A DNA stretch of 64,000 nt from Chloroflexota bacterium (GTDB lineage: Bacteria > Chloroflexota > Anaerolineae > UBA7937 > B3-Chlor), in NCBI GenBank assembly GCA_030613785.1, contig JAUWLF010000008.1, positions 1 through 64,000 on the forward strand. The letters run 5' to 3'. Made by a program: the position numbers and the translations under genes. Below, one piece after another: positions 1 to 64,000 of this stretch. The stretch's first letter is position 1; the number at the start of each line of letters is the position of its first letter. Below the pieces are notes generated by a model. That model did not search any database, was not told the DNA's origin, and saw nothing but the letters and a program-made list of their open reading frames with translations.

Positions 1-419
1 CCAGCGATGGCAGGTGCCACTGCGTGCAGGCTGGCCGAGCTGAGGCCGGCCACCATCACCAGCAGGACTAGCGCTCCATAGTGGGGAGCGACACCCAGTA
101 AGCTCATCATGGTGGCGACCACGGCGGGAGATAGTATGATCAAATAGCGCAAACTGACCCGGTCAGACAGGTGGCCGATGAACGGCTGAAGCAGCGAAGG
201 AGAGGATTGCATGAACGCGAGCAGTCCGGCCTGCGTGTTGGACAGCGCAAGTTTCGCGATCAGGGCTGGCAGGAGGGGCGCCAGGAAAGAGGTGTAGGTG
301 TCGTTCATCGCGTGGCCGAAGCTGATGCTGACCACGAGGCCTGTCTGAAAATCCTTATCTGTCGCGCGACGCTCGTTCTTGGGAGGGCTGGAACTGCGGT
401 TGTTCACCATTCTTGTCAT
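1..419 (-). CDS. MFS transporter, partial (N-terminal part)
   Basis: The reverse strand reads an open frame from an ATG at 419 (a second in-frame ATG lies at 410) to the window edge, so only about 139 N-terminal residues are visible. The translation has a short charged N-terminus and then the stretch GHAMNDTYTSFLAPLLPAL, followed by hydrophobic helices with QPFIGHLSDR, a typical MFS helix 2/3 loop. It is clearly paralogous to the complete transporter immediately upstream, whose stop lies 16 nt before this start, so the two probably form one operon after a tandem duplication. The substrate is unknown; the family resembles fosmidomycin-resistance-like MFS exporters. Confidence 0.8.
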   Translation of the reverse strand, partial: MTRMVNNRSSSPPKNERRATDKDFQTGLVVSISFGHAMNDTYTSFLAPLLPALIAKLALSNTQAGLLAFMQSSPSLLQPFIGHLSDRVSLRYLIILSPAVVATMMSLLGVAPHYGALVLLVMVAGLSSASLHAVAPAIA

Positions 420-435
420 TGTCCCGTAGAATTGC

Positions 436-1698
436 TCATCTAGCGCTGTGCTGCCCAGGCTTGCGCCCCTGCCTAGACGGTACGCTGCTGGGCAGCATGA
501 AGACGAAGGGCAGGCCCAGTAGTGGGGCAATGGCGCTGAGGGTGAAGGCCAGGCGCAACCCATAGGCGTCGCCCACCGCCCCCAGCACCAGCACCGCCCC
601 CGAGCGGATGACGAAACTGAGGGCCATGTAGACGCCGTTGGCCAGGGCTCGGTTCTCGGGATAGTTCTCTTGCACCAGAGCCATCACCACCGGGGCGGCG
701 GAGAGTGAGGTGAAGCCCAGTGCCAGCAGGAGAGGGAAACGGATCCAACCATCTGCCGCCAGAAAGGCCAACATGAACAGAGGTGTGGTGACCATTACGA
801 TAATAAGGATCAGGCGCCGACCCAGTCGATCACTCACAGAGCCGCCCGTCAACGCTCCCGCCACGCCCGCCGCCTCGAACACTGTGAGCGAGACCCCCGC
901 GAACCAGAGACTCGCACCCTCCTCAGTGAGGAAAATGGGCAGGTAGGTCGTCAACGACGCTAGGATGAAGACGCGTACTGTAATGATCGCAACCAGCGGC
1001 ACGAAAAGTCGCTTGAGGAGTTGCAGACCCTGTCGAAAGGCGATCTGCTGGCTTGGATGTGGAGGTGTTTCCGGGATGTCCTTGAGCAACAGGTAGAGCA
1101 AGAAGGAAGCCAGCAAACCACCGGTCATCAGCCAAGGGGTGCCTTCGAGGGTCAGGATAGCCACCGCGCTGACGATGAGGATGGGCCCTATGGTGCGTCC
1201 CAACTCACCGCCGACCATCCAGAAGCCCATGCCCCGGCCCAGCTTCCGCCCGGACAAACGGCCCGCCATTACGGGTCCTGTGGCGTGAAAGGCGGCCGAA
1301 CTGAGGCCCACCACTGTCAGGATGAGGGCCAGCACCGCGTAACGGGATGGGATGCCCAGCAAGCTCATCATTATCGCCGTCAGTGCGGGAGCCAGGATCA
1401 CGAAGTAGCGCAGGCCGACGCGGTCAGCCAGGTACCCGATGAAGGGCTGGAGGAGGGACGGTGCCTGCATGAAGACTGTCAATGCGCCGGCCTCGGTCTT
1501 GGATAGGGATAGCTTGGTGATGAAGGCCGGCAGGAGTGGTGCCAGGAATGCTGTGTAGGTATCGTGAACCGCGTGCGCCCCACCGATGGTTACTACGCGC
1601 CCTGTTTGGAACACTCCAGTGTCGACGGCCCGGGCGTCGGGCACGGCCTCGTCTTCAGAGCCGTTGTGGATGGTATCAGTTACCGTGGGAATGATCAC
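436..1698 (-). CDS. MFS transporter (fosmidomycin-resistance-like)
   Basis: 420 residues with about twelve hydrophobic segments after a 30-residue soluble N-terminus, the usual length for a 12-helix major facilitator. Recognisable features are GGAHAVHDTYTAF at the first helix, QPFIGYLADRVG in the loop after helix 2 and GGSVSDRLGRR in the equivalent loop of the second half. The pattern is closest to Fsr-like exporters, but nothing fixes the substrate. A TATAAT -10 hexamer lies upstream on this strand at 1777-1782 without a good -35. The next gene downstream is a paralogue 16 nt away. Inner-membrane location is expected. Confidence 0.85.
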   Translation of the reverse strand: MIIPTVTDTIHNGSEDEAVPDARAVDTGVFQTGRVVTIGGAHAVHDTYTAFLAPLLPAFITKLSLSKTEAGALTVFMQAPSLLQPFIGYLADRVGLRYFVILAPALTAIMMSLLGIPSRYAVLALILTVVGLSSAAFHATGPVMAGRLSGRKLGRGMGFWMVGGELGRTIGPILIVSAVAILTLEGTPWLMTGGLLASFLLYLLLKDIPETPPHPSQQIAFRQGLQLLKRLFVPLVAIITVRVFILASLTTYLPIFLTEEGASLWFAGVSLTVFEAAGVAGALTGGSVSDRLGRRLILIIVMVTTPLFMLAFLAADGWIRFPLLLALGFTSLSAAPVVMALVQENYPENRALANGVYMALSFVIRSGAVLVLGAVGDAYGLRLAFTLSAIAPLLGLPFVFMLPSSVPSRQGRKPGQHSAR

Positions 1699-1985
1699 CT
1701 CATCTGTGATACGACCTCACAAGTCTGGCGGAGACGGCTGCGAGAGCGACCAGCACGTGGGGCCAGCACAGAGCACATTATAGCACACGCGGGCAGACTC
1801 GGCTATCCATGACCTTTGGGCGGAGCGCAGACGTCTTCGGACGACCCACCACTGCTTGCAGAACGAGAGATGCAAGTGATATAACTGAAGAGGCCAACTG
1901 ATCGCGTACCCTTGGGCGGGGGGAGCATTGTCTGATGATCGTTGGCTTTGGACGACACAGCATCTCCGCGCCGGGAGGTCACTAT

Positions 1986-2369
1986 ATGAGTGGGAAGCTG
2001 GGCGTTGCCATAGCTGTGATGGCTGCTATGCTGTTCCTGGCGGCCGGTTGCACCGAGGTGATTCCTGTGCGGGGGCCACCCTCAATCCCTCACCGCAGTG
2101 AGGGACTGGAGGCTGTTGACTGTCTGGCTTGCCATGAGTTGGGTATGAAAGGCGCGACCAAGATCCCGGAGAACCATCTGGATAGCCAGGGCGGCGTGCG
2201 CTACGACGGTTGCGATTGCCACGAGCCTGCCCCTCTCGAGCAGCAGACCCCGTGGGGCCAGACCTCTCAGATGAGGGAGTTTGCCGAGATAGCGAGGCTT
2301 GTGCTGACTCCTATTGGCCTCACGGTGGTATGCGTGGCGCTCGCGAGCAGAGGCCGCGGCCGACACTAG
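1986..2369 (+). CDS. Small haem-binding lipoprotein with CxxCH and CxCH motifs
   Basis: 127 residues. An ATG at 1986 is preceded by GGGAGGT at good spacing, which favours it over the upstream in-frame ATG at 1935. The N-terminus is a lipoprotein signal (hydrophobic core then LAAGC, lipidated Cys at residue 22). The mature part holds CLACH (46-50), a classical c-type haem site, and CDCH (76-79), a shorter motif that may bind a second haem or none. A hydrophobic segment near residues 103-119 suggests a second membrane anchor. It probably acts as an extracytoplasmic electron carrier. It has no obvious functional neighbour: MFS genes diverge on one side and an RM pair follows. Confidence 0.7.
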   Translation: MSGKLGVAIAVMAAMLFLAAGCTEVIPVRGPPSIPHRSEGLEAVDCLACHELGMKGATKIPENHLDSQGGVRYDGCDCHEPAPLEQQTPWGQTSQMREFAEIARLVLTPIGLTVVCVALASRGRGRH

Positions 2370-2443
2370 ACAGGCAGTGGCAGGCGGTCCCCTGGTACAC
2401 GATCACAGCCATTCTCTCCGTCGCTTCGCACCGTGAGTGAGCT

Positions 2444-2472
2444 TTGCGCTTTGTTCACCTTGATGATAGAAT
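2444..2472 (+). promoter_or_regulatory. Probable sigma-70 promoter for the RM pair
   Basis: TTGCGC (2444-2449), a 17-bp spacer and TAGAAT (2467-2472), about 140 nt upstream of the first RM gene. The -35 is only a partial match, so this is a moderate prediction. Confidence 0.45.
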
Positions 2473-2612
2473 GTTTGTGGCAGCACGACGACTGCAAGCT
2501 GGGCGTAGTATGGACGGCGACCCAAGGACGGCTGGTTCAAGTCGTCGAGATGACCAGAGCCACGGGCCAACGTAGCGACAAGCTGTCGGTCAACTGACCG
2601 AGGGGCAAAGCG

Positions 2613-3425
2613 ATGTCCGACGGATATGGCAGCCATGGTGAGTACATGAATTGGGTGAAGGCTGATGCCGATCTACGGCAACAGGCTGTAGAGGATGCCC
2701 TGCGCACAGCGTTTTCGAGCTTTGTCGAGAAGCGAGAAGTCGACGTGATCGTCTTTTCCAGCATGACTGCACTTGAGCTTGCGGAAGCCATCATTGCGCA
2801 TCCTGTCGTTCTCAAGCCTCTGCTGGCAGCATGCAACGTCGCAGCTAGGGCAATCGAAAGGGACCTCTCTATCAAGAACTTGAACACCTACCGCCCTAGA
2901 TTGAGTGAAGACGAAGCGAGGGTCATCGCCGGGTATCTTAGGCCATTTCTGCCACCGTCTCTGGAGATTCCAGCTCTCACCCAGACCGATAGGGTTGCCT
3001 TCGTTGACAAGGAGATACGGAAGCTCAAGGGACGCTGGGAGAAGCACGTAAGGCAAAGTCTCAATCGGTTTGGTGGGCTGGAGTTCCGAAAACTGATGTT
3101 CGAGGCTGAGGGTGAGCAGTTTGAGTTAGATGCCACCAGCCCGCCATTGGGTGAAGTCAGGATTGGAATAGACATCAAGAGGATCGAAGCGAGACGGGAC
3201 ATCCATAAGCGCTGTGATGAGATCGTCAGCAAGGCAGCCAAGCTGAAGTCGTCTTTTCCGGCTGCCAAGTTCGGTGCCGTCATCTACTACCCCTTCATCG
3301 ATGAACACGTAAACATACAGAATCGCCTCCGCTCCGAGGATATAGACTGTCTGGTCTTTGCGTCGCAGGCAACGGAGTCTATCGACAATGCCGTTCGAAT
3401 GCTGCTTGCAGGTCTGGGGATATGA
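2613..3425 (+). CDS. Putative type II restriction endonuclease (PD-(D/E)XK-like)
   Basis: 270 residues, no family recognised outright. The start ATG has GAGGGG seven bases upstream. The gene overlaps the following DNA methyltransferase by 4 nt (ATGA), the arrangement expected of a restriction-modification pair. In the C-terminal half, ELD (171-173) on one predicted strand is followed by GIDIKR (186-190), giving a plausible D173...D187-x-K189 nuclease core, with an arginine-rich helix after it. The N-terminal 150 residues are alpha-helical and would have to carry DNA recognition. The nuclease call rests on context plus this weak motif; an accessory or specificity role is the alternative. Confidence 0.5.
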   Translation: MSDGYGSHGEYMNWVKADADLRQQAVEDALRTAFSSFVEKREVDVIVFSSMTALELAEAIIAHPVVLKPLLAACNVAARAIERDLSIKNLNTYRPRLSEDEARVIAGYLRPFLPPSLEIPALTQTDRVAFVDKEIRKLKGRWEKHVRQSLNRFGGLEFRKLMFEAEGEQFELDATSPPLGEVRIGIDIKRIEARRDIHKRCDEIVSKAAKLKSSFPAAKFGAVIYYPFIDEHVNIQNRLRSEDIDCLVFASQATESIDNAVRMLLAGLGI

Positions 3426-4315
3426 ATGACACGACCGGTTTCAGAACGGTGCATCGCCTGCTTCAGGGCGACGCCCGTGAGCTGAGTTTCATTCCAGACG
3501 AGAGTATTCACCTGGTCGTTACCTCTCCCCCATATTGGATATTGAAGAGGTATGGAGAGCACGCTGGACAACTGGGGCACATTGAGGACTATGAGGAGTT
3601 TCTCAAGGAGCTCTCGAAGGTCTGGAGCCATTGCTATCGCATTATTGTGCCAGGTGGAAGACTCGTTTGCGTCGTCGGTGATGTGTGCCTGTCGCGGCGG
3701 AGGTTTGGGCGACACCGTGTCGTGCCCCTTCACGCGGATATCGCTGTCGCGTGCAGGAAAATTGGCTTCGACAATCTCAATCCCATCATTTGGTACAAGA
3801 TTGCCAAGGCAACCTACGAGGTTAGCAATGGTACGAGGTTCTACGGCAAACCCTACGAACCCAACGCAATCATCAAGAATGATATTGAGTTCATACTTAT
3901 GCAGCGAAAGCCCGGCGGCTATCGCAAGCCGACGATGGAACAACGCGAACTGAGCAGGATAAGCAAAGAAGACTACAGCGCCTGGTTTCGCCAGATATGG
4001 AATATTCCTGGGACGTCAACACGAAATCATCCGGCTCCGTTTCCCCTTGAGTTGGCTTACAGGCTTGTTAGAATGTTCTCGTTCCACGAGGACACCGTGC
4101 TCGATCCCTTCTGTGGTTCGGGCACGACGATGCTTGCGGCCATGAGGGCTAACAGAAACAGCATTGGGGTAGAGATTGACCCTGAGTACTGTCAGAGCGC
4201 TCTAGGAAGGCTTCATCGAGAAGGGCCGACTCTGTTTGACGAAGTAGAAATCGGGTTTGAGACAAGGCTAGAGATGACTGGCGCCAAAGGTGAGGTTGCG
4301 CCCGCTACTGCATAG
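3422..4315 (+). CDS. Site-specific DNA methyltransferase (beta class, N4-cytosine or N6-adenine)
   Basis: 297 residues. The catalytic motif TSPPYW (34-39) precedes the SAM-binding motif DPFCGSGTT (228-236), the motif order of beta-class amino-methyltransferases. TSPPY rather than DPPY is typical of N4-cytosine enzymes, though some N6-adenine enzymes share it. The C-terminal IGVEIDPEYC segment completes the SAM pocket. It overlaps the putative endonuclease by 4 nt, so the two are translationally coupled. It should modify and protect the host recognition site in the cytoplasm. The target sequence cannot be read from the protein. Confidence 0.85.
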   Translation: MNDTTGFRTVHRLLQGDARELSFIPDESIHLVVTSPPYWILKRYGEHAGQLGHIEDYEEFLKELSKVWSHCYRIIVPGGRLVCVVGDVCLSRRRFGRHRVVPLHADIAVACRKIGFDNLNPIIWYKIAKATYEVSNGTRFYGKPYEPNAIIKNDIEFILMQRKPGGYRKPTMEQRELSRISKEDYSAWFRQIWNIPGTSTRNHPAPFPLELAYRLVRMFSFHEDTVLDPFCGSGTTMLAAMRANRNSIGVEIDPEYCQSALGRLHREGPTLFDEVEIGFETRLEMTGAKGEVAPATA

Positions 4316-4383
4316 TGGGGGTTGTCAGACGGCTGCCTGGGGTGGTCCCCAGACCAGCATTGAGCACAAGCAACGAGCAAGTG

Positions 4384-4413
4384 TCAGGGGGCGGCCCTAG
4401 GGCCGCCCCCTGA
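4384..4413. terminator. 30-bp perfect palindrome between convergent genes
   Basis: A perfect inverted repeat centred on CCTAGG with GC-rich arms (TCAGGGGGCGGCC on the left) lies 68 nt past the methyltransferase stop and 41 nt past the stop of the large minus-strand gene. It can form a strong hairpin on either strand. No T-tract follows, so classical intrinsic termination is uncertain, but position and symmetry suggest a bidirectional terminator. Confidence 0.5.
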
Positions 4414-4454
4414 ATGTACACAAGCGTTGTCCGACCTACGCGCGCTCCAGGCCC

Positions 4455-7400
4455 CTAAGGTGTGGAATCGGGGCCACCATACTCCTTCATCACCAGCGGG
4501 TCGTAGTGGCAGAACGGATCGTTGACCACGTACGAGACGTTGTTCTCGTCGCACGGATCGATGTCCTCCAGCGGGTGTACCAGGCTTTCCGGAGCCACTA
4601 CTTCGACCGTGTTGGTGAAGGGCCCGCACGACCAGAAGTCCAGGGTGCCGCTCACGGTGTAGATGACCCACTCGCCAGCCGGGATGTCAGCCATGGCATA
4701 GAGACCGATCTCCGGCCAGGGGCAGGGCTCCACGGGGCAGGTAGGCGGCTCACAGGGTACGTCACACTCCCCTTCGTCCGAGGCACAGCATGTCCAGGTC
4801 ACGTTCTGTAGCGGGAGTGGCGTCGTGTCAGAGATGATCACGCCCTGCACGTCGCTAAGTCCCAGGTTGGCCACGGTGATGGTGTAGGTCATCTCCCATG
4901 TGGGCAAGGCTATCTCGGGATCCTGCGTCTTCACCACCTCCAGGTCCGCCCAGGTGCTGACCGTGGTCCAGTTGGTGACCAGGTCGTCACTGTTGTCGTC
5001 GTCGAAGACGTCACCGTACACCCTGGCGTCGTTCACCAGCCTGGTCCCCTCGGGCACATCGGAAGGCACGCGGGCGGTGATGATGATGTGGTCCTCATCG
5101 TCGTTGTCCAGCGTGCCCAGGTAACACACCAGGCGGCGGTTCTCGTCGCCCAGCTCGCCCAGCTCGCTGGTGTTGCAGGAGCAGTACTCATCCTCCCCGC
5201 CTTTGTCACACTCGACATCAACGATGTCCAGGAACGGCGAGATGCCCCAGTCCTCGACCACGACGTTCTCGGCGGTGGAGGGGCCGCTGTTATAGATCTC
5301 AAGGACGTAGGTCAGCTCCCCGCCGGCCGCCACCTCATCCTCCCACATCTCTGTTTCGCCCTCACAGCCTACCAGCACCTCGCCCCACGCCTCCTTGGAT
5401 AGCTCCAGGTCCGCCACGGCGGTGATGTCGTGCTCCACGGTGGCCTGGTTGTTGGAGGGATCGGGGTCGAAGTCGCTGCTGACCACGTGGGCCACGTTGT
5501 TGATGCTCTGCTCCTCCCAGGCTTCCACCCAGACTTTGAGCAGCCAGCGGCCGGGCGACTCGGGGCTCATGACGGGCAGCGGGTCGTTCAGGCGACAGGT
5601 CAGGTAGGCATCTTCATAGCATTCGTAGTATCCGTCGTCGTCGTAGCATCCGTCGACCCAGCAATCGAACTCCCCGCCGTCAGGGCCGTTGTCGTACTCC
5701 TCCCACCAAAGTTCGAACTCGCCGTCCGAGGCAATAATGTCGTACAGGACCACGTCGTGAGCGAAGCCGGGGCCCAGGTTGTCCACGATCACCCAATACT
5801 CCAGCACCTCGCCCGCTCGCACCTCGCCGTCGGGCTTGCCGAACTTGGTCACTTTGAGGTCGGCCTTGCCCAGCACCAGGTTGAGTTCGCTGTCAAAGTT
5901 GTTCCCCGGGTTGGGGTCTTCCGTCTCGCTCCAGACGTCCACCTCGTTGTTGATGTAGCCCAGGGTGTCGGGCTTCACCCGCACGAAGATGGAGAACTCG
6001 CGGGTCTCGCCCGGTGGGATATCGCCCAGGTGGCAGGCTGTGCCTATTGGCGTCCTGAGATCAGCCAGGGTCAGCCCCGTGACGGAGAAGCCGGTGTCGC
6101 CGACGTGGTACATGTTGCAGTACTGGCCGTTGTTCTCCGTCGGCGTGGGGTCGATGACGACCAGATCGGAGTCCCAGGTCAGCCCCCCGTAGAGGAGGCC
6201 GTCCGGGCCGAACTCGATGCTGCGGAGATCATACTCGTATCCCTCGTCGTCCGCATCCCATATGTCGCACACGTGATGCGCTTCGCCATCGTCGAGATCG
6301 ATGGTCACCAGCTCATTCGGCCCATCCCAGGGCCAGGCCGTGATCCCGTACATGGTCTCCGAGGACTCGTCGTAGGCCATGCCGTGGATTAGTCGATCAT
6401 CGAGATCCGTCTCACCCACGTAGCTGACGTGGCCTGTGTCGGGGTCGACGGTCACCAGATAGGGCTCTCCTCCACCGAACCAGGGCATGACCTCGGAGCA
6501 TGCCCCGTACAGCGTATCGCCCACAAACTCCAAGCCAGGCAGCGCACACGGTTCGTCGAGGTGCACATAGCCCAGAGAGGCGCCGGTCGCGGGGTCGAGC
6601 TCGTACAGTCGCGGCGGTTCAAAGCCGTCGTTGTAATACCAATCCCAGAACCAGGGCCGGAAGCCCATGGAAGCGAAGAGCCTGCCCGAGAGGTTGTCGT
6701 ATTCGATCTCAGCGGCCAGCCACTCCGGCGTTGGGCCGATGTAGCTGCCCGCTCCGGTGCCCAGATCGACACTGAAGAGCGTGTCACCACCCTCATCAGG
6801 CGGTGTCGCGCCTAGCATGGTCGGGCTAAGGGACTCTGTGTACATTATCTCGCAGTCGGTCGTGGCGATCTCGAACTCCACGCCAGGGGGCAGCGTGTCG
6901 CTGACCACCACGTTGAAGGCCACGCCCGGGCCGTGGTTGGTAACCTCGATGTCATACCTCTTCTGCTCGCCCGCGTAGACCTTGTAGGGGTCGCTCGTCT
7001 TGCGGATGGACAGGTCGGCCGCCGAGTGGACCAGGGTTTCCAGGGTGTCGCTTATCGGCCCGTCGGGGCTATTGAAGGGCGAGTGAGCCCAAGCACGGAC
7101 CGTGTTGGTGATGAGCGTTCCCTCCTCCAGCCAGGGCTCAACATACCCTCGCACACGGACTGAGCGATAGTCCCAAGGCTCCATGTCGCCCAGCGAGCAC
7201 AGGGTTGTATCGGGGGCGCACGAACCGTCGCCGATCATGACCTGAGCGTCCAGGAGGCTCACCCCCCAGGGCAACTCGTCCTCCAGGTACACGTCGTGGG
7301 CCGTCGATGGGCCCATGTTGTTGATGTCGATGTGGTAGTGTATCTCCTCGCCCGCCATGATCTCCTCTGGGCCGCCCTTCACCAGGTCCAGATAGGAGAA

Positions 7401-10163
7401 GGGCTCAACCCAGATCAGGACGTGGGCGCGGTTGTTGCCGTTGTCGGAATCGAAGATGTCGCTGTAGACCAGGGCGTCGTTCTCCAGCAGCTCCCACGCC
7501 AGGTCCGCATCCGTCATCACGAAGACCTCGATCCACCTATCCTCGCCAGGTGGGATGTTGCCCAGGTTGCAGGTGAGAGGAGCCGAAGGATCGCCAGGTA
7601 TGCCCGTGGTGCAGGAACCCGGCGCCCCCACGCCCTCCACCGTCACGCCTGCCGGCAGCAGGTCTTCCACGACCACGTTCTCCGCCAGGAGAGGCCCAGT
7701 GTTGGTGACCACAAGTCCGTATCTGAGCGGACAGCCGGCTCGCACGCCAAACAGATCCATCGTGTACTCGTCGTAGAGGTAGCAGTCCTCGATGTCCCAT
7801 GGGACGCCGTCGAACCACTCTTCTGGCGCTTCCTCCCACCACTTGTCGATGCCCAAATCCGCCGCGATGGGGTCGAGCACCAGGTTCGTGGCCGTGGCGA
7901 CGTTGTTATCCGGGTTGGGGTCGTACTCCATGTACACCACAGCCTCGTTGGTGATCTCCCCTGGCGGAGTGTCCGGCAACACGAGGGCCCAGATGTCGAA
8001 AGCCGCGGTGTCGCCGGGCATCATGTCGCCCAAATAGCACTCCAGCACGTCAGGGTCCTCGCTGAACAGGGTGCAGCTATCGTTGTCGATCTCGTAGTTT
8101 AGCCCGATGGGCAGGGTGTCGGTGACCATGACGTCTGGGGCCACGGTCGGACCGTTGTTGGTCACCTCGATGTGGTAGACCTTCTGCTCACCGGGGTAGA
8201 TCTTCATCGGCTCGCTGGTCTTGTCGATGGAGAGATCCGCCTCGATGTACAGCTCCTCAGGGCACCAGCCGAAGTACTCGTCCTCTCCAATGAATATCGG
8301 GGAGTTCTCGAAGACGGCCGCGACGTAGGAGTCGGCGAACCACCCAGGCATGTAGAAGGGGTCGTCCACGCCGAAGGCGTCGCTCACTCCACTGAACGGG
8401 TCATCGTCGGGGATGATATTGCACACCTCCAGCATGTCTTCGGTGTACAGCAGGTCGTAGTTGTATTGTCCGGTGAGATGCACCATGACCACGCCGTTGG
8501 GCGGGATCTCGTCCACGTAGCAGTGCACGCCGCGGTAGTCCTCCCACCACGGCCAGGGCAGGTAATCGTGGTAGGTGCAGGTGCCGGTCCCTTGCTCGAT
8601 CCAGTAGTCTTCATAGTCCACGGTTGGGGGCAGCAGGTCCACGAAGTGGAGCATGTCGACTGTGGATGGCCCGAGGTTTCTGATTCTGATCTCGTACTCC
8701 ACGTCATCGCCCGGCCCGGCCAGAGCGGGGAAGCCCCACTTGGTGATGGCCAGCTCGGAGTAGGTGTAGACATCGACAATCACGTGGTCGCGGTTGTCGC
8801 TGTTGTCGGGGTCGAAGATGTCGCTGTAGACCCAGGCGTCGTTCTCCAGCAGGCGGTAATCAGAGGGGAGTTCCGGATCGACGTAGTCAGGGTCGATCTG
8901 CACTTCGATGTTTATGTAGCGCCATTGACCAGGCGGTATGTTGCCCAGGTTGCAGGTCAGGGGAGCCAAAGGATCGCCAGGTATGCCGGTGGTGCACGAG
9001 CCGTCTCCCCAGACGTCGACCACCGTTACTCCCGCGGGCAGCAGATCCTCGACCACGACGTTCTCCGCGGTGCTGGGGCCGTCATTGTACACTTCGAGCT
9101 CAAACTCGGCCATCCCTCCAGCCACGCAGCCGCCGTCTTCGTTGAAGCCGTCGAAGCCGTCGGCCCAGCACTCGTCGAGGTACTTGCCGACGGACAGGTC
9201 CGCCACGTCGGTGACGTAGATGAAGTCCTGGGCCAGGTTGTTGGATAGGTCAGGGTCGGCTGTGGGCATGCCCGGCCCTTCCGGCCCATCCGGATCGCCG
9301 CTGAAGACGTTGACCAGGTTGTTCACGTCCTGGGTCTCCTCCGCCCGAAGCACGAGCTGAATGACCCACCGTCCCGCGTTCCATATGTCCTTGGGCTCAA
9401 GCGGCTCCAGCAGATCGAACTCGATGGTTAGACCGCCCTGGGGACTCGGCTCGTAGTATGGACCAGCGTCGTCGCGAATCGGGTCCAGGATAGTCTCGAC
9501 CACAGTGAAGGTACCGCTCGACAGGATCTCATCGCGGATGCTGACGTTGCGCGCGTAGGACGGGCCGAGGTTCTCCACGAAGATGGTGTAGGTGAATAAC
9601 TCCCCCGCCTCCACGTGGGTGTCCGGCTTGCTCATCTTGACCACCAAGAGGTCAGCCAGATCCTCGATGAAGGTGCCCTCCGCGGCGAAAGTAAGCGGTC
9701 CTCCGGGGCCTTCCTCAAAATCGTAGTAGGTCAGCCAGGCCACGTTGTTGGCCACCACCGTCCCCGTGTCCAGGGCCGCCACCGCATCGGGGGCCACCCG
9801 GGTCTTGATCTGGAAAGAGCGGGGTTCGTAGGGGGACGCCCAGAGCGCGCAGCCGAGTTCGTTGCCCACCAGCTGGCACCCCTCGGTAAATGTGTATGTC
9901 CCCCCGGGTACGGGGATGGGCTGCAGGGTGTCGCTGATGTAGGTCACCTCGGGCGGCAGCGTATCCGTGATCCACCACATGCCATCCTCCGGTGGCGTGA
10001 TGAAGATCTCGTAGAACAACTCCTCACCGGCGTAGACCGGGTCTGGGGAATCGCTCTTTGCGATGAACACAGGTTCCTGGGCCAGCGCCGCACTCGCCAC
10101 GATGAGGAGCACCGGCACCAGGAGTGCTGCTGTCAGTACTGCTACCTTCTTTTGAGAAATCAC
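4455..10163 (-). CDS. Giant secreted DUF11-repeat surface protein with an internal propeller-like insertion
   Basis: 1902 residues, starting at a GTG with AAGGAGG just upstream. A Sec signal peptide (Lys-rich start, long hydrophobic core, ALA-Q cleavage site near residue 29) is followed by about eleven DUF11-type beta-sandwich repeats, each opening with a phrase such as ADLSIDKTSEP and containing NxGPSxAxNVVVxDxLPxGV. Between roughly residues 1104 and 1374 one repeat is interrupted by a segment of short strands with LYELDPATG, YLVTVDPDTG and LLYGGLTWDSDL, typical of beta-propeller blades. The protein is very acidic. It ends in YDPLVMKEYGG, resembling the short tails found on many Chloroflexota secreted proteins. 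No membrane anchor or sortase motif is seen. A cell-surface or matrix role is inferred. Confidence 0.85.
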   Translation of the reverse strand: MISQKKVAVLTAALLVPVLLIVASAALAQEPVFIAKSDSPDPVYAGEELFYEIFITPPEDGMWWITDTLPPEVTYISDTLQPIPVPGGTYTFTEGCQLVGNELGCALWASPYEPRSFQIKTRVAPDAVAALDTGTVVANNVAWLTYYDFEEGPGGPLTFAAEGTFIEDLADLLVVKMSKPDTHVEAGELFTYTIFVENLGPSYARNVSIRDEILSSGTFTVVETILDPIRDDAGPYYEPSPQGGLTIEFDLLEPLEPKDIWNAGRWVIQLVLRAEETQDVNNLVNVFSGDPDGPEGPGMPTADPDLSNNLAQDFIYVTDVADLSVGKYLDECWADGFDGFNEDGGCVAGGMAEFELEVYNDGPSTAENVVVEDLLPAGVTVVDVWGDGSCTTGIPGDPLAPLTCNLGNIPPGQWRYINIEVQIDPDYVDPELPSDYRLLENDAWVYSDIFDPDNSDNRDHVIVDVYTYSELAITKWGFPALAGPGDDVEYEIRIRNLGPSTVDMLHFVDLLPPTVDYEDYWIEQGTGTCTYHDYLPWPWWEDYRGVHCYVDEIPPNGVVMVHLTGQYNYDLLYTEDMLEVCNIIPDDDPFSGVSDAFGVDDPFYMPGWFADSYVAAVFENSPIFIGEDEYFGWCPEELYIEADLSIDKTSEPMKIYPGEQKVYHIEVTNNGPTVAPDVMVTDTLPIGLNYEIDNDSCTLFSEDPDVLECYLGDMMPGDTAAFDIWALVLPDTPPGEITNEAVVYMEYDPNPDNNVATATNLVLDPIAADLGIDKWWEEAPEEWFDGVPWDIEDCYLYDEYTMDLFGVRAGCPLRYGLVVTNTGPLLAENVVVEDLLPAGVTVEGVGAPGSCTTGIPGDPSAPLTCNLGNIPPGEDRWIEVFVMTDADLAWELLENDALVYSDIFDSDNGNNRAHVLIWVEPFSYLDLVKGGPEEIMAGEEIHYHIDINNMGPSTAHDVYLEDELPWGVSLLDAQVMIGDGSCAPDTTLCSLGDMEPWDYRSVRVRGYVEPWLEEGTLITNTVRAWAHSPFNSPDGPISDTLETLVHSAADLSIRKTSDPYKVYAGEQKRYDIEVTNHGPGVAFNVVVSDTLPPGVEFEIATTDCEIMYTESLSPTMLGATPPDEGGDTLFSVDLGTGAGSYIGPTPEWLAAEIEYDNLSGRLFASMGFRPWFWDWYYNDGFEPPRLYELDPATGASLGYVHLDEPCALPGLEFVGDTLYGACSEVMPWFGGGEPYLVTVDPDTGHVSYVGETDLDDRLIHGMAYDESSETMYGITAWPWDGPNELVTIDLDDGEAHHVCDIWDADDEGYEYDLRSIEFGPDGLLYGGLTWDSDLVVIDPTPTENNGQYCNMYHVGDTGFSVTGLTLADLRTPIGTACHLGDIPPGETREFSIFVRVKPDTLGYINNEVDVWSETEDPNPGNNFDSELNLVLGKADLKVTKFGKPDGEVRAGEVLEYWVIVDNLGPGFAHDVVLYDIIASDGEFELWWEEYDNGPDGGEFDCWVDGCYDDDGYYECYEDAYLTCRLNDPLPVMSPESPGRWLLKVWVEAWEEQSINNVAHVVSSDFDPDPSNNQATVEHDITAVADLELSKEAWGEVLVGCEGETEMWEDEVAAGGELTYVLEIYNSGPSTAENVVVEDWGISPFLDIVDVECDKGGEDEYCSCNTSELGELGDENRRLVCYLGTLDNDDEDHIIITARVPSDVPEGTRLVNDARVYGDVFDDDNSDDLVTNWTTVSTWADLEVVKTQDPEIALPTWEMTYTITVANLGLSDVQGVIISDTTPLPLQNVTWTCCASDEGECDVPCEPPTCPVEPCPWPEIGLYAMADIPAGEWVIYTVSGTLDFWSCGPFTNTVEVVAPESLVHPLEDIDPCDENNVSYVVNDPFCHYDPLVMKEYGGPDSTP
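7430..7690 (-). repeat. Intragenic DNA repeat, copy 1 (DUF11 gene)
   Basis: This stretch is nearly identical at DNA level to 8795-9068 within the same gene. Shared runs include GAAGATGTCGCTGTAGAC and GGATCGCCAGGTATGCC. Both copies encode the phrase pair NVVVEDLLPAGVTV and SCTTGIPGDP. Confidence 0.7.
8795..9068 (-). repeat. Intragenic DNA repeat, copy 2 (DUF11 gene)
   Basis: Partner of 7430-7690. The level of nucleotide identity is much higher than between the other DUF11 repeats of this gene, pointing to recent internal duplication or gene conversion. Confidence 0.7.
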
Positions 10164-10493
10164 TTCTCCCTCCTTGTTGCATGTTGAAATGCATTTCGTT
10201 TGTGCCTGGTTGTGAGGTGTGTTGCTGACTGAGTGGTGCGAATGGCTTGCGGCCCCTCACCTCGCGCGGAGAGGACGCAGGGCCAAGATGCTGCCTCCGG
10301 AGCGGAGGGTTCTATCTTGTAACGGCGGTCGCTGAGCAGGAAATGATGGGGTTGGGATGGGGCGCGGCCACACGTTGGACGCGACTGGACAAGAGAGGTG
10401 CGCGCGGCCACCCTCGGCATCGAAGCAGGGATCTCGGGCTTGTACAGGCTCGCCGTAGACGCCATAACCCTCACTGTAGGTTAGACAATGGGC

Positions 10494-10508
10494 TGACAAC
10501 AACTGTCA
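10494..10508. promoter_or_regulatory. Inverted repeat TGACA-5-TGTCA downstream of the DUF11 promoter
   Basis: A 5-bp inverted repeat with a 5-nt centre sits about 15-25 nt inside the predicted transcript of the giant gene. It could be an operator or be chance; nothing else supports it. Confidence 0.25.
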
Positions 10509-10527
10509 AATCCAGACAATCTCAGCA

Positions 10528-10556
10528 ATTATACTATACTGGCTCAGACTTGTCAA
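10528..10556 (-). promoter_or_regulatory. Full-consensus sigma-70 promoter for the DUF11 gene
   Basis: On the minus strand TTGACA (10556-10551), a 17-bp spacer and TATAAT (10533-10528) match the consensus at all twelve positions. The predicted start near 10521 leaves a leader of about 358 nt before the GTG at 10163. Confidence 0.8.
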
Positions 10557-10614
10557 GTATGAGAAGCGGGCGAGGCAGCAAGCCTCGCCAGCGGTGAGAA
10601 GCGACGACCCAGGG

Positions 10615-10911
10615 TCAGCCTTCAGGGGCGAACCGTACGCTGCTTTCTACCCCACGTTCTTGCTTAACGTAGGAGAGGTCTAGAAGGTACGGGCTGGCGG
10701 CGATATTCATGATGCCGGCGTCCGCGATACCGGCGATTCTCACGTTGTAGCACCCGCACTGATCTCCGAGGTCAGCGAACCACGCCCGCTGGTTATGGAC
10801 CATGTTCCCGACGAGTTCGTACATTGATTGACAGCGCCTGCGAACGATGCTATACTCGTCAGATGCGGCCCACACGTCGCTGTTGATATGTACTGCAAAG
10901 GAGGTACTCAA
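10615..10911 (-). CDS. Doubtful small ORF in the 10.2-10.9 kb intergenic region
   Basis: A 98-codon frame (start TTG; an internal ATG begins MYELVGN). Third positions are GC-rich like real genes here, but no family is recognised, no ribosome-binding site is evident, and its 5' end overlaps the opposing promoter at 10828-10856. Apart from this frame and the two promoters, the 750-nt gap shows nothing. Confidence 0.2.
   Translation of the reverse strand: MSTSFAVHINSDVWAASDEYSIVRRRCQSMYELVGNMVHNQRAWFADLGDQCGCYNVRIAGIADAGIMNIAASPYLLDLSYVKQERGVESSVRFAPEG
10828..10856 (+). promoter_or_regulatory. Strong sigma-70 promoter for the ASKHA gene
   Basis: TTGACA (10828-10833), 17-bp spacer, TATACT (10851-10856). 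Transcription would start near 10863, about 50 nt before the coding region. Confidence 0.75.
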
Positions 10912-10922
10912 CCATCTACAAT

Positions 10923-12839
10923 GTGACCTTTGAGCCTGGTGGCGAGACGATCGAAGTCCCCGACGGAACTCTGATAAGCCAGGCGGCTGAGGAAGCCGGT
11001 ATTGAACTGAACCTGCCCTGTGGCGGCCAGGGACGCTGTGGCCGCTGTGCAGTGGTAGTTGAACAGGGCCAAGTCCTGCGGCGTTCCACGTCTCGCCTCT
11101 CCCCCGAGGCGTTGGAGGAAGGATACGCCCTGGCCTGCCAAACCGTGATCGAGAGCGATGTCATCGTCACGGTACCTCCTCAAGAGAAGATAGAGCGCCG
11201 TCTGCCAACAGCGCAGAGGGTGGCCAAGATCACCGTACCCTTCGCCTACGACTGGTCGCGAGATCAACCAATCCAGAAGTACTTCGTGGCCATCAAGCCC
11301 CCCAGCCTGGACGACAACACCGATGATGTGGCCCGTCTGAAGCGCGATCTACAGGGACAACACGGGATAGACGTGCAGCATCTTATCATGGACCTGCCGG
11401 TGCTGCGCAAGGTAGCCGGCGTTCTGCGCGACTCTGAATGGCGCGTCACAGCGGTGCTGGAGATGGACACCTGGCTGTCCCCAGATGGACCGCCGCGTCT
11501 GGTCGATCTGCTCCCCGGCGACATGACGTCTTCCTGCTGGGGCGTGGCCGTGGACATCGGCACCACCAGCAACGTGGTGTATCTGGTGGACCTGCTGACC
11601 GGGGAGGTAGTGGACACGGCCTCTGACTACAACGGCCAGATAGCGCGTGGAGAGGACGTAATCTCGCGCATCATCTACGCCACCAAGAACGATGGTTTGC
11701 ACGAACTGCAAGATCTGGTGGTAGGGACCATCAACCGGTTATTGGCGAGGTTGGCCGAGCGAAACAACCTGGCCAGTACGGACATCTACAAGATGACCGT
11801 TGCCGGCAACAGCACCATGATCCATCTGTTCCTGGGTCTACCCCCTGAATCCATCCGCCTGGAGCCCTACATCACCACCACGAATCAACCTCCCCCCGCG
11901 AAGGCCGAGCAGCTTGGCCTGGACATCAACCCACAAGCCACGGTGGATTGTTTGCCAGGAGTTGGGAGCTATGTGGGGGCAGACATCACATCGGGGGTAT
12001 CGAGTTCCGGGATTTGTGTGGCGAAGGAACTGAGTCTGTTCATAGACATCGGCACCAATGGGGAGATAGTTCTAGGTGACTGCGACTGGCTTATCGCCTG
12101 TGCCTGTTCCGCGGGCCCGGCCTTCGAAGGGGCTGGAGTGCGAGATGGCATGCGCGCCACGGCTGGGGCCATGGAGGAGGTGTGGATAGACCAGGGGACT
12201 TTGGAGACCAGCTATCGAGTCATCGGCGACGAGCAGCCGAGAGGCATATGCGGTTCGGGCCTGATCTCGTTGCTGGCGGAGATGTTCATCACTGGGGTCG
12301 TGGACAAGGCCGGCAACCTCAATCTTGGGCTGGACACGCCTCGGTTGAGGGCAGGGGATCACGGACCCGAATACGTGGTGGCCTGGTCTCAGGAGGCGGC
12401 CACAGGACGGGATATCGTCATCAACAAGGTGGATATTGACAGCCTGTTGCGAGCCAAGGCGGCAGTGTATGCAGGTTTCTCTGTTCTGGCGCGCAACGTC
12501 GGTCTGGACCTGGACTCTGTGGCACGGGTCCTGATCGCAGGCGCCTTCGGCCAGTACTTGGATGTGGAGACCGCTGTCCAGATAGGCTTGCTGCCTGATC
12601 TGCCCCGGGACAAATTCAGGTTCCTGGGCAACACCTCCATCCTGGGCGCGTACTGGGGGCTCTTGAGCCGCGAGAGGCGACAGCAAGTGAACGAGGTGGC
12701 TCAGCGAATGACCTATCTCGAGCTCAGTGCGGACAACTCCTTCCACGATGAGTGGGTGTCCGCCCTGTTCTTGCCTCATACCCACATCACTGATTTTCCC
12801 TCGGTGATGGAGTTGTTGAAGAACAGAGCCGATTCCTAG
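10923..12839 (+). CDS. ASKHA-domain protein with N-terminal 2Fe-2S ferredoxin (corrinoid activator, RACE/RamA-like)
   Basis: 638 residues from the GTG at 10923. The first 90 residues are a plant-type ferredoxin with C33, C39, C42 and C72. The remainder is the DUF4445/ASKHA ATPase region, with VAVDIGTTSNVVYLVD and LFIDIGTNGEIVLGD as phosphate-binding motifs and AGAFGQYLD near the end. Relatives reductively reactivate Co(II) corrinoid methyl-transfer proteins using ATP and a low-potential electron donor. An ideal AAAGGAGG (10897-10904) lies 9 nt before an in-frame ATC at 10914, whose translation (IYNVTF) matches the family N-terminus better than the GTG; initiation may occur there. No corrinoid protein is encoded nearby. 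Confidence 0.85.
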   Translation: MTFEPGGETIEVPDGTLISQAAEEAGIELNLPCGGQGRCGRCAVVVEQGQVLRRSTSRLSPEALEEGYALACQTVIESDVIVTVPPQEKIERRLPTAQRVAKITVPFAYDWSRDQPIQKYFVAIKPPSLDDNTDDVARLKRDLQGQHGIDVQHLIMDLPVLRKVAGVLRDSEWRVTAVLEMDTWLSPDGPPRLVDLLPGDMTSSCWGVAVDIGTTSNVVYLVDLLTGEVVDTASDYNGQIARGEDVISRIIYATKNDGLHELQDLVVGTINRLLARLAERNNLASTDIYKMTVAGNSTMIHLFLGLPPESIRLEPYITTTNQPPPAKAEQLGLDINPQATVDCLPGVGSYVGADITSGVSSSGICVAKELSLFIDIGTNGEIVLGDCDWLIACACSAGPAFEGAGVRDGMRATAGAMEEVWIDQGTLETSYRVIGDEQPRGICGSGLISLLAEMFITGVVDKAGNLNLGLDTPRLRAGDHGPEYVVAWSQEAATGRDIVINKVDIDSLLRAKAAVYAGFSVLARNVGLDLDSVARVLIAGAFGQYLDVETAVQIGLLPDLPRDKFRFLGNTSILGAYWGLLSRERRQQVNEVAQRMTYLELSADNSFHDEWVSALFLPHTHITDFPSVMELLKNRADS

Positions 12840-12882
12840 GGCTCTGTCTGTACTGCTCACAGCAATTAGCGAGGAGATGGTT

Positions 12883-14220
12883 ATGCTCACTCGAGAGGAA
12901 CTGCTGGCGAAGGCGGAGAAACCCTCAAAGGACGCCATGAGGCTTCATCCCTTCTACAAGGGAAAGATCGAGATCGTGTCCAAGTGTGTGATTCGCGATT
13001 TCGATGATTTCGCCATCTGGTACAGCCCCGGCGTGGCGGCACCCTGCCGCGCTATCGCCGACGACAGGGAGTTGGTCTACGAGTACACCAACAAATGGAA
13101 CACGATCGCGGTGGTCAGCGACGGTACCAGAGTTCTTGGTCTGGGGGACATAGGTCCCGAGGCCGCAATGCCCGTGATGGAAGGCAAAGCTCTGCTCTTC
13201 AAGTACCTGGGAGGCGTCGATGCCGTGCCCATTTGCCTGGATACCAAGGATGCCGACGAGCTCATCGCCACCGTCAAACTGCTACAGCCTTCCTTCGGGG
13301 GGATCAATCTAGAGGACCTCTCGCAGCCAAAGTGTTTTCGCATCTTGGACACCCTGCGCAAGGAAATGGAGATCCCAGTGTGGCATGATGACCAGCAGGG
13401 CACAGCGGCTGTGACCCTCGCCGGACTGATCAACGCCCTTGAGCTGGTGGGGAAGTCCTTGTCGGAAGCCAAGATCGCCATGGTCGGGGCTGGGGCATCC
13501 AACATCTGTATCGCGCGCGTTCTCATCGCGGCCGGGGTGACTCCGGGCAACATCATCATGTGTGACAGCAAGGGCACTCTCCATCCGGGTAGGAGCGATC
13601 TGAAGGACAGATACCAAGAGAAATGGGAGATGTGCCAGAAGACGAACAAGAATGACGTTCAAGGCGGCTCCGCCGAGGCGATGAAGGGCGCCGACGCTTT
13701 GATCGCGCTCTCCACACCCGGGCCGGACACTATCAAGGGGGAATGGGTAGCAGGTATGGCCAAGGATGCCATCGTTTTCGCCTGTGCCAACCCCGTACCC
13801 GAGATCTGGCCGTGGGATGCTAAGGAGGCGGGCGCTCGATTGGTGGCCACCGGGCGCTCCGACTTCCCAAACCAGGTGAACAACTCGCTCGGCTTTCCAG
13901 GCATCTTTCGCGGTACCCTTGATGTGAGAGCCAAGACCATCACCGACGAGATGTGTATTGCGGCGGCCTACGAGCTGGCGAAGACAGCTCAGGATCGAGG
14001 CCTTCACGACGAGTACATCATCCCCACCATGGATGACCGGGAGGTCTTTCCCAGGGAGGCGGTCGCTGTGGGCCTCAAGGCCATCGAGCAGGGGGTAGCC
14101 CGTCTAGAGCTGAGCCGCGATCAGCTCTATCAACGCGCCTCTCAGATAATCGGGCGTGCCAAGGGAGAGATCCAACTTCTGATGGACGAAGGGATCATCC
14201 CGCCTGCGCCCGAGGAGTAA
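12883..14220 (+). CDS. NAD(P)-dependent malic enzyme
   Basis: About 445 residues, the size of the short bacterial malic enzyme. It converts malate to pyruvate and CO2 with reduction of NAD(P). Seen motifs: YSPGVAAPCRAI, GLGDIGPEAAMPVMEGKA with the catalytic lysine, the metal-binding NLEDL and WHDDQQGTA, and the dinucleotide motif VGAGASNICIA. GAGGAG at 12871-12876 touches the first ATG (12877) but stands 6 nt before the second (12883), which is therefore preferred. It follows the ASKHA gene by about 40 nt in the same direction and may be cotranscribed. Cytoplasmic; it would supply pyruvate and reductant. Confidence 0.9.
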   Translation: MLTREELLAKAEKPSKDAMRLHPFYKGKIEIVSKCVIRDFDDFAIWYSPGVAAPCRAIADDRELVYEYTNKWNTIAVVSDGTRVLGLGDIGPEAAMPVMEGKALLFKYLGGVDAVPICLDTKDADELIATVKLLQPSFGGINLEDLSQPKCFRILDTLRKEMEIPVWHDDQQGTAAVTLAGLINALELVGKSLSEAKIAMVGAGASNICIARVLIAAGVTPGNIIMCDSKGTLHPGRSDLKDRYQEKWEMCQKTNKNDVQGGSAEAMKGADALIALSTPGPDTIKGEWVAGMAKDAIVFACANPVPEIWPWDAKEAGARLVATGRSDFPNQVNNSLGFPGIFRGTLDVRAKTITDEMCIAAAYELAKTAQDRGLHDEYIIPTMDDREVFPREAVAVGLKAIEQGVARLELSRDQLYQRASQIIGRAKGEIQLLMDEGIIPPAPEE

Positions 14221-14253
14221 GCCCGCTTCTGTGGTTCCCCGCTGCTCTTGTGC

Positions 14254-14282
14254 TTGAAAATTGTGGAATATCTTGGTATACT
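14254..14282 (+). promoter_or_regulatory. Orphan sigma-70 promoter downstream of the malic enzyme gene
   Basis: TTGAAA (14254-14259), 17-bp spacer, TATACT (14277-14282). No recognised gene follows within 270 nt; a separate promoter for the Rrf2 gene lies at 14558-14586. Confidence 0.5.
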
Positions 14283-14289
14283 TCATCGG

Positions 14290-14557
14290 AAAATGGCTCT
14301 GGCTGTGAAGGCGCAGGCTTTCTCCGAAGTGCAGCGCGATTTCGCTGCCCTGCCGGTGTGAAGGGCCGCGGCCAGGGATATCCCCTCGCGAAGCCCTTCT
14401 GAGCTGGAAGCGTGGTCGGAGGCGGACATGTCCACTACAGCCTCAGCCCAGTCTTGCGTCAGTTGTCTTGGCTGCCCCTGGCAAGTGAGCACATCGCTCT
14501 TCTTCGGGGGTCATCCAAGAGGACCATGCCAGAGTGATTCTCGCGATCAGTTGCACC
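14290..14557 (+). other. Possible short transcript or leader region without a recognised gene
   Basis: The stretch following the orphan promoter contains a 22-codon ORF (ATG at 14293, MALAVKAQAFSEVQRDF...) with a poor ribosome-binding site, then GAAGGGC (14360-14366) pairing with GCCCTTC (14393-14399) around a GGGATATCCCC core. A small RNA or leader peptide is possible but unproven; no known RNA family is recognised. Confidence 0.25.
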
Positions 14558-14586
14558 TTGTCATACCCCGACGTGAAACCAATAAT
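14558..14586 (+). promoter_or_regulatory. Promoter for the Rrf2 regulator
   Basis: TTGTCA (14558-14563), 17-bp spacer, AATAAT (14581-14586), about 75 nt upstream of the preferred start. Autoregulation is common for Rrf2 regulators but no operator was identified. Confidence 0.5.
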
Positions 14587-14666
14587 CCGGGCTAGAGGAA
14601 CCTGCTGAGGGATTCAGCATGGGGGAGGAACACCGGCCCGATGGACGGTCCGAGAGGAGGTGGAGG

Positions 14667-15104
14667 GTGACGCTATTGAGTAGAGGCGCCGACTATGCCA
14701 TCAGGGCTATGCTGGATGTGGCCAGCCAGCCCGAGGATGAGAGAACGGTGACCCAGCGAATCGCTATCCGTCAGGACATACCGGCGGCATTTCTCAGCAA
14801 GGTGGTCGCCCAGTTGACCCAAGCGGGGCTGTTGCGCACCCATCGCGGCGCAGCGGGGGGCGTGCTTCTCGGCAAGCCTGCCGAAGAGATCAGCCTTCGT
14901 CAGGTGGTCGAGGCCGTCCAAGGGCCTCTCGTGATCAACCTGTGCACGGGCCCCTATGATGGGTGTCCTCGCATTGCGACTTGTCCCGCCTCAAGCGTTT
15001 TCAACGAGGCGCAAGAGAGCTTGGATGCGGTGCTGGATGGCGCGTGCCTGGCGGATCTGGCCAAGGAGGCGGCAGGTCTGGCGGCCAGCGGGGAGAGGGG
15101 ATGA
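14667..15104 (+). CDS. Rrf2-family Fe-S transcriptional regulator
   Basis: 145 residues from a GTG at 14667, chosen because AGGAGG (14655-14660) sits 6 nt before it and the protein then opens with TLLSRGADYAIRAML as in the family; an upstream ATG at 14619 would add 16 unrelated residues. The winged-helix region (VTQRIAIRQDIPAAFLSKVVAQL...GLLRTHRG) is followed by C93, C100 and C106, the usual three-cysteine Fe-S ligand set. Such proteins sense iron-sulfur status, nitric oxide or redox state. The gene stands directly upstream of the Hdr cluster, whose many Fe-S subunits are natural targets; that link is inference. Confidence 0.85.
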   Translation: MTLLSRGADYAIRAMLDVASQPEDERTVTQRIAIRQDIPAAFLSKVVAQLTQAGLLRTHRGAAGGVLLGKPAEEISLRQVVEAVQGPLVINLCTGPYDGCPRIATCPASSVFNEAQESLDAVLDGACLADLAKEAAGLAASGERG

Positions 15105-15286
15105 GGCCCCGGACCCTGACAAGTGACGTGCACGGCGCGTAGCGGTGGTGTAGTATCAGCCGCTTCAACGTGGTGGCCTTGCGCGCCTGCCATGGTCCAG
15201 GCGAAGTCCGGCTGTAGCCCAGCCTGAGCAGCTTGCAGATCATCGGCCACGCTAGATGGGCCATCCCTCACCGGGACGGGATTATT

Positions 15287-16498
15287 ATGGAATTCACCAA
15301 AGGGGACACGGTCGCCAGCCTGGATTTCAATTTCGAGGCCACGGTGGAGCAGAGGAGCGGCGAAGATCTTAGTCGCTGCTACTACTGCCTCAAGTGCACG
15401 GCTGGGTGTCCCTCGGCCCCCGCTATGCCCTATGGGCCCGCCCAGATGGTGCGCTTGGTGCAGCTTGGCTTGAAGGATGAGTTGCTGGAAAGCCGTAGTA
15501 TGTGGTTCTGTCTGCACTGTGAGACCTGTGGCGCTCGTTGCCCAAACGAGATCAGCATAGCGGGGCTGACCAGGGCGCTTCGCGAGATGGCCATGGAGGA
15601 AAAAGGGGAGATTCTCCAGGCGGATGCCGGCATTAAGGCCTTGCGCACCTTGGGTGAGAATATCATCGAGACGCACAACATCTCGGCCGACGACAATAGC
15701 CAGCGCTTGATGTGGAGCGAGAACCTGGAGCGCATCCCCGACGGACTCGAGATGAAGAAGGGAGCCAACACTGTCTATTTCGTGGGCTGCGTGTCCTCCT
15801 TCTTCCCCATGACCTATATCATTCCGCAGGCCTTCGTGCAGATACTGGAGGAGACCGGAGAGGACTTCACCGCCTTGGGGGGTGAGGAGTGGTGCTGCGG
15901 GTATCCACTGCTCATGGCCGGGATGGGCGCTCAGGCCGAGGAGACGGTACGCCACAACGTCGCCCGGATTCGGGAAGTCGGGCCCAAGAGGTTGGTCACC
16001 ACGTGCCCAGCCTGTTATCACATGTGGAAGCACTTCTATCCTGAGATCCTTGGCGAGGAGCTGGGCTGGGAGGTGGTGCACTCGACCCAACTACTAGCGG
16101 AGTTGCTGGATGAGGGACGCATCAAGTTGAAGGCCACACCCAGACGGGTAACCTATCACGACCCCTGCGATCTCGGCAGGAAGAACGACCTCTACGATGC
16201 CCCTCGTCGGGTGTTGGAGAGTATCCCAGAGCTTGCCCTCAAGGAGATGTCGGATAGCCGCCAGGATGCGCTCTGCTGCGGGGGTGGTGGCAACGTGGAG
16301 ACATTCAACCCCGAGCTGGTTGGAGAGTTGTCTCAGCGCCGCCTGGGACAAGCCCTCGAAACCGAGGCCCAAGTGATCGTATCAGCCTGTCCCCAATGTG
16401 AACGAACCCTCGCCGCCGAGGCCAGGCGGGAGAAGGCGAGGGTGAGGGTCATGGATTTGGTGGAGTTCGTCTGGCGGGCCTTGGATACGAGCGAGTAA
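15287..16498 (+). CDS. HdrC-HdrB fusion (Fe-S plus CCG-domain subunit)
   Basis: 403 residues from ATG 15287. The N-terminal part has two [4Fe-4S] motifs, C31-x2-C34-x2-C37-x3-C41 and C75-x2-C78-x2-C81-x3-C85, as in HdrC. The C-terminal part carries two cysteine-rich CCG domains (WCCGYPLL...CPACYHMW and HDPCDLGRKND...LCCGGGG...CPQCERTL), as in HdrB/HdrD, which hold the noncubane clusters that reduce disulfides. In bacteria this subunit hands electrons to or from an unknown disulfide or thiol carrier. It leads the hdrCB-hdrA-mvhD-frhB cluster. The ribosome-binding site is weak; the 18-codon upstream extension was not used because it lacks family similarity. Confidence 0.85.
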   Translation: MEFTKGDTVASLDFNFEATVEQRSGEDLSRCYYCLKCTAGCPSAPAMPYGPAQMVRLVQLGLKDELLESRSMWFCLHCETCGARCPNEISIAGLTRALREMAMEEKGEILQADAGIKALRTLGENIIETHNISADDNSQRLMWSENLERIPDGLEMKKGANTVYFVGCVSSFFPMTYIIPQAFVQILEETGEDFTALGGEEWCCGYPLLMAGMGAQAEETVRHNVARIREVGPKRLVTTCPACYHMWKHFYPEILGEELGWEVVHSTQLLAELLDEGRIKLKATPRRVTYHDPCDLGRKNDLYDAPRRVLESIPELALKEMSDSRQDALCCGGGGNVETFNPELVGELSQRRLGQALETEAQVIVSACPQCERTLAAEARREKARVRVMDLVEFVWRALDTSE

Positions 16499-16531
16499 GG
16501 GTCAAGGAGCAGCCTTCGTGGGAATGCGGCT

Positions 16532-19500
16532 GTGAAGGGAACGAAAGGGGCAGAAGGGCTCGGCGAGGTACTGGTTGTAGGGGGAGGCATCGCCGGCATG
16601 CAGGCTGCCTTGCTGGTGGCGGAGGTGGGGTTGAAGGTCCATCTCCTCGACAAAGCGCCGGCCATTGGCGGCTTCATGCCTTTGCTAGATAGAACCTTCC
16701 CCACCAATACCTGCGGGCTCTGCTTCATGTCGCCCTCAATCCCAGCCCTCTGTCCTTTCATCGAGTGCAGCCGTCATCCTCTCATCGAACTGATCCCCTA
16801 TGCCGACGTGGAGGGCGTAGAAGGAGGACCTGGGGATTTCGAGGTCTCCATTCTTCACAGGGCAAGATACGTAGACGTGGACTTATGTACTGGGTGCGGC
16901 GAGTGCGCCGCCGTGTGCCCCGTCGAAGTGCCCAGCGAGTTCGGCGGCGGGTTGGAGACACGTCGCGCCATCTACCGCCCTTACCCTCAGGCTTTTCCCA
17001 GCGCCTTCGTGGTGGACAAGAGCATCTGCACGGAGTGCGGCGAGTGCCTGAAAGCCTGTCAACCTGAGGCCATCAACCTCGAGATGGAGGATGAGCGTTC
17101 AACATTGAGCGTGGGGGCCATCATCCTGACCCCAGGTTTCGAGCCCTTCGACGCCGCTCTGAAGACCGAGTTTGGCTACGGCGTGCACGCGAACGTGTTG
17201 ACCAGCATCCAGTTCGAGCGCATGTTGAGCCTGACCAGCCCCTCGCGAGGATTGCCCCTGCGACCCTCGGACGACCAGCATCCCCGTCGCATAGGTTTCA
17301 TCCAATGCGTGGGCTCGCGAGACATCTCGTGTGACCGGGGCTACTGCTCCTCCATCTGCTGCATGTACGCCACCAAGCAGGCCATGCTGGCCAAGGAGCG
17401 CCTTCCAGGTGTTGAGGTCACCGTCTTTCACATGGACGTGAGAACTTCTGGCAAGGACTTCGAACGGTACTACGAGAGGGCCAAGGGGGAGTACGGCATC
17501 AACTACCGGCGCAGCATGGTCTCCAGGGTGAGGGAGCTGACTGACAGCATGAACCTCACCATGTCGTGCGTGGATGAGGAAGGGCGCCAGCAGGAGGAGG
17601 AGTTCGATCTGGTCGTGCTCTCCGTGGGCTTTGGACCTCCATCTGACGTCGAGAGGCTGGCAGCAAGCGCAGGCATACCGTTGAACGAATACGGGTTCTC
17701 CAGGACGGAGCCGTTCCTCCCCAGTAGCACTCCACGCCCCGGCATCTTCGTGGCGGGTGGGTTCAGGGAACCTCAGGACATCCCCCAGACGGTGGTCGAG
17801 GCCAGTAGTGCCGCGGCCGGAGCCGTTGAGCTCCTGGCAGCGAGTCGTCGGAGCGATGTTCTCCCGGAGTACCCGCCTGAGCGAGACGTCAGTGATGAGG
17901 ACCCTCGGGTGGGCGTCTTCGTCTGTCACTGCGATGGCACCATAGCCGAGGCGATGGATGTGCCGGCCGTGATCGAGCATGCAACTCAATTGGCGGATGT
18001 AGCCCACATTACCGAAGTGGTCGGGGCCTGCAAGCCCGAGGGTGTGGAGGTACTGAAATCGGCCATCGTCGAGAACGAGCTCAACCGCGTGGTGGTGGCC
18101 GGTTGTACGCATAGGCTCAACGGCCCGCTCCTGGAAGACGCAGTGCGGCAGGTGGGCTTGAACGCCTGTCTGCTGGAGAGGACGGACCTGCGGGAGGGGT
18201 GCGCCTGGGTTCACCGGGATGAGCCAGAGGAGGCCACTCTCAAGGCCCAGCAGTTGATAGCGATGGCGGTGGCCAAAGCCAGGCTGGCTGAACCGAGCGA
18301 GAGAGCGGAGGCCGGCGTCGCGCCGGGGGCACTGGTCATCGGCGGCGGAGTGGCGGGCATGGAGGCCTCACTGTCGCTGGCGAGGCAGGGCTTCCCAGTC
18401 CACTTGGTGGAGAAGGAGAAGGAGCTGGGAGGCAACCTGCGCCACATTCACTACACCATCACCGGCACCGATCCCCAGCGGTATCTGAAAGAGTTGATCG
18501 ACCAGGTGGAGGGCGAGGAGCTGATCACGGTCCATTTCGCTGCCCAAGTGAAAGAGGTAGTCAGCGCGCCGGGGCGGCACAGGACTCTCCTGTCCGCGAA
18601 CGGAAGGACGCTGGAGCTGGAGCACGGTGTGACCATTGTGGCGACAGGGGGGGAGGAGGTCAAACCCACCGAGTATCTGTATGGGGAACATCCTGGAGTG
18701 TTGACGCAGCGGGAACTGGAAGAGAGAATCTCCGCGAATGAGCAGGCCCTTGCCGGTGTGAAGAACGTGGTGATGATTCAGTGCGTGGGTTCGCGCGAGC
18801 CGACCCGACCCTATTGCAGTCGCATCTGTTGCTCCACAGCCATCAAGAACGCTCTCCGCATCAAGGAGCTGAACCCTGAGGCGAAGGTGGTCATCCTCTT
18901 CCGCGACATGCGGACCTATGGCTTCCTGGAGGACTTCTACCGCCAGGCGCGGGAACAGGGAGTGATCTTCGTCCGCTACGAGCGCGAGAACAAACCTGAC
19001 GTGGAGGCGGTCGACGGCGGATTGCGTGTGCGGGTCAGGGAGCCGATCCTGGGAGGCGACTTGGCTCTGGACGCAGATCTGTTGGTGCTCAGTGTGGGAG
19101 TCGAACCCGGCGATACCGAGACTCTGGCCAGCGTGCTTGGCGTACCGTTGGATGAGGACGGCTTCTTCCAGGAGGCGAACACCAAAGTGCGGCCTATGGA
19201 TTTCGAGGCTACGGGGATGTACCTTTGTGGCCTGTGCCACGCCCCGAAAACCATAGAGGAGTCCATCTCTCAAGCCAAGGGCGCTGCGATGCGTGCCGGG
19301 GTGATGCTGGCCAAACAGCGTCTCGACGGCCAGCTCGCGGTACCTTTTGTCAATCCTCGGCTGTGCATCGCCTGCGGCCTTTGCATAGAGACGTGTCCCT
19401 ACAGCGCCTTGGTCGCCGATGAGGAGACAGGCATCACGCAAGTCATACCTGTGCTCTGCGAGGGGTGTGGTGTGTGTTCGGTGGCCTGTCCCAGTGGCGC

Positions 19501-19564
19501 CATACAGCAGCGCGTATTCGAGAAGACACAGCTCATGGCTATGCTGGATGTGGCCCTGGATTAG
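16532..19564 (+). CDS. hdrA: Tandem HdrA fusion, FAD and Fe-S electron-bifurcation subunit
   Basis: 1010 residues. The first half has an FAD motif VVGGGIAGMQAA, cysteines in NTCGLCFMSPSIPALC, and a two-cluster ferredoxin insertion (CTGCGECAAVCP, CTECGECLKACQ). From about residue 458 a second HdrA begins (VGVFVCHCDG), with its own FAD motif VIGGGVAGMEAS near residue 600. Each half repeats the signature IQCVGSR...YCS-x-ICC. A terminal two-cluster ferredoxin (CIACGLCIETCP, CEGCGVCSVACP) closes the protein. HdrA is the flavin subunit that bifurcates or confurcates electrons between disulfide, ferredoxin and NAD(P)/H2/formate partners. The start GTG lacks a close ribosome-binding site. A duplicated HdrA is longer than the roughly 650 residues of the archaeal enzyme. 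Confidence 0.88.
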   Translation: MKGTKGAEGLGEVLVVGGGIAGMQAALLVAEVGLKVHLLDKAPAIGGFMPLLDRTFPTNTCGLCFMSPSIPALCPFIECSRHPLIELIPYADVEGVEGGPGDFEVSILHRARYVDVDLCTGCGECAAVCPVEVPSEFGGGLETRRAIYRPYPQAFPSAFVVDKSICTECGECLKACQPEAINLEMEDERSTLSVGAIILTPGFEPFDAALKTEFGYGVHANVLTSIQFERMLSLTSPSRGLPLRPSDDQHPRRIGFIQCVGSRDISCDRGYCSSICCMYATKQAMLAKERLPGVEVTVFHMDVRTSGKDFERYYERAKGEYGINYRRSMVSRVRELTDSMNLTMSCVDEEGRQQEEEFDLVVLSVGFGPPSDVERLAASAGIPLNEYGFSRTEPFLPSSTPRPGIFVAGGFREPQDIPQTVVEASSAAAGAVELLAASRRSDVLPEYPPERDVSDEDPRVGVFVCHCDGTIAEAMDVPAVIEHATQLADVAHITEVVGACKPEGVEVLKSAIVENELNRVVVAGCTHRLNGPLLEDAVRQVGLNACLLERTDLREGCAWVHRDEPEEATLKAQQLIAMAVAKARLAEPSERAEAGVAPGALVIGGGVAGMEASLSLARQGFPVHLVEKEKELGGNLRHIHYTITGTDPQRYLKELIDQVEGEELITVHFAAQVKEVVSAPGRHRTLLSANGRTLELEHGVTIVATGGEEVKPTEYLYGEHPGVLTQRELEERISANEQALAGVKNVVMIQCVGSREPTRPYCSRICCSTAIKNALRIKELNPEAKVVILFRDMRTYGFLEDFYRQAREQGVIFVRYERENKPDVEAVDGGLRVRVREPILGGDLALDADLLVLSVGVEPGDTETLASVLGVPLDEDGFFQEANTKVRPMDFEATGMYLCGLCHAPKTIEESISQAKGAAMRAGVMLAKQRLDGQLAVPFVNPRLCIACGLCIETCPYSALVADEETGITQVIPVLCEGCGVCSVACPSGAIQQRVFEKTQLMAMLDVALD

Positions 19565-19608
19565 CCCTTGGCCTTGGGAGACTGGGTGCGGAAGTTGGAG
19601 TTGTGATC

Positions 19609-20031
19609 ATGGATGATTTTGAACCCAGAATAGTAGCTTTCCTGTGCAACTGGTGTGCGTACACTGGAGCTGACCTGGCTGGTACGTCGAGGTTGCAGTA
19701 TCCGCCCAACGTGCGGGCCATTCGGGTGATGTGCAGCGGGGGTGTCGATCCTATCTACGTCATCAAGGCTCTCCTGGAGGGAGCTGACGGCGTGCTGATC
19801 GGAGGTTGCCACCCGGGGGATTGCCACTACCAGAGCGGCAACTTGAAGGCCCGCCGTCGGGTGGCCATCCTGAGGAGCATCCTGGAACAGTTGGGCCTCG
19901 ATCCTGACCGCGTGTGGCTACGCTGGATCAGCGCCAGCGAAGGCAAGCTCTTCGCCGACACCATCAAGGAGATGGTTGAGGAGCTGAAGGAGAAAGGACC
20001 AAACCCCATGCGCGAGGCTTGGGCGATCTAG
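19609..20031 (+). CDS. mvhD: MvhD-like hydrogenase iron-sulfur subunit
   Basis: 140 residues from ATG 19609, preceded by GGAG at 8-nt spacing. Cysteines C13, C16, C42, C67 and C72 (FLCNWCAYTGADLAG, MCSGGVDP, GGCHPGDCHY) form the [2Fe-2S] site typical of MvhD/FlpD. This small protein relays electrons between HdrA and a hydrogenase, formate dehydrogenase or NAD(P)H module. It lies 44 nt after hdrA and 24 nt before the FrhB-like gene, so all are likely in one operon. The HdrA/MvhD pairing supports a soluble bifurcating complex; the partner oxidoreductase is not resolved. Confidence 0.9.
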   Translation: MDDFEPRIVAFLCNWCAYTGADLAGTSRLQYPPNVRAIRVMCSGGVDPIYVIKALLEGADGVLIGGCHPGDCHYQSGNLKARRRVAILRSILEQLGLDPDRVWLRWISASEGKLFADTIKEMVEELKEKGPNPMREAWAI

Positions 20032-20055
20032 TTTAACTCAGCGGAGATACGACCT

Positions 20056-21192
20056 ATGAGTATACAGGCGACACTTGAAGTCAAGGATGGCGACGTGTTG
20101 GCCGCCTTGCGCGGGTTCCTGCGGCAACTCCTGGAGATGGGAATCATGGATGCCTTGCTGGTGCCCCTGGAGTTGCCCTCAGGAGATGCCATAGTGCAGA
20201 CGCTGGTCAAGGACGCAGGCAAACTGGAGAGTGCCAATCCTCTGGCGCCGGTGATGATGGTCAACTCCGCCAATGTGGTGTCCAACCTGACCCGCCTTGG
20301 GAACAGGGAGAAGGTGGGAGTGGTCCTGAAGTCCTGCGAGATGAGGGCGCTGGTGGAACTGGTCAAGTTGCAGCAGGCCAGTTTGGATAACCTCGTCACG
20401 ATCGGTGTGGACTGTCTGGGCACCTATGAGTTGACTCAGTATGCACAGTTGAGCAACGAGTTGGACGACAGCGCCGGGCCGTCCGTGGAGAAGCTTCACG
20501 CGGCGAAAGACGGGGAGGTCATACCTCGAGAGGGTTACGAGTTTCGGGCCGCTTGCCAGATCTGCGAATACCCCATCCCCATGAGCGTGGACATCAACAT
20601 GGCCTTCATAGGTGTGGACACGGAGACCATGATCTTGCTGGAGATGGAACCGGAGATAGGGCAAGAGGTGCTGGAGAAGCTGGGGTTGCAGGAGGGCGAG
20701 GCTCCGGCCAGAGAGGAGTCGGTGGCCAAGTTGGTGGCCGCCAGGGAGAAGGAGAGAGATGAGGCCTTCGCTCGGTTCCACGAGACCGTGAACGACACAG
20801 CCAGCCTCGTGGCTCAGTTCTCCACCTGCATCGCTTGTCACAACTGTACCACCGCGTGTCCCATCTGCTACTGCAAGGAGTGCATCTTCGAAACGGACAC
20901 GTTCAGACACCCGTCCGAGCGCTATCTCATGTGGGCCGAGCGCAAGGGTGCCGCCAGGATGCCCAGCGATACGGTGCTGTTTCAGTTGACCAGGATGAAC
21001 CACATGGTCAGTTCCTGTGTGGGATGTGGGATGTGTGAGAGCGCGTGCCCCAGCGACCTTCCTCTGGCGCTGATCTTCCGGGCCGTGGGTCAGAAGGTCC
21101 AGGAGTTGTTCGAGTACGTCCCTGGACGGAGCCTGGAGGAAGAACTCCCGGTGGCTACGTTCAAGGAAGACGAATTCCCTGAGTACAAGTGA
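20056..21192 (+). CDS. FrhB/FdhB-like Fe-S flavoprotein subunit
   Basis: 378 residues. The N-terminal and middle parts (VGVVLKSCEMRALVELVKL, then ACQICEYP and GVDTETMILLE) match the FrhB/FdhB C-terminal domain family that binds FAD and reduces F420 or a related acceptor. The C-terminal third has ferredoxin-type cysteines from residue 258 (CIACHNCTTACPICYCKEC) and 321 (CVGCGMCESACP). As last gene of the Hdr cluster it could be the electron entry or exit module in place of hydrogenase or formate dehydrogenase. Whether it uses F420, NAD(P)H or ferredoxin cannot be told from sequence. Confidence 0.8.
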   Translation: MSIQATLEVKDGDVLAALRGFLRQLLEMGIMDALLVPLELPSGDAIVQTLVKDAGKLESANPLAPVMMVNSANVVSNLTRLGNREKVGVVLKSCEMRALVELVKLQQASLDNLVTIGVDCLGTYELTQYAQLSNELDDSAGPSVEKLHAAKDGEVIPREGYEFRAACQICEYPIPMSVDINMAFIGVDTETMILLEMEPEIGQEVLEKLGLQEGEAPAREESVAKLVAAREKERDEAFARFHETVNDTASLVAQFSTCIACHNCTTACPICYCKECIFETDTFRHPSERYLMWAERKGAARMPSDTVLFQLTRMNHMVSSCVGCGMCESACPSDLPLALIFRAVGQKVQELFEYVPGRSLEEELPVATFKEDEFPEYK

Positions 21193-21471
21193 CGAAGGTT
21201 GCCAGTGCGCCACGCCCCTTGTCCCATCCTCGTAGTCAAGTAGCACACAGACCGATTCTTGCTCCTCGAACCGATCCTCAAGCCTATGCTCGTCCGTTGG
21301 GCCAGTTGCCGCGACTCACCATGTGTCTCAAAAGCTAGCCCTCGTTGGGCGTGCAAGGGGGCGCGACATTGTTCGGAGATGTGCGTGTAGTGAACTTGGG
21401 CCGGTGGGACTAAGGGGGTTTGCGTAGTTTTCCCTGTTCCCTTCCGTCACCGGGGCCAGGGGCTCCCGCAA

Positions 21472-21895
21472 CTAGTCACCCAAGCGCGCTTCGAGCTCGG
21501 CAATCAGCCCTGGGAGATTGGGACGGTCTGAGCGGATGTCCGGCGCTGGGACACGGTGATGCTTGATGTCTGGCGGAACGTGTTTGTTGTGTGGATGGGT
21601 AGCAGCCACGTCCGGATCATGCGGGTGGGGGAAGTCATCATACCAATAGAGCTTCTCAGCGTGCTGGTACACCTCGTAACTGTAACCCGTGATCAATGCC
21701 CGCCGCAAAGTCGATTTCTTCAAGCACGCGCAGCCTGAGGCCGACAGGGAAAAAGACCTCACCGTCGGCAATGCCGGTATAGGGGCTTACTGACCACACG
21801 ACGAGCGTAGAATGCAACACCGTGGGGCGGTTCACTAGTTCCGCGACAAGACGGCTGTATGCGTCCAACGAACCGAGGGGGTTCTGTTCTGGCAT
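21472..21895 (-). pseudogene. TumE-like (DUF6516) toxin, frameshifted
   Basis: Two minus-strand frames together make one toxin-family protein. The first (start ATG 21895) reads MPEQNPLGSLDAYSRL...[16 protein letters not shown]; the second continues [26 protein letters not shown]...[13 protein letters not shown], the family hallmark, and ends at 21472. The switch falls at GCGGCGGGC (21698-21706 on the opposite strand) and would be repaired by removing one base. The ATG overlaps the partner gene's stop (TGATG). The TumE family is known as a toxin component, usually paired with a helix-turn-helix antitoxin. Either the toxin is dead or this is a sequencing error in a G/C run. Confidence 0.65.
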
Positions 21896-22167
21896 CAGTA
21901 CGCTGGTTGCAAGCGCATGGCATCGATCAGATCACGGCCTTCCATCTGGGCTTCGTAGGCCGCCTTGCGTCGCAACCAGGTTTCATAGATGCCCTTCCAA
22001 CGGACAAAGTCTATCCGCGTTTCGTCGTAGTCATCGAATTGGTCGAGTTTCCCTGATGTGAGCGCGGCGTAGAAATCCTCGTTCAGCACACCGTACTTCT
22101 CTTCATATAGAGTCAACCGGCGTTCAAGCAGTTTCATCTCTACTACAAGCTCATGGATCTCCATCAT
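21895..22167 (-). CDS. Putative antitoxin partner of the TumE-like gene (coiled-coil)
   Basis: 90 residues from ATG 22167 (a second ATG follows at once), with AAGGAAAG upstream. It is helical and charged: MMEIHELVVEMKLLERRLTL... with predicted coiled-coil character through its first 35 residues, then a conserved-looking FVRWKGIYETWLRRKAAYE segment. No DNA-binding motif is obvious. Its stop overlaps the toxin ATG by one base, so it is the upstream partner of a coupled pair. The antitoxin role is inferred from this arrangement; the helical protein rather than an XRE antitoxin makes it a variant module. Confidence 0.55.
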   Translation of the reverse strand: MMEIHELVVEMKLLERRLTLYEEKYGVLNEDFYAALTSGKLDQFDDYDETRIDFVRWKGIYETWLRRKAAYEAQMEGRDLIDAMRLQPAY

Positions 22168-22308
22168 TACTTGCTTTCCTTCCTTGCCCTTCAAAGAAGG
22201 CATCATAGGTCGGTACGGCCAGTTCCTCAATCGTGCCGATTCACATGTCTGCCCAGGATTATGACTCAGATTGCAGCGTTCTGCAAGGTACTGGATTGCT
22301 GGTCCTCG

Positions 22309-22326
22309 CTAGCCCGGTGGGGCTAG
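22309..22326. repeat. Hairpin in the 22.2-22.6 kb intergenic region
   Basis: CTAGCCC-GGTG-GGGCTAG is a perfect 7-bp stem with a 4-nt loop, lying between two minus-strand units (DUF3052 gene upstream, antitoxin downstream). It may stop transcription from the DUF3052 gene, although it is about 245 nt past that stop and has no T-tract. The rest of 22168-22571 shows nothing recognisable. Confidence 0.3.
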
Positions 22327-22571
22327 TTGCCCGTTCGGCCTCCTGAGCCCAAACCGGGCCGTCAGGGACAAGTTGGTGTTGTACACTGTCTCCAAGAATA
22401 TCGGACCCCAGCGAATGCATCGGCAAACGAGCGCAGCCAGTAGATCACGCTTGATCTTGTCAGCGCCGAAGCGGGCACTACAAACGACAGATCGCCCTGG
22501 TTCGGGGAACCGGCCTGGGCGTGACATGCTCTCGGCGTTGCCAGTGCATGCTGGCGTGATCTTGAGCAGGG

Positions 22572-23357
22572 CTACTTGGACTTGAGTTTGCGTCGCGTGA
22601 AGCGCAGTCCAGACCAGGTCTCGTCAATGGAGCACACCTTGTAGTCCACCAGGCCCGCGGCGAGGCCGACCTCGCGTACGACACCTTGCGACACATTGCT
22701 GGTTACTCCAGAGGACTTCTTCGGCCAAACGATCCACAGCCCTCCTCCTTCGGCGAAGGCGCCCATGCGCTCGATTCCTTGGTCCAGGTCCTTCCGTGAC
22801 CTGGTGAACCACAACGTCACATCGGGCTGACCACGGAGCTGTCGCCGAAAGACCACACCCTCGGGCAGCTCGCCGAGGGTCTCTTCAAACCCGTCCGGCG
22901 CGCCCACCAGGGCGACCACCGAGTTGGCTCTGATGCCCAGCTTCTTCGGCAACGGCGTGCCTGCATAGGCGTCCATCACCGACCGTGCTACCACGGGGTC
23001 TATTGGAGGAGAGGCGATGGCACGCTTGAGCGAGTTGCGGATCCGGTTCCAGGTGGTATAGACAGCATCCGGCAGCATCTCCTTGATGCGCGCCACCTTC
23101 TCCGGGTCCCCCTCGACGAAGACCAGCGGCACCTGACGGGTGGCCTTGTACTTTCGAATGCCCAATGCCACATCTCGACCTTGGGATGGCAGCCGGCTCA
23201 GGTCGATGACCACTGCACTCGGAGGGCTCTCCCTCAGGGCGCGTAAGCCAGCCTGGTCCAACGGATCCGAGACCACGCCATATCCCGCAGAGCGAAGCTC
23301 GTCGGCCCGCTCCTCGGCCTCAGCGGCGTTCCAGTGGATCAGACGGACGTAGGTCAC
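22572..23357 (-). CDS. Receiver-like domain fused to DUF3052
   Basis: 261 residues from the GTG at 23357, which has AGAGAGGG seven bases upstream; the longer upstream frame lacks similarity. Residues 1-120 look like a response-regulator receiver fold (AEERADELRSAGYGVV..., SAVVIDLSRLPSQGRDVALGIR, VPLVFVEGD) with the aspartate of VVIDLS in the phosphoacceptor place, but without clear neighbouring acidic residues. From KKLGIRANSVVALVGAPDGFEETL onward it matches DUF3052, a small domain of unknown role with a conserved WIVWPKKSSG motif. No kinase or output gene is adjacent. Function unknown; a degenerate signalling protein is possible. Confidence 0.65.
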   Translation of the reverse strand: MTYVRLIHWNAAEAEERADELRSAGYGVVSDPLDQAGLRALRESPPSAVVIDLSRLPSQGRDVALGIRKYKATRQVPLVFVEGDPEKVARIKEMLPDAVYTTWNRIRNSLKRAIASPPIDPVVARSVMDAYAGTPLPKKLGIRANSVVALVGAPDGFEETLGELPEGVVFRRQLRGQPDVTLWFTRSRKDLDQGIERMGAFAEGGGLWIVWPKKSSGVTSNVSQGVVREVGLAAGLVDYKVCSIDETWSGLRFTRRKLKSK

Positions 23358-23510
23358 GGGGATTCCCTCTCTTTGCAATCGCCTAGAACGTGACCGCAGA
23401 CGTCCCCAGTCTCGGGGACCGATGCAGCGACCAAGAGTCCGGGCCAATACGTGAGTACGTGCGCAAGACTACATCGACACCCTTACGTGGGCAGTTGCGA
23501 CCAGCCAGAG

Positions 23511-24281
23511 CTAGGTTGGCTGCGTGTCCAAAAGCTTAAGAAGGTCCTTCTTGATCTCGTAATGATAGGACAGTAGCGTTCCGTTGTACACCAGACTGAA
23601 GACACCATACGGCGACGGAGCTGAGTCCTGAACATCTTGACAGTTTTCGAGTTCCACCACCTGGCTTTCCACACCCATCTCATGGGCAGTGTCCAATGCT
23701 GTGTTGACTGCGTCATCGACGTATGGACACTGGTCGGAACGGATGATAGTCAACCCGGGACCATACCGCCTAGCCCTTTCATCCCAATCTTGAGGGAACG
23801 TAGGCGATGGAGCGTCGCCGAACTTCTTCACCAGTAACTCAAACGAAGGTGCCGCTCCGTCCACTGGCTCGAATCCATGTTTGAGGAACAACTCTTTGCC
23901 CGCCAGCCAGATTCTGCTGCTGGTCACCATAGCCACGCCGTGTCGCTGCGTGTTCCGTGCATCGTCGATACAGTCGTTCAGCAAGCGCGAACCATACCCT
24001 TTGCCTTTGGCCCTACCCGAGACCCACACACAATGAATGACCATGTAGCTGCTGGCGTTGACAGCTCTCCACGCGAATTCAGCAGGTACGTACTCGATGA
24101 ACCCTACAGGCCTTCCACTGTCGTAGAGTATCTTGATCTTCATCCCCTCCGCAAACCGTTGCTGTAGCCAGTCTAGTTTGCGGCGATATCCCTCTGATTT
24201 TCGCTTGCTCCTGTAGCAGAAGAATCCACGTTTCGCGACATTGGTGGCATCGACAGTAGCAATCTCGACATCGCCATTCAT
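23511..24281 (-). CDS. GNAT acetyltransferase with C-terminal YoaP-like domain
   Basis: 256 residues, with GGAGGT 8 nt before the ATG. Residues 1-150 form a GNAT fold: VIHCVWVSGRAKGKGYGSRLLNDCI gives the acetyl-CoA-binding loop (RxxGxG-like) and WLAGKELFLKHGFEPVD the end of the fold. Residues 175-256 (LTIIRSDQCPYVDDAVNTALDTA...) resemble the thioredoxin-like YoaP extension, with a lone cysteine where a CxxC would be. Such two-domain proteins are scattered in anaerobes; the acyl acceptor is unknown. It stands alone between other minus-strand genes. Confidence 0.8.
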   Translation of the reverse strand: MNGDVEIATVDATNVAKRGFFCYRSKRKSEGYRRKLDWLQQRFAEGMKIKILYDSGRPVGFIEYVPAEFAWRAVNASSYMVIHCVWVSGRAKGKGYGSRLLNDCIDDARNTQRHGVAMVTSSRIWLAGKELFLKHGFEPVDGAAPSFELLVKKFGDAPSPTFPQDWDERARRYGPGLTIIRSDQCPYVDDAVNTALDTAHEMGVESQVVELENCQDVQDSAPSPYGVFSLVYNGTLLSYHYEIKKDLLKLLDTQPT

Positions 24282-24536
24282 CTCTCATTACCTCCCTGGC
24301 TTGGAATCTCCAAGTCCACAGGCTATCATCGCCACTGTGCAACCGTGTAGCAGCCCCATGCCCCTCTGACAGTCCCGCCGCTTGACATGCTAGGTGCGTG
24401 TTCCTGTTGTGAATGCCGTCGAGTGTCCACCAGCACGCGCTCTGCCCTTAGGAGCAAGCCCATCGCGGGCGCGGTCGGCCGCAGTGATCAGTCAGATCGT
24501 CTGCGCGACCAAGATCGTAAGGCTCAGGAATCGAGT

Positions 24537-25346
24537 TCACTTGGCAACCCTGCCGTGGAATAGCGACTCCGTGAAGAAGGCATAGTAGTCCGGAAGATTC
24601 AAGATGAAATCCGATGACTCTGGTTCGCAGAGACGTTGGTATTCTACCCAGTCCTCCTGTGACAACTCTGACTCCACGTTCACCCAGCGCATCTCAAACA
24701 GTGAGATCAACGCCTCTCGGATCTCATCACTCAGCGGGGCCTGAACGTCACCCACGAAGGTTTGGGCGGTGAGTTCATCCAAGCCTACGTCACGGAACCA
24801 GCCCAGTGCGCGCAAGAAGTGCAACTCCGGCCTCTTTCCTTTGACGAAAGGTGCAATCCCTGAAGAGGTCGCATTCAGCCGGGCCTCCAGCAAGGGGTGT
24901 CCCGGAAGCAGCATCTGAGAAGACCAGGCAAGGATGGCTACTGTGCCTCCGGGCTTCACCACCCGGGCAAGTTCCTCCACCAAAGGCAGAGGTTCCAGTG
25001 GTAATCCCACGCAGTCGGCACTCCATGCCCAATCGAAGGTGTTATCGTCGAAGGGGAGTCTTCTCACGTCCCCTTCCCGAAAGGAAACCTGTCCCGAGAG
25101 GCCGGCCTTCTCTGCGATTCGCTCAGCGTGAACGAGGAACTCGGGGCACAGATCAAGGCCGGTGACGTGTCCGGCGGGCCCGATCGCCTCTACTAGCAAC
25201 GGGACCTGGAGGCCAATGCCGCATCCTGCATCGAGTCCTCTACTTCCCACGGGGAGCCGCAGTGCCTGGATCGCCGCACGAAGGTATGGTTCCCTCAGGG
25301 GATTGGACTCACGCAGCCTCTGTATGTACTCATTGGTGTCAGGCAT
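24537..25346 (-). CDS. Class I SAM-dependent methyltransferase (UbiE-like)
   Basis: 269 residues, ATG preceded by a GGGGAGGGTGGAG tract. Motif I is GLDAGCGIGLQVPLL, followed by the acidic end of strand 2 (VTGLDLCPEFL), GDVRRLPFDDNTFD (motif II region) and VVKPGGTVAILAWS (motif III), all in the order of small-molecule methyltransferases. The last 90 residues are helical and could form a substrate lid. The substrate is unknown; context (a truncated Cys-rich gene upstream) does not help. Confidence 0.85.
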   Translation of the reverse strand: MPDTNEYIQRLRESNPLREPYLRAAIQALRLPVGSRGLDAGCGIGLQVPLLVEAIGPAGHVTGLDLCPEFLVHAERIAEKAGLSGQVSFREGDVRRLPFDDNTFDWAWSADCVGLPLEPLPLVEELARVVKPGGTVAILAWSSQMLLPGHPLLEARLNATSSGIAPFVKGKRPELHFLRALGWFRDVGLDELTAQTFVGDVQAPLSDEIREALISLFEMRWVNVESELSQEDWVEYQRLCEPESSDFILNLPDYYAFFTESLFHGRVAK

Positions 25347-25454
25347 TCTCCACCCTCCCCACCTTGAAGATCACCGGTCTGAACCAGTCCGTGCAGCCGG
25401 TGATGACAGCACCGGGCTGCCTCAACCCAGGCATGTTTCCTCCGGCGGCGACGC

Positions 25455-25655
25455 TCAGTATGTCCTTGCGCATGTCTGCTCAGGCCCAAGCGCAGAATCC
25501 CTCTGGCATTCCTTGGCTGAAGGAATGGCGCCTTCGCGGGCACAGGTCCGTCCACAGGACTCCATGAGACTGATCTTCGTTTGCTCATCCAGGTGGGCAT
25601 CCATGCTGTCCATGAGGTTCATGGCCCATCTCTCCGTGAACTTCTCTCGAGCCAT
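25455..25655 (-). pseudogene. Truncated Cys-containing protein (N-terminal fragment)
   Basis: A 66-codon frame with an excellent ribosome-binding site (AGGAGG, 8 nt before the ATG at 25655). It opens MAREKFTERWAMNLMDSMD and continues to SCGRTCAREGAIPSAKEC, which resembles the N-terminus of longer uncharacterised proteins with a CGRxCA motif that I recall but cannot name. After about residue 52 the sequence loses character and stops. A later frame (MRKDILSVAAGGNMPGL...) runs into the methyltransferase start and may be an unrelated remnant. Likely a deletion derivative. 25656-25859 holds nothing else recognisable. Confidence 0.4.
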
Positions 25656-25859
25656 CTTGCGGACCTCCTGTCACGCGGCGTCGGGCCCGTCCCCGTGCTG
25701 ATCTTGTCGTAAGCGTCCTCAGCGGGCCAGTTGCTTGATGAAGCGTGCATCCCTGGACGCAGTCGCGCGATTCTGCGCATCAGGGTGAAGTTGCTCCAGA
25801 GCGTGGTGCGATGTGACCCAGAAGCCGCAGCGCTTTGTTCAGGATGGCACACGCCACCG

Positions 25860-26360
25860 TTAGCCCTCTTGTTCGGCGAGCATCGCTTTCAGCCGCGCTG
25901 AATGGATGTGGCAGATAGCCACAGCTATCGCATCGGCAGCGTCATCGGGCTCAGGAACGAAATCGAGGCGCAGAAGCAGCTTCACCAGTTGCTGGACCTG
26001 ATCCTTGGTAGCCCGACCGTAGCCCACGACGGACTGCTTCACTTCCAGGGGAGTATACTCGTAGAGGGGCACGTCGGCCTCGGCCACCGCCAGGAGAACC
26101 ACGCCCCGAGCCTGCCCCACGGATAGAGCAGTGCGCACATTCTTGCTGAAGAAGAGCTTCTCCACAGCTACCGCGCTGGGACGGTGGCGGGAGATGATCT
26201 CTCCCAAGTCGCGGTGGATGGTCTGGAGTCTCTGGGGGTGGGGCACATGTTGAGAGGTGTTGATCGTTCCGTAGTCAACCAGAGCAAGGTCGGCGCCATC
26301 TTGGGATACCAGACCATAGCCTGTAATAGCGGTGCCGGGATCGATGCCCAGGACTAACAT
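25860..26360 (-). CDS. ruvC: Holliday junction resolvase RuvC
   Basis: 166 residues, the family length. It cleaves four-way junctions in recombination repair together with RuvAB. The four catalytic acids are visible: D7 (GIDPGT), E67 (VAVEKLF), D140 and D143 (EPDDAADAIAVAIC). FFSKNVRTALSVGQARGV is the conserved DNA-binding segment. It follows yebC by 16 nt in a DUF72-yebC-ruvC operon; ruvA and ruvB are not in the window, although yebC-ruvC adjacency is widespread in bacteria. Confidence 0.95.
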   Translation of the reverse strand: MLVLGIDPGTAITGYGLVSQDGADLALVDYGTINTSQHVPHPQRLQTIHRDLGEIISRHRPSAVAVEKLFFSKNVRTALSVGQARGVVLLAVAEADVPLYEYTPLEVKQSVVGYGRATKDQVQQLVKLLLRLDFVPEPDDAADAIAVAICHIHSARLKAMLAEQEG

Positions 26361-26376
26361 GCCGGCCCTCTAGGCG

Positions 26377-27135
26377 TCACGCTTGCGCTTCTTCGTACCT
26401 GGTGACCATCTCGGGGGTGAGATAGAGATTGGAGTAGACCTGCTGCACATCATCCATCTCCTCCAGCATCTCGATGATGCGCATGACCTTGAGCGTCTCC
26501 GACTCCGCCAGTTCGGTCATGGCTGTGGGAGTCATTGTGAGTTCCGCCGCGGTCAAGGTGACGCCCCTCCCTTCCAGGGCTTCCTTCACCTTCTGGAAAT
26601 CCTTGGTCTCGGTGTATATCTCCAGTGTGTTGTCCTCGATGTTTACATCCACGGCCCCCTCATCAATGGCCAGCAGGGCCAGCTCCTCGGAGTCCATGTC
26701 GCCAACCTGGGCGATGATGAACCCCTGCTGTTGAAAGAGATAGGTTACCGCGCCGGTCTCCGCAAGCCTGCCACCGTAGCGCGTGAAGACGCGTCGGATG
26801 TCAGCGACAGCTCGATTGCGGTTGTCGGTCAACGTCGGGAGCAGGAGGGCTATCCCGTGGGGCGCATAGCCTTCATAGAGCACCTCTTCCAGCACTTCGC
26901 CCTTGAGTTCCCCTGTACCTCGCTTGATGGCCCGTTCGATGTTGTCCTTGGGCATGTTCGCCTGTCTGGCCTTTTCCACGACCAAGCGCAAGCGGAAATT
27001 GGAGTCGGGGTCGCCCCCTCCCCCTCGGGCGGCGATGGTGATCTCGCGAGCGATTCTGGTGAAGAGCTGCCCTCTCTTGGCATCGGTGGCCGCCTTCTTG
27101 CGCTTTATGGTAGACCATTTCGAGTGTCCAGACAT
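26377..27135 (-). CDS. yebC: YebC/PmpR-family protein (TACO1-like)
   Basis: 252 residues opening with MSGHSKWSTIKRKKAATDAKRG, the invariant family N-terminus. AAGGAGGTGACGAG precedes the ATG. Members act as DNA-binding regulators or as ribosome-associated factors that relieve stalling at polyproline; sequence alone cannot separate these. The gene sits 4 nt after a DUF72 gene and 16 nt before ruvC, in one operon. Confidence 0.95.
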   Translation of the reverse strand: MSGHSKWSTIKRKKAATDAKRGQLFTRIAREITIAARGGGGDPDSNFRLRLVVEKARQANMPKDNIERAIKRGTGELKGEVLEEVLYEGYAPHGIALLLPTLTDNRNRAVADIRRVFTRYGGRLAETGAVTYLFQQQGFIIAQVGDMDSEELALLAIDEGAVDVNIEDNTLEIYTETKDFQKVKEALEGRGVTLTAAELTMTPTAMTELAESETLKVMRIIEMLEEMDDVQQVYSNLYLTPEMVTRYEEAQA

Positions 27136-27139
27136 CTCG

Positions 27140-27925
27140 TCACCTCCTTGGCTCCAAGTCGGTCAGGAGCATTTGCAACTGTCGAGCGGTCTGCACCGCC
27201 TGACCCTCCCAGTGATTGTTGGCGAAAACGAAGGTGTTGTCGGCTTTCTCCTCCAGCTTACGGATCTTCGGCACCCACTCCTCCAGCTCCTCGTCGCTGT
27301 AGGTGTAGTCATACCGCTCCCATGCTTCTTTGTGCTGCCACCACTTTTTGGCGTTGCGGCCGTGGAAGCGTACGTAGGCTATCGAACTGGTGGCGACGGC
27401 GACGGGAGGAATGAGGCTCTTGAAACGGGGCTGATCGACGCAGCAGAAGCCGAGATCGTGCTCCTCGAGGAACTCGAAAGTCTGGTCTCGAATCCAATCT
27501 CTGCGCCTGAACTCGATCACCACAGGCAGATCACTGAGCTGTTGACGAAGGAAACGCAGGTAGTCGAGGCCCTCTTCGTCAGCTTTGAAGGACCAGGGGA
27601 ACTGAGCCAGAATACAGCCGAACTTACCCGACTCGATGAGAGGCTTCAAGGAGTCCACGAACTCGGCGAACACCTCTTCGTTCCCTTCCCTGTTGTGAGT
27701 CATATCTTGATGTGCTTTGAGCGTGAAGACAAAGTCGGCCGGGGTCTTGGCCACGAGCCGCTCTAACGTAGAGACGCTGGGCACGCGATAGTAGGAGAAA
27801 TTCAACTCGGTGACCGGGAAGTCACGGGCGTAGAACTCCAACCACCCCTGGCGTGGGGTTCCCTCCGGATAGTAGGGCCCTACCCAATCCTTGTAGCTAA
27901 AGCCGCTGGTACCGATGTAGATCAT
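27140..27925 (-). CDS. DUF72 family protein (YecE-like)
   Basis: 261 residues with the family pattern MIYIGTSGFSYKDWVGPYYP near the start, VTELNFSYYRVPS, LAQFPWSF and YVRFHGRN, consistent with the TIM-barrel DUF72 fold. Biochemical role unknown; structural similarity to AP-endonuclease-type barrels is known for the family, and its location ahead of yebC-ruvC hints at nucleic-acid metabolism (inference). No strong ribosome-binding site precedes the ATG. Confidence 0.85.
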   Translation of the reverse strand: MIYIGTSGFSYKDWVGPYYPEGTPRQGWLEFYARDFPVTELNFSYYRVPSVSTLERLVAKTPADFVFTLKAHQDMTHNREGNEEVFAEFVDSLKPLIESGKFGCILAQFPWSFKADEEGLDYLRFLRQQLSDLPVVIEFRRRDWIRDQTFEFLEEHDLGFCCVDQPRFKSLIPPVAVATSSIAYVRFHGRNAKKWWQHKEAWERYDYTYSDEELEEWVPKIRKLEEKADNTFVFANNHWEGQAVQTARQLQMLLTDLEPRR

Positions 27926-28015
27926 CTGTCAACCAAGTGCCAAAGATGCCTATCATGTCTAGGGGTCGCGTGCCGACGCTATTCTGTTTGTACTCGGTGA
28001 TCCAGCCCCTGACGC

Positions 28016-28261
28016 CTACTTCTTATACCGGTACAGGATACGACCCCGCACGGGATCGTAAGGAGACAACTCTACGAGGACCCTATCTCCCAGGAGGATG
28101 CGGATGTAGTACTTCCTCATCTTCCCGGAGATATGGGCCAGAACCTCGGGGCCGCTGTCAAGCTGGACGCGAAACATGGCGTTCGGCAGAGCCCGAACAA
28201 CCACACCCTCAGCCTGGATCCCTTTGGTCTTCTTGGGCCTCTCGTCCCTCTTTTTTCTCAT
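28016..28261 (-). CDS. infA: Translation initiation factor IF-1
   Basis: 81 residues with the S1/OB-fold core [37 protein letters not shown] and [19 protein letters not shown], which is diagnostic for IF-1. AAAGGAG precedes the ATG. A basic N-terminal tail of about 14 residues ([14 protein letters not shown]) is longer than usual. The gene lies 22 nt after ftsK rather than in a ribosomal-protein operon, so it may be a relocated or second copy. Confidence 0.9.
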
Positions 28262-28283
28262 ATGATCTCCTTTGCTTCAAGAT

Positions 28284-30497
28284 TCACAGTTGTTCACCAT
28301 CTTCGTACATCACCTCGTCCTCCTCCCGAACGAGTACCTCTCGCCGACGTCCTCCGGCTTGCGGAGGACCAACGATTCCTTCATCTTCCAGTTGATCCAT
28401 CAGTCTGGCCGCTCGCGGATAGCCTATTCGAAGACGCCTTTGGAGCAGAGAGGTCGAAGCATGTCGTTGTTCCCTCAGGAGGGCGATGGCCTCCTCCAGC
28501 AACTCATCTCTCTCCTCCTCTCGGCCAACTGACGGGCCTGTTTCCCCCCATGGAGGAACGCTCTCCTCGACTCTTGAAGGGACCGCCTCATTCCAGAACT
28601 GGACCACACGGCTGATCTCTTCGTCGGAGACGAAGCAACCTTGTAAGCGTACGAGCTTGGCAGAATCGGGAGCCATGTACAGCATGTCTCCCTGGCCCAG
28701 GAGCGACTCGGCCCCTCCTGTGTCCAGTACGACCCGGGAGTCTACCTGGGAGGTCACCGCGAAGGAAATGCGGGCCGGGAAGTTGGCTTTGATCAACCCG
28801 GTGACGACGTCCACAGAAGGCCGCTGGGTGGCGATGACAAGGTGTATGCCCGTCGCGCGTGCCATCTGCGCAAGGCGGCAGATGATCCTCTCGACCTCAT
28901 CCGGCGCCATCATCATCAGATCGGCCAGCTCGTCTATGGCGACCACGATGTATGGAAGGGGCTCATCCCACGGCTCAAGCTTGCTGCTGTTGTAGTGTTC
29001 TATGTTCCGCGCTGCGGCCTGGGACAGTATCGCGTAGCGCCGGTCCATCTCGGCCATCACCCAGCGCAAGGCTTGGAGCACTCTTGCCATGTCTGTCACG
29101 ACCGGGGCCACCAGGTGAGGAAGACCCTTGAAATGGATGAATTCCACGGTCTTGGGATCTATCATCAGCAGCTTCATCTGCTCCGGAGTGTTGTTGAACA
29201 AGAGGCAAGTCACGGTGGAGTTGATGCACACGCTCTTGCCGGAACCCGTGGCCCCGGCGATCAACAGATGAGGCATGGTGTCCAATGTGGCCACTACCGC
29301 GCGTCCTGACACATTCCGTCCCAGAGCTATCTTGAGTGGGGCGTCCGTGGCCTGGAACTCCTCCGACCGCATGACCCCGCGGAGGGCCACGAGGGAGATG
29401 TCGTCGTTGGGCACCTCAATGCCTACCACCGGGCGGCCTGGCACGGGTGCCTCGATACGAATAGGGGCCGCGGCCAAGGCCAGGGCCAGGTCTTTGGACA
29501 GAGAACTTATCTTGCTGACTCGCACCCTGCGGCTCGTCATCTCCCCGTTCGGGCCCCTACGCTCGACGTACCCTGGCTCGACGCCGAACTGAGTGACGGT
29601 GGGGCCTTGATTGACCTCCACAACTTTGGCGGGGACGCCAAAACTGCTCAGTGTATCCTCTATGATCTTCAGCTTGCGGCGCACCTCCGCTTCGCCCAGA
29701 GCCTGAAGCGACACCTCATCCAACAGATCCACGGAAGGTAGTCGATCCGACGGTATCTTCCTTCGCTTTGGGGAAGGCTTCTCTTCCGTGGGCGCTCTGG
29801 AAGGCGCCGCGGCCCCCTCTTCTCTCTTCTCCATCACGGGTCTCGCGGGAGGCGTCGCCGGATAGGGTTCCTCCCGAACCCCCGCCTCCTGCACCAACCT
29901 CTCCAGATAGGGGCTGACGTGGTCCTGGAAGAGTGCGGTGGCACTGTTGGCCAGGGCCGCTGCTCTATCCCCGATCTCCCTGGGGGAGATGCCAGTGACC
30001 AGCACGGCACCGACGAAGAGGAACGCCAACAGCACCAAGAAAGAGCCGATATCTCCCAGCGTGGTGTACAGCGATGCGCTGATGACCCAGCCGAAGTACC
30101 CTCCGCCGCCACCCTCTTGCGCGACTCGGAGGGGATCAGGATAGAAGAAGTGGAGCAGACCCAGCAGGGTAAAGAACAGGAGCAAGCCACCGACAAGTCT
30201 GAGCTTTCGAACCTCCAGCAAGGACTCCAGATTGCGCAGCAGAAGGGCGACGCCCAAAGCGATCATGGCCAGGGCCACCAGGAAAGCTCCCCAGCCAAAG
30301 GTCTGCCGCAACAGGCCAGACAAGGTGTCGATGAGCAATCCCTGAGCCTGAGTCACGGAGAGCAGGTTCAGCAAGGTGATGCCCCCGATGGCCATCAACA
30401 AGAGGCTGACGATCTCCTCCCGCAGTCGTGGCTCCAGGCTAATCCGGAAACGTTTTCCCAAAGGGGTTTTCTTGGACTTGGACCGTTTTCGTCCCAT
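28284..30497 (-). CDS. ftsK: DNA translocase FtsK/SpoIIIE
   Basis: 737 residues. Four to five hydrophobic helices in the first 170 residues anchor it at the division septum; a short Pro/Arg-rich linker follows (shorter than in E. coli). The motor domain carries Walker A GATGSGKSVC, Walker B-like VVAIDELADLMM and RATGIHLVIATQRPS. The C-terminal winged-helix gamma domain (LLQRRLRIGYPRAARLMDQLEDEGIVGPP) reads chromosome polarity motifs. It moves DNA during segregation and dimer resolution. Transcribed from a consensus promoter at 30601-30629 with infA following. Confidence 0.95.
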   Translation of the reverse strand: MGRKRSKSKKTPLGKRFRISLEPRLREEIVSLLLMAIGGITLLNLLSVTQAQGLLIDTLSGLLRQTFGWGAFLVALAMIALGVALLLRNLESLLEVRKLRLVGGLLLFFTLLGLLHFFYPDPLRVAQEGGGGGYFGWVISASLYTTLGDIGSFLVLLAFLFVGAVLVTGISPREIGDRAAALANSATALFQDHVSPYLERLVQEAGVREEPYPATPPARPVMEKREEGAAAPSRAPTEEKPSPKRRKIPSDRLPSVDLLDEVSLQALGEAEVRRKLKIIEDTLSSFGVPAKVVEVNQGPTVTQFGVEPGYVERRGPNGEMTSRRVRVSKISSLSKDLALALAAAPIRIEAPVPGRPVVGIEVPNDDISLVALRGVMRSEEFQATDAPLKIALGRNVSGRAVVATLDTMPHLLIAGATGSGKSVCINSTVTCLLFNNTPEQMKLLMIDPKTVEFIHFKGLPHLVAPVVTDMARVLQALRWVMAEMDRRYAILSQAAARNIEHYNSSKLEPWDEPLPYIVVAIDELADLMMMAPDEVERIICRLAQMARATGIHLVIATQRPSVDVVTGLIKANFPARISFAVTSQVDSRVVLDTGGAESLLGQGDMLYMAPDSAKLVRLQGCFVSDEEISRVVQFWNEAVPSRVEESVPPWGETGPSVGREEERDELLEEAIALLREQRHASTSLLQRRLRIGYPRAARLMDQLEDEGIVGPPQAGGRRREVLVREEDEVMYEDGEQL

Positions 30498-30600
30498 ATT
30501 GACTCGCTGCCAGAAAGACTCCCACTCACTCTCTGAAGGCGTTCCTGTAAATCACAGGCCTTCGGAGCGGTGGAGGCTGGTGTGTGCCGTTCCCCTTCCG

Positions 30601-30629
30601 ATTATACGTTGGCCAGAAGTGCCTGTCAA
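30601..30629 (-). promoter_or_regulatory. Consensus sigma-70 promoter for ftsK-infA
   Basis: Minus-strand TTGACA (30629-30624), 17-bp spacer, TATAAT (30606-30601), matching consensus fully. The -35 overlaps the last codons of the upstream TPR/propeller gene. Leader about 95 nt. Confidence 0.8.
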
Positions 30630-31864
30630 GAGGAATAAGATAGACTGAGGACGCCTTGGTCCTCAATGGCTATCCATTCTCGCGTGCGGCTGGCGCACAC
30701 TGTGCTCACGTACAGTCCTCGCCCCACGTCCGTTCTCTTCACCATGACGTGTTGTCCAGCCTCTGCTTCGTGAGCCGTCACCATCGCCAAGCCCCGGGCT
30801 GTACTGACCAGCAGGTCCTCCACGCCCACCGCGATTCCTGTGACGATCATGGTGCGCAGAGCTATCTCTTCCGTCTCGTGGGTCACCCGATCAACGATCG
30901 TTATCCCGTCTCTGTGGGCTACCCAGACCTTCTCCTCCCCCTTTCGAGGGAACAGCTCCAGGCCTTGTACGAAGGGGCCTACGTCCACTGCCTCAAAGGT
31001 GTCCGTCTGCTTCTCGAAGACCGATAGGGCGACATTCTCCTCGTCGGCCCCACACCATACACGATGGCCGTCGGAGAGGAGGCAATCGATACCCACGGAC
31101 TCGGGTCCTCCCCTGCAAAGGACAGCTCTACCTGTCAAGCTATCCAGGACCAAAAGCCCTCTTTCCGTTCCAAGCCACAGCAGTTCACCATCAACGATGA
31201 TGTCGTTGACCATCTCGGCCGGTAGTCCTGTGTCCGGCGTGTATGCAGTCCATTTCTCAGTTTCCCTGTCGAAACGGCTCAGGCCTCGATCCGTGCCCAG
31301 CCAGGCATCCTTCTCACTCAGGACGACGCACGTCACCGCATCGCTGGTCAACCCATCAGCAACTGTGTAGGTCGTTGACTGCTCATCAATCAGGCTCAAT
31401 CTGGTGACACCTCCATCCTTGCCGTAGGCGAACCAGGCCTCCTGCTCATCAGCGGCCAGCCCCCGGACGGCATCACTGACCAAACCATCGGCGGTGCCAT
31501 AGATCCTGGGCATGGGCTTCTTCTCCTCTGAGGGAGGGCCCTCGGCGCCCCGTGTGATCCTCTTGACCTCCTCTTGACACTGGGCGGCTTCTTCCTCTCT
31601 TCCCAGAGTAGCGAGACTCAGCGCCTTTCCTTTCCAGGCCAGGACGTTCACGTGGTCAATCTCCAGCGCTTTGTCAAAACACTCTATGGCTTCGTCGTAC
31701 CTCTCCAGCCCGGTCAGGGCGGTCGCTTTGAGGGCCCAAGCCCTGGCGTTTGCGGGTTCAACTTGCAAGACCTCATCGAAGCATCTGATGGCGCTGTCGA
31801 AGAAGCCGGAGTCAAGGAGCGAAACGCCATCTTCATGCCATTGGGAAGTAGTTCTGTGAATCAT
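30626..31864 (-). CDS. TPR plus beta-propeller protein, apparently cytoplasmic
   Basis: 412 residues from ATG 31864 (AAGG just upstream); the longer frame would run back through tRNA-Thr and is rejected. Residues 10-110 hold two to three TPR units (FDSAIRCFDEVLQVEPANARAWALKATAL, YDEAIECFDKALEIDHVNVLAWKGKAL). The rest has short beta blades of the two-component-regulator propeller kind (GLVSDAVRGLAADEQEAWFAYG, AWLGTDRGLSRFDRETEKWTAY, LLWLGTERGLLVLD). No signal peptide is seen, so it probably acts in the cytoplasm as a sensor or scaffold. It lies 60 nt after tRNA-Thr and may share its transcript. Confidence 0.7.
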   Translation of the reverse strand: MIHRTTSQWHEDGVSLLDSGFFDSAIRCFDEVLQVEPANARAWALKATALTGLERYDEAIECFDKALEIDHVNVLAWKGKALSLATLGREEEAAQCQEEVKRITRGAEGPPSEEKKPMPRIYGTADGLVSDAVRGLAADEQEAWFAYGKDGGVTRLSLIDEQSTTYTVADGLTSDAVTCVVLSEKDAWLGTDRGLSRFDRETEKWTAYTPDTGLPAEMVNDIIVDGELLWLGTERGLLVLDSLTGRAVLCRGGPESVGIDCLLSDGHRVWCGADEENVALSVFEKQTDTFEAVDVGPFVQGLELFPRKGEEKVWVAHRDGITIVDRVTHETEEIALRTMIVTGIAVGVEDLLVSTARGLAMVTAHEAEAGQHVMVKRTDVGRGLYVSTVCASRTREWIAIEDQGVLSLSYSS

Positions 31865-31924
31865 TGCGCCTTCTGAAAAAAAGGGCCAACCTCCTGTACT
31901 GGTCAGCCCATACAATGCCGAGTG

Positions 31925-32000
31925 TGGAGCCACCCATCGGACTCGAACCGACGACCTAGCGCTTACGAGGCGCTTGCTCTACCAACTGAGCTAGGGTGGC
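31925..32000 (-). tRNA. tRNA-Thr (anticodon CGT)
   Basis: Full cloverleaf on the minus strand: acceptor GCCACCC pairs with GGGTGGC, D-arm GCTC/GAGC, anticodon loop CTCGTAA, T-loop TTCGAGT. The 3' CCA is encoded (31925-31927). It reads ACG codons and lies 5 nt from tRNA-Lys. Confidence 0.95.
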
Positions 32001-32005
32001 CTAGA

Positions 32006-32080
32006 TGGGCCGTGCTGGATTCGAACCAGCGACGCCCTGCTTAAAAGGCAGGTGCTCTAACCAGACTGAGCTAACGGCCC
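32006..32080 (-). tRNA. tRNA-Lys (anticodon TTT)
   Basis: Acceptor GGGCCGT pairs with ACGGCCC, anticodon stem CCTGC/GCAGG with loop CTTTTAA, T-loop TTCGAAT. No CCA is encoded after the discriminator A. First gene of the tRNA-Lys/tRNA-Thr pair. Confidence 0.95.
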
Positions 32081-32103
32081 ACGAGGGGCAGATCCCTGTC
32101 AAG

Positions 32104-32132
32104 AGTATATCACAAGGGGCGAGGGATTTCAA
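32104..32132 (-). promoter_or_regulatory. Promoter for the tRNA-Lys/tRNA-Thr pair
   Basis: Minus-strand TTGAAA (32132-32127), 17-bp spacer, TATACT (32109-32104), about 24 nt ahead of the tRNA-Lys 5' end. Confidence 0.65.
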
Positions 32133-32291
32133 ACGCGGCGAAGGGGCGTCGAGCATGCGTAACCAGGGACGGGTGCGAGAGCCGTACCGCAGCCGCTATT
32201 GCACTCCATTGTCGGGCTGTGGGTGACTAGCGTGCTTGACGCGACGGGACAAAGGAGACGTCGTAACGCAGTCGGCCGACAAGTCTGCAAA

Positions 32292-32939
32292 TCACCCTGC
32301 TTCGGTGAACCGGGCAACCCAACTGGCAGGATACGGGAGCTTGACCTGCATCTGCCGGCCGACATAGTCCCATCTTGCTGGAGAGATAAGTCTGGGACCA
32401 TGCTGCGATAAGGATAGCGATTCCGCGTACTCATGGTACACGTACGTGGCCACCGAGTCGGCCCAGTCCTCGAGGGAGTTCAGCGGAGGCTCCCTGCCTT
32501 TGAGCCACTGTTTGCCGGGTTCATACTTCAAGGGGATAGGTAGCTGCCATGCAAATCCACCGTATCTACTGCGGATGACCTGTTTCAAGCCTCGCGATAG
32601 CCGGAAAAGCCTGCGGATATCCCAGACGTGGGCTAGTTCATGGACCGTTTCCCATTTCAGCTCTTGCGGACGGTCCCAACTTGCACGTTCAAAGTACACT
32701 ACGTCCACCACCGGAAGAGCCATCGCGGCGAATCGGGTGGTGAGAGGTACCCTGGACACGACCACCCATCGCAACTCGCTCTTGAACCTTCTAGGGCCTC
32801 CCATCAGAGTCGCCAAGTCTGCGACCGCTTCGGCGACGCGGCGTAGCTCCAGGCGTTGGAGCCCCGGGAGGTTCAGGACCCGGATTCCGTATTGTTGGGC
32901 GAGTCTGTCACCAAGGTGGACCGTTGGCTCGATGCTCAT
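32292..32939 (-). CDS. Putative zinc metallopeptidase (HExxH, minigluzincin-like)
   Basis: 215 residues without signal peptide or membrane segment. TVHELAHVWD provides HExxH at 100-104, and NSLEDWADSVATYVYHE (154-170) supplies an acidic residue (E157 or D158) about 55 residues later that could be the third zinc ligand, as in small gluzincin-like enzymes and anti-phage or toxin-linked metallopeptidases. Family not named with certainty. It is isolated: tRNA genes lie downstream and a 660-nt gene-free stretch upstream. Confidence 0.55.
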   Translation of the reverse strand: MSIEPTVHLGDRLAQQYGIRVLNLPGLQRLELRRVAEAVADLATLMGGPRRFKSELRWVVVSRVPLTTRFAAMALPVVDVVYFERASWDRPQELKWETVHELAHVWDIRRLFRLSRGLKQVIRSRYGGFAWQLPIPLKYEPGKQWLKGREPPLNSLEDWADSVATYVYHEYAESLSLSQHGPRLISPARWDYVGRQMQVKLPYPASWVARFTEAG

Positions 32940-33603
32940 GACCGCCTCTTAGGACGCATACCACCAGGTAGCTGGATTGGTGCACCCGTCCGTGTGTCGT
33001 CCACCTCATGGAGATGGAGCGGAACCGTGCACACGCTTGCCTAATGCGGGGCGCAGCTCCTTCGACCGACAGCGCCATCCCCGTACACACCCTATCATAG
33101 CTGGCGTCTGTTGGCCACTTCCTGCGCACCGGGTTCCAACAGTATAGGTGGGGACAGCCTCGTGCACAAGGTGCCTCGCGAAGCATCCCCTGCCTGATGT
33201 GTGCGAATTCCCAGAGCCCCATCCGAAGGCTTTCCGCGCTACTAGTGAGCGCTCTCAGAGCATGAGCGGGTCAACAAGAAACAACACGCTTGTGCTACAG
33301 CGGGACTGGTCGCCCTACTGACAGGCACAGCGAGGCCTTCTGGGACTTGATCGTTTGAGCCAGGAGAGCCAGTTTCCTGGCGGTCCACTGGCATGGCACA
33401 GAGTCAGGCTGGCACGAATTCCCCCGCCAGCTTCACAAAGTCCTTGCGGGACCTCTTCGAACTGCGGAGCGGCCAGATGCATGGGTCAGCGGCCGACCAG
33501 AGAAGCGTTCTCGCACACGTTGAGAGCATGGCAGTTAACGTTGGGTGAGCACCTGTGGTACAGTCGACAGAAGCAATGGTCTTCAATGCCACGAGGGGAT
33601 GAC
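32940..33603. other. Gene-poor stretch before the desulfhydrase pseudogene
   Basis: No convincing gene, RNA or repeat. A minus-strand frame ending near 33404 contains [10 protein letters not shown], reminiscent of a twin-arginine signal, but it stops at once; this may be gene debris. A weak promoter-like pair (TTAACG / TACAGT) precedes the next gene. Confidence 0.4.
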
Positions 33604-34593
33604 ATGTTGACTGATGACGTTCGTCGCGTACCGATCGCTTTTCTGCCCACGCCCTTGGTGGAGATGAGGCGTCTCACAGAAGAGCTTGGCGGGCCTCGGA
33701 TCTTCGTCAAGCGAGATGATCAGACAGGGCTGGCCACAGGAAGCAACAAGGCGCGCAAGTTGGAGTTCCTGATCGCCGAGGCCCTGGACGAGGGTGCCGA
33801 TACGGTGCTCACGGTGGGGTCTGCCCAGTCCAACCACGCCCGCCAGACGGCGGCGGCACCTGCCATGCACGGTCTCCGTTCGGTCCTCGTCCTCAGAGGA
33901 TCTCGCCCTGATCACTGGAACGGGAATCTGTTGCTGGATGACCTCCTTGGCGCCCGTGTGCACTGGGCGGGCGACGAACCTCCACATGAGACGATGATGG
34001 AGATGGCGAGGGAGGAGTAAGCCGCCGGCCGCCGCCCCTATCTGATCCCACTAGGCGGCTCCAACCGGGTTGGTGCGCTGGGCTACGTGGCAGCGATGGA
34101 GGAGTTGATGGGACAGATCGAAGAACTGGAACTGGACGTGGATGCCATAGTCTTCGCCTCCAGCTCAGGGGGTACTCAAACGGGCATGATGGTCGGCGCA
34201 AAAGCCTTGGGCTTCCGCGCTCAGGTTGTCGGCATCAGCGTGGACAAGACGGAGAAGGGATTGAAGGCGACCTTGGCGGAGCTCGTGTCTCAGACCGCGG
34301 AGTATCTAGGCCTAGGGCTGAGCTTCGATGAGGCCGACCTTGTGGTCTGCGACGACTACGTGGGAGAGGGTTACGGCGTACTGGGAGATCCAGAGCGATA
34401 GGCCATCCGTCTGATGGCAAAGGTGGAAGGACTCTTGCTGGACCCAGTCTACAGCGGCCGTGCCATGGCTGGCTTGCTCGACCTGATACGTAAGGGAGTC
34501 TTGGGGTCGAAAGAGACGGTCGTCTTCTGGCACACGGGCGGGACGTCGGCCCTGTTCGCCTATGACGAGGGATTGATGGAAAGCGCCTGGTGA
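33604..34593 (+). pseudogene. D-cysteine desulfhydrase / ACC deaminase-like PLP enzyme with two in-frame stops
   Basis: One frame of 329 codons matches the whole family length but is broken by TAA at 34018-34020 and TAG at 34399-34401. The parts read [20 protein letters not shown]... with the PLP lysine in [10 protein letters not shown] and [13 protein letters not shown]; then RPYLIPLGGSNRVGALGYV and SSSGGTQTGMM; then [10 protein letters not shown] and [16 protein letters not shown]. No frameshift is needed, so the loss is by point mutation. GAGGGG before the ATG remains intact. The active enzyme would degrade D-cysteine or related D-amino acids to keto acid, ammonia and sulfide. Sequencing error at two sites is possible but less likely. 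Confidence 0.8.
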
Positions 34594-34604
34594 ACCCATC
34601 TCCA

Positions 34605-34633
34605 TTGACTTTCGAATGCAAACTCACTAGAAT
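34605..34633 (+). promoter_or_regulatory. Promoter for polA-argS
   Basis: TTGACT (34605-34610), 17-bp spacer, TAGAAT (34628-34633), 29 nt before the polA ATG. Confidence 0.65.
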
Positions 34634-34662
34634 GAGGCGAGACGCTGGGAGGAGCTACTGGG

Positions 34663-37425
34663 ATGGCGGAGAAACTGGTGCTCGTTGACGGTCACGCCCT
34701 CGCCTATCGTGCTTTCTTCGCCCTGCCCGTGGATGGCTTTTCCACTTCCGAGGGCGAACTGACCAACGCGGTCTACGGTTTCAGCATGATGCTCCTGCGT
34801 GCGCTACAGGAGGAGAAGCCGGACTACGTCGCGGTGACATTCGATGCCCCTGCCGCCACCTTCCGCCATGAGGAGTTTGCAGAGTACAAGGCCCACCGTC
34901 CACCTATGCGAGAAGAGATGCGCAGCCAGATGGAGCGCATCCGCCAGGTCGTGGAGACACTGAACATCCCCATTTTCGAGGTTCCTGGCTACGAGGCGGA
35001 TGATCTGATCGGTTCTTTGGCGCGACAGGCAAGCGACGAGCAACTGGATACGATCATCATCACCGGCGACAACGATATCCTACAACTGGTGTCTCCGCAG
35101 GTGAAGGTGGTGACACCGGGAGGCCACCGGCAAAGGTTCTCCGACGCCAAGGTTTACGACGAGAAAGCGGTCAAGGAGAAATACAGGATAGACCCTCGGA
35201 TGTTGGTGGACTACAAGGCGCTGGTAGGCGACAAGTCGGACAACATCCCCGGCGTCGCCGGCGTAGGAGACAAGACCGCCAGAAGCTTGATTCAGACGTA
35301 TGGCACGGTAGAGGAGATCTACGAGCATCTGGACGAGATCGAGTCCACGCGCGCCAGGAAAGCTCTGGTCGGTCAAGAGGAGCAGGCCCTGCTGAGCAAG
35401 CACCTGGCCACGATAGTCACAAGTGTGCCCATTACGCTCGACTTGGAGAAGTGTCGCACGAGCGACTACGACAGGGATAGGGTGACGACTCTGTTTCGGG
35501 AGTTGGACTTCAGGAGCCTAGTGCAGCGGCTACCGATCAGCGATAGGGAAGAGGCTCACCAGATGACCTTTTTCGCGCAGGAGCCGTTGACGGGAGCGGA
35601 TAGCATCGCCGTAACTACGGAAGAGGAGTTGAACTCGTTAGTGTCTCGGCTCTCAGAATCGTCGCGTTTCGCTCTCGACGTGGAGACCACCAGCCCCGAC
35701 GCGATGAAGGCAGATCTGGTGGGTCTCTCCTTCGCCGCCAAATTCGGGGAGGCGTTCTATGTGCCGGTTGGACATGTGCTGCCAGGCGATACGAGAGCTC
35801 AGCTTCCCATGGCGTTGGTCGTCGAGCGCCTGCGCCCGGTGCTGGAGAATCCCAAGATCGCCAAGGCGGCTCACAACGCCAAGTATGATCTGACTGTCCT
35901 GGCCCGCCACGGGATTCGGGTGCAAGGCTTGGATGTCGACACCATGATCGCAGCCTACCTCCTCGACCCGTCTCGACGACGATACAGATTGAAGGACCTT
36001 GCCTGGAGCAAGCTCGGCATGGAGATGACGCCGATCACTGATCTCATCGGCAAAGGCCGTGATCGGATCACCATGGCTCAAGTATCCATTGCTGACGCTG
36101 CCGCCTATGCGGGGGCTGACGCAGATCTCATGTCTCGTCTGGTGGGAGTGCTGGAGGATGAGTTGCTGCAACGGGAGCAGTGGGACCTCTTCCGCGAGGT
36201 GGAGATGCCGCTGGTAGAGGTGCTGATGGACATGGAGATGACTGGCGTGGCCCTGGATACGGAGGAGTTGATGCAGATCTCAAGGATCTTCTACCAGCGT
36301 ATCGTCGCGCTGGAGAAGGAAATCCAGGATTTGGCGGGGCATCCGTTCAACGTCAGCTCGACTCAGCAGTTAGCGGTGGTCCTTTTTGAGGAACTAGGCT
36401 TGCCTGTACAGGCGAAGACCAAGACGGGCTACTCCACGAGGGCCAGCGTGCTGGAGGGATTGAGGGAACTGCATCCCATCATCGATCTGATTCTGGAGCA
36501 CCGGCAGCTGACGAAGTTGAAATCCACCTATGTAGACGCTCTGCCCTTGCTGCTGAACCGGGAGACCGGAAGGGTGCATACATCGTACAACCAGACCGGT
36601 ACCGTCACGGGACGCGTATCCTCGAGCGATCCCAATTTGCAGAACATCCCTATCCGCACCGAGTTGGGCCGTCACGTACGAGCTGCGTTTGTGGCGCAAG
36701 AGGGGTGGCTCCTGCTAGGAGCTGACTACTCCCAAGTGGAGTTGCGTATCATGGCCCACATCTCTCAGGACCCCAATCTCCTGGGCGCCTTTGCACGAGG
36801 AGAGGATATCCACGCCAGCACCGCTTCCGCTATTCTCCAGGTCCCCTTGTCCGAAGTCACTCCAGCAATGCGTCGCTTGGCCAAGACAATCAACTTCGGC
36901 ATCATCTACGGGATGGGTGAGTATGGGCTTGCTCAGAGAACTGAACTCTCCCTCGAGGAGGCCCGTGAATTCATCGCCGACTACTTCGAGCGGTATGAAA
37001 GAGTGAAAGACTATGTGGAGCGCACCAAGCGGGAAGCCCACGAACAGGGATATGTGTCCACCATCTTGGGGCGCCGCCGCTACTTCCCTGAACTGCAAGC
37101 CACCAGTCAGGCCCATGGAGGGAGGAACCGTGCCGCCGAGCGTGAAGCGATCAACATGCCCATTCAGGGTTCGGCGGCCGATATCCTCAAGATAGCCATG
37201 GTTCGATTGCATCGTGCCCTCGAGAAACGCAACTTGGGTGCGCGTATGATCCTACAAGTCCATGATGAGCTGGTCGTGGAGGTGCCGCAGGAGGAACTAA
37301 GCGCGGTCGCCCACCTGGTACGCTCAGTCATGGAAAAGGCCTGGGATCTCGATGCATCTCTGAAGGTAGATGTGGCAGTCGGGAGGAACTGGGAGCAGAT
37401 GGAGGCGTACGAGACTCAGTCATGA
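34663..37425 (+). CDS. polA: DNA polymerase I
   Basis: 920 residues with all three domains. The 5'-3' exonuclease (1-300) shows GYEADDLIGSLA and GDKSDNIPGVAGVGDKTA. The 3'-5' proofreading domain keeps its acids: DVE in FALDVETTSPD, NAKYD and the YAGADAD end motif, so proofreading is probably active. The polymerase domain shows YSQVELRIMAHIS (motif A), RRLAKTINFGIIYGMGEYG (motif B) and QVHDELVVEV (motif C). It fills gaps in repair and removes RNA primers. GGGAGGAGC precedes the start. The last 4 nt overlap argS. Confidence 0.97.
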   Translation: MAEKLVLVDGHALAYRAFFALPVDGFSTSEGELTNAVYGFSMMLLRALQEEKPDYVAVTFDAPAATFRHEEFAEYKAHRPPMREEMRSQMERIRQVVETLNIPIFEVPGYEADDLIGSLARQASDEQLDTIIITGDNDILQLVSPQVKVVTPGGHRQRFSDAKVYDEKAVKEKYRIDPRMLVDYKALVGDKSDNIPGVAGVGDKTARSLIQTYGTVEEIYEHLDEIESTRARKALVGQEEQALLSKHLATIVTSVPITLDLEKCRTSDYDRDRVTTLFRELDFRSLVQRLPISDREEAHQMTFFAQEPLTGADSIAVTTEEELNSLVSRLSESSRFALDVETTSPDAMKADLVGLSFAAKFGEAFYVPVGHVLPGDTRAQLPMALVVERLRPVLENPKIAKAAHNAKYDLTVLARHGIRVQGLDVDTMIAAYLLDPSRRRYRLKDLAWSKLGMEMTPITDLIGKGRDRITMAQVSIADAAAYAGADADLMSRLVGVLEDELLQREQWDLFREVEMPLVEVLMDMEMTGVALDTEELMQISRIFYQRIVALEKEIQDLAGHPFNVSSTQQLAVVLFEELGLPVQAKTKTGYSTRASVLEGLRELHPIIDLILEHRQLTKLKSTYVDALPLLLNRETGRVHTSYNQTGTVTGRVSSSDPNLQNIPIRTELGRHVRAAFVAQEGWLLLGADYSQVELRIMAHISQDPNLLGAFARGEDIHASTASAILQVPLSEVTPAMRRLAKTINFGIIYGMGEYGLAQRTELSLEEAREFIADYFERYERVKDYVERTKREAHEQGYVSTILGRRRYFPELQATSQAHGGRNRAAEREAINMPIQGSAADILKIAMVRLHRALEKRNLGARMILQVHDELVVEVPQEELSAVAHLVRSVMEKAWDLDASLKVDVAVGRNWEQMEAYETQS

Positions 37426-39092
37426 CAGAGCAGCCATTGCACAGAATCGAGAGGCTGGTTCGAGAGGCCATCCTGGCGGCTCAGGACACTGGTGACTTGC
37501 CCCCATTCGATCTTCCCCAGCTATTGGTCGAGCGGCCGCAACGGGAAGAGCACGGCGACTATGCCACAACTGCAGCTTTGCAGTTGGCGAACGCAGCCCG
37601 CATGTCCCCCTTGCGCGTGGCAGAAGCCATCGCCTCTCGAATCCCAGAAGCCCACTTCATCTCTCGAGTAGATGTGGCCAAGCCCGGGTTCATCAATTTC
37701 ACCCTGAACGACAACTGGCTGACCCGCCAGGTCGCCGAGATCCTGGCTGCCGGAGAGAGCTATGGAAGCGTCTCCCTGGGTCGAGGGGAAAAGGTCCAGG
37801 TGGAGTACGTCAGTGCGAACCCCACGGGTCCCCTCCATGTGGGCTCTGGGCGGAACGCTGTGATTGGCGACAGCCTAGCCAATGTCTTGGAAGCAGCGAG
37901 CTACGATGTCCAGCGGGAATACTATGTCAACGACACGGGTACTCAGATGCGTCTCTTTGCAGAGACGCTCTACGCGCGTTACGCACAGGCCCTAGGTCGC
38001 GATGAACGGATTCCCGAGGACGGCTATCGAGGTACCTATTTGGTCGAAATGGGAGATGAGATCGCTCGCGAGGAGGGCGAGAGATTTCTGGAGATGCCTC
38101 GCGAGGAGGCGGTTACTGCCTTGTACGAAGTTGGATTGGACAAGATGCTGGCCTCAGCGAGGGATGACTTGGCGATGATGGGCATCACCTATGATCGGTG
38201 GTTCTCCGAACGGAGCCTTTATGACAGTGGGCTCTTCGACCACGTCTTCGCCATGCTGCGAGACAAAGGCCATATCGCTGAGCGAGACGGGGCGGTATGG
38301 TTCGCCTCGAGCGACTTGGGCGATGACAAAGACAACGTGCTCATCCGATCCGATGGAAAGCCAGGCTATCTGGCCTCTGACATTAGCTACCACTATGACA
38401 AGTTCATCCGGCGCGGCTTCGGGAAGGTGATAGATGTGTGGGGCGCTGACCATCAGGGGCATGTGCCTCGCATGAAGGCTGCGATGAGAGCCATTGGCGT
38501 GGATCCTGACAACCTGGTCATCATCATCTATCAGTTGGTTACGGTGAGGCAAGGTGGCGAGATAGTGCGGTTGTCCAAACGTACCGGCGACATCATCAGT
38601 CTGCGGGAGGTCCTGGAGGAAATCGGTCCTGACGCAGTGCGATTCCTGCTCTTGTCCCGTGCCGCTGACAGTCAGATGGAGCTGGATCTTGACTTGGCGA
38701 AGGAGCAATCCAGCGAGAACCCGGTGTACTATGTGCAGTATGCGCACGCCCGGATAGCCAGTATCCTCCGCTATGCCCAAGGGATAGACTTCAGTGATGC
38801 TGATTTGTCGCTGCTGGTTCACCCAGCGGAGTTGGCCTTGATCCGGCAGATGCTGCGCTTGCCCGAGTTGGTGGAGAAAGCCGCAATCAGTCTTAGCCCG
38901 CACTACCTTACCTTCTACGCTCAGGATCTGGCTGGCACCTTCCACCCTTTCTACAAACAGTGTCGGGTGGTCTCATCACTTCCTGAGGACTTACCTCTCA
39001 ACAAGGCGCGGTTGAAGCTGGTGGCAGCAGCCAAGATCGTGCTGGCTCGTGTCCTGGACTTGATGGGGGTCGGCGCGCCTGAGACGATGTAG
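37422..39092 (+). CDS. argS: Arginine--tRNA ligase
   Basis: 556 residues, class I synthetase. The HIGH-type site is NPTGPLHVGSGRN, the KMSKS-like site VRLSKRTGDIISL, and the ArgS-specific N-terminal domain (DYATTAALQLANAARMSPLRVAEAI) and C-terminal anticodon-binding domain are present. It overlaps polA by ATGA, indicating coupled expression. Charges tRNA-Arg in the cytoplasm. tRNA-Val follows 77 nt later from its own promoter. Confidence 0.97.
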   Translation: MTEQPLHRIERLVREAILAAQDTGDLPPFDLPQLLVERPQREEHGDYATTAALQLANAARMSPLRVAEAIASRIPEAHFISRVDVAKPGFINFTLNDNWLTRQVAEILAAGESYGSVSLGRGEKVQVEYVSANPTGPLHVGSGRNAVIGDSLANVLEAASYDVQREYYVNDTGTQMRLFAETLYARYAQALGRDERIPEDGYRGTYLVEMGDEIAREEGERFLEMPREEAVTALYEVGLDKMLASARDDLAMMGITYDRWFSERSLYDSGLFDHVFAMLRDKGHIAERDGAVWFASSDLGDDKDNVLIRSDGKPGYLASDISYHYDKFIRRGFGKVIDVWGADHQGHVPRMKAAMRAIGVDPDNLVIIIYQLVTVRQGGEIVRLSKRTGDIISLREVLEEIGPDAVRFLLLSRAADSQMELDLDLAKEQSSENPVYYVQYAHARIASILRYAQGIDFSDADLSLLVHPAELALIRQMLRLPELVEKAAISLSPHYLTFYAQDLAGTFHPFYKQCRVVSSLPEDLPLNKARLKLVAAAKIVLARVLDLMGVGAPETM

Positions 39093-39131
39093 CTGCACTC
39101 GGGTCGGGCACTTGGTGAGCGACTTCACAGA

Positions 39132-39160
39132 TTGACGTGCTTCTCGCTCGATTGTATAAT
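39132..39160 (+). promoter_or_regulatory. Promoter for tRNA-Val
   Basis: TTGACG (39132-39137), 17-bp spacer, TATAAT (39155-39160), 9 nt before the mature tRNA 5' end, so the primary transcript starts almost at the tRNA. Confidence 0.75.
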
Positions 39161-39168
39161 GGGGTCGA

Positions 39169-39241
39169 GGGCGGATAGCTCAGCTGGGAGAGCGCTTCCC
39201 TTACAAGGAAGAGGTCGCAGGTTCGAGCCCTGTTCCGCCCA
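39169..39241 (+). tRNA. tRNA-Val (anticodon TAC)
   Basis: Acceptor GGGCGGA pairs with TCCGCCC; D-arm GCTC/GAGC; anticodon stem CTTCC/GGAAG with loop CTTACAA; T-loop TTCGAGC. Discriminator A; CCA not encoded. Reads GUA and related Val codons. Confidence 0.95.
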
Positions 39242-39340
39242 TTTGGTCTTGCGGAGGGGAAGCACCGACTCTCAGACCGACTGTGATGGGCGATAGTGTG
39301 AGAAGCAGTTGTGCCATCGTCGTGGGACAGAGAGCGCAGA

Positions 39341-39362
39341 GATAGCTCGGCTGGGAAGAGCG
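39341..39362 (+). other. tRNA 5'-half-like sequence upstream of trmI
   Basis: This 22-nt stretch repeats the D-arm region of tRNA-Val (39173-39194) with one substitution and one inserted A, keeping the GCTC/GAGC pairing. The anticodon and T-arm that should follow cannot be folded, so it is not a functional tRNA. It is either a decayed tRNA copy or a tRNA-mimicking leader element. Confidence 0.45.
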
Positions 39363-39456
39363 GTGCTGTTGGCTGCAGGGCCAGTAGGGTAGCCTCGTCG
39401 GCTGAAATTCCATTTGGCACGTCAGCGCTCCCTTTCTCTGGGATGGAGTTCTGGGG

Positions 39457-40248
39457 ATGACCTTGGCGAAAGAGCAAGATCTGGTGCTCTTGCTAGGTAA
39501 AGATGGCAAGCGATTCATTTTCCGTTTGAGCCCCGGGGACGAATTGCATACCCACCGGGGCTTCATAAGGCACAGCGATATTGTGGGCCAACCTCTGGGG
39601 GCCCAGGTGACGTCTCATCTTGACTACCCCTTCTATCTTCTTCGGCCATCGATTCACGACCTGATCATGAGCAGTAAGCGCGAAAGCCAGATCATCTATC
39701 CCAAAGAGAGCGGCTACGTCCTGCTGAAGATGAACATCGTAGCGGGCAGCAGGGTGATTGAAGTGGGGGCAGGCAGTGGAGCGATGACCATCGCTCTCGC
39801 TCAGGGGGTGATGCCCACCGGCAGGGTCTACTCCTATGATCGGCGGGATGACATGCTCGGGCTCGCCACCAAGAACCTGTCTCGCCTGGACTTGCTAGAG
39901 TACGTGGACCTGAATCATCGCGACGTCGCCGAGGGGTTCGACGAGACAGAGGTAGACGCTCTGTTCATGGATGTGAGGGAACCCCACCTCTACATCGCTC
40001 AGGTGAGGGAGGCCCTGGCTGGTGGGGGCTTCTTTGGGGCGCTCGTCCCCACCACCAATCAGGTATCAGCTCTCCTGGATGCGCTGATTGGCGAGAGGTT
40101 TGTGGATCTGGAGGCGTGCGAAATCCTGCTGCGACATTACAAGACCGTGCCAGCTCGCCTGCGCCCAGAGGATCGCATGGTTGCCCATACGGGGTATCTG
40201 GTATTCGCGCGGCCAGTAGCTCCAGAACAACGACCGGAAGCAGAATAG
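39457..40248 (+). CDS. trmI: tRNA (adenine-58-N1)-methyltransferase TrmI
   Basis: 263 residues. The N-terminal beta-rich part includes HTHRGFIRHSDIVGQPLG, and the Rossmann domain has VIEVGAGSGAMTIALA (SAM motif I), VYSYDRRDDML and VDALFMDVREP (the catalytic-region motif). These are characteristic of TrmI, which makes m1A58 in the T-loop of tRNA and stabilises it, typical of warm-living lineages. It follows tRNA-Val by 215 nt; a tRNA-like fragment sits in that gap. Confidence 0.92.
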   Translation: MTLAKEQDLVLLLGKDGKRFIFRLSPGDELHTHRGFIRHSDIVGQPLGAQVTSHLDYPFYLLRPSIHDLIMSSKRESQIIYPKESGYVLLKMNIVAGSRVIEVGAGSGAMTIALAQGVMPTGRVYSYDRRDDMLGLATKNLSRLDLLEYVDLNHRDVAEGFDETEVDALFMDVREPHLYIAQVREALAGGGFFGALVPTTNQVSALLDALIGERFVDLEACEILLRHYKTVPARLRPEDRMVAHTGYLVFARPVAPEQRPEAE

Positions 40249-40465
40249 GAGCAGTGACCGACGGCAGCAGCGACCTGCCCAGGTCTGAAGCAGATAGGTT
40301 GGGCGTGACCGTGGTTGCAGGTGGCTCTCGGCAGGGCAGAGGCCTGAGAAGGCCGAGAAGAATGACGGTAGCAGCTTGGGCGAGATTCGGCCGGACAAGC
40401 TAGTGCTGGCTCTGGCATCATGTCCCGCCCACGCACCCATTCTACGATCAAGAGGCAAGGCAAGT

Positions 40466-41008
40466 ATGTTTCGAAGAAGACCTCTTCGACGGATAAGGCG
40501 CTTTCGGCCAACTATCCGTAGGAGACCCATTCCCCAGCCTCTCAGGAGAGCGATGAGGCTTTTCGAGCAGGGGGAGTTCGAGGAGGCCGCCGAGGCTTTC
40601 GACAATCTGGCGCAAGAGGCTCAGGACAGAGGGATGGTATTCCAAGCCGCCAACCTGACCATGCAAAGCGCTCGCTGCCATCTGCGACTCGATGACCTTG
40701 ACTCAGCCTACGACAGAGGAATGAAGGGGCTAGAACTGTTCAAGCGAGCTGAGCGGCCCGGCGCGGCCAAGAGGCTGGGCGACAGGATGGTGAAGATCCT
40801 CCGAGAGAAGGGGCGTGACGCCGACGCAGAAGCCCTGGAGCGGGAGCTAGGACAGCTTCCAATGGCCCCACGTGCCGCCGCCGGACGAGGAGAGTTGCCA
40901 GGCAAATGCCCTCAGTGCGGCGGGCCGATCAAAGAAGCGGAGGCGAATTGGGTGGGCCGCTCCTCCGCAGAATGTCCCTATTGCGGCTCAGTCGTCAAAG
41001 CCCAGTGA
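40466..41008 (+). CDS. TPR-like protein with C-terminal zinc ribbon
   Basis: 180 residues from ATG 40466 (AAGG five bases upstream). The Arg-rich N-terminus (MFRRRPLRRIRRFRPTIRRR) is followed by a helical region with TPR character (LFEQGEFEEAAEAFDNLAQEAQ, AANLTMQSARCHLRLDDLDSAYDRG) and ends in a zinc ribbon with CPQCGGPIK and CPYCGS. No signal peptide. It may bind RNA or scaffold a complex; function unknown. The gene is flanked by trmI and a GcvH-like gene, all on the plus strand. Confidence 0.65.
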   Translation: MFRRRPLRRIRRFRPTIRRRPIPQPLRRAMRLFEQGEFEEAAEAFDNLAQEAQDRGMVFQAANLTMQSARCHLRLDDLDSAYDRGMKGLELFKRAERPGAAKRLGDRMVKILREKGRDADAEALERELGQLPMAPRAAAGRGELPGKCPQCGGPIKEAEANWVGRSSAECPYCGSVVKAQ

Positions 41009-41101
41009 TGGCCCATTCTGTCTATGACCACGGTTCCCGGAGGGCACCGCTGACTTCTGAGGTACTCCGGCCTCACAGCTAGACGACGCCAGGGGCGTGC
41101 G

Positions 41102-41566
41102 GTGGGTTGGGAAAGGTACGTCGAGATAACCATAGACGGGCTCACCTACAGGTTTGCTGAGGCTGCCTACTATTCCGCAGACGGCTTATGGGTGGCTGTG
41201 GATGGGCAGTATGCGCGCGTAGGTGTGGGGGACCACCTGTGTCGCTGCATCTCACCCAGTCTGAACTTCATCGAACCACGAGGGCCCGGGACGGAAGTGA
41301 GGCAGGGTGAGGACATGGGGAGATTCGACCTGGTCACGATCGATGTTCCGATCCTCTCTCCCCTGAGCGGGGTCATCCAGGAGATCAACGATGAATTGAT
41401 CAGCAACCTGTGGTTGTTGGACAGCGATCCCTATGGTGAGGGCTGGCTAGCCCTCGTCAGCCTCACTGACTTCGCAGCCGACCGGGAAAGACTGTTGCAT
41501 GCACAAGGCTACCTCGATGTGCTACGGGAGGCGGCGAAGTCATCCATGCTCATGATAGATGAGTAG
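41102..41566 (+). CDS. GcvH/lipoyl-domain-like protein lacking the lipoyl lysine
   Basis: 154 residues from a GTG. The pattern GLWVAVDGQYARVGVGDHL, GTEVRQGEDMG, LSPLSGVIQEINDELISN and SDPYGEGWLALVSL follows glycine-cleavage H protein closely. The H-protein modification loop (ESVKAVSDLYSP) is replaced by LVTIDVPILSP, shorter and with no lysine, so it cannot be lipoylated in the usual place. No gcvT, gcvP or lipoyl ligase gene is nearby. It may be a structural paralogue with a new role; such H-like proteins are known in other anaerobes, role mostly unclear. Confidence 0.7.
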   Translation: MGWERYVEITIDGLTYRFAEAAYYSADGLWVAVDGQYARVGVGDHLCRCISPSLNFIEPRGPGTEVRQGEDMGRFDLVTIDVPILSPLSGVIQEINDELISNLWLLDSDPYGEGWLALVSLTDFAADRERLLHAQGYLDVLREAAKSSMLMIDE

Positions 41567-41628
41567 ACCCCGTCGAGGGTCTTCTGCCAGCACGACCAGG
41601 AACAGAGATCTACGGCTCGCTCCCTCAG

Positions 41629-41999
41629 TCACCGTCCCAAGGTGAGTCGCTGCCTGTCTTCCAGCAGGGAGGAGATGGCCTCCGCTAGTGAAAGATGATC
41701 ACCCAACGTGGCACACAGACGTGTTCCCCGAAGTGCCACGGCGTCAGGTCCATAGCACAGGACGCAGGCGAGAGATCTGACGGCAAGTAAGACATCGAAG
41801 GCGAGCTTGTAGCGAGAGGATCCTACTTCGTGACTGCGACCCTAGGGGATCCTAGCGGTGCGCCTGATGCGGAGGACCTGGATGTCTTCTCCGTTGCGAT
41901 AAGCGGAAACGGTGACCTGATGCCCCAGTCTCCCGAGGGCTACCATTTCCACCAAGACGCGGGCGTGACAAGCGCAGTCGGCGAGAAGAGAGGAGTGGG
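41629..41999 (-). pseudogene. Glycosyltransferase family 4 remnant
   Basis: One minus-strand frame, interrupted by TAG at 41844-41842. Before it: ARVLVEMVALGRLGHQVTVSAYRNGEDI, a GT4 N-terminal pattern (group-1 glycosyltransferase first Rossmann strand). After it: EVGSSRYKLAFDVLLAVRSL, which continues that domain, then an abrupt jump to LSLAEAISSLLEDRQRL, typical of the far C-terminal end of GT4 proteins. The catalytic middle (about 200 residues) is missing. This reads as an internally deleted and stopped pseudogene. Confidence 0.5.
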
Positions 42000-42007
42000 A
42001 ACGACGA

Positions 42008-42256
42008 TCAGGGCGTGATACTGCTTATCAGTCGCAACTTCTCGTTCCGACGCAATCGCCGTATCGCAGCCTCCTGTCGTCTTGCCTCCTGATCTGTGGC
42101 ATGCTCTCGGCAATAGGCTAGTGTGACTGGTAGACGGGCTCTCGTGTACCTGCTTCCCTTGCCCGCCTGGTGGGCGCGCACCCTGCGCTCCAGATCGCTG
42201 GTCCAGCCTGTGTATAGAGTCCCATCGGAGCAGCGGAGAATGTAGGTATGGGGCAT
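42008..42256 (-). CDS. GIY-YIG domain endonuclease-like protein (UPF0213 type)
   Basis: 82 residues from ATG 42256, one base after the tyrA stop and preceded by AGGAAGGA. Opening MPHTYILRCSDGTLYTGWTSDLE carries the paired YIL...YTG strands of the GIY-YIG fold, with the arginine of RRVRAHQAGKGSRYTRARLP and a glutamate near EARRQEAAIRRL. Small stand-alone proteins of this kind resemble UPF0213; nuclease activity is not proven for most. Last gene of the S2P-HD-tyrA operon. Confidence 0.85.
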   Translation of the reverse strand: MPHTYILRCSDGTLYTGWTSDLERRVRAHQAGKGSRYTRARLPVTLAYCREHATDQEARRQEAAIRRLRRNEKLRLISSITP

Positions 42257-42257
42257 T

Positions 42258-43250
42258 TCATCCTTCCTCTCGTTTGTCGAGCTTGGCCCGCAGTCTCCCG
42301 AACTGGGCGAGGCCAAACATCGAGCCGAGAGTTCGCATGCTCTTGAGGTCCTCCATGGCTTCGGCTGCTGCTTCCTCCTCCCGAGTCCCTTTGCCCGCCA
42401 GCCACCGACTGCGCGAGTCCACTAGCTCGCCAAAGAGCTCTTCCCATGTGTCAGCATCGGCTGCGGTGAGTCTCTCTTGTAGCTCCCTTAGGCTGCCAAT
42501 GTAGCGGTCAATCCAGCGAGAGATGTTCTCTGAGTTGGCGAGACATATCGCACGGCTTGCTTCGGGGTCCGTAGACGGCAGCTCAGAGGCTCGCCAGAAG
42601 GTAGGTCCTGGGAGCCTCTTCAGGTCTCTCGAAGAAGGTGCCTGAACGGTGGTCATTAGCAAGGCGGAGGAGAGCATGAGAGGCAGGTGTTCGACGCCCG
42701 CAACCTGACCGTCGTGCTCGGCGACGTCCAGGAAGAAAGGTTGTGCGCCCAGCGTTCGGACCATACTGGTCACCAACTCTACCGCCGCTGGGTGGGCTTT
42801 GGCTGAAGGCACAATGCAATAGGTGGCGCCCACGAAAAGATCCGCTGTGGCCGCCTCCGCATCTCCCTTGTCTTGGCCGACCACGGGATGGCCGCCTACG
42901 AAGTGCACAGTGTCAGGCAGCAACTCATCGGCCCATCTCAGAACATCTCCCTTGACAGTCGAGGTATCGGTGAGAACGCAATTGGGCGCCAGGTAGGGTG
43001 CCGTCGCTTCGAGTATCTCCTTGATCGCCGCCACTGGCGTGGCGATGATTATCAGTTCCGCATCCTCAATGGCGGAAATCAGATTCCTTTCCCATCTATC
43101 GACGGCACCCGCCTTCTGGGCCTTTCTGGAGACGGAACTGTCACGGTCGTGACCTACGACGTTGAAATCGGGCTCCGCCTTCCGCAGGCCCAGGCCGATA
43201 GAGGAGCCGATGAGGCCCAATCCGATGATGGTAACTTTTGGTTCAGTCAT
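42258..43250 (-). CDS. tyrA: Prephenate dehydrogenase
   Basis: 330 residues. NAD-binding IIGLGLIGSSIGLGLRK opens the protein; TDTSTVKGDVLRWADE, HFVGGHPVVGQDKGDAEAA (catalytic His and substrate loop) and HDGQVAGVEHLP follow in family order. It oxidatively decarboxylates prephenate to 4-hydroxyphenylpyruvate in tyrosine synthesis. GGGAGG stands 5 nt before the ATG. No chorismate mutase or ACT domain is fused. Neighbours (HD protein, site-2 protease) are not aromatic-pathway genes. Confidence 0.92.
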   Translation of the reverse strand: MTEPKVTIIGLGLIGSSIGLGLRKAEPDFNVVGHDRDSSVSRKAQKAGAVDRWERNLISAIEDAELIIIATPVAAIKEILEATAPYLAPNCVLTDTSTVKGDVLRWADELLPDTVHFVGGHPVVGQDKGDAEAATADLFVGATYCIVPSAKAHPAAVELVTSMVRTLGAQPFFLDVAEHDGQVAGVEHLPLMLSSALLMTTVQAPSSRDLKRLPGPTFWRASELPSTDPEASRAICLANSENISRWIDRYIGSLRELQERLTAADADTWEELFGELVDSRSRWLAGKGTREEEAAAEAMEDLKSMRTLGSMFGLAQFGRLRAKLDKREEG

Positions 43251-43278
43251 CCAAACCTCCCGAGTGGCACACTGCCAC

Positions 43279-43806
43279 CTAATTGACTCTGTCCGCAGCC
43301 TGTAGCGCTGTCAGCAGCTTGAGTTTTTTCGTTGGAGCTTTGATCTCTCCGAGTTCGTCCTCATGATGGGCGATGAGCCACACAACCTCAGGTGAACAGC
43401 CCGCCTCTCTAGCCATCTCCGCCCCCAGGGCATGATGTTCTCTGTGAACGTACAGGGGATAGGCCCACGTTCCAGGCTCTCCCTCTATCCTCTCCCAAAG
43501 CTGGGGGGCAAGAGTCTTGGTCAATACTGCGAGCACTCGATGCCAGACCAGCACCGGCCCCACCGTTTTCCCCACGTCGTGTAGCAAGGCGGCCTCTAGC
43601 AGCGACGTTGCAGTGTGCCCGGTTTCTCGCAGCGCGCGGAACACGCTCAAGCAGTGGTGCTGATCCATCGAAGACATGCTGTGAAACAACTCCAACTGCG
43701 CTGGTGGCAAGTGCTCCTTCAGGCGGTCAGTGTTCTGACGACTGAGGCCGGCTCCAAGAGCCAAGGCGAATTGGCGCACACGATAACGGGCCCCCAAGAC
43801 GCTCAC
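43279..43806 (-). CDS. HD-domain phosphohydrolase-like protein
   Basis: 175 residues. ALLHDVGKT gives the HD metal pair; HREHHALGAEMAREAG and AHHEDE supply further histidines, matching the HDIG-type hydrolases that cleave nucleotide or cyclic dinucleotide phosphates. A GTGA overlap joins it to the site-2 protease gene upstream, so the two are translationally coupled. Substrate unknown. Confidence 0.8.
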   Translation of the reverse strand: MSVLGARYRVRQFALALGAGLSRQNTDRLKEHLPPAQLELFHSMSSMDQHHCLSVFRALRETGHTATSLLEAALLHDVGKTVGPVLVWHRVLAVLTKTLAPQLWERIEGEPGTWAYPLYVHREHHALGAEMAREAGCSPEVVWLIAHHEDELGEIKAPTKKLKLLTALQAADRVN

Positions 43807-44456
43807 ACTCCCAGTATCAAGCGTCTAAGCAGCAGATACGGATAATAGACGACAAAGCTAAACAGAGGTATGAACCGATTGCCTATGATCACCAGGAGAA
43901 GTATCATGGGCCCGTATCGTTCGTAACGCGCCATAGCATATGACCAGCGATAAGCCCAGGGAGCCCTGATGCTACCCAAGACGCCCATCAGCACGCCGTA
44001 CCCATCGAGCGGGGGCAGAGGTAGGAGGTTGAAGATCGCCAGTCCGATATTGACCATGGAGACGATGAACAGAAGCTCCAGCAAGAAGTTGGGAAGGAGC
44101 GTCGCACCCATCCTGAAGGGGATGGCTAGCAAGGCGGCGGTCGCCAAGTTGGCTGAGGGACCGGCGAGGGACACGATGCCCATGCCAACTCGGGGCCCAT
44201 ATCGCAATCTGTAGGGGTCGACGGGCACCGGCTTTCCCCAACCGATTCCAAAGCCAGTGGCGGCAGTTATCAATATCATCAGCGTGCCCAAGGGGTCCAG
44301 GTGTACTATAGGATTCAGGGACACGCGGCCGAGGCTCTTCGCTGTGGGGTCGCCCAGTTCTGCAGCCACCCATGCATGACAGCATTCGTGAACATCAATG
44401 GCGATCAGCACAGCGATGATGATGATAATCAGGCGGGGCAAGTCTAAGGCAAACAT
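43803..44456 (-). CDS. Site-2 protease family (M50) membrane metalloprotease
   Basis: 217 residues with five to six hydrophobic segments. HECCHAW (23-29) is the zinc-binding HExxH and NLLPLPPLDGYG is the second conserved motif with the third ligand aspartate. GWGKPVPVDP between them is typical of the short SpoIVFB/rhomboid-like S2P subgroup without PDZ domain. It should cut membrane proteins within the bilayer. First gene of the S2P-HD-tyrA-GIY operon; TATAAT at 44503-44498 on this strand may belong to its promoter. Confidence 0.88.
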   Translation of the reverse strand: MFALDLPRLIIIIIAVLIAIDVHECCHAWVAAELGDPTAKSLGRVSLNPIVHLDPLGTLMILITAATGFGIGWGKPVPVDPYRLRYGPRVGMGIVSLAGPSANLATAALLAIPFRMGATLLPNFLLELLFIVSMVNIGLAIFNLLPLPPLDGYGVLMGVLGSIRAPWAYRWSYAMARYERYGPMILLLVIIGNRFIPLFSFVVYYPYLLLRRLILGV

Positions 44457-44510
44457 GGACCGTGCAAACTCCTTGACTTTCGATTTGTGGTCATGATATT
44501 ATAGCATGAT

Positions 44511-44539
44511 TTCGGGCCAATAGAAACCTGTGGCCCGAA
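44511..44539. promoter_or_regulatory. 9-bp inverted repeat between divergent promoters
   Basis: TTCGGGCCA (44511-44519) and TGGCCCGAA (44531-44539) are perfect complements around an 11-nt centre, placed between the divergent S2P and DUF951 genes and next to both -10 regions (TATAAT minus strand, TACAAT plus strand). As neither gene ends here it is not a terminator; a shared operator is plausible. Confidence 0.4.
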
Positions 44540-44587
44540 GGCCAATTGTGTGGTACAATAAGGAGTTGTTGAGGAGTAACCACCGGT

Positions 44588-44806
44588 ATGGTGATGGAGA
44601 TCCATCTGAACGATGTCGTTCGATTGCGGAAGAAGCATCCCTGCGGCAACTACGACTGGCGCGTGGTGCGTGTTGGTGCCGACATTGGCATTCAATGTCT
44701 GCAATGTGGGCGTAGGGTTCTGCTGCCGAGGCGCGTTTTCGAGAAGCGAGTGAAGGCTTTCGTGTCCCAATGGAGAGTGTCTTCTTCTGTGGGGCACGAA
44801 TCATGA
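44588..44806 (+). CDS. DUF951 family protein
   Basis: 72 residues with the family pattern [50 protein letters not shown], including the cysteine pair CLQC and HPCG that may bind zinc. Small nucleic-acid-binding role suspected for the family, not proven. The stop overlaps the start of the next MFS gene (ATGA). Confidence 0.88.
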
Positions 44807-46131
44807 GTCAAGATAGAACTTTCGCGGCCGTCGTCAGAAACAGGAACTTCTTCGTCCTCTGGATGGCGCAGATCCTCTCGCAGACGGCTCAGAACGGCAT
44901 CCATTTCGTCCAACTGGTGCTTATTGAGACCCTCACTCGTTCCACCGCGCACATGGCTGTGATGATACTGTCTTTCAGCCTGCCCGCGGTTCTGCTCAGC
45001 TCTGTGGCTGGAATAGCGGTTGATCGCCTATCCAACAAGCGCGTCATGCTGGCAAGCAACGCCATCCGAGTGCTTACCGTTACCACATACATCGTGGTGC
45101 TCAACCAGCTCGGAGGGTGGTCGCTGCTGATGGTCATCTACGCCGTCACCTTTATCTCGTCGGCTGTCGGCCAGTTCTTTGCGCCAGCTGAGGCAACCAC
45201 TATCCCCTTGCTGGTGGGGGAGGAACGGCTGCTGACGGCCAACGCCCTCTTCAATCTCACCCTCGTTGCGACCCAGGTGGTGGGGTTGGTGATCGTGGCT
45301 CCGCTGACGATCAAGGTGCTGGGGATAAAGGGTGCCTTTGGCACAATGGCCTTGATGTACCTGGGTGCCTCGATACTGCTGTCGCGTTTACCTCGTGACA
45401 AGCCCAAGCTTATCGTTGAAGCCGGAGCCTCCATGGTGAGAACGGCTTGGGAAGAGCTGCGAGAGGGATGGCGATATGTGGCCAGCAACCGGCCCATCCT
45501 CATCGCTTTGAGTCAATTGACCATGACCACCAGCCTGTTGATGATGATGGCTATGATCGCCCCGGGCTACGCCAGTCGCGTGCTGGGCATGATGCCTGAG
45601 GACGCAATCCTGGTGTTCGCCCCAGCAGGCGTGGGTATGCTGGTGAACACCTTCCTGGTAGGGCGCTTCGGGTACAAGTTCCGCAGAGAAGTGATGTCCA
45701 GCCTGGGATTCTCGGCCATGGTTGTGACGCTGTTTGGCTTTGGGCTAGCGGGCTTTGACCTACCCGTGTGGGCAATGATTCCCAGAGTGCCCACTGTTAT
45801 GTTCTTGTCCTTTAGTTTAGGAGCGGCGATATCTCTGGTGGTCATACCGTCGGAGACGCTTCTCCAAGAGAAATCGCCGCCCGAGCTGAGAGGCCGGGTC
45901 ATCGCCGTATACTTTCTATTGGCCAACCTGGTAGCCATACCAGTCATGCTAATGGTGGGGACCACGGCGGACCAAATAGGCATCCCTCAGGTTATCATGG
46001 GCGTTGTGCTCTTGCTGGTGGTCATTGCGGCCACGACTACATATCAAGCCTTCAAGTTCCGCACCGTAGCCGGAGGCATCTTTGATGCTGGCACAGCGAT
46101 TGAATACTATTCCCACTCAGGGGATGACTAG
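44803..46131 (+). CDS. MFS transporter (enterobactin-exporter-like)
   Basis: About 442 residues from ATG 44803, which overlaps the DUF951 stop; the upstream ATG at 44770 would extend into DUF951. Twelve hydrophobic segments are visible, opening with [21 protein letters not shown] as in the MFS_3/EntS-like group, with the [14 protein letters not shown] loop after helix 2. Probably exports a small molecule. The next gene, a phosphodiesterase, begins 14 nt later in the same operon. Confidence 0.88.
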
Positions 46132-46145
46132 ATAGCGAGGAAAAC

Positions 46146-47816
46146 ATGGGTTCAGATACGAAGGTGCTGGTCATAGGCCTGGATGGCGTCCCGTTGAGCC
46201 TCATCCAATCCTGGGCTGACGAGGGTAGGCTGCCCACTTTACGGCGACTCATGGAACAGGGAGCTGTGGGGCAGTTGAGATCTACCGTACCTCCCACCTC
46301 TGGACCTTCTTGGTCCACTTTCATGACCGGCAAGAACCCTGGCAAGACAGGGATATACGATTTTCTCTATCGTCGGGAAGACAGCTACATCTTCCCACCA
46401 GTGAACGCCAGCAGGCGAGATGGCCTTACGGTCTGGAAACTCCTCAGTGACCAAGGCAAGAAGGTGGGGATAGTGAACGTGCCCATGTCCTACCCAGTGG
46501 AGGAAGTCAATGGCTATATGGTCAGCGGGTGGATGACACCCTATTCCGCCCAGGACTTCACCTTTCCGCCTGATCTATGGCGAGAGTTGAAGGAGAGAAT
46601 CGGGTACTACACCATATATCCCACGGAGACCTTCTCCGAGGCTCGTCGTGACAGCTTCCTCGCGGCTTGCGACGAGCTGTTGGACCAGCGAGCCAAGACT
46701 GCCCTCTACCTGATGGACAGGTATCCTACCGACTTCTTCATGCTCGTCATCTTCGACACCGACCGCATCCTACACCAGTTGTGGCATTATCTGGATCCAG
46801 GGCATCCGTGGCGAGAGCCTGGAGATGGTACAGACCAGAGCGGAGCCGTCGTTAGGTACTTCGAGAGGTTGGACGAGAAAGTGGGGGAGATAGTCAACAG
46901 GGCCGATGAGGATACGCTGGTCATCGTCCTCTCCGACCACGGCATGGGACCTGCCCACAAATTCATCGTCCTTAACAACTGGCTCCTGGAAACCGGGCTA
47001 CTGCGACTGAAACGCGACCCCTTCAGGCTTCTCAAGCATCAGGTCTTCAAGCTGGGCTTCACGTTGCGCAATGTCCACCGTATCGCTGACAAGATCGGCC
47101 TGGCTAAACATGCCGAGTACAAAGGCCTCTACTCACTGGACTACTTGATGAAACTCGTGTTCCTATCCTTCTTGGATGTGGACTGGTCCCGCTCCAAAGC
47201 CTACTCCTTCGGCCGTCACCTGGGCTCAATCTACATCAATGTCAAGGGCAGGGAGCCTGGGGGAATCGTGGAGCCAGGGGAGGAATACGAGGAGGTGCGG
47301 GATGAGGTCATCCGCCTGGCTCGAGAGTTCGTCGATCCACAGACGGGAGAGCCCCTCATCGGCGAGATCCTCAAGAGAGAGGACACCTATCATGGCCCGT
47401 ATCTCGACCAAGCGCCGGATCTCATTCTCCGACCACGGGATGAGAGGAACATTTTCTTCGGGTTGGCGGACTTTGGCTCCAACAACACCGTGGACACCGT
47501 CTACCGATACTCTGGCATGCACCGCGACTATGGTCTCCTCATGATGAGCGGTAAGGGTGTGAGGAAGGGCGCCAGGATCGAAGGTGCGGGCATCGAGGAT
47601 CTGGCTCCCACGATTCTCTACGCCATGGGATCGCCCATTCCTCAGGACATGGACGGGAGCCCCTTGACCGAGGTCTTCACCGAGGAATACAGGACACAAG
47701 TCCCCGTGCTCTGTGGCGAGGAGGGGTCCTCGAGGGAGGTCTGCGACCCAGGGTACACCGAAGAGGCAGAGGAAGAGATCAAGGAACGGCTGAAGGGTCT
47801 GGGGTATCTGGGCTAG
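46146..47816 (+). CDS. Type I phosphodiesterase / nucleotide pyrophosphatase-like (alkaline phosphatase superfamily)
   Basis: 556 residues, no signal peptide. VIGLDGVPLSL holds the first metal-binding aspartate (D13), TVPPTSGPSWSTFMTGKNPGKTGI the nucleophile region, FDTDRILHQLWH and LSDHGMGPAHKF further metal ligands. This is the cytoplasmic Chloroflexota/archaeal branch of the superfamily, of unknown phosphoester or sulfate-ester substrate. It ends by sharing CTAG with the opposing AcnX small-subunit gene, so the two convergent genes overlap by 4 nt. Confidence 0.85.
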   Translation: MGSDTKVLVIGLDGVPLSLIQSWADEGRLPTLRRLMEQGAVGQLRSTVPPTSGPSWSTFMTGKNPGKTGIYDFLYRREDSYIFPPVNASRRDGLTVWKLLSDQGKKVGIVNVPMSYPVEEVNGYMVSGWMTPYSAQDFTFPPDLWRELKERIGYYTIYPTETFSEARRDSFLAACDELLDQRAKTALYLMDRYPTDFFMLVIFDTDRILHQLWHYLDPGHPWREPGDGTDQSGAVVRYFERLDEKVGEIVNRADEDTLVIVLSDHGMGPAHKFIVLNNWLLETGLLRLKRDPFRLLKHQVFKLGFTLRNVHRIADKIGLAKHAEYKGLYSLDYLMKLVFLSFLDVDWSRSKAYSFGRHLGSIYINVKGREPGGIVEPGEEYEEVRDEVIRLAREFVDPQTGEPLIGEILKREDTYHGPYLDQAPDLILRPRDERNIFFGLADFGSNNTVDTVYRYSGMHRDYGLLMMSGKGVRKGARIEGAGIEDLAPTILYAMGSPIPQDMDGSPLTEVFTEEYRTQVPVLCGEEGSSREVCDPGYTEEAEEEIKERLKGLGYLG

Positions 47817-48214
47817 CTTCGTTGCGCTGGGCGCACAACCTCCACCGTGTCCCCATTGATGGTCACTTCGTCCCCCGTCTGTATCTGAGAGAGATCGATG
47901 CTGTCCACCATGGGTATCTCGGAGATGATGGCGCCCACTGCCACAACAGCCTCGCTTCGAGCGTTGATGATTCCTGCCGGGGCCAGGCCCTCTTTGCGAA
48001 GACGGTAGAGGGTGTACGAGCCGACGGTGCTGCCCTTGCCTCTGGGAAAGACCAGGATTGTGCCAGCGATGCAATGTCCCTCTAGCTCATGACCTGGCTC
48101 GATGACCACGCCGGTCTCTGGATCGACGCCGCCGAAGAAGCCTAACGGTTCATGGGAGACCAGTGCCTCTCCCTCCGCTCGTGCCTCCTTGATCGCTCTG
48201 CCGATCAGTTTCAC
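47813..48214 (-). CDS. AcnX small subunit (DUF126), phosphomevalonate dehydratase-type
   Basis: 133 residues from the GTG at 48214, chosen because it makes a GTGA overlap with the large subunit and gives the usual opening KLIGRAIKEARAEGEALV. EPLGFFGGVDPETG and PRGKGSTVGSYTLY (with the active-site serine near residue 62) define the swivel domain that completes the aconitase-X active site. With the large subunit it dehydrates 5-phosphomevalonate in the archaeal-type mevalonate pathway, or a hydroxyproline-type substrate in other clades. Tight linkage to ubiD favours the former. Confidence 0.88.
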   Translation of the reverse strand: MKLIGRAIKEARAEGEALVSHEPLGFFGGVDPETGVVIEPGHELEGHCIAGTILVFPRGKGSTVGSYTLYRLRKEGLAPAGIINARSEAVVAVGAIISEIPMVDSIDLSQIQTGDEVTINGDTVEVVRPAQRS

Positions 48215-49422
48215 CCCGGCCATCTCCCCTTGACGGCGGCCTCGACGCAGCGGTGTAGGGGACCGAACCGCACTTCCAGGTGGTGGTGTCCGTGGAGATA
48301 GAATGCTGCCTTTGCGGAATTGGTGGCCACCGTACTCAATCCCATCTCTTGCACAGGGGCACCTATGAGGCACGCATCGGCGACGACCTGACCGCCTGAG
48401 CGTTCTATCGTTTCGACGAGCCCCCTGATCCTGGCCTCGCCAAGCACCGCCCGCGCGGTGGTGATCCACAACTTGGCCCTTGTCGGTCTCCCTCCCAGCA
48501 GTGCAGCCACCTGCGCCAGCTCCCGCAGCGAGGCGTGAGGACAGCCGATCCAGACCAGATCGATCTCCTGGGCTGTGCCGTCCAGCGCTTCGTATCCCTC
48601 GTCGAGACCCTCGACGATTACGGGTACTGCATCATCGGCCAGGACGGTGTGCGCGTTCGCCTCGGGCGTGATTCCTTCGATGTGGTACAGGGCCACGGCA
48701 CCACTGGCCGCCATAGCGGCGCCCAGCGCCTTCAACTCCTCCGGTCCTGGCTTGCCGGGCGAATCGATCCGGAAGTAAGGTATTGCATCCTCTACCTCCC
48801 TGCCCACGATGTAGCCTAACGCGCCAAAATCCGCAACGGATTCGAGTGCGCAGTTGACTTGTACCAGATGGCGAGCCTGGCGGTTCTTCTCCAGGTGAAG
48901 GCCGTACTTGGCTGTGCGTCCCGTGATCGCTGCGGCTAGGGCGCTGGGGCCACCCTCGCGGTTGGTGCGCGCGCCAAGCACCGAGTTAGCGTAGCTCACT
49001 GCTGATGACTCGCTCCAGGCGATGTGCTGGCCGAGATCGGGGCGATTCCCCACCAGATATGGCGTACAAGAGCAACTTGGAACGATGCCCATGACGCGGT
49101 AGGCGTCGATGATCTTCAACTGGCACTGGGCGTACTCTTCCGGGACGCCCAGTTGTTCCCAGGCCTCAAGGTCCATTCCCGCTGGGTTGAGGGTCGTTGG
49201 CACTCTCACTCGGGCGCCTTGCTCTGCCCATTCCTGGATGAACTCCAAGCCTGCCTGACCCAGATTGCCGTAGCTGACGCCTGCTACCTGCACACTGGCC
49301 ACAGGCACCAGTCCTTCGGCCGCGTAGATCTTTCCCAGAGCGACCAAGATCTCCATCGCTCTCTTGGTGGCCGGGCCATAGTCCCCGGCCAACATCGCTT
49401 CTTCCTCAACTGTCAGGCGCAT
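48211..49422 (-). CDS. AcnX large subunit (DUF521), phosphomevalonate dehydratase-type
   Basis: 403 residues. Cysteines for an Fe-S cluster are in place: CSC (117/119) in PSCSCTPYLVGN, C294 in WIGCPHASL and C351 in DACLIGAP. WSESSAVSYANSVLGARTNREGG is the family core. With the DUF126 subunit it forms aconitase X, a dehydratase. In archaea this pair converts phosphomevalonate to trans-anhydromevalonate phosphate. It begins 9 nt after ubiD and overlaps the small subunit, so the three form one operon. Confidence 0.9.
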   Translation of the reverse strand: MRLTVEEEAMLAGDYGPATKRAMEILVALGKIYAAEGLVPVASVQVAGVSYGNLGQAGLEFIQEWAEQGARVRVPTTLNPAGMDLEAWEQLGVPEEYAQCQLKIIDAYRVMGIVPSCSCTPYLVGNRPDLGQHIAWSESSAVSYANSVLGARTNREGGPSALAAAITGRTAKYGLHLEKNRQARHLVQVNCALESVADFGALGYIVGREVEDAIPYFRIDSPGKPGPEELKALGAAMAASGAVALYHIEGITPEANAHTVLADDAVPVIVEGLDEGYEALDGTAQEIDLVWIGCPHASLRELAQVAALLGGRPTRAKLWITTARAVLGEARIRGLVETIERSGGQVVADACLIGAPVQEMGLSTVATNSAKAAFYLHGHHHLEVRFGPLHRCVEAAVKGRWPG

Positions 49423-49431
49423 GAGACTTCG

Positions 49432-50745
49432 CTACTTCCCATAGCTGATTCTCTTGAAGGTCTCTCTCTCCTCCGGAGATCGCAGCGCGCCCGTTGGGGT
49501 GCGCCAGGGGATGGTGGCGTCCAGCCCCATCTTTGTGGTACGGGTCTTCTTCCCAGAGAAGTGGATAGCCGAGGGGTCAAGGGAGCTGCCAGGCTGATCC
49601 TCGCGGACGATGAGGTCGGTGTGCGCTTGAAATCGGGTGGCAATGGCCCACTCGACATCATGGGGATCATAGATGTCTATGTCCTCGTCAACCACGACCA
49701 CGTGCTTGAGCGAGGAGTGGCCTCGGAAAGCAGCCTCAACGGCCCTCCGGCCGTCATCGGTCTCTCTCTTGTCGACTTGAACGACGGCATGCAACCAGGA
49801 AGCGCCGCCGTGTGTGAGGAGCACATTCAGGCAGTGACATCTCTTACTCACCTCGGTGTAGATGGTGGGTTCCCGCGGCAGCCCCATCAGCAGCTTGTGC
49901 TCCCGTCCACCTGGTAGCAACGCCTGGTATATGGGATCGGCCCGATGGGTCACACGCGTGATCTCGATAATGTGTCCCTCGCGGACGACGTCCATGGTTC
50001 CCGTCAGGTCGAGAAAGGGGCCTTCCGGTGCCCTTGCACTGGTGATTCGACCCTCAAGGACGAACTCCGTTTCAGCGGGGACTTGCAGATCCACGCTCAG
50101 GCACTTCACCAGGGGTGTTGTCCGGAGGGCGTTAGCGATGCTGAACTCGTCTACGTCCGGAGGGGGAGACATGGCGGCAGCCAGAAGAACCGGCAGCGAG
50201 TTTCCGATGCAGACAGCGACCTCCAGATCGCCTTCAGTCTTGCCCAGCGCGGTCTCAGTCCCACGACTCTCAACTATGCGGGCCACGAGCTGGCGGGGAC
50301 CGATCTGCAGCAGACGGTGGATGGAGACATTACGGCCACATTCGGGGTCTTTGATGACTGCGACTCCCGCTGTGACGTAGGGGCCTCCATCCAGGGGCAG
50401 GTGGGTCAGGATGGGCAACTGATCCAGGTTCACCTGTTCTTCAACGACCTCCTGACAGATGCCTGCCTCCAAGATATCAGGGGGCCGCGGACTAGCCAGG
50501 GCCCCGCTGAGGGCGAGAAGCAACCGGTCCGCGTCTACTCCCAGATCGAGGGCGAAGTTCTCACGTGCCCCGCAGAGGCCGGCCACGACTCGACAGTCAC
50601 GACCCCCTACTCTCTCGAAGAGGACGGGCCGCTCCCCGAGGTTGTGGATGACCGTAGCCATCTCCAGGTAGGGGTCAACCTCCCGCTGAATGGTCACCAA
50701 CCGGCCGCTGTCTCTCGCTTTCTCCAGGAACGATCTCAAGCTCAT
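49432..50745 (-). CDS. ubiD: UbiD-family decarboxylase, probable anhydromevalonate-phosphate decarboxylase
   Basis: 437 residues, GGAGGA just upstream of the ATG. The prenyl-FMN-dependent active site shows FVLEGRI (E231) and APEGPFLDLTG (E241); PILTHLPLDGGPYVTAGV and LLMGLPREPTIY are general UbiD motifs. UbiD enzymes decarboxylate alpha,beta-unsaturated acids. Next to AcnX subunits it matches the archaeal decarboxylase that makes isopentenyl phosphate from anhydromevalonate phosphate. The prenyltransferase UbiX that makes its cofactor is not in this window. Aromatic-acid decarboxylation is the main alternative. Confidence 0.88.
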   Translation of the reverse strand: MSLRSFLEKARDSGRLVTIQREVDPYLEMATVIHNLGERPVLFERVGGRDCRVVAGLCGARENFALDLGVDADRLLLALSGALASPRPPDILEAGICQEVVEEQVNLDQLPILTHLPLDGGPYVTAGVAVIKDPECGRNVSIHRLLQIGPRQLVARIVESRGTETALGKTEGDLEVAVCIGNSLPVLLAAAMSPPPDVDEFSIANALRTTPLVKCLSVDLQVPAETEFVLEGRITSARAPEGPFLDLTGTMDVVREGHIIEITRVTHRADPIYQALLPGGREHKLLMGLPREPTIYTEVSKRCHCLNVLLTHGGASWLHAVVQVDKRETDDGRRAVEAAFRGHSSLKHVVVVDEDIDIYDPHDVEWAIATRFQAHTDLIVREDQPGSSLDPSAIHFSGKKTRTTKMGLDATIPWRTPTGALRSPEERETFKRISYGK

Positions 50746-50797
50746 CTCGTTCTATCCTCCACCAAGCACGTCCCTCGATGGCAGGGGTCATTCCCCC

Positions 50798-50810
50798 GAC
50801 CTCGGAGGTC
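50798..50810. repeat. Dispersed palindrome GACCTCGGAGGTC (copy in the ubiD leader)
   Basis: One of three copies of the same palindrome in this window; the others are at 59093-59105 and 59111-59122. It lies between the predicted ubiD promoter and the ubiD start codon. Confidence 0.6.
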
Positions 50811-50852
50811 TCTTTGCACTAATCCCCAGATCTTGTGCGCTCCCTATTCTTG

Positions 50853-50861
50853 ATTATACCA
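50853..50861 (-). promoter_or_regulatory. Extended -10 promoter for the ubiD operon
   Basis: Minus-strand TGGTATAAT (50861-50853) has the TGn extension and a perfect -10; no good -35 is seen at 17 bp. The leader to the ubiD ATG would be about 100 nt and contains the GACCTCGGAGGTC palindrome plus a GGGG-6-CCCC hairpin. Confidence 0.5.
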
Positions 50862-50922
50862 GAACTTGCGCAGTTGGCAGCCAAACGCCCGTTGAGCGGT
50901 GTCCTGACCCGTCGAAGGTAGG

Positions 50923-52248
50923 CTAGATGGCTGTTCCGCCCTCTGCTTGGCCTACGAGGGACTTTGCGGCTGGACGGCTGCGCCAGTATAGCCACACAGC
51001 TTCGACCAAAGCTCCTACAGTGATGGCTGCGGCCCCCAGGACGGACCCCTGCATGTCGCTGTACCTCAAGCCGACGAAGAGAGTGAGCGCGACAATGCCA
51101 AGGTTGAGGGCCTTCGACGTGCGCACTACGGAGGTTTGAGCCTGTCTGACCAACAGGCCTGTGAAAAGGGCGTGGAATGTATAGCTCAAAGGCAACAGTA
51201 CCATGATCCTGGTTGCAGGGGCCACAAGCGCTGCTACCTGTTCCGAGAGTCCAAAGAGTTGGAGAAGAATCACTCCCAGCAGGGGAGTGAAGTTGATGAG
51301 GGCGAAGGACGCAGTCAAGGTCAGTCCTGCGGCCAGCACGAAGCGACTGACCTTGTGCCAGGAACGCTGATCCTTGGTCAAGGCCACAGTCACCTGCTGC
51401 AAACCCATGGTGGGTCCCCAGAACAGGCTCGTCAGGCTGACAGCCACGGGCCAGGCTGCAAGGGACAGCGCGGCCATCGGCGCGGCGGCGATCCCAGCGC
51501 TAATGAGGGGGCGAATCCCTTGCCGAAGAACCGTGGTGATAGCGAGAGGCAGGTAGAAAACCCCCAGATAGCGGAAGGTCGGGACTTCCGCATCGGAGGG
51601 TGCCCCCGCCAGCCTTCGACGGATGGTGGCTTGGGCCGCCCAGTGCATGATGCCAGACTCGACCGTCACTGCAACCAGCATCGCCAGAGCACCCAAGGTA
51701 GCGCCTGGGAGTATGTTGGTGGAGTTGCCGATGACCATCGTCCCCGACAGCACCACCAGGCGGATCGCTGTGCCGATGCTGATGATCCGGGTGCGACCAT
51801 CGGTGATGAGGACGCCCTGGTAGATGCGGCGCCAGCCGATAGGCAACGACCACCAAGTCAGAATGCGCAGGGCGGGCACCGTGGCCTCTGCTATCGCAGG
51901 AGGGATGTTCATCAGGCCGCAGAGGAGTACCCCGCAGAGGGGCGTGTAGAACAGAACCAGACCCAAGGCGGTGATGCCCACTCCAACGACCACGTAGAAC
52001 CGACGAATGACCCTGAAAGCCTGCAGGCTCTTGGACAGAGCTATGGTCAACTCTAGCATCATGAGAATGGGGGCTTCCACCACGAGGATGATGCTGATAG
52101 CTACTCCATAGGCAGCCAATGCCAGCTCAGCGTCCGGACCGCGGGCCAAGAAGGCATTGACCACCGGCCCCTCCATCAGCATCAGCATCCAGCTCAGGGC
52201 TAGCGGTATGTAGAGGAGCGAGATTGCCCTGTAGGTTAGCTTCTGCAA
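50923..52248 (-). CDS. Multi-pass transporter, MATE/MOP-superfamily-like (ANKH-like)
   Basis: 441 residues with about twelve hydrophobic segments, split in two similar halves (LLYIPLALSWMLMLMEGPVVNA... and GVFYLPLAITTVLRQGIRPLISAG...). The internal two-fold repeat and motifs such as GPVVNAFLAR and LAAYGVA fit the MOP flippase superfamily; I recall similar bacterial proteins grouped with progressive-ankylosis (ANKH) type transporters. Substrate unknown. It ends 178 nt past the ubiD start region and is transcribed in the same direction, so it may precede ubiD on the map without being in its operon. Confidence 0.65.
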   Translation of the reverse strand: MQKLTYRAISLLYIPLALSWMLMLMEGPVVNAFLARGPDAELALAAYGVAISIILVVEAPILMMLELTIALSKSLQAFRVIRRFYVVVGVGITALGLVLFYTPLCGVLLCGLMNIPPAIAEATVPALRILTWWSLPIGWRRIYQGVLITDGRTRIISIGTAIRLVVLSGTMVIGNSTNILPGATLGALAMLVAVTVESGIMHWAAQATIRRRLAGAPSDAEVPTFRYLGVFYLPLAITTVLRQGIRPLISAGIAAAPMAALSLAAWPVAVSLTSLFWGPTMGLQQVTVALTKDQRSWHKVSRFVLAAGLTLTASFALINFTPLLGVILLQLFGLSEQVAALVAPATRIMVLLPLSYTFHALFTGLLVRQAQTSVVRTSKALNLGIVALTLFVGLRYSDMQGSVLGAAAITVGALVEAVWLYWRSRPAAKSLVGQAEGGTAI

Positions 52249-52368
52249 GTCTCAACCTTTCAGCCTAGGAAGCTCGCTGCCTTGTCTCAGTCATCCGGAG
52301 CGAGCAGATTATAGCACCGCTGATAGTGTCTCACAATCCGCACCATGCGCACCGTCGCCGTGCACCCG

Positions 52369-52397
52369 TTGTGAGGACTGAAGCGATGTGATAGAAT
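52369..52397 (+). promoter_or_regulatory. Promoter for the Mth938-domain gene
   Basis: TTGTGA (52369-52374), 17-bp spacer, TAGAAT (52392-52397). The -10 covers the first in-frame ATG (52396), so translation must begin further in, at 52441. Confidence 0.6.
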
Positions 52398-52440
52398 GGC
52401 CATGATCGGGGTCTGCTGCGTCCTCCGAGCTCGAACTGCG

Positions 52441-52779
52441 ATGATAGAATCGTACCATTTTGGGCACATAGTCATTGACGGCAAGAGCTACACCTCTGAC
52501 GTCATCATCTTCCCGGACCGCGTCCAGGAAAGCTGGCGGCGGAAGGAGGGACATCGGCTCATCTCCGAGGATCTGGCGACCGTTGTCACTGCGGAGGCCA
52601 GGACCCTCATTGTCGGCACTGGAAGCTACGGACTGGTGCGGGTTCCGAAGGAGACACTGCAATACCTGAAGACCAGGGGCTTCGAGGTGATTGTCCAGAC
52701 GACAGCCGAAGCCTGCGAGACCTACAACCGGTTGAGCAAGCGTGCTGACGTAATCGCGGCCTTGCACTTGAGTTGCTAG
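52441..52779 (+). CDS. Mth938-like domain protein (DUF498, NDUFAF3-like)
   Basis: 112 residues from ATG 52441. The opening MIESYHFGHIVIDGKSYTSDVIIF and the ending LIVGTGSYGLVRVPKETLQYLKTRGFEVIVQTTAEACETYNRL are typical of the Mth938 fold, which includes the complex I assembly factor NDUFAF3 in eukaryotes. The bacterial role is not established. It stands alone between divergent and codirectional neighbours with its own promoter. Confidence 0.85.
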   Translation: MIESYHFGHIVIDGKSYTSDVIIFPDRVQESWRRKEGHRLISEDLATVVTAEARTLIVGTGSYGLVRVPKETLQYLKTRGFEVIVQTTAEACETYNRLSKRADVIAALHLSC

Positions 52780-52940
52780 TAGCCATCGGCTGAGCTTGTC
52801 TTTCGACTTGGTCAGCATGGTTCCGAGTCGCGGTGCTTCTCATCAGGTTGGCGGCGACGCGTCGACAGAGGGTTATTGCTGGTTCCCTGCGTTGGGCATG
52901 GCGCCTCTGCCAGATGCAATCCGACAGGGATCCGATTTCG

Positions 52941-52969
52941 TTGACTTGCCACCAAAGGTGGGCTATAAT
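52941..52969 (+). promoter_or_regulatory. Promoter for the YvcK-like gene, with inverted repeat in the spacer
   Basis: TTGACT (52941-52946), 17-bp spacer, TATAAT (52964-52969). The spacer holds CCACC-AAA-GGTGG, a short inverted repeat that could be an operator. Confidence 0.65.
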
Positions 52970-52995
52970 ACCCCTGCGACCGGAGAGACACGCAG

Positions 52996-54309
52996 ATGCG
53001 CTTTCGCCCCAGGTTCGGCTCCAGTTTGAAATGGCTTATACCAGGCATGGGGGTGAAGCGCTGGCTGCTGCTCCTGTTCGTCGGAATCACGATCGTCAGT
53101 TTGGGCCTCGGATACGTTCTGGTCGAGGTTTACCGCACCTGGGCCTTCCCCTCCGTATTCTACTACCTCACCCTCCAATTCATCCCTCGGGCTTGGAGAG
53201 GCCTGCTCTTTGGGACTGTGGGTATTGCGGCCATTGTCATCGCCGTCTTCCAGCTCAATAGGTCTCTTCTGTCTGCGTTCCGGCATCCAGGCCAGAGCAG
53301 TCTCGTAGATATCATCTATAACCACCGCCACCGCAGCCGAGGACCCAGGGTGGTGGCCATTGGCGGAGGCACAGGCCTTGCCACGCTTCTGCGGGGGCTG
53401 AAGGAGCATACCGAGAATATCACCGCCATCGTGACCGTGGCGGACGACGGGGGAAGCTCAGGTCGCCTTCGTCGCGATCTGGGACTGTTGCCACCGGGCG
53501 ACTTCCGCAACTGCATCGCCGCTCTGGCTAGCGACGAGTCGCTAACGGCTCAGCTCTTCCAGTACCGTTTCGGGGAAGGAAAGGGCCTGAATGGTCACAG
53601 CTTCGGGAACCTCTTCATAGCAGCCATGGCCGCAGTGACCGGGAACTTCGAACGCGCCCTTCTGGAATCAAGTCGGGTTCTGAACATCCGCGGTCGCATC
53701 ATGCCTTCAACCCTGGAGAACGTGACGCTGTGGGCTGACCTGCGGGAAGCCGATAACGAACCGCAGGCGCCAGATCGCGTCCAAGGAGAGTCGCAGATCT
53801 CAAAGGCTGGCAGGCCCATAGAGAGGGTATTCCTGGAGCCAGACAAGGTGCCTGGATACCCCGGGGCGATCAAGGCCATCTTGGAAGCAGATCTGGTCAC
53901 GGCCGGTCCAGGCAGCCTTTTCACCAGCGTCCTGCCCAACCTCCTGGTGCCAGGCATCGCCAGCGCCTTGCGGGCCTCGCCGGCGATGAAGGTGTATGTG
54001 TGCAATGTAGCCACTGAGGAGGGAGAGACCGACCATTTCACCCTCGACGATCATCTGAGGGCCTTGGAGGAGCACATCGGTCAGGATTTGTTTGCCTACG
54101 TACTGGCCAATGACAACACAAAGGTTCAGTTCCCCCTTCACATGAAAGTGGACGTGGTTGCTCCAGACTCGGCGCGCCGGGAAGACTACCGCATTGTCAC
54201 CAGAGACCTCGTTGATCTGGAGAACCCTTGGCAGCATGATCCACAGAAGCTGGCAGAGGCCTTGATGGACCTGTACTGGAGTGTCAGGACCACCGTGTCA
54301 GCAACCTAG
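52996..54309 (+). CDS. YvcK/CofD-like protein with N-terminal membrane anchors
   Basis: 437 residues. Two hydrophobic segments (near 22-42 and 72-88) precede a CofD-like domain beginning RVVAIGGGTGLATLLRGLKEHTENITAIVTVADDGGSSGRLRRDLG, followed by GDFRNCIAALA and GHSFGNLFIAAM, the YvcK pattern rather than true F420-pathway CofD. YvcK proteins bind UDP-sugars and tune central carbon flux and cell-wall synthesis. The membrane anchors are an addition relative to Bacillus YvcK. A GGAGAG precedes the ATG. Confidence 0.88.
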   Translation: MRFRPRFGSSLKWLIPGMGVKRWLLLLFVGITIVSLGLGYVLVEVYRTWAFPSVFYYLTLQFIPRAWRGLLFGTVGIAAIVIAVFQLNRSLLSAFRHPGQSSLVDIIYNHRHRSRGPRVVAIGGGTGLATLLRGLKEHTENITAIVTVADDGGSSGRLRRDLGLLPPGDFRNCIAALASDESLTAQLFQYRFGEGKGLNGHSFGNLFIAAMAAVTGNFERALLESSRVLNIRGRIMPSTLENVTLWADLREADNEPQAPDRVQGESQISKAGRPIERVFLEPDKVPGYPGAIKAILEADLVTAGPGSLFTSVLPNLLVPGIASALRASPAMKVYVCNVATEEGETDHFTLDDHLRALEEHIGQDLFAYVLANDNTKVQFPLHMKVDVVAPDSARREDYRIVTRDLVDLENPWQHDPQKLAEALMDLYWSVRTTVSAT

Positions 54310-54393
54310 AGAGCTTGTCCTTCCGAAGCTACACAATTGACCGACGGACGGGTGTGAGCTCGCTGCACTCGGCATTGATTTCTGTGTTTCGTC

Positions 54394-54609
54394 GTGATAT
54401 ATTGGTCGGCAGGAGACCTCGCCTTAACAAGAGGGTGTGGAAGAAAGGCGGCAGCATCGGATCTGGACCCTCGGATGCCCGAGGGTCACTTCTGCATGGG
54501 TCTGTACTTGGCTGAGCGCGGTGAGACGGAGCGGGCAAGGCGAGAGTTCGAGATGGTAGTAGAGACTGCTCGAGGGATGCTAGCAGAAAACAGGCGTGGA
54601 GGCAGCTAG
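54394..54609 (+). pseudogene. TPR-like fragment
   Basis: A 71-codon frame from a GTG whose last 45 residues (DLDPRMPEGHFCMGLYLAERGETERARREFEMV) form one TPR-like unit; a TPR protein would normally be longer. It stops at TAG 54607-54609, just before a membrane-protein frame in phase. Either a remnant or a tiny gene; no promoter was found. Nothing else is seen in 54310-54654. Confidence 0.35.
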
Positions 54610-54654
54610 ATAGACTGGACTGAGTGGACGCCCCTGCTTTGGTTCGTAGGCCTC

Positions 54655-55374
54655 TTGCTGTTCTTGCTGCTCATGCAACGTTGGCTGAGCAAGCACCTGT
54701 ATGGGCTGGGACTGCTGCTGACAGGGACCCATGATACTGCTGTTCTGTTGTATTTCCTCCTGCTTTTCCCCGGTGTGCTGGCCCATGAGTTGAGCCACTG
54801 GGTGGCCGCTAAACTCCTTCGCGTGCCCGCGGGAAGAATATCCATCGGTCCCACCAGCAAGGGAGGAGGGGCCACGCGGTTCGGAGCCGTGTCTGTGGCC
54901 AAGACGGATCCCCTTCGTGGGAGCCTTATCGGGCTGGCCCCGCTCCTGACCGGGTCGGCCCTCATTCTCCTCATCGCACATCTCATCTTTGGCCTGTCGG
55001 TCCCCGAGGAACTGGCGCTCAACTTGTCGGGAGAGGACGTCCTCCCGGCTATGTGGGCCTACTTCTCCATACCCAACTTTTGGCTGTGGGTGTATCTTAT
55101 CTTCTCCATCAGCAACGCTATGCTGCCCAGCGAGAGTGACCGCCAAGCGTGGTGGTCGCTGTTCCTGTATTGTATCGTGGCTCTGGTGGTTCTCTTCGGG
55201 CTGGGCATCGTTGAGCAGATCACTTCGGGGATCTCTGGCTGGCTGTTGAGTATCCTGAACCACCTCAGGTTCGCCTTCCTGGTCACGATCGTGGTGGATG
55301 GGGCGGTGATTGCGGCGGTCTTTGCACTGGAAAGTGTGGTGATGGTCATCACCGGTAGGAAGGTGGAATACTAG
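54655..55374 (+). CDS. M50-like membrane protein (HExxH)
   Basis: 239 residues if started at the TTG at 54655, but the open frame begins at 54610, right after the TAG of the preceding TPR-like ORF, and reads IDWTEWTPLLWFVGLLLFLL. A GGAGG at 54599-54603 sits 6 nt before the ATA at 54610, so initiation there is possible. Five to six hydrophobic segments; AHELSHW gives HExxH with a downstream S/D-rich region, but the second S2P motif is not obvious. A chaperone-like or inactive protease cannot be excluded. Confidence 0.65.
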   Translation: MLFLLLMQRWLSKHLYGLGLLLTGTHDTAVLLYFLLLFPGVLAHELSHWVAAKLLRVPAGRISIGPTSKGGGATRFGAVSVAKTDPLRGSLIGLAPLLTGSALILLIAHLIFGLSVPEELALNLSGEDVLPAMWAYFSIPNFWLWVYLIFSISNAMLPSESDRQAWWSLFLYCIVALVVLFGLGIVEQITSGISGWLLSILNHLRFAFLVTIVVDGAVIAAVFALESVVMVITGRKVEY

Positions 55375-55401
55375 GCCGCAGATGATCGGCAGCAGGGGGC
55401 G

Positions 55402-56370
55402 CTAGCGCAATCTGCTGAGCATCTTGAGTGCGCGTAGGGTGACCCACTTGCTGGGCTTGCCTTTCTCGCCAAACTTCGTCCACGTCCTATCCAGGGTGTG
55501 TTCCAGTGGCCAGCGACCGTCTTCAGCCTGCTTGGCCAGAACATATTGGATGGCTCGCTGCAAGCGTTGGTCGTCCCCGTGGCCCAGTTGAGCGAGCACA
55601 TCCACGGCTTCCAGCACGTCGCTCGTGTAACCCAGAGGAAAGCCGAACTTGAACCATAAGGGGCTGACTCCCCTGATGCTGGGGTAGTCTGCCACCGTCA
55701 GGTCGCGGCTGAAGAGCAGGTCCACTCCTCGACCTATGGCTTCCTCGATTGCCGGTGAGCGCTGAGGGGACGGGATCGATGCGAAGGCCCTCAGCGCCTT
55801 GACCGCTCCCCACGCACAGGGAAGCCAGGTTTCTCTTCTGGCGCGGTCGGCTGCGTTGGCGCGGCACTTGAACCCCTCGCTTGCTATCCTCTCGGCCAGC
55901 TTCTGAGCCACTGTCCGTACCCTCTCCTCGCCACCGTAGCCGAGGCGAGTGAAGGCGTGGATGAGGTTGCCATTGAGGCAGATGATGGCCCCCGTCGCGC
56001 TCTTGGTGGCCGAGAACAGGGCTTCTTCGAAGAGCAGACTGTCTTCAAGGACGGAGCAACACGCCCGGTCAATGGCCTGATGGCGTGTTGCACCAAGCTG
56101 GGCGAGGAAGATCAACTGCCATACGCTGGCCCTGTACTTGGGGCTGTAGCCTCGGCCCGGCTTCACCCAGTAGCCGTCCGGATACTGGGCCTGCAATATC
56201 TCGGTCACTGGTTGAGAGGTCTTGATCGCCTTCTGAGCGGCGAGAAGCTCAGGGTCATCGGCAGGTCGCGCGAGGAGATCCCGCAGAGTGAAATAGCGCA
56301 CTGATGGGTTGTCCTCCTCCAGCAGCCAGGGGATGGGATCTGCCTTCAATTCTTCGCGCCAGTGGCTCAT
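55402..56370 (-). CDS. Prenyltransferase/squalene-cyclase-like alpha-alpha barrel protein
   Basis: 322 residues, opening MSHWREELKADPIPWLLEEDNPSVRYFTLRDLL, then repeated helices with QYPDGYWV, GRGYSPKYRASVWQLIFLAQLG and EDGRWPLEH, in which the recurring DGxW phrases recall terpene-cyclase repeats. No DxDD or DDxxD catalytic motif is visible, so a scaffold or sensing role is as likely as an enzyme. Common as an uncharacterised family in Chloroflexota. Convergent with the M50-like gene. Confidence 0.7.
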   Translation of the reverse strand: MSHWREELKADPIPWLLEEDNPSVRYFTLRDLLARPADDPELLAAQKAIKTSQPVTEILQAQYPDGYWVKPGRGYSPKYRASVWQLIFLAQLGATRHQAIDRACCSVLEDSLLFEEALFSATKSATGAIICLNGNLIHAFTRLGYGGEERVRTVAQKLAERIASEGFKCRANAADRARRETWLPCAWGAVKALRAFASIPSPQRSPAIEEAIGRGVDLLFSRDLTVADYPSIRGVSPLWFKFGFPLGYTSDVLEAVDVLAQLGHGDDQRLQRAIQYVLAKQAEDGRWPLEHTLDRTWTKFGEKGKPSKWVTLRALKMLSRLR

Positions 56371-56467
56371 GGTCTGTTCTGCACGTGAGAGTACACGTGG
56401 TGCGCGCTGACTTCCAACTCAATCCGACCCTAATGGCCCTGTCATTATAGCCCGTTGTCAGCGCGAG

Positions 56468-56743
56468 TCAATATCCCGTCCACCGGAAGGCGTTCAGGAA
56501 CATCCTCTTGGGCTCGCTGAGCGTGTCGGGATCACCGTGGGACCAGCCAGAGATGATGGCCTTCTCATCCAGCACGATGAGCGGCTGACGTGTGCACCGC
56601 TCACTATTGCGCAGCCGGACGGCATGCCGTGCGGCTAGGGTGTTCAACAGGGCGAGCCCCCTTATGCAGCGGCTAGATTCGCCATGGGGTCCTACGTTGG
56701 CAAGGTGCTTTTGCCCACCCTCTGCACTGGCGTGTTGTGACAC
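56468..56743 (-). pseudogene. Possible C-terminal gene fragment
   Basis: A 91-codon minus-strand frame whose last 60 residues look like real protein (RQPLIVLDEKAIISGW, DPDTLSEPKRMFLNAFRWTGY), as in the end of a larger globular protein, while the N-terminal part has no known character or ribosome-binding site. Family not recognised. The rest of 56371-56839 holds only the tpiA promoter. Confidence 0.3.
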
Positions 56744-56764
56744 CGTTGGGAGAGATGGTATAAT
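56735..56764 (+). promoter_or_regulatory. Promoter for tpiA
   Basis: TTGTGA (56735-56740), 18-bp spacer, TATAAT (56759-56764), about 75 nt upstream of the tpiA start. Confidence 0.55.
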
Positions 56765-56839
56765 GGGGCGTGCTCTGGGTACACGGATGAGCGCTTGTCA
56801 ACGGTGTTCTACAAGTCTGATGAATGAGGGGAGGAGACA

Positions 56840-57598
56840 GTGGCGCGCAAGATCATCATCGCTGGAAACTGGAAGATGCACAAGACCGTGGACGAGGCCA
56901 CAGAGTTGGTCGAGCAGCTCAAACAGGCCCTGGCCGATGTCAAGGACAGGGAGATACTGGTCTGCCCTCCTTTTACCGCTTTGTCCGCCGTCGCGGCAGC
57001 CCTTGACGGCAGCAACATCCAACTGGGGGCGCAGAACCTCTATCCAGCAGACGAAGGTGCCTACACAGGTGAGATCTCGCCACGAATGCTGGTGGATGTG
57101 GGTTGCAGCTACGTAATCCTGGGTCACAGCGAGCGTCGCCAGCACTTCCGCGAAAGCGACCCGTTCATCAACCACAAACTGAAGGTGGCCTTGGACCACG
57201 GCCTCAAGCCCATCCTCTGCGTCGGGGAGACTCTGGAGCAACGAGGGGAGGGGAGGCACAAGACCGTCGTCAGTATGCAGGTGTATCGGGGTTTGCACGG
57301 CATCGATGCCGAGGCGATGAAGGAGGTCGCGATCGCCTACGAACCCATCTGGGCCATCGGCACCGGCCAGACAGCCAGACCCGAGCAGGCGGATGAGCTG
57401 CACTGGGCGATTCGCAACAACGTGGAGGGTCTCTTCGGTGAGGATGTCGCTCAGGAAACCTGCATCATGTACGGTGGCAGCGTCAAGCCGGACAACGTGG
57501 ACGAGTTGATGGCTCAGCCCGATGTGGATGGTGCGTTGGTCGGTGGGGCCTCGCTGAACGTGGAGAGCTTCATCCGCATCGTCAAGTTCCAAGCCTGA
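56840..57598 (+). CDS. tpiA: Triose-phosphate isomerase
   Basis: 252 residues from a GTG preceded by GGGAGGAG. Catalytic residues: K12 (GNWKMHK), H96 (GHSERR) and E168 (AYEPIWAIGTG); the phosphate-binding loops YGGSVKPDN and GALVGGASL are intact. It interconverts dihydroxyacetone phosphate and glyceraldehyde 3-phosphate. It stands alone rather than with gapA or pgk. Confidence 0.97.
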   Translation: MARKIIIAGNWKMHKTVDEATELVEQLKQALADVKDREILVCPPFTALSAVAAALDGSNIQLGAQNLYPADEGAYTGEISPRMLVDVGCSYVILGHSERRQHFRESDPFINHKLKVALDHGLKPILCVGETLEQRGEGRHKTVVSMQVYRGLHGIDAEAMKEVAIAYEPIWAIGTGQTARPEQADELHWAIRNNVEGLFGEDVAQETCIMYGGSVKPDNVDELMAQPDVDGALVGGASLNVESFIRIVKFQA

Positions 57599-57761
57599 GG
57601 GGCTCGCAGGTCAACGGTCGGGCGTCCTCGGCACCCTCTTCTGCAATCAGTCCGATGGCGCGCAACGGTGATCTAGGGGCGTACGGGCCGCGCGCCTTTG
57701 TGAGCCGTTGATCGCGAGTTGATGAGGGCGATCCTGGGTTCCTGGGAGACAGTCCTCCCTC

Positions 57762-58592
57762 TCATCTCCCCGCTAGCATTCCCCATAGCGATATCGCCAC
57801 TAAGGCTCCCCCCAATGAGCTGAGGAGGTTGACCACGTCGTTGTTGAGCCAGCGCCATCCTCGCAGGTGGCTGGTTTGCAGTCCGCAACCGTGCAGCTCC
57901 TTCTCCGTCTCCGTCTCACACCTGGCGCAATAGAAGATCCCCTGCACTGTAGCGCCCAGCAGGCTGTCGAAGAGCGATCCCAGAAGACCGCTGAACAGCG
58001 TGGTAGGGATGATCCACGACAGCCCGAAGGCATTATGGCCGGCGACGAGGGCTTCGACGCACAATAGGATGTAGGCCAGTAATCCTATGAAGAGGGCCCC
58101 GAGGGTAGAGGCAGCCGTACCAAGGAGTGTCACGCCTCCGGATGTGCCCACTGGCACCCTGCGCCAGGTGGTGATCAGGCGGGGTAGGTCACGACTGAGC
58201 ACGCCTACCTCGGTGGCCCAAGTGTCGGCATTGACCGTGGCCATGCTGCCCAAGAAGGCAGCCAGCAGTGCTGTTGCGGGGTAGGAGAAGTAGAGCAGAG
58301 AGATGAAGGCCGCCAGGCCGCCGTTGGCCAGAACCTGCCCCATGTCTCGGTGGGCACCCTTGACGAACTTATCGGCCAGTTGCCTCTTGTCGGCTTGCCG
58401 GTAGCGGGACAAGGCCGTAGACAGGGCAAAGAACGCGACCAGCAGGATCCCCCAGATCCATCCTCCGAAGCCGAAGGTGATCGTGCCCACAAGAATCGCT
58501 CCCAGGGCACCGCTCGTGGTGAGGGCACGGCGGCGGTGGGCGACGAGGGCAATGACTGTGCTCGCTACCAGGCCCGTAATGATCTGTAGCAA
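57762..58592 (-). CDS. DUF92 (TMEM19-like) membrane protein, possible phytyl-/polyprenyl-phosphate kinase
   Basis: 276 residues from a TTG with GAGGT upstream. About six hydrophobic segments; family motifs are NADTWATEVGVLS, VPVGTSGGVTLLGTAAS and GSLFDSLLGATVQG. Plant members (VTE6) phosphorylate phytyl phosphate; bacterial members are presumed isoprenoid-phosphate kinases. Its presence with the ubiD/AcnX operon in the same window is suggestive of isoprenoid metabolism but the genes are 7 kb apart. Confidence 0.85.
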   Translation of the reverse strand: MLQIITGLVASTVIALVAHRRRALTTSGALGAILVGTITFGFGGWIWGILLVAFFALSTALSRYRQADKRQLADKFVKGAHRDMGQVLANGGLAAFISLLYFSYPATALLAAFLGSMATVNADTWATEVGVLSRDLPRLITTWRRVPVGTSGGVTLLGTAASTLGALFIGLLAYILLCVEALVAGHNAFGLSWIIPTTLFSGLLGSLFDSLLGATVQGIFYCARCETETEKELHGCGLQTSHLRGWRWLNNDVVNLLSSLGGALVAISLWGMLAGR

Positions 58593-58695
58593 GGGGACCT
58601 CTGTGCGCAGTGAGAAACTGCTGACGATTATAGCACAAGCTATCTACGGAGGGCAGCATGGCCTGAACTGTGCGTGAGCGCAATGAGTGTCACAT

Positions 58696-58724
58696 CTGAC
58701 GCCAAATCGGTTTTGTGGTATGAT
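58696..58724 (+). promoter_or_regulatory. Promoter for the RHH-type IIG RM unit
   Basis: CTGACG (58696-58701), 17-bp spacer, TATGAT (58719-58724), followed by GGGAGGTGACAG and the ATG of the RHH gene. Confidence 0.45.
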
Positions 58725-58743
58725 TGGGTTTGGGAGGTGACAG

Positions 58744-59133
58744 ATGGGTAAGGTGGTAACCAAGCGGCCTCGCTTGAGCATAGACATCACCAACGGGAGC
58801 ATCAAGCGTCACATCAAGATCGCGGCCGCAAGACAGGACATGACGATCAAGGACTATTGCCTTGAGGCCATCACCGCGCAGTTGATGCGAGATGGGGAAC
58901 TGCCTTCTAAGGAGGAAGAGCGGCAGAGGGCGAACGCCCTTGCCGAGAGACCGGACCAACTTCGGGCGGAGATTGGGCCCATAGGAATTCGCGTGTGTGA
59001 ACTGATAGGGGCAGGGCATGACGGTGGCTGGGGACCGGGGATAAAGAGAGGTTATCCGCCCCTTGAGCTGGCGCGGCGGGAGATGTGTTACAGACCTCGG
59101 AGGTCTTGGAGACCTCGGAGGTTTCAGGAGTAG
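58744..59133 (+). CDS. Small RHH-like protein upstream of the type IIG RM gene
   Basis: 129 residues; GGGAGG precedes the ATG. Residues 10-50 (RLSIDITNGSIKRHIKIAAARQDMTIKDYCLEAI) resemble a ribbon-helix-helix DNA-binding motif, as in antitoxins and small repressors; an Ala/Arg-rich helix follows. The last 40 residues read through two palindromic repeats and look like non-conserved tail (RRSWRPRRFQE). It ends 5 nt before the RM gene, so it could repress that operon, working as a control protein. That is inference from position. Confidence 0.6.
   Translation: MGKVVTKRPRLSIDITNGSIKRHIKIAAARQDMTIKDYCLEAITAQLMRDGELPSKEEERQRANALAERPDQLRAEIGPIGIRVCELIGAGHDGGWGPGIKRGYPPLELARREMCYRPRRSWRPRRFQE
59092..59122. 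repeat. Two palindromic GACCTCGGAGGT repeats in tandem
   Basis: AGACCTCGGAGGTCT (59092-59106) and GACCTCGGAGGT (59111-59122) lie at the junction between the RHH gene and the RM start. The same palindrome occurs at 50798-50810. They may be operators, for example of the RHH protein, or dispersed repeats. Confidence 0.6.
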
Positions 59134-59138
59134 GAGAG

Positions 59139-62100
59139 ATGGATCAGCGCCTGTTGCCTCAGATCAAGCCCTACGTCAATCGCGGTCTGTTCTCTGACCA
59201 CTTCCTCGATGAACTCCTGCCGGATGCTGATTCATGGCAGGTGGACGAGGATGAGGTCCGTCTGGCCTGGCAGGCCGCCCTGAACCTGTACGGGCCTCGC
59301 AAGGACGAGTTGCCTCAACGAAACGAGGCCCAGCTCGAGCGGGAGTTCGTACGCCCTCTGCTGGAGGCGCTGGGCCACCACTTCGAGGTTCAGCCGTCCC
59401 TCCCTACGTCTGACGGTGTGCGCCGGCCCGACTATGCCTTCTTCGCCACTGAGGAAGACAAGGGGGAGGCCCTGCGGAAGCACAAGGGTGAGCTGGACTA
59501 TTTCAAGAGAGCCATCGCCGTCGGCGACGCCAAGCAATGGGGCAGGCCCCTGGACAAGAGGCGGCGCGTCGGTGCAGACAAGTTCGACATGTTGAGCCCC
59601 TCCTGGCAGATAGACTACTACCTGCGCATGAGCGAGGTGCCCTGGGGCATCCTCACCGACGGGCGCTTCTGGCGGCTGTACAGTCGTGACACCAGTTTTC
59701 GCCTGGACGTGCATTACCAGATAGACCTGCCTCACCTTGTGGCGCAGCGTGACATGGAAGCCTTCAAGTACTTCTTCCTCTTCTTCAGGCGCCAGGCCTT
59801 TGTGCGAGACGCGGAAGGCCTGTGCTTCCTCGACCGGGTCTACCAGGGAAGTCTGGAGTACGCTCGCGAGGTGGGGGACGATCTCAAGGAGAACGTCTAC
59901 AGAGCTCTCCGCCTGCTGGCGGAGGGGTTTCTCGAGACCCGAGGCAACGACCTCGACCCGGTGGGTGACCTCGAGGCGATCCACGAGAACTCTCTGGTCT
60001 ATCTGTACCGGCTGCTGTTCATCAACTACGCCGAGGATCGACGCCTGCTGCCGCGGCACACGCCCCTGTACAGAGAGACCTACGGTCTGGTGTCCATGGA
60101 GGGAGAGATCGCGAGTAAGCTCGAGCGGCGAGAGGCCCTGTCCCCTCTCCAGGCGACCTACTGGGAAAGACTGGACGCGCTCTTCGACCTCATCAACCGG
60201 GGCAGTGAGGCCTTTGGGATAGAGCAGGACACTCTGCTCGTGCCTCCATACAACGGAGGCCTGTTCGACCCTCAGCGCCACCCGTTCCTGGAGCGGAACA
60301 AGGTCGCTGACCGCTGGCTGGCTCCGGTCATAGACCTCCTGGCCCGCTCCAAGGGCGAAGGAGCGGGGAGGGCCTTCGTGGACTACTCCAGCCTGGACGT
60401 GCGGCATCTGGGCTCCATCTACGAGGGGCTGCTGGAGTACAAACTCCGCGTCGCCGAGGAGGAGAGGGTGGCGGTCAAGCGGCGACGGCGAGAGGAATGG
60501 GTTCCTGCCACGGAGGCAGAGGGCAAGCGGATTGTGGAGCGGGTGAAGGCCGGTGGGCTGTATCTGGCCACTGATCGTGGGGAGAGGAAGGCCACGGGAT
60601 CGTACTACACTCCGGATTACATCGTCAAGTACATCGTCGAGCACACCGTCGGGCCGCTCATCGAGGAGAAGATGAAGGAACAGGACGCCATCGACGGCAT
60701 CCTCTCCTTGAAGGTGCTGGACCCGGCCATGGGCTCCGGGCACTTCCTGGTGGAAGCCACCGACAGGCTGGCCCACGCGCTGGTGGAGGCCCTGGGCGGG
60801 AGCGAGGAGGAGACTGAAGAAGAGGACATCCGCTGGGCCAGGCGAGAGGTGGTGGAGAGGTGCATCTACGGCGTGGACCTGAACCCGCTGGCCGTCGAGT
60901 TGGCCAAGCTGAGCCTCTGGCTGCACACCGTGGCCGAGGGGAAGCCCCTCAACTTCCTGGATCACCACTTGAAGGCGGGGAACAGCCTCATCGGGGCCTG
61001 GGTGGAGGACCTGGGGAGCCTGCCGGTGCGAAGAAAGAGGGGCAAGGCCAAAGAGCCGGTGCGCGAAGCGCGCCAGATGAACCTCTTCGAGACTAGGCTG
61101 ACTGAGAAGTTGCGCCTGATGCTGAAGGGTGTGCTGGACATAATCGACCGGCGGAGCGACACTCTCGATGATATCAAGGCCAAGACCGCCGCCGACCAGG
61201 CTGTCGAGCAATTGAAAGCGCCCTTCAAGGCGGTAGGCGACCTGTGGGTTAGCACCTACTTCGGCAACGAGGTGACGGAAGGCCAGTATCAAGAGGCCTT
61301 GGAACGCATCGGTGAGCCGGGGCAACTCCTGGCTCTTGCGTGGGTTAAGGAGGCCCAGGACATAACGGAGGACAAGCGGTTCTTCCACTGGGAACTAGAG
61401 TTCCCGGAGGTGTTCTACGAGGATTCGAAGAGAGGGGAGAACCCCGGGTTTGATGCGGTGGTGGGGAATCCACCCTATGTTGCGTTCTACTCTCGGGAAT
61501 CCACTAAGCCTTCCGTGGAAGAAGAACGATACCTGGCGACTACCTATTCAGACGAGGTTGGTGGCCGAATCAACACGTTCCTGCTCTTCCTCGCGCAGAG
61601 TCTGCGCTTGACGCGCCAAGGCGGGTGTGCAGCGCTCATAGTCCCTGACACGCTGATCCACAATGAGTCCTACGAGGACACGCGCCGGTATCTCCTGGAC
61701 AGGGGGCGTGTTCAGGTGATTCACAAGCTGGCGTTCCCAGTGTTTGCGGATCCAACAGTCCGCTCAGCGATCCCCGTCGTTGCCAAGGGGTCACCAGGGG
61801 AGGTGGAACTCTTGGTTAGTGCCAGTGAGGCGGCATTTCGCGCACAGACACCCGATGTTCATCTAGTGCTGCCGGCGCGCGAGATCGTGGCGCTCCCGAA
61901 GGCTCGATTCCCTTTCATGCCGCCACAAACCTTTCGGCTCAACAGGAAGATGTCGACCCAGTCGATCCCTCTAGGCGCGCTGGCCGAAGTCCGGGACGGC
62001 ATCAACCCTGGACCTAGGGCTTTCCGTGAGCAGATAGTCAACCCCCCAGGCCCACGCAAGAGCACATGGCACCGTCTCATTGAGGGGGAGGACATTTTCA

Positions 62101-63002
62101 GATATGAGGTTCTGTGGTCTGGCAAGATCGTCGACTACGATCCCTCACTGCTTGACCGTGACCTAAAGGCTCAGGGCGCGTCATTTCGCGAGCTTTGGAT
62201 CTTCTCATCGCCCAAACTCGTGAGCAGGCAGACCTCGGACAGGCTGTCCTTCGCGTACGACGACACTGGCCTCTACGCGCTCAACTCGGTACATCACACG
62301 ATACTGCGGGAGGGAACCGAGTACTCCATCCTTTATGTCCTCTCTCTCCTGAATTCGTCGCTGATGAACCAGTACTACAGGTCGGAATCGCAAGAGACCC
62401 GCAAAGTATTTCCCCAGGTGCACATATCCGCCCTGAAGCTGTTGCCTATCCGTCGCATCGACTTCAGCACGCCTCCCGGCCGCCGCTCGCAGCTGGCTGA
62501 TAGAGGCCGGAAGCTTCTCCGGCCCAGCCCACGGGAGGGCCGTGTCGAGGTGCTCAAGTTCGTGCAGGACCGGAAGGTGCGCGGCGAAGCCGACGTCGTC
62601 CACGATGTGCTAGTCTATCTGGCCGAAGAGATGATCGAGATGAACAAGAAGAAGAAGGCGGAGGCGAAGGGTTTCCTGGATTGGCTCGTGGGCTACACCC
62701 GCCTGCCTATCGAGGATTGGCGCCTGAAGACCCGCGTCAAGGCGTACTGGCAACACGGTTGGGACGAGGTGCGACGGGCGCTGCGACAGAACCGCAAGGC
62801 CATCGAGGAAGCCAGTGGCCGGAACGTGGAGAGTCGAGAGACCCTGGAGGCGATTCAGAAGGAGTTCGACCAATCGGTCACCCGGCTCGAACCGCTGTTG
62901 GAGCGCATTGCGAGCACTGACCGCTTGATTGATCTGATCGTGTATCGTCTCTATGGGTTGACGGAGGAAGAGGTTGCGATAGTGGAAGAGAGTGTGAACT
63001 GA
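59139..63002 (+). CDS. Type IIG restriction-modification enzyme (Eco57I-like)
   Basis: 1287 residues from ATG 59139, preceded by AGGAG. The N-terminal nuclease is a PD-(D/E)XK fold: P97-D98 in RRPDYAFF and D130-A-K132 in VGDAKQW. The methyltransferase has SAM motif I at about 528 (VLDPAMGSGHFLVEA) and the catalytic NPPY near 777. From about 870 a target-recognition region follows, and the C-terminus ends with IDLIVYRLYGLTEEEVAIVEE as in related enzymes. One polypeptide cuts and methylates. BREX-type PglX is the close alternative but no pglZ or brx genes are present. The upstream RHH protein may regulate it. Confidence 0.88.
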   Translation: MDQRLLPQIKPYVNRGLFSDHFLDELLPDADSWQVDEDEVRLAWQAALNLYGPRKDELPQRNEAQLEREFVRPLLEALGHHFEVQPSLPTSDGVRRPDYAFFATEEDKGEALRKHKGELDYFKRAIAVGDAKQWGRPLDKRRRVGADKFDMLSPSWQIDYYLRMSEVPWGILTDGRFWRLYSRDTSFRLDVHYQIDLPHLVAQRDMEAFKYFFLFFRRQAFVRDAEGLCFLDRVYQGSLEYAREVGDDLKENVYRALRLLAEGFLETRGNDLDPVGDLEAIHENSLVYLYRLLFINYAEDRRLLPRHTPLYRETYGLVSMEGEIASKLERREALSPLQATYWERLDALFDLINRGSEAFGIEQDTLLVPPYNGGLFDPQRHPFLERNKVADRWLAPVIDLLARSKGEGAGRAFVDYSSLDVRHLGSIYEGLLEYKLRVAEEERVAVKRRRREEWVPATEAEGKRIVERVKAGGLYLATDRGERKATGSYYTPDYIVKYIVEHTVGPLIEEKMKEQDAIDGILSLKVLDPAMGSGHFLVEATDRLAHALVEALGGSEEETEEEDIRWARREVVERCIYGVDLNPLAVELAKLSLWLHTVAEGKPLNFLDHHLKAGNSLIGAWVEDLGSLPVRRKRGKAKEPVREARQMNLFETRLTEKLRLMLKGVLDIIDRRSDTLDDIKAKTAADQAVEQLKAPFKAVGDLWVSTYFGNEVTEGQYQEALERIGEPGQLLALAWVKEAQDITEDKRFFHWELEFPEVFYEDSKRGENPGFDAVVGNPPYVAFYSRESTKPSVEEERYLATTYSDEVGGRINTFLLFLAQSLRLTRQGGCAALIVPDTLIHNESYEDTRRYLLDRGRVQVIHKLAFPVFADPTVRSAIPVVAKGSPGEVELLVSASEAAFRAQTPDVHLVLPAREIVALPKARFPFMPPQTFRLNRKMSTQSIPLGALAEVRDGINPGPRAFREQIVNPPGPRKSTWHRLIEGEDIFRYEVLWSGKIVDYDPSLLDRDLKAQGASFRELWIFSSPKLVSRQTSDRLSFAYDDTGLYALNSVHHTILREGTEYSILYVLSLLNSSLMNQYYRSESQETRKVFPQVHISALKLLPIRRIDFSTPPGRRSQLADRGRKLLRPSPREGRVEVLKFVQDRKVRGEADVVHDVLVYLAEEMIEMNKKKKAEAKGFLDWLVGYTRLPIEDWRLKTRVKAYWQHGWDEVRRALRQNRKAIEEASGRNVESRETLEAIQKEFDQSVTRLEPLLERIASTDRLIDLIVYRLYGLTEEEVAIVEESVN

Positions 63003-63022
63003 TAGCAAGACCGTTCGTAGTC

Positions 63023-63040
63023 TGCGCTTTAGCGCATCTT
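63023..63040 (+). terminator. Weak hairpin after the type IIG gene
   Basis: TGCGC-TTTA-GCGCA followed by TCTT, 20 nt past the stop. A 5-bp stem without a long T-run, so a weak intrinsic terminator at best. Confidence 0.3.
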
Positions 63041-63235
63041 GGAAGGCTGACGCTTCGATTCGGCCTGCGGCCTACTCACGGCGGGATCCCTCACTACGAA
63101 CCTGACGCTCTCAGGGTATTCGGCCCTGCAAGGGTGGGACAGGACGTGATCCTCGATGCGTACGCCGCCCCGGCCGGGCAGGTAGATGCCTGGCTCTACC
63201 GTACGGCAGACCTGTGTAGTTAGCGCAAGCCGCAA
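63029..63235 (-). pseudogene. M24 aminopeptidase C-terminal fragment
   Basis: A minus-strand frame of 68 codons reads TVEPGIYLPGRGGVRIEDHVL, the conserved metal-binding end of proline dipeptidase/Xaa-Pro aminopeptidase (PepP/PepQ) proteins, followed by FVVRDPAVSRP. The other 300 residues of the enzyme are missing in the window, and the frame opens without a ribosome-binding site. It is a remnant left by deletion. The rest of 63003-63524 holds only the promoter of the toxin-antitoxin pair. Confidence 0.5.
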
Positions 63236-63423
63236 TTGTACAGGCTTCGAACCACTGGGCAGTGCGTAACGGGCACCCCTGGATTGAACGCTTCGAGGCG
63301 CTCAGGGGAAGCTGGGCACGGAGCTACGCTACTTGCTTGAGCGCTTAGTCACAGAGGCGTCAGCCCTTCCGCCAGGTCACTTGGCCCTACGGTCTTGGCA
63401 TGCCCCCCAGTCGGGTAGAATCC

Positions 63424-63452
63424 TTGGCTATTCCACTCATTGGCGCTATACT
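63424..63452 (+). promoter_or_regulatory. Promoter for the DUF104/PIN pair
   Basis: TTGGCT (63424-63429), 17-bp spacer, TATACT (63447-63452), 73 nt before the antitoxin ATG. Confidence 0.5.
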
Positions 63453-63524
63453 TGGAGCAGAAAATGGGGTGTCTTCCCCATGAAATCCAGCGTTCACTTG
63501 CAGTCTGGAGCAGGAGGATCACCT

Positions 63525-63758
63525 ATGGAACGGGTTGTAGAAGCCATCTATGAGAACGGAGTGCTTACCCCCTTGGAATCCCTGGATCTGCCGGAGCACC
63601 AACGGCTGGTTATTACGATTCGCCTGCCCGGTACCGAGGATCCCGACCAGGCGCTGGAGGCGTGGCACCAGGTCTATGAAGGGCTTTCCGAGGAAGAAAT
63701 CGTCGAGATAGAAAGCATCGCGTTACGCCGGAACCACTTCATGCGCCAAGGGAGCTGA
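63525..63758 (+). CDS. DUF104 (AF2212-like) antitoxin
   Basis: 77 residues; AGGAGG lies 7 nt before the ATG at 63525. MERVVEAIYENGVLTPLESLDLPEHQRLVITI is the small beta-barrel signature of AF2212/PG0164 antitoxins, which pair with PIN toxins. The C-terminal helix (SEEEIVEIESIALRRN) probably blocks the toxin. The toxin gene follows 5 nt after its stop. Confidence 0.85.
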   Translation: MERVVEAIYENGVLTPLESLDLPEHQRLVITIRLPGTEDPDQALEAWHQVYEGLSEEEIVEIESIALRRNHFMRQGS

Positions 63759-63763
63759 GCTAG

Positions 63764-64000
63764 ATGCCTCCCCTTTTGCTAGACACTGACACCCTATCGG
63801 AGGTGATGAAAGGCCGAGACCCGCAAGTCCAACGACAGGCGCGGCGACACCTTGCAGATTACGGCCTCTTTGCGTTCTCGATTATCACCCGCTATGAGAT
63901 CCTCCGGGGGTTGAAAGCCAGAAGAGGAACTCGCCAGATAGCCGCCTTTGAGGAGCGGTGCCGCAACAGCAACATCCTTGCATTGACCGATGACGTCATT
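63764..64000 (+). CDS. PIN-domain toxin (VapC-like), partial
   Basis: 79 codons from ATG 63764 to the window edge. PLLLDTDTLSEVMKG supplies the first PIN aspartate and FSIITRYEILRGL the conserved glutamate of VapC-type RNases. The catalytic aspartates near the C-terminus are beyond the window. It is the toxin of the DUF104 module and probably cleaves RNA. Confidence 0.85.
   Translation, partial: MPPLLLDTDTLSEVMKGRDPQVQRQARRHLADYGLFAFSIITRYEILRGLKARRGTRQIAAFEERCRNSNILALTDDVI

Follow-up and report, generated by a model that had tools for sequence, protein, structure and literature searches.

An operon that very probably encodes an archaeal-type mevalonate module in a Chloroflexota bacterium

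Analysis of a 64,000-nt stretch of DNA (hereafter the window) revealed a three-gene operon that is, very probably, an archaeal-type mevalonate module carried by a Chloroflexota bacterium. The large and small subunits of its aconitase X (AcnXL and AcnXS) are assigned, with good support from sequence comparison, as a predicted phosphomevalonate dehydratase (PMDh), and its UbiD decarboxylase, likewise well supported, as a putative anhydromevalonate-phosphate decarboxylase (AMPD). We infer the enzyme activities and the flux from sequence, signatures, gene content and trees. Archaeal-type mevalonate steps had already been proposed for these genes in a first-pass annotation, and the PMDh signature, the motif of the AcnX-linked UbiD and the gene content of the pathway bear this proposal out.

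The three genes form one unit on the minus strand (50745-47813), in the order ubiD, AcnXL, AcnXS. The ubiD gene (50745-49432) encodes a protein of 437 aa with the Pfam domains UbiD_N, UbiD and UbiD_C. AcnXL (49422-48211) is 403 aa long and matches PF04412 with 505 bits, over positions 1-400 of 400, and AcnXS, the swivel (DUF126) subunit, extends from 48223 or 48214 to 47813 and matches PF01989 with 114 bits. Coordinates, strand and Pfam families agree with those given by the first-pass annotation, which had also described junctions of 9 nt and -4 nt. The 9-nt spacing between ubiD and AcnXL was seen as described, and AcnXL and AcnXS overlap by 4 nt with GTG 48214 as start codon of the small subunit, or by 13 nt with ATG 48223. 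A type I phosphodiesterase-family gene (46146..47816, plus strand, PF01663) is convergent with AcnXS, overlaps the stop of the small subunit by 4 nt, and marks the downstream boundary of the operon. On the upstream side, a gene for a MATE-like membrane protein (50923..52248, minus strand, weak MatE/ANKH Pfam matches) has the same orientation as ubiD and is separated from it by 177 nt. Within this gap, about 108 nt upstream of ubiD, a possible sigma-70-type promoter (50853..50880, minus strand, CTGCCA-16-TATAAT with a TG before the -10) was detected by a consensus scan, a weak match, as one site was found for 0.6 expected by chance. For the assignment of AcnX and of the operon itself, chance can be excluded, because the AcnX match has an E value of about 1e-151 and two further genera of the same family keep the block.

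In the proposed route, AcnXL and AcnXS would together form the PMDh, with a [4Fe-4S] cluster ligated by C119, C294 and C351, and would remove the 3-hydroxyl from (R)-mevalonate 5-phosphate, giving trans-anhydromevalonate 5-phosphate. UbiD, with prenylated FMN (prFMN) made by the UbiX of the genome, would then convert this compound into isopentenyl phosphate, from which isopentenyl phosphate kinase (IPK) would produce IPP and a type 2 isomerase DMAPP. The preceding steps would be ensured by thiolase/DUF35, HMG-CoA synthase (HMGS), HMG-CoA reductase (HMGR) and mevalonate kinase (MVK). On the gene content seen, the archaeal mevalonate pathway would be the isoprenoid route of this organism.

The distribution of the module was examined in 41 genomes, namely that of the window and 40 relatives. 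AcnX was above the Pfam cut-off in 27 of them, and was of the PMDh type in 17 of the 19 cases retrieved. Of 40 genomes checked for DXR, two gave a match, which in one was marginal and partial. In an AcnXL tree including all types, long branches meet among the non-PMDh rows, and the transfer test was therefore run on PMDh-type rows only. The resulting 60-row tree places the Chloroflexota sequences in two separate clades: clade A (support 99/99), with 17 rows including the window, is spread over many families of its class, and clade B (100/100), with six rows, lies beside Lokiarchaeota and Thorarchaeota. In the UbiD tree, the Chloroflexota occupy the same two places. PMDh was also found, next to genes of bacterial type, in MAGs of Planctomycetota and KSB1.

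The first-pass annotation had left the choice between horizontal gain and an ancient variant. Horizontal gain is favoured, because the genes nest inside archaeal diversity. A vertically inherited trait, ancestral to bacteria and archaea and with enzymes working as proposed here, would account for the presence of the module in many genomes of the class, but both trees nest the Chloroflexota inside archaea at two places, and forcing them into a single clade was rejected for AcnXL (p-AU 4.5e-7) as for UbiD (p-AU 2.7e-51), p-values that are optimistic because groups A and B were defined after the first tree had been seen. We regard such an ancient origin as decidedly improbable. Since the AcnXL and UbiD trees agree, two acquisitions are likely, and the dehydratase-decarboxylase pair was thus probably gained at least twice by Chloroflexota. 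In the window's family, the AcnX and UbiD genes would have come from archaea by horizontal transfer and then have been inherited as an operon. As a whole, it seems likely that Chloroflexota acquired the pair from archaea in at least two independent events, that it is the sole detectable route in the window's lineage, and that PMDh reached other phyla as well.

The remaining genes of the archaeal pathway are dispersed in the genome, so that with the operon four contigs are involved (C14, C26, C95 and C138). HMGR, an archaeal-type HMGS, thiolase and a DUF35-like gene, named from inspection of its sequence by eye and a weak BbsA match, stand in a row on C95. MVK (241 bits, cut-off 163) and IPK (182 bits, cut-off 120) are about 0.7-0.8 kb apart on C26, and C138 carries both UbiX (TIGR00421, 235 bits, cut-off 109), which could supply prFMN, and the type 2 IPP isomerase IDI2 (410 bits, cut-off 281). 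Curated cut-offs were also exceeded by HMGR and the archaeal-type HMGS. Mevalonate kinase and UbiX, which the first-pass annotation had suggested looking for together with the MEP pathway, are thus both present; for the latter, DXR and IspG had no match in the draft genome. In two other genomes, pathway genes are clustered: G411 (the genome of L048) contains MVK, UbiD, AcnXL, AcnXS and IPK in a segment of about 7 kb, interspersed with a protein-kinase-like gene, and G136 (L024) has the order UbiD-AcnXL-AcnXS-IPK. This clustering ties the scattered genes of the window genome to one pathway.

Could the module be real but accessory, parallel to a phosphomevalonate or diphosphomevalonate decarboxylase branch? 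Such a situation is suggested in some relatives, G072, G200 and G416, which hold a mevalonate decarboxylase in addition to the module, so that isoprenoid synthesis there need not depend on the module alone. In G072, a clade B genome, the pair adjoins UbiX and mevalonate decarboxylase, the gene of the latter being divergent from the operon. Against this, the whole draft genome of the window, like that of G401 from the same family, gave a single GHMP kinase match (PF00288). In the window genome it is the mevalonate kinase, and therefore neither phosphomevalonate kinase nor mevalonate decarboxylase was found by the GHMP search of this draft. The missing decarboxylase carries weight, because PF00288 does detect the decarboxylases of the three relatives. 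These absences are provisional, since they come from a draft assembly of 184 contigs with 95% completeness and 6.6% contamination. An accessory role in the window's organism appears very improbable. A weak PF00288 match in one relative (L152) resembles another sugar kinase.

The type of AcnX was assigned from sequence matches to solved structures, residues and phylogeny. The best solved relative of AcnXL was the Thermococcus kodakarensis (Tk) AcnX (7cnr/7cns, 362 bits), hydroxyproline dehydratases reaching at most 250 bits. Similarly, AcnXS matched 7cnr_B, the Tk small subunit, with 142 bits, against at most 62 for the hydroxyproline enzymes, and the GKGSTVGSY loop is conserved between the two. 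The residues of TkPMDh that contact mevalonate 5-phosphate are Gly48, Val49, Ser50, Asn53, Asn79, Pro80, Ser130 and Lys361, and the cluster cysteines of the Aeropyrum pernix (Ap) enzyme are Cys122, Cys297 and Cys356 (PMC10040528). By alignment, all the substrate contacts are conserved in the window AcnXL (G48, V49, S50, N53, N79, P80, S139 and K371), and C119, C294 and C351 correspond to Ap Cys122, Cys297 and Cys356. The Fe-S cysteines and the DUF126 serine announced by the first-pass annotation are in place, and AcnXS contains GSTVGSY.

The string G48 V49 S50 N53 N79 P80 C119 S139 C294 C351 K371 was then surveyed in 110 AcnX large subunits. It was exact in 61 of them, the window counted, and 26 others deviate at N53 alone (S or T); one further row has GIS and one is truncated. 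The other-type AcnX of Chloroflexota, 21 in this survey, all carry different strings. In the tree, AcnXL groups with archaeal PMDh, and other-type AcnX are set apart by long, fully supported branches. AcnXL and AcnXS are moreover separate subunits from overlapping genes, as expected of AcnX type IIb. If AcnX were instead a bacterial enzyme of type IIa or IIc-f, acting on cis-3-hydroxyproline or another substrate and only by chance the neighbour of an unrelated UbiD, one would have to explain the complete PMDh substrate signature, the separation of types in the tree, and the fact that UbiD is the usual neighbour of this same AcnX type across archaea. The automatic-model match of 329 bits also falls far under its cut-off of 700, a shortfall that is weak alone, as this cut-off was made for a fused one-chain protein. 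Residue signature and tree led us to reject the hydroxyproline dehydratase reading, and the other types of AcnX can be given only a very slight probability.

For UbiD, the catalytic-site residues are R144, E241 and D246, the last two within the motif EGPFLD. The first-pass annotation had listed the UbiD glutamates as present, which holds for E241, part of EGPF; at the second acidic position, however, there is an aspartate. This Asp246 favours assignment to the pathway, because AcnX-linked archaeal UbiDs carry Asp there. Asp was found at this position in 47 of 47 AcnX-linked UbiDs compared, from archaea and Chloroflexota. The genome has six UbiDs in total, and the five that are not linked to AcnX read EGPxGE; the EGPF-x-Asp motif, common to the AcnX-linked UbiDs examined, occurs in none of these five. 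As a candidate signature of AcnX-linked UbiDs, EGPF-x-Asp is an observation of the present analysis. In the tree, the window UbiD branches within the archaeal AcnX-linked UbiDs, and the genome's five remaining copies are placed apart. The trees that the first-pass annotation had advised thus put both proteins with archaeal PMDh and AcnX-linked UbiDs, and with neither other-type AcnX nor the other UbiDs of the genome. Among PDB matches of the window UbiD, none was named AMPD, the best being 6h6x/6h6v.

The operon resides on a contig that also encodes FtsK, DNA polymerase I, YvcK, ArgS, YebC and other typically bacterial genes, and the nearest named relatives were Anaerolineae/Chloroflexi MAGs. 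It is common to three genera of one family, the window's included: in the two others, AcnXL shows 73% and 70% identity, and the operon is still flanked by the phosphodiesterase gene in G400 (L155, 82% identity) and by YvcK and MATE genes in G401 (MATE-like: L154, 69%). That the operon lies on a mis-binned archaeal contig, as the 6.6% contamination and the archaeal type of the genes might suggest, is contradicted by the gene content of the contig and by this synteny within the family, with a GC content of 57-60% on every contig examined, and deserves next to no credence.

Compared with the archaeal PMDh (AcnX type IIb) of A. pernix and T. kodakarensis (7CNR/7CNS), the predicted enzyme of the window has in common the two subunits, the three cluster cysteines and the substrate-contact residues; it differs from the Tk enzyme by its bacterial host, by nine extra residues near position 85-95 and by a longer C-terminus. 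The window UbiD likewise resembles archaeal AMPD of the UbiD family in EGPF-x-D, R144, adjacency to AcnX and tree grouping, a likeness read from sequence. Within the phylum, Dellas et al. reportedly described in 2013 a Chloroflexi variant with a phosphomevalonate decarboxylase and IPK, proceeding via isopentenyl phosphate. IPK and isopentenyl phosphate are common to that variant and to the route proposed here, but the variant uses a GHMP-family decarboxylase, and none was found in the window genome. Kanno et al. are said to have reported in 2024 an archaeal mevalonate pathway in Ca. Promineifilum breve (Chloroflexota), to have assayed its PMDh and AMPD and found them active, to have suggested horizontal transfer, and to have mentioned further Chloroflexota MAGs. 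Ca. Promineifilum breve belongs to the same phylum, and the gene content of the window genome points to the same pathway.

The archaeal mevalonate pathway was called unique to archaea in 2023 (PMC10040528); in 2026, another paper (PMC13001223) attributes an archaeal-type route to some Chloroflexota, with reference to Kanno et al. Because a Chloroflexota case had been reported in 2024, the discovery in kind is already made, and the window is a further, well-supported case. The part that could add to prior knowledge may be the two separate Chloroflexota clades among archaea.

The present analysis widens the range of the archaeal mevalonate pathway within Chloroflexota, from a single reported bacterium to numerous families in the class. 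The residue signature distinguishes likely PMDh from the remaining bacterial AcnX, where automatic models give only the name of a hydroxyproline enzyme. Bacterial PMDh of this kind could be of use for ATP-saving isoprenoid engineering. The aspects most worth following are the two apparent transfers and the coexistence of both branches in some relatives; together they make the replacement of a mevalonate branch open to direct study. In the lineage of the window, the archaeal mevalonate pathway seems to be the sole route to isoprenoids.

Two gene rows of the mevalonate pathway were found elsewhere in the genome that carries the window (G000). On contig C95, a row comprising HMG-CoA reductase, an archaeal-type HMG-CoA synthase, a thiolase and a DUF35-like Zn-ribbon/OB protein occupies L009:7238-11355. 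The second row, on contig C26 (L008:5608-9425), lies on one strand, and its consecutive genes encode mevalonate kinase, a double cupin-like protein, isopentenyl phosphate kinase and RNA 3'-terminal phosphate cyclase. Contig C104 of the same genome holds three more UbiD decarboxylases (L042, L044 and L045), all within 26 kb and of the EGPxGE active-site type, which are perhaps involved in aromatic-acid metabolism.

In the window itself, a RACo-type corrinoid activator, a malic enzyme, an HdrA-like flavin/Fe-S protein (1010 aa) and an FrhB-like Fe-S protein are clustered at 10923-21192, and may form a one-carbon/corrinoid electron-transfer cluster. A protein of 1902 aa with about 10 DUF11 repeats (4455-10163) is probably secreted. 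An Eco57I-like single-chain restriction-modification enzyme (1305 aa, with a TaqI-like specificity domain) is encoded at 59085-63002.

AcnX large subunits with the residue signature of archaeal phosphomevalonate dehydratase (PMDh-type) were also present in Caldilineales-type and related Chloroflexota (loci L063, L064, L067-L073, L090, L023 and L025), and neither a small subunit nor a UbiD was found in the examined flanks of these genes. At locus L075, a small subunit is located 1.3 kb upstream of the PMDh-type large subunit. Beyond the phylum, a Planctomycetota MAG carries both subunits of a PMDh-type AcnX immediately ahead of secA (L110:6878-11476); no UbiD was found in the examined sequence around them, and no DXR in the genome. 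In a KSB1 MAG, PMDh-type large subunit, small subunit and isopentenyl phosphate kinase genes are consecutive (L123:7001-9388), and the row adjoins genes for a TolB-like protein and a histidine kinase of the hybrid type.

In G072, a genome of the second Chloroflexota group in the AcnX large and UbiD trees (clade B), contig C1 carries a UbiD-AcnX large-AcnX small set, a decarboxylase gene and UbiX at L149:1060-5792. The set and the decarboxylase gene are divergently oriented, with UbiX immediately downstream. The decarboxylase is a diphosphomevalonate/phosphomevalonate decarboxylase (TIGR01240, 253 bits), and the locus is an instance of two mevalonate branches side by side.
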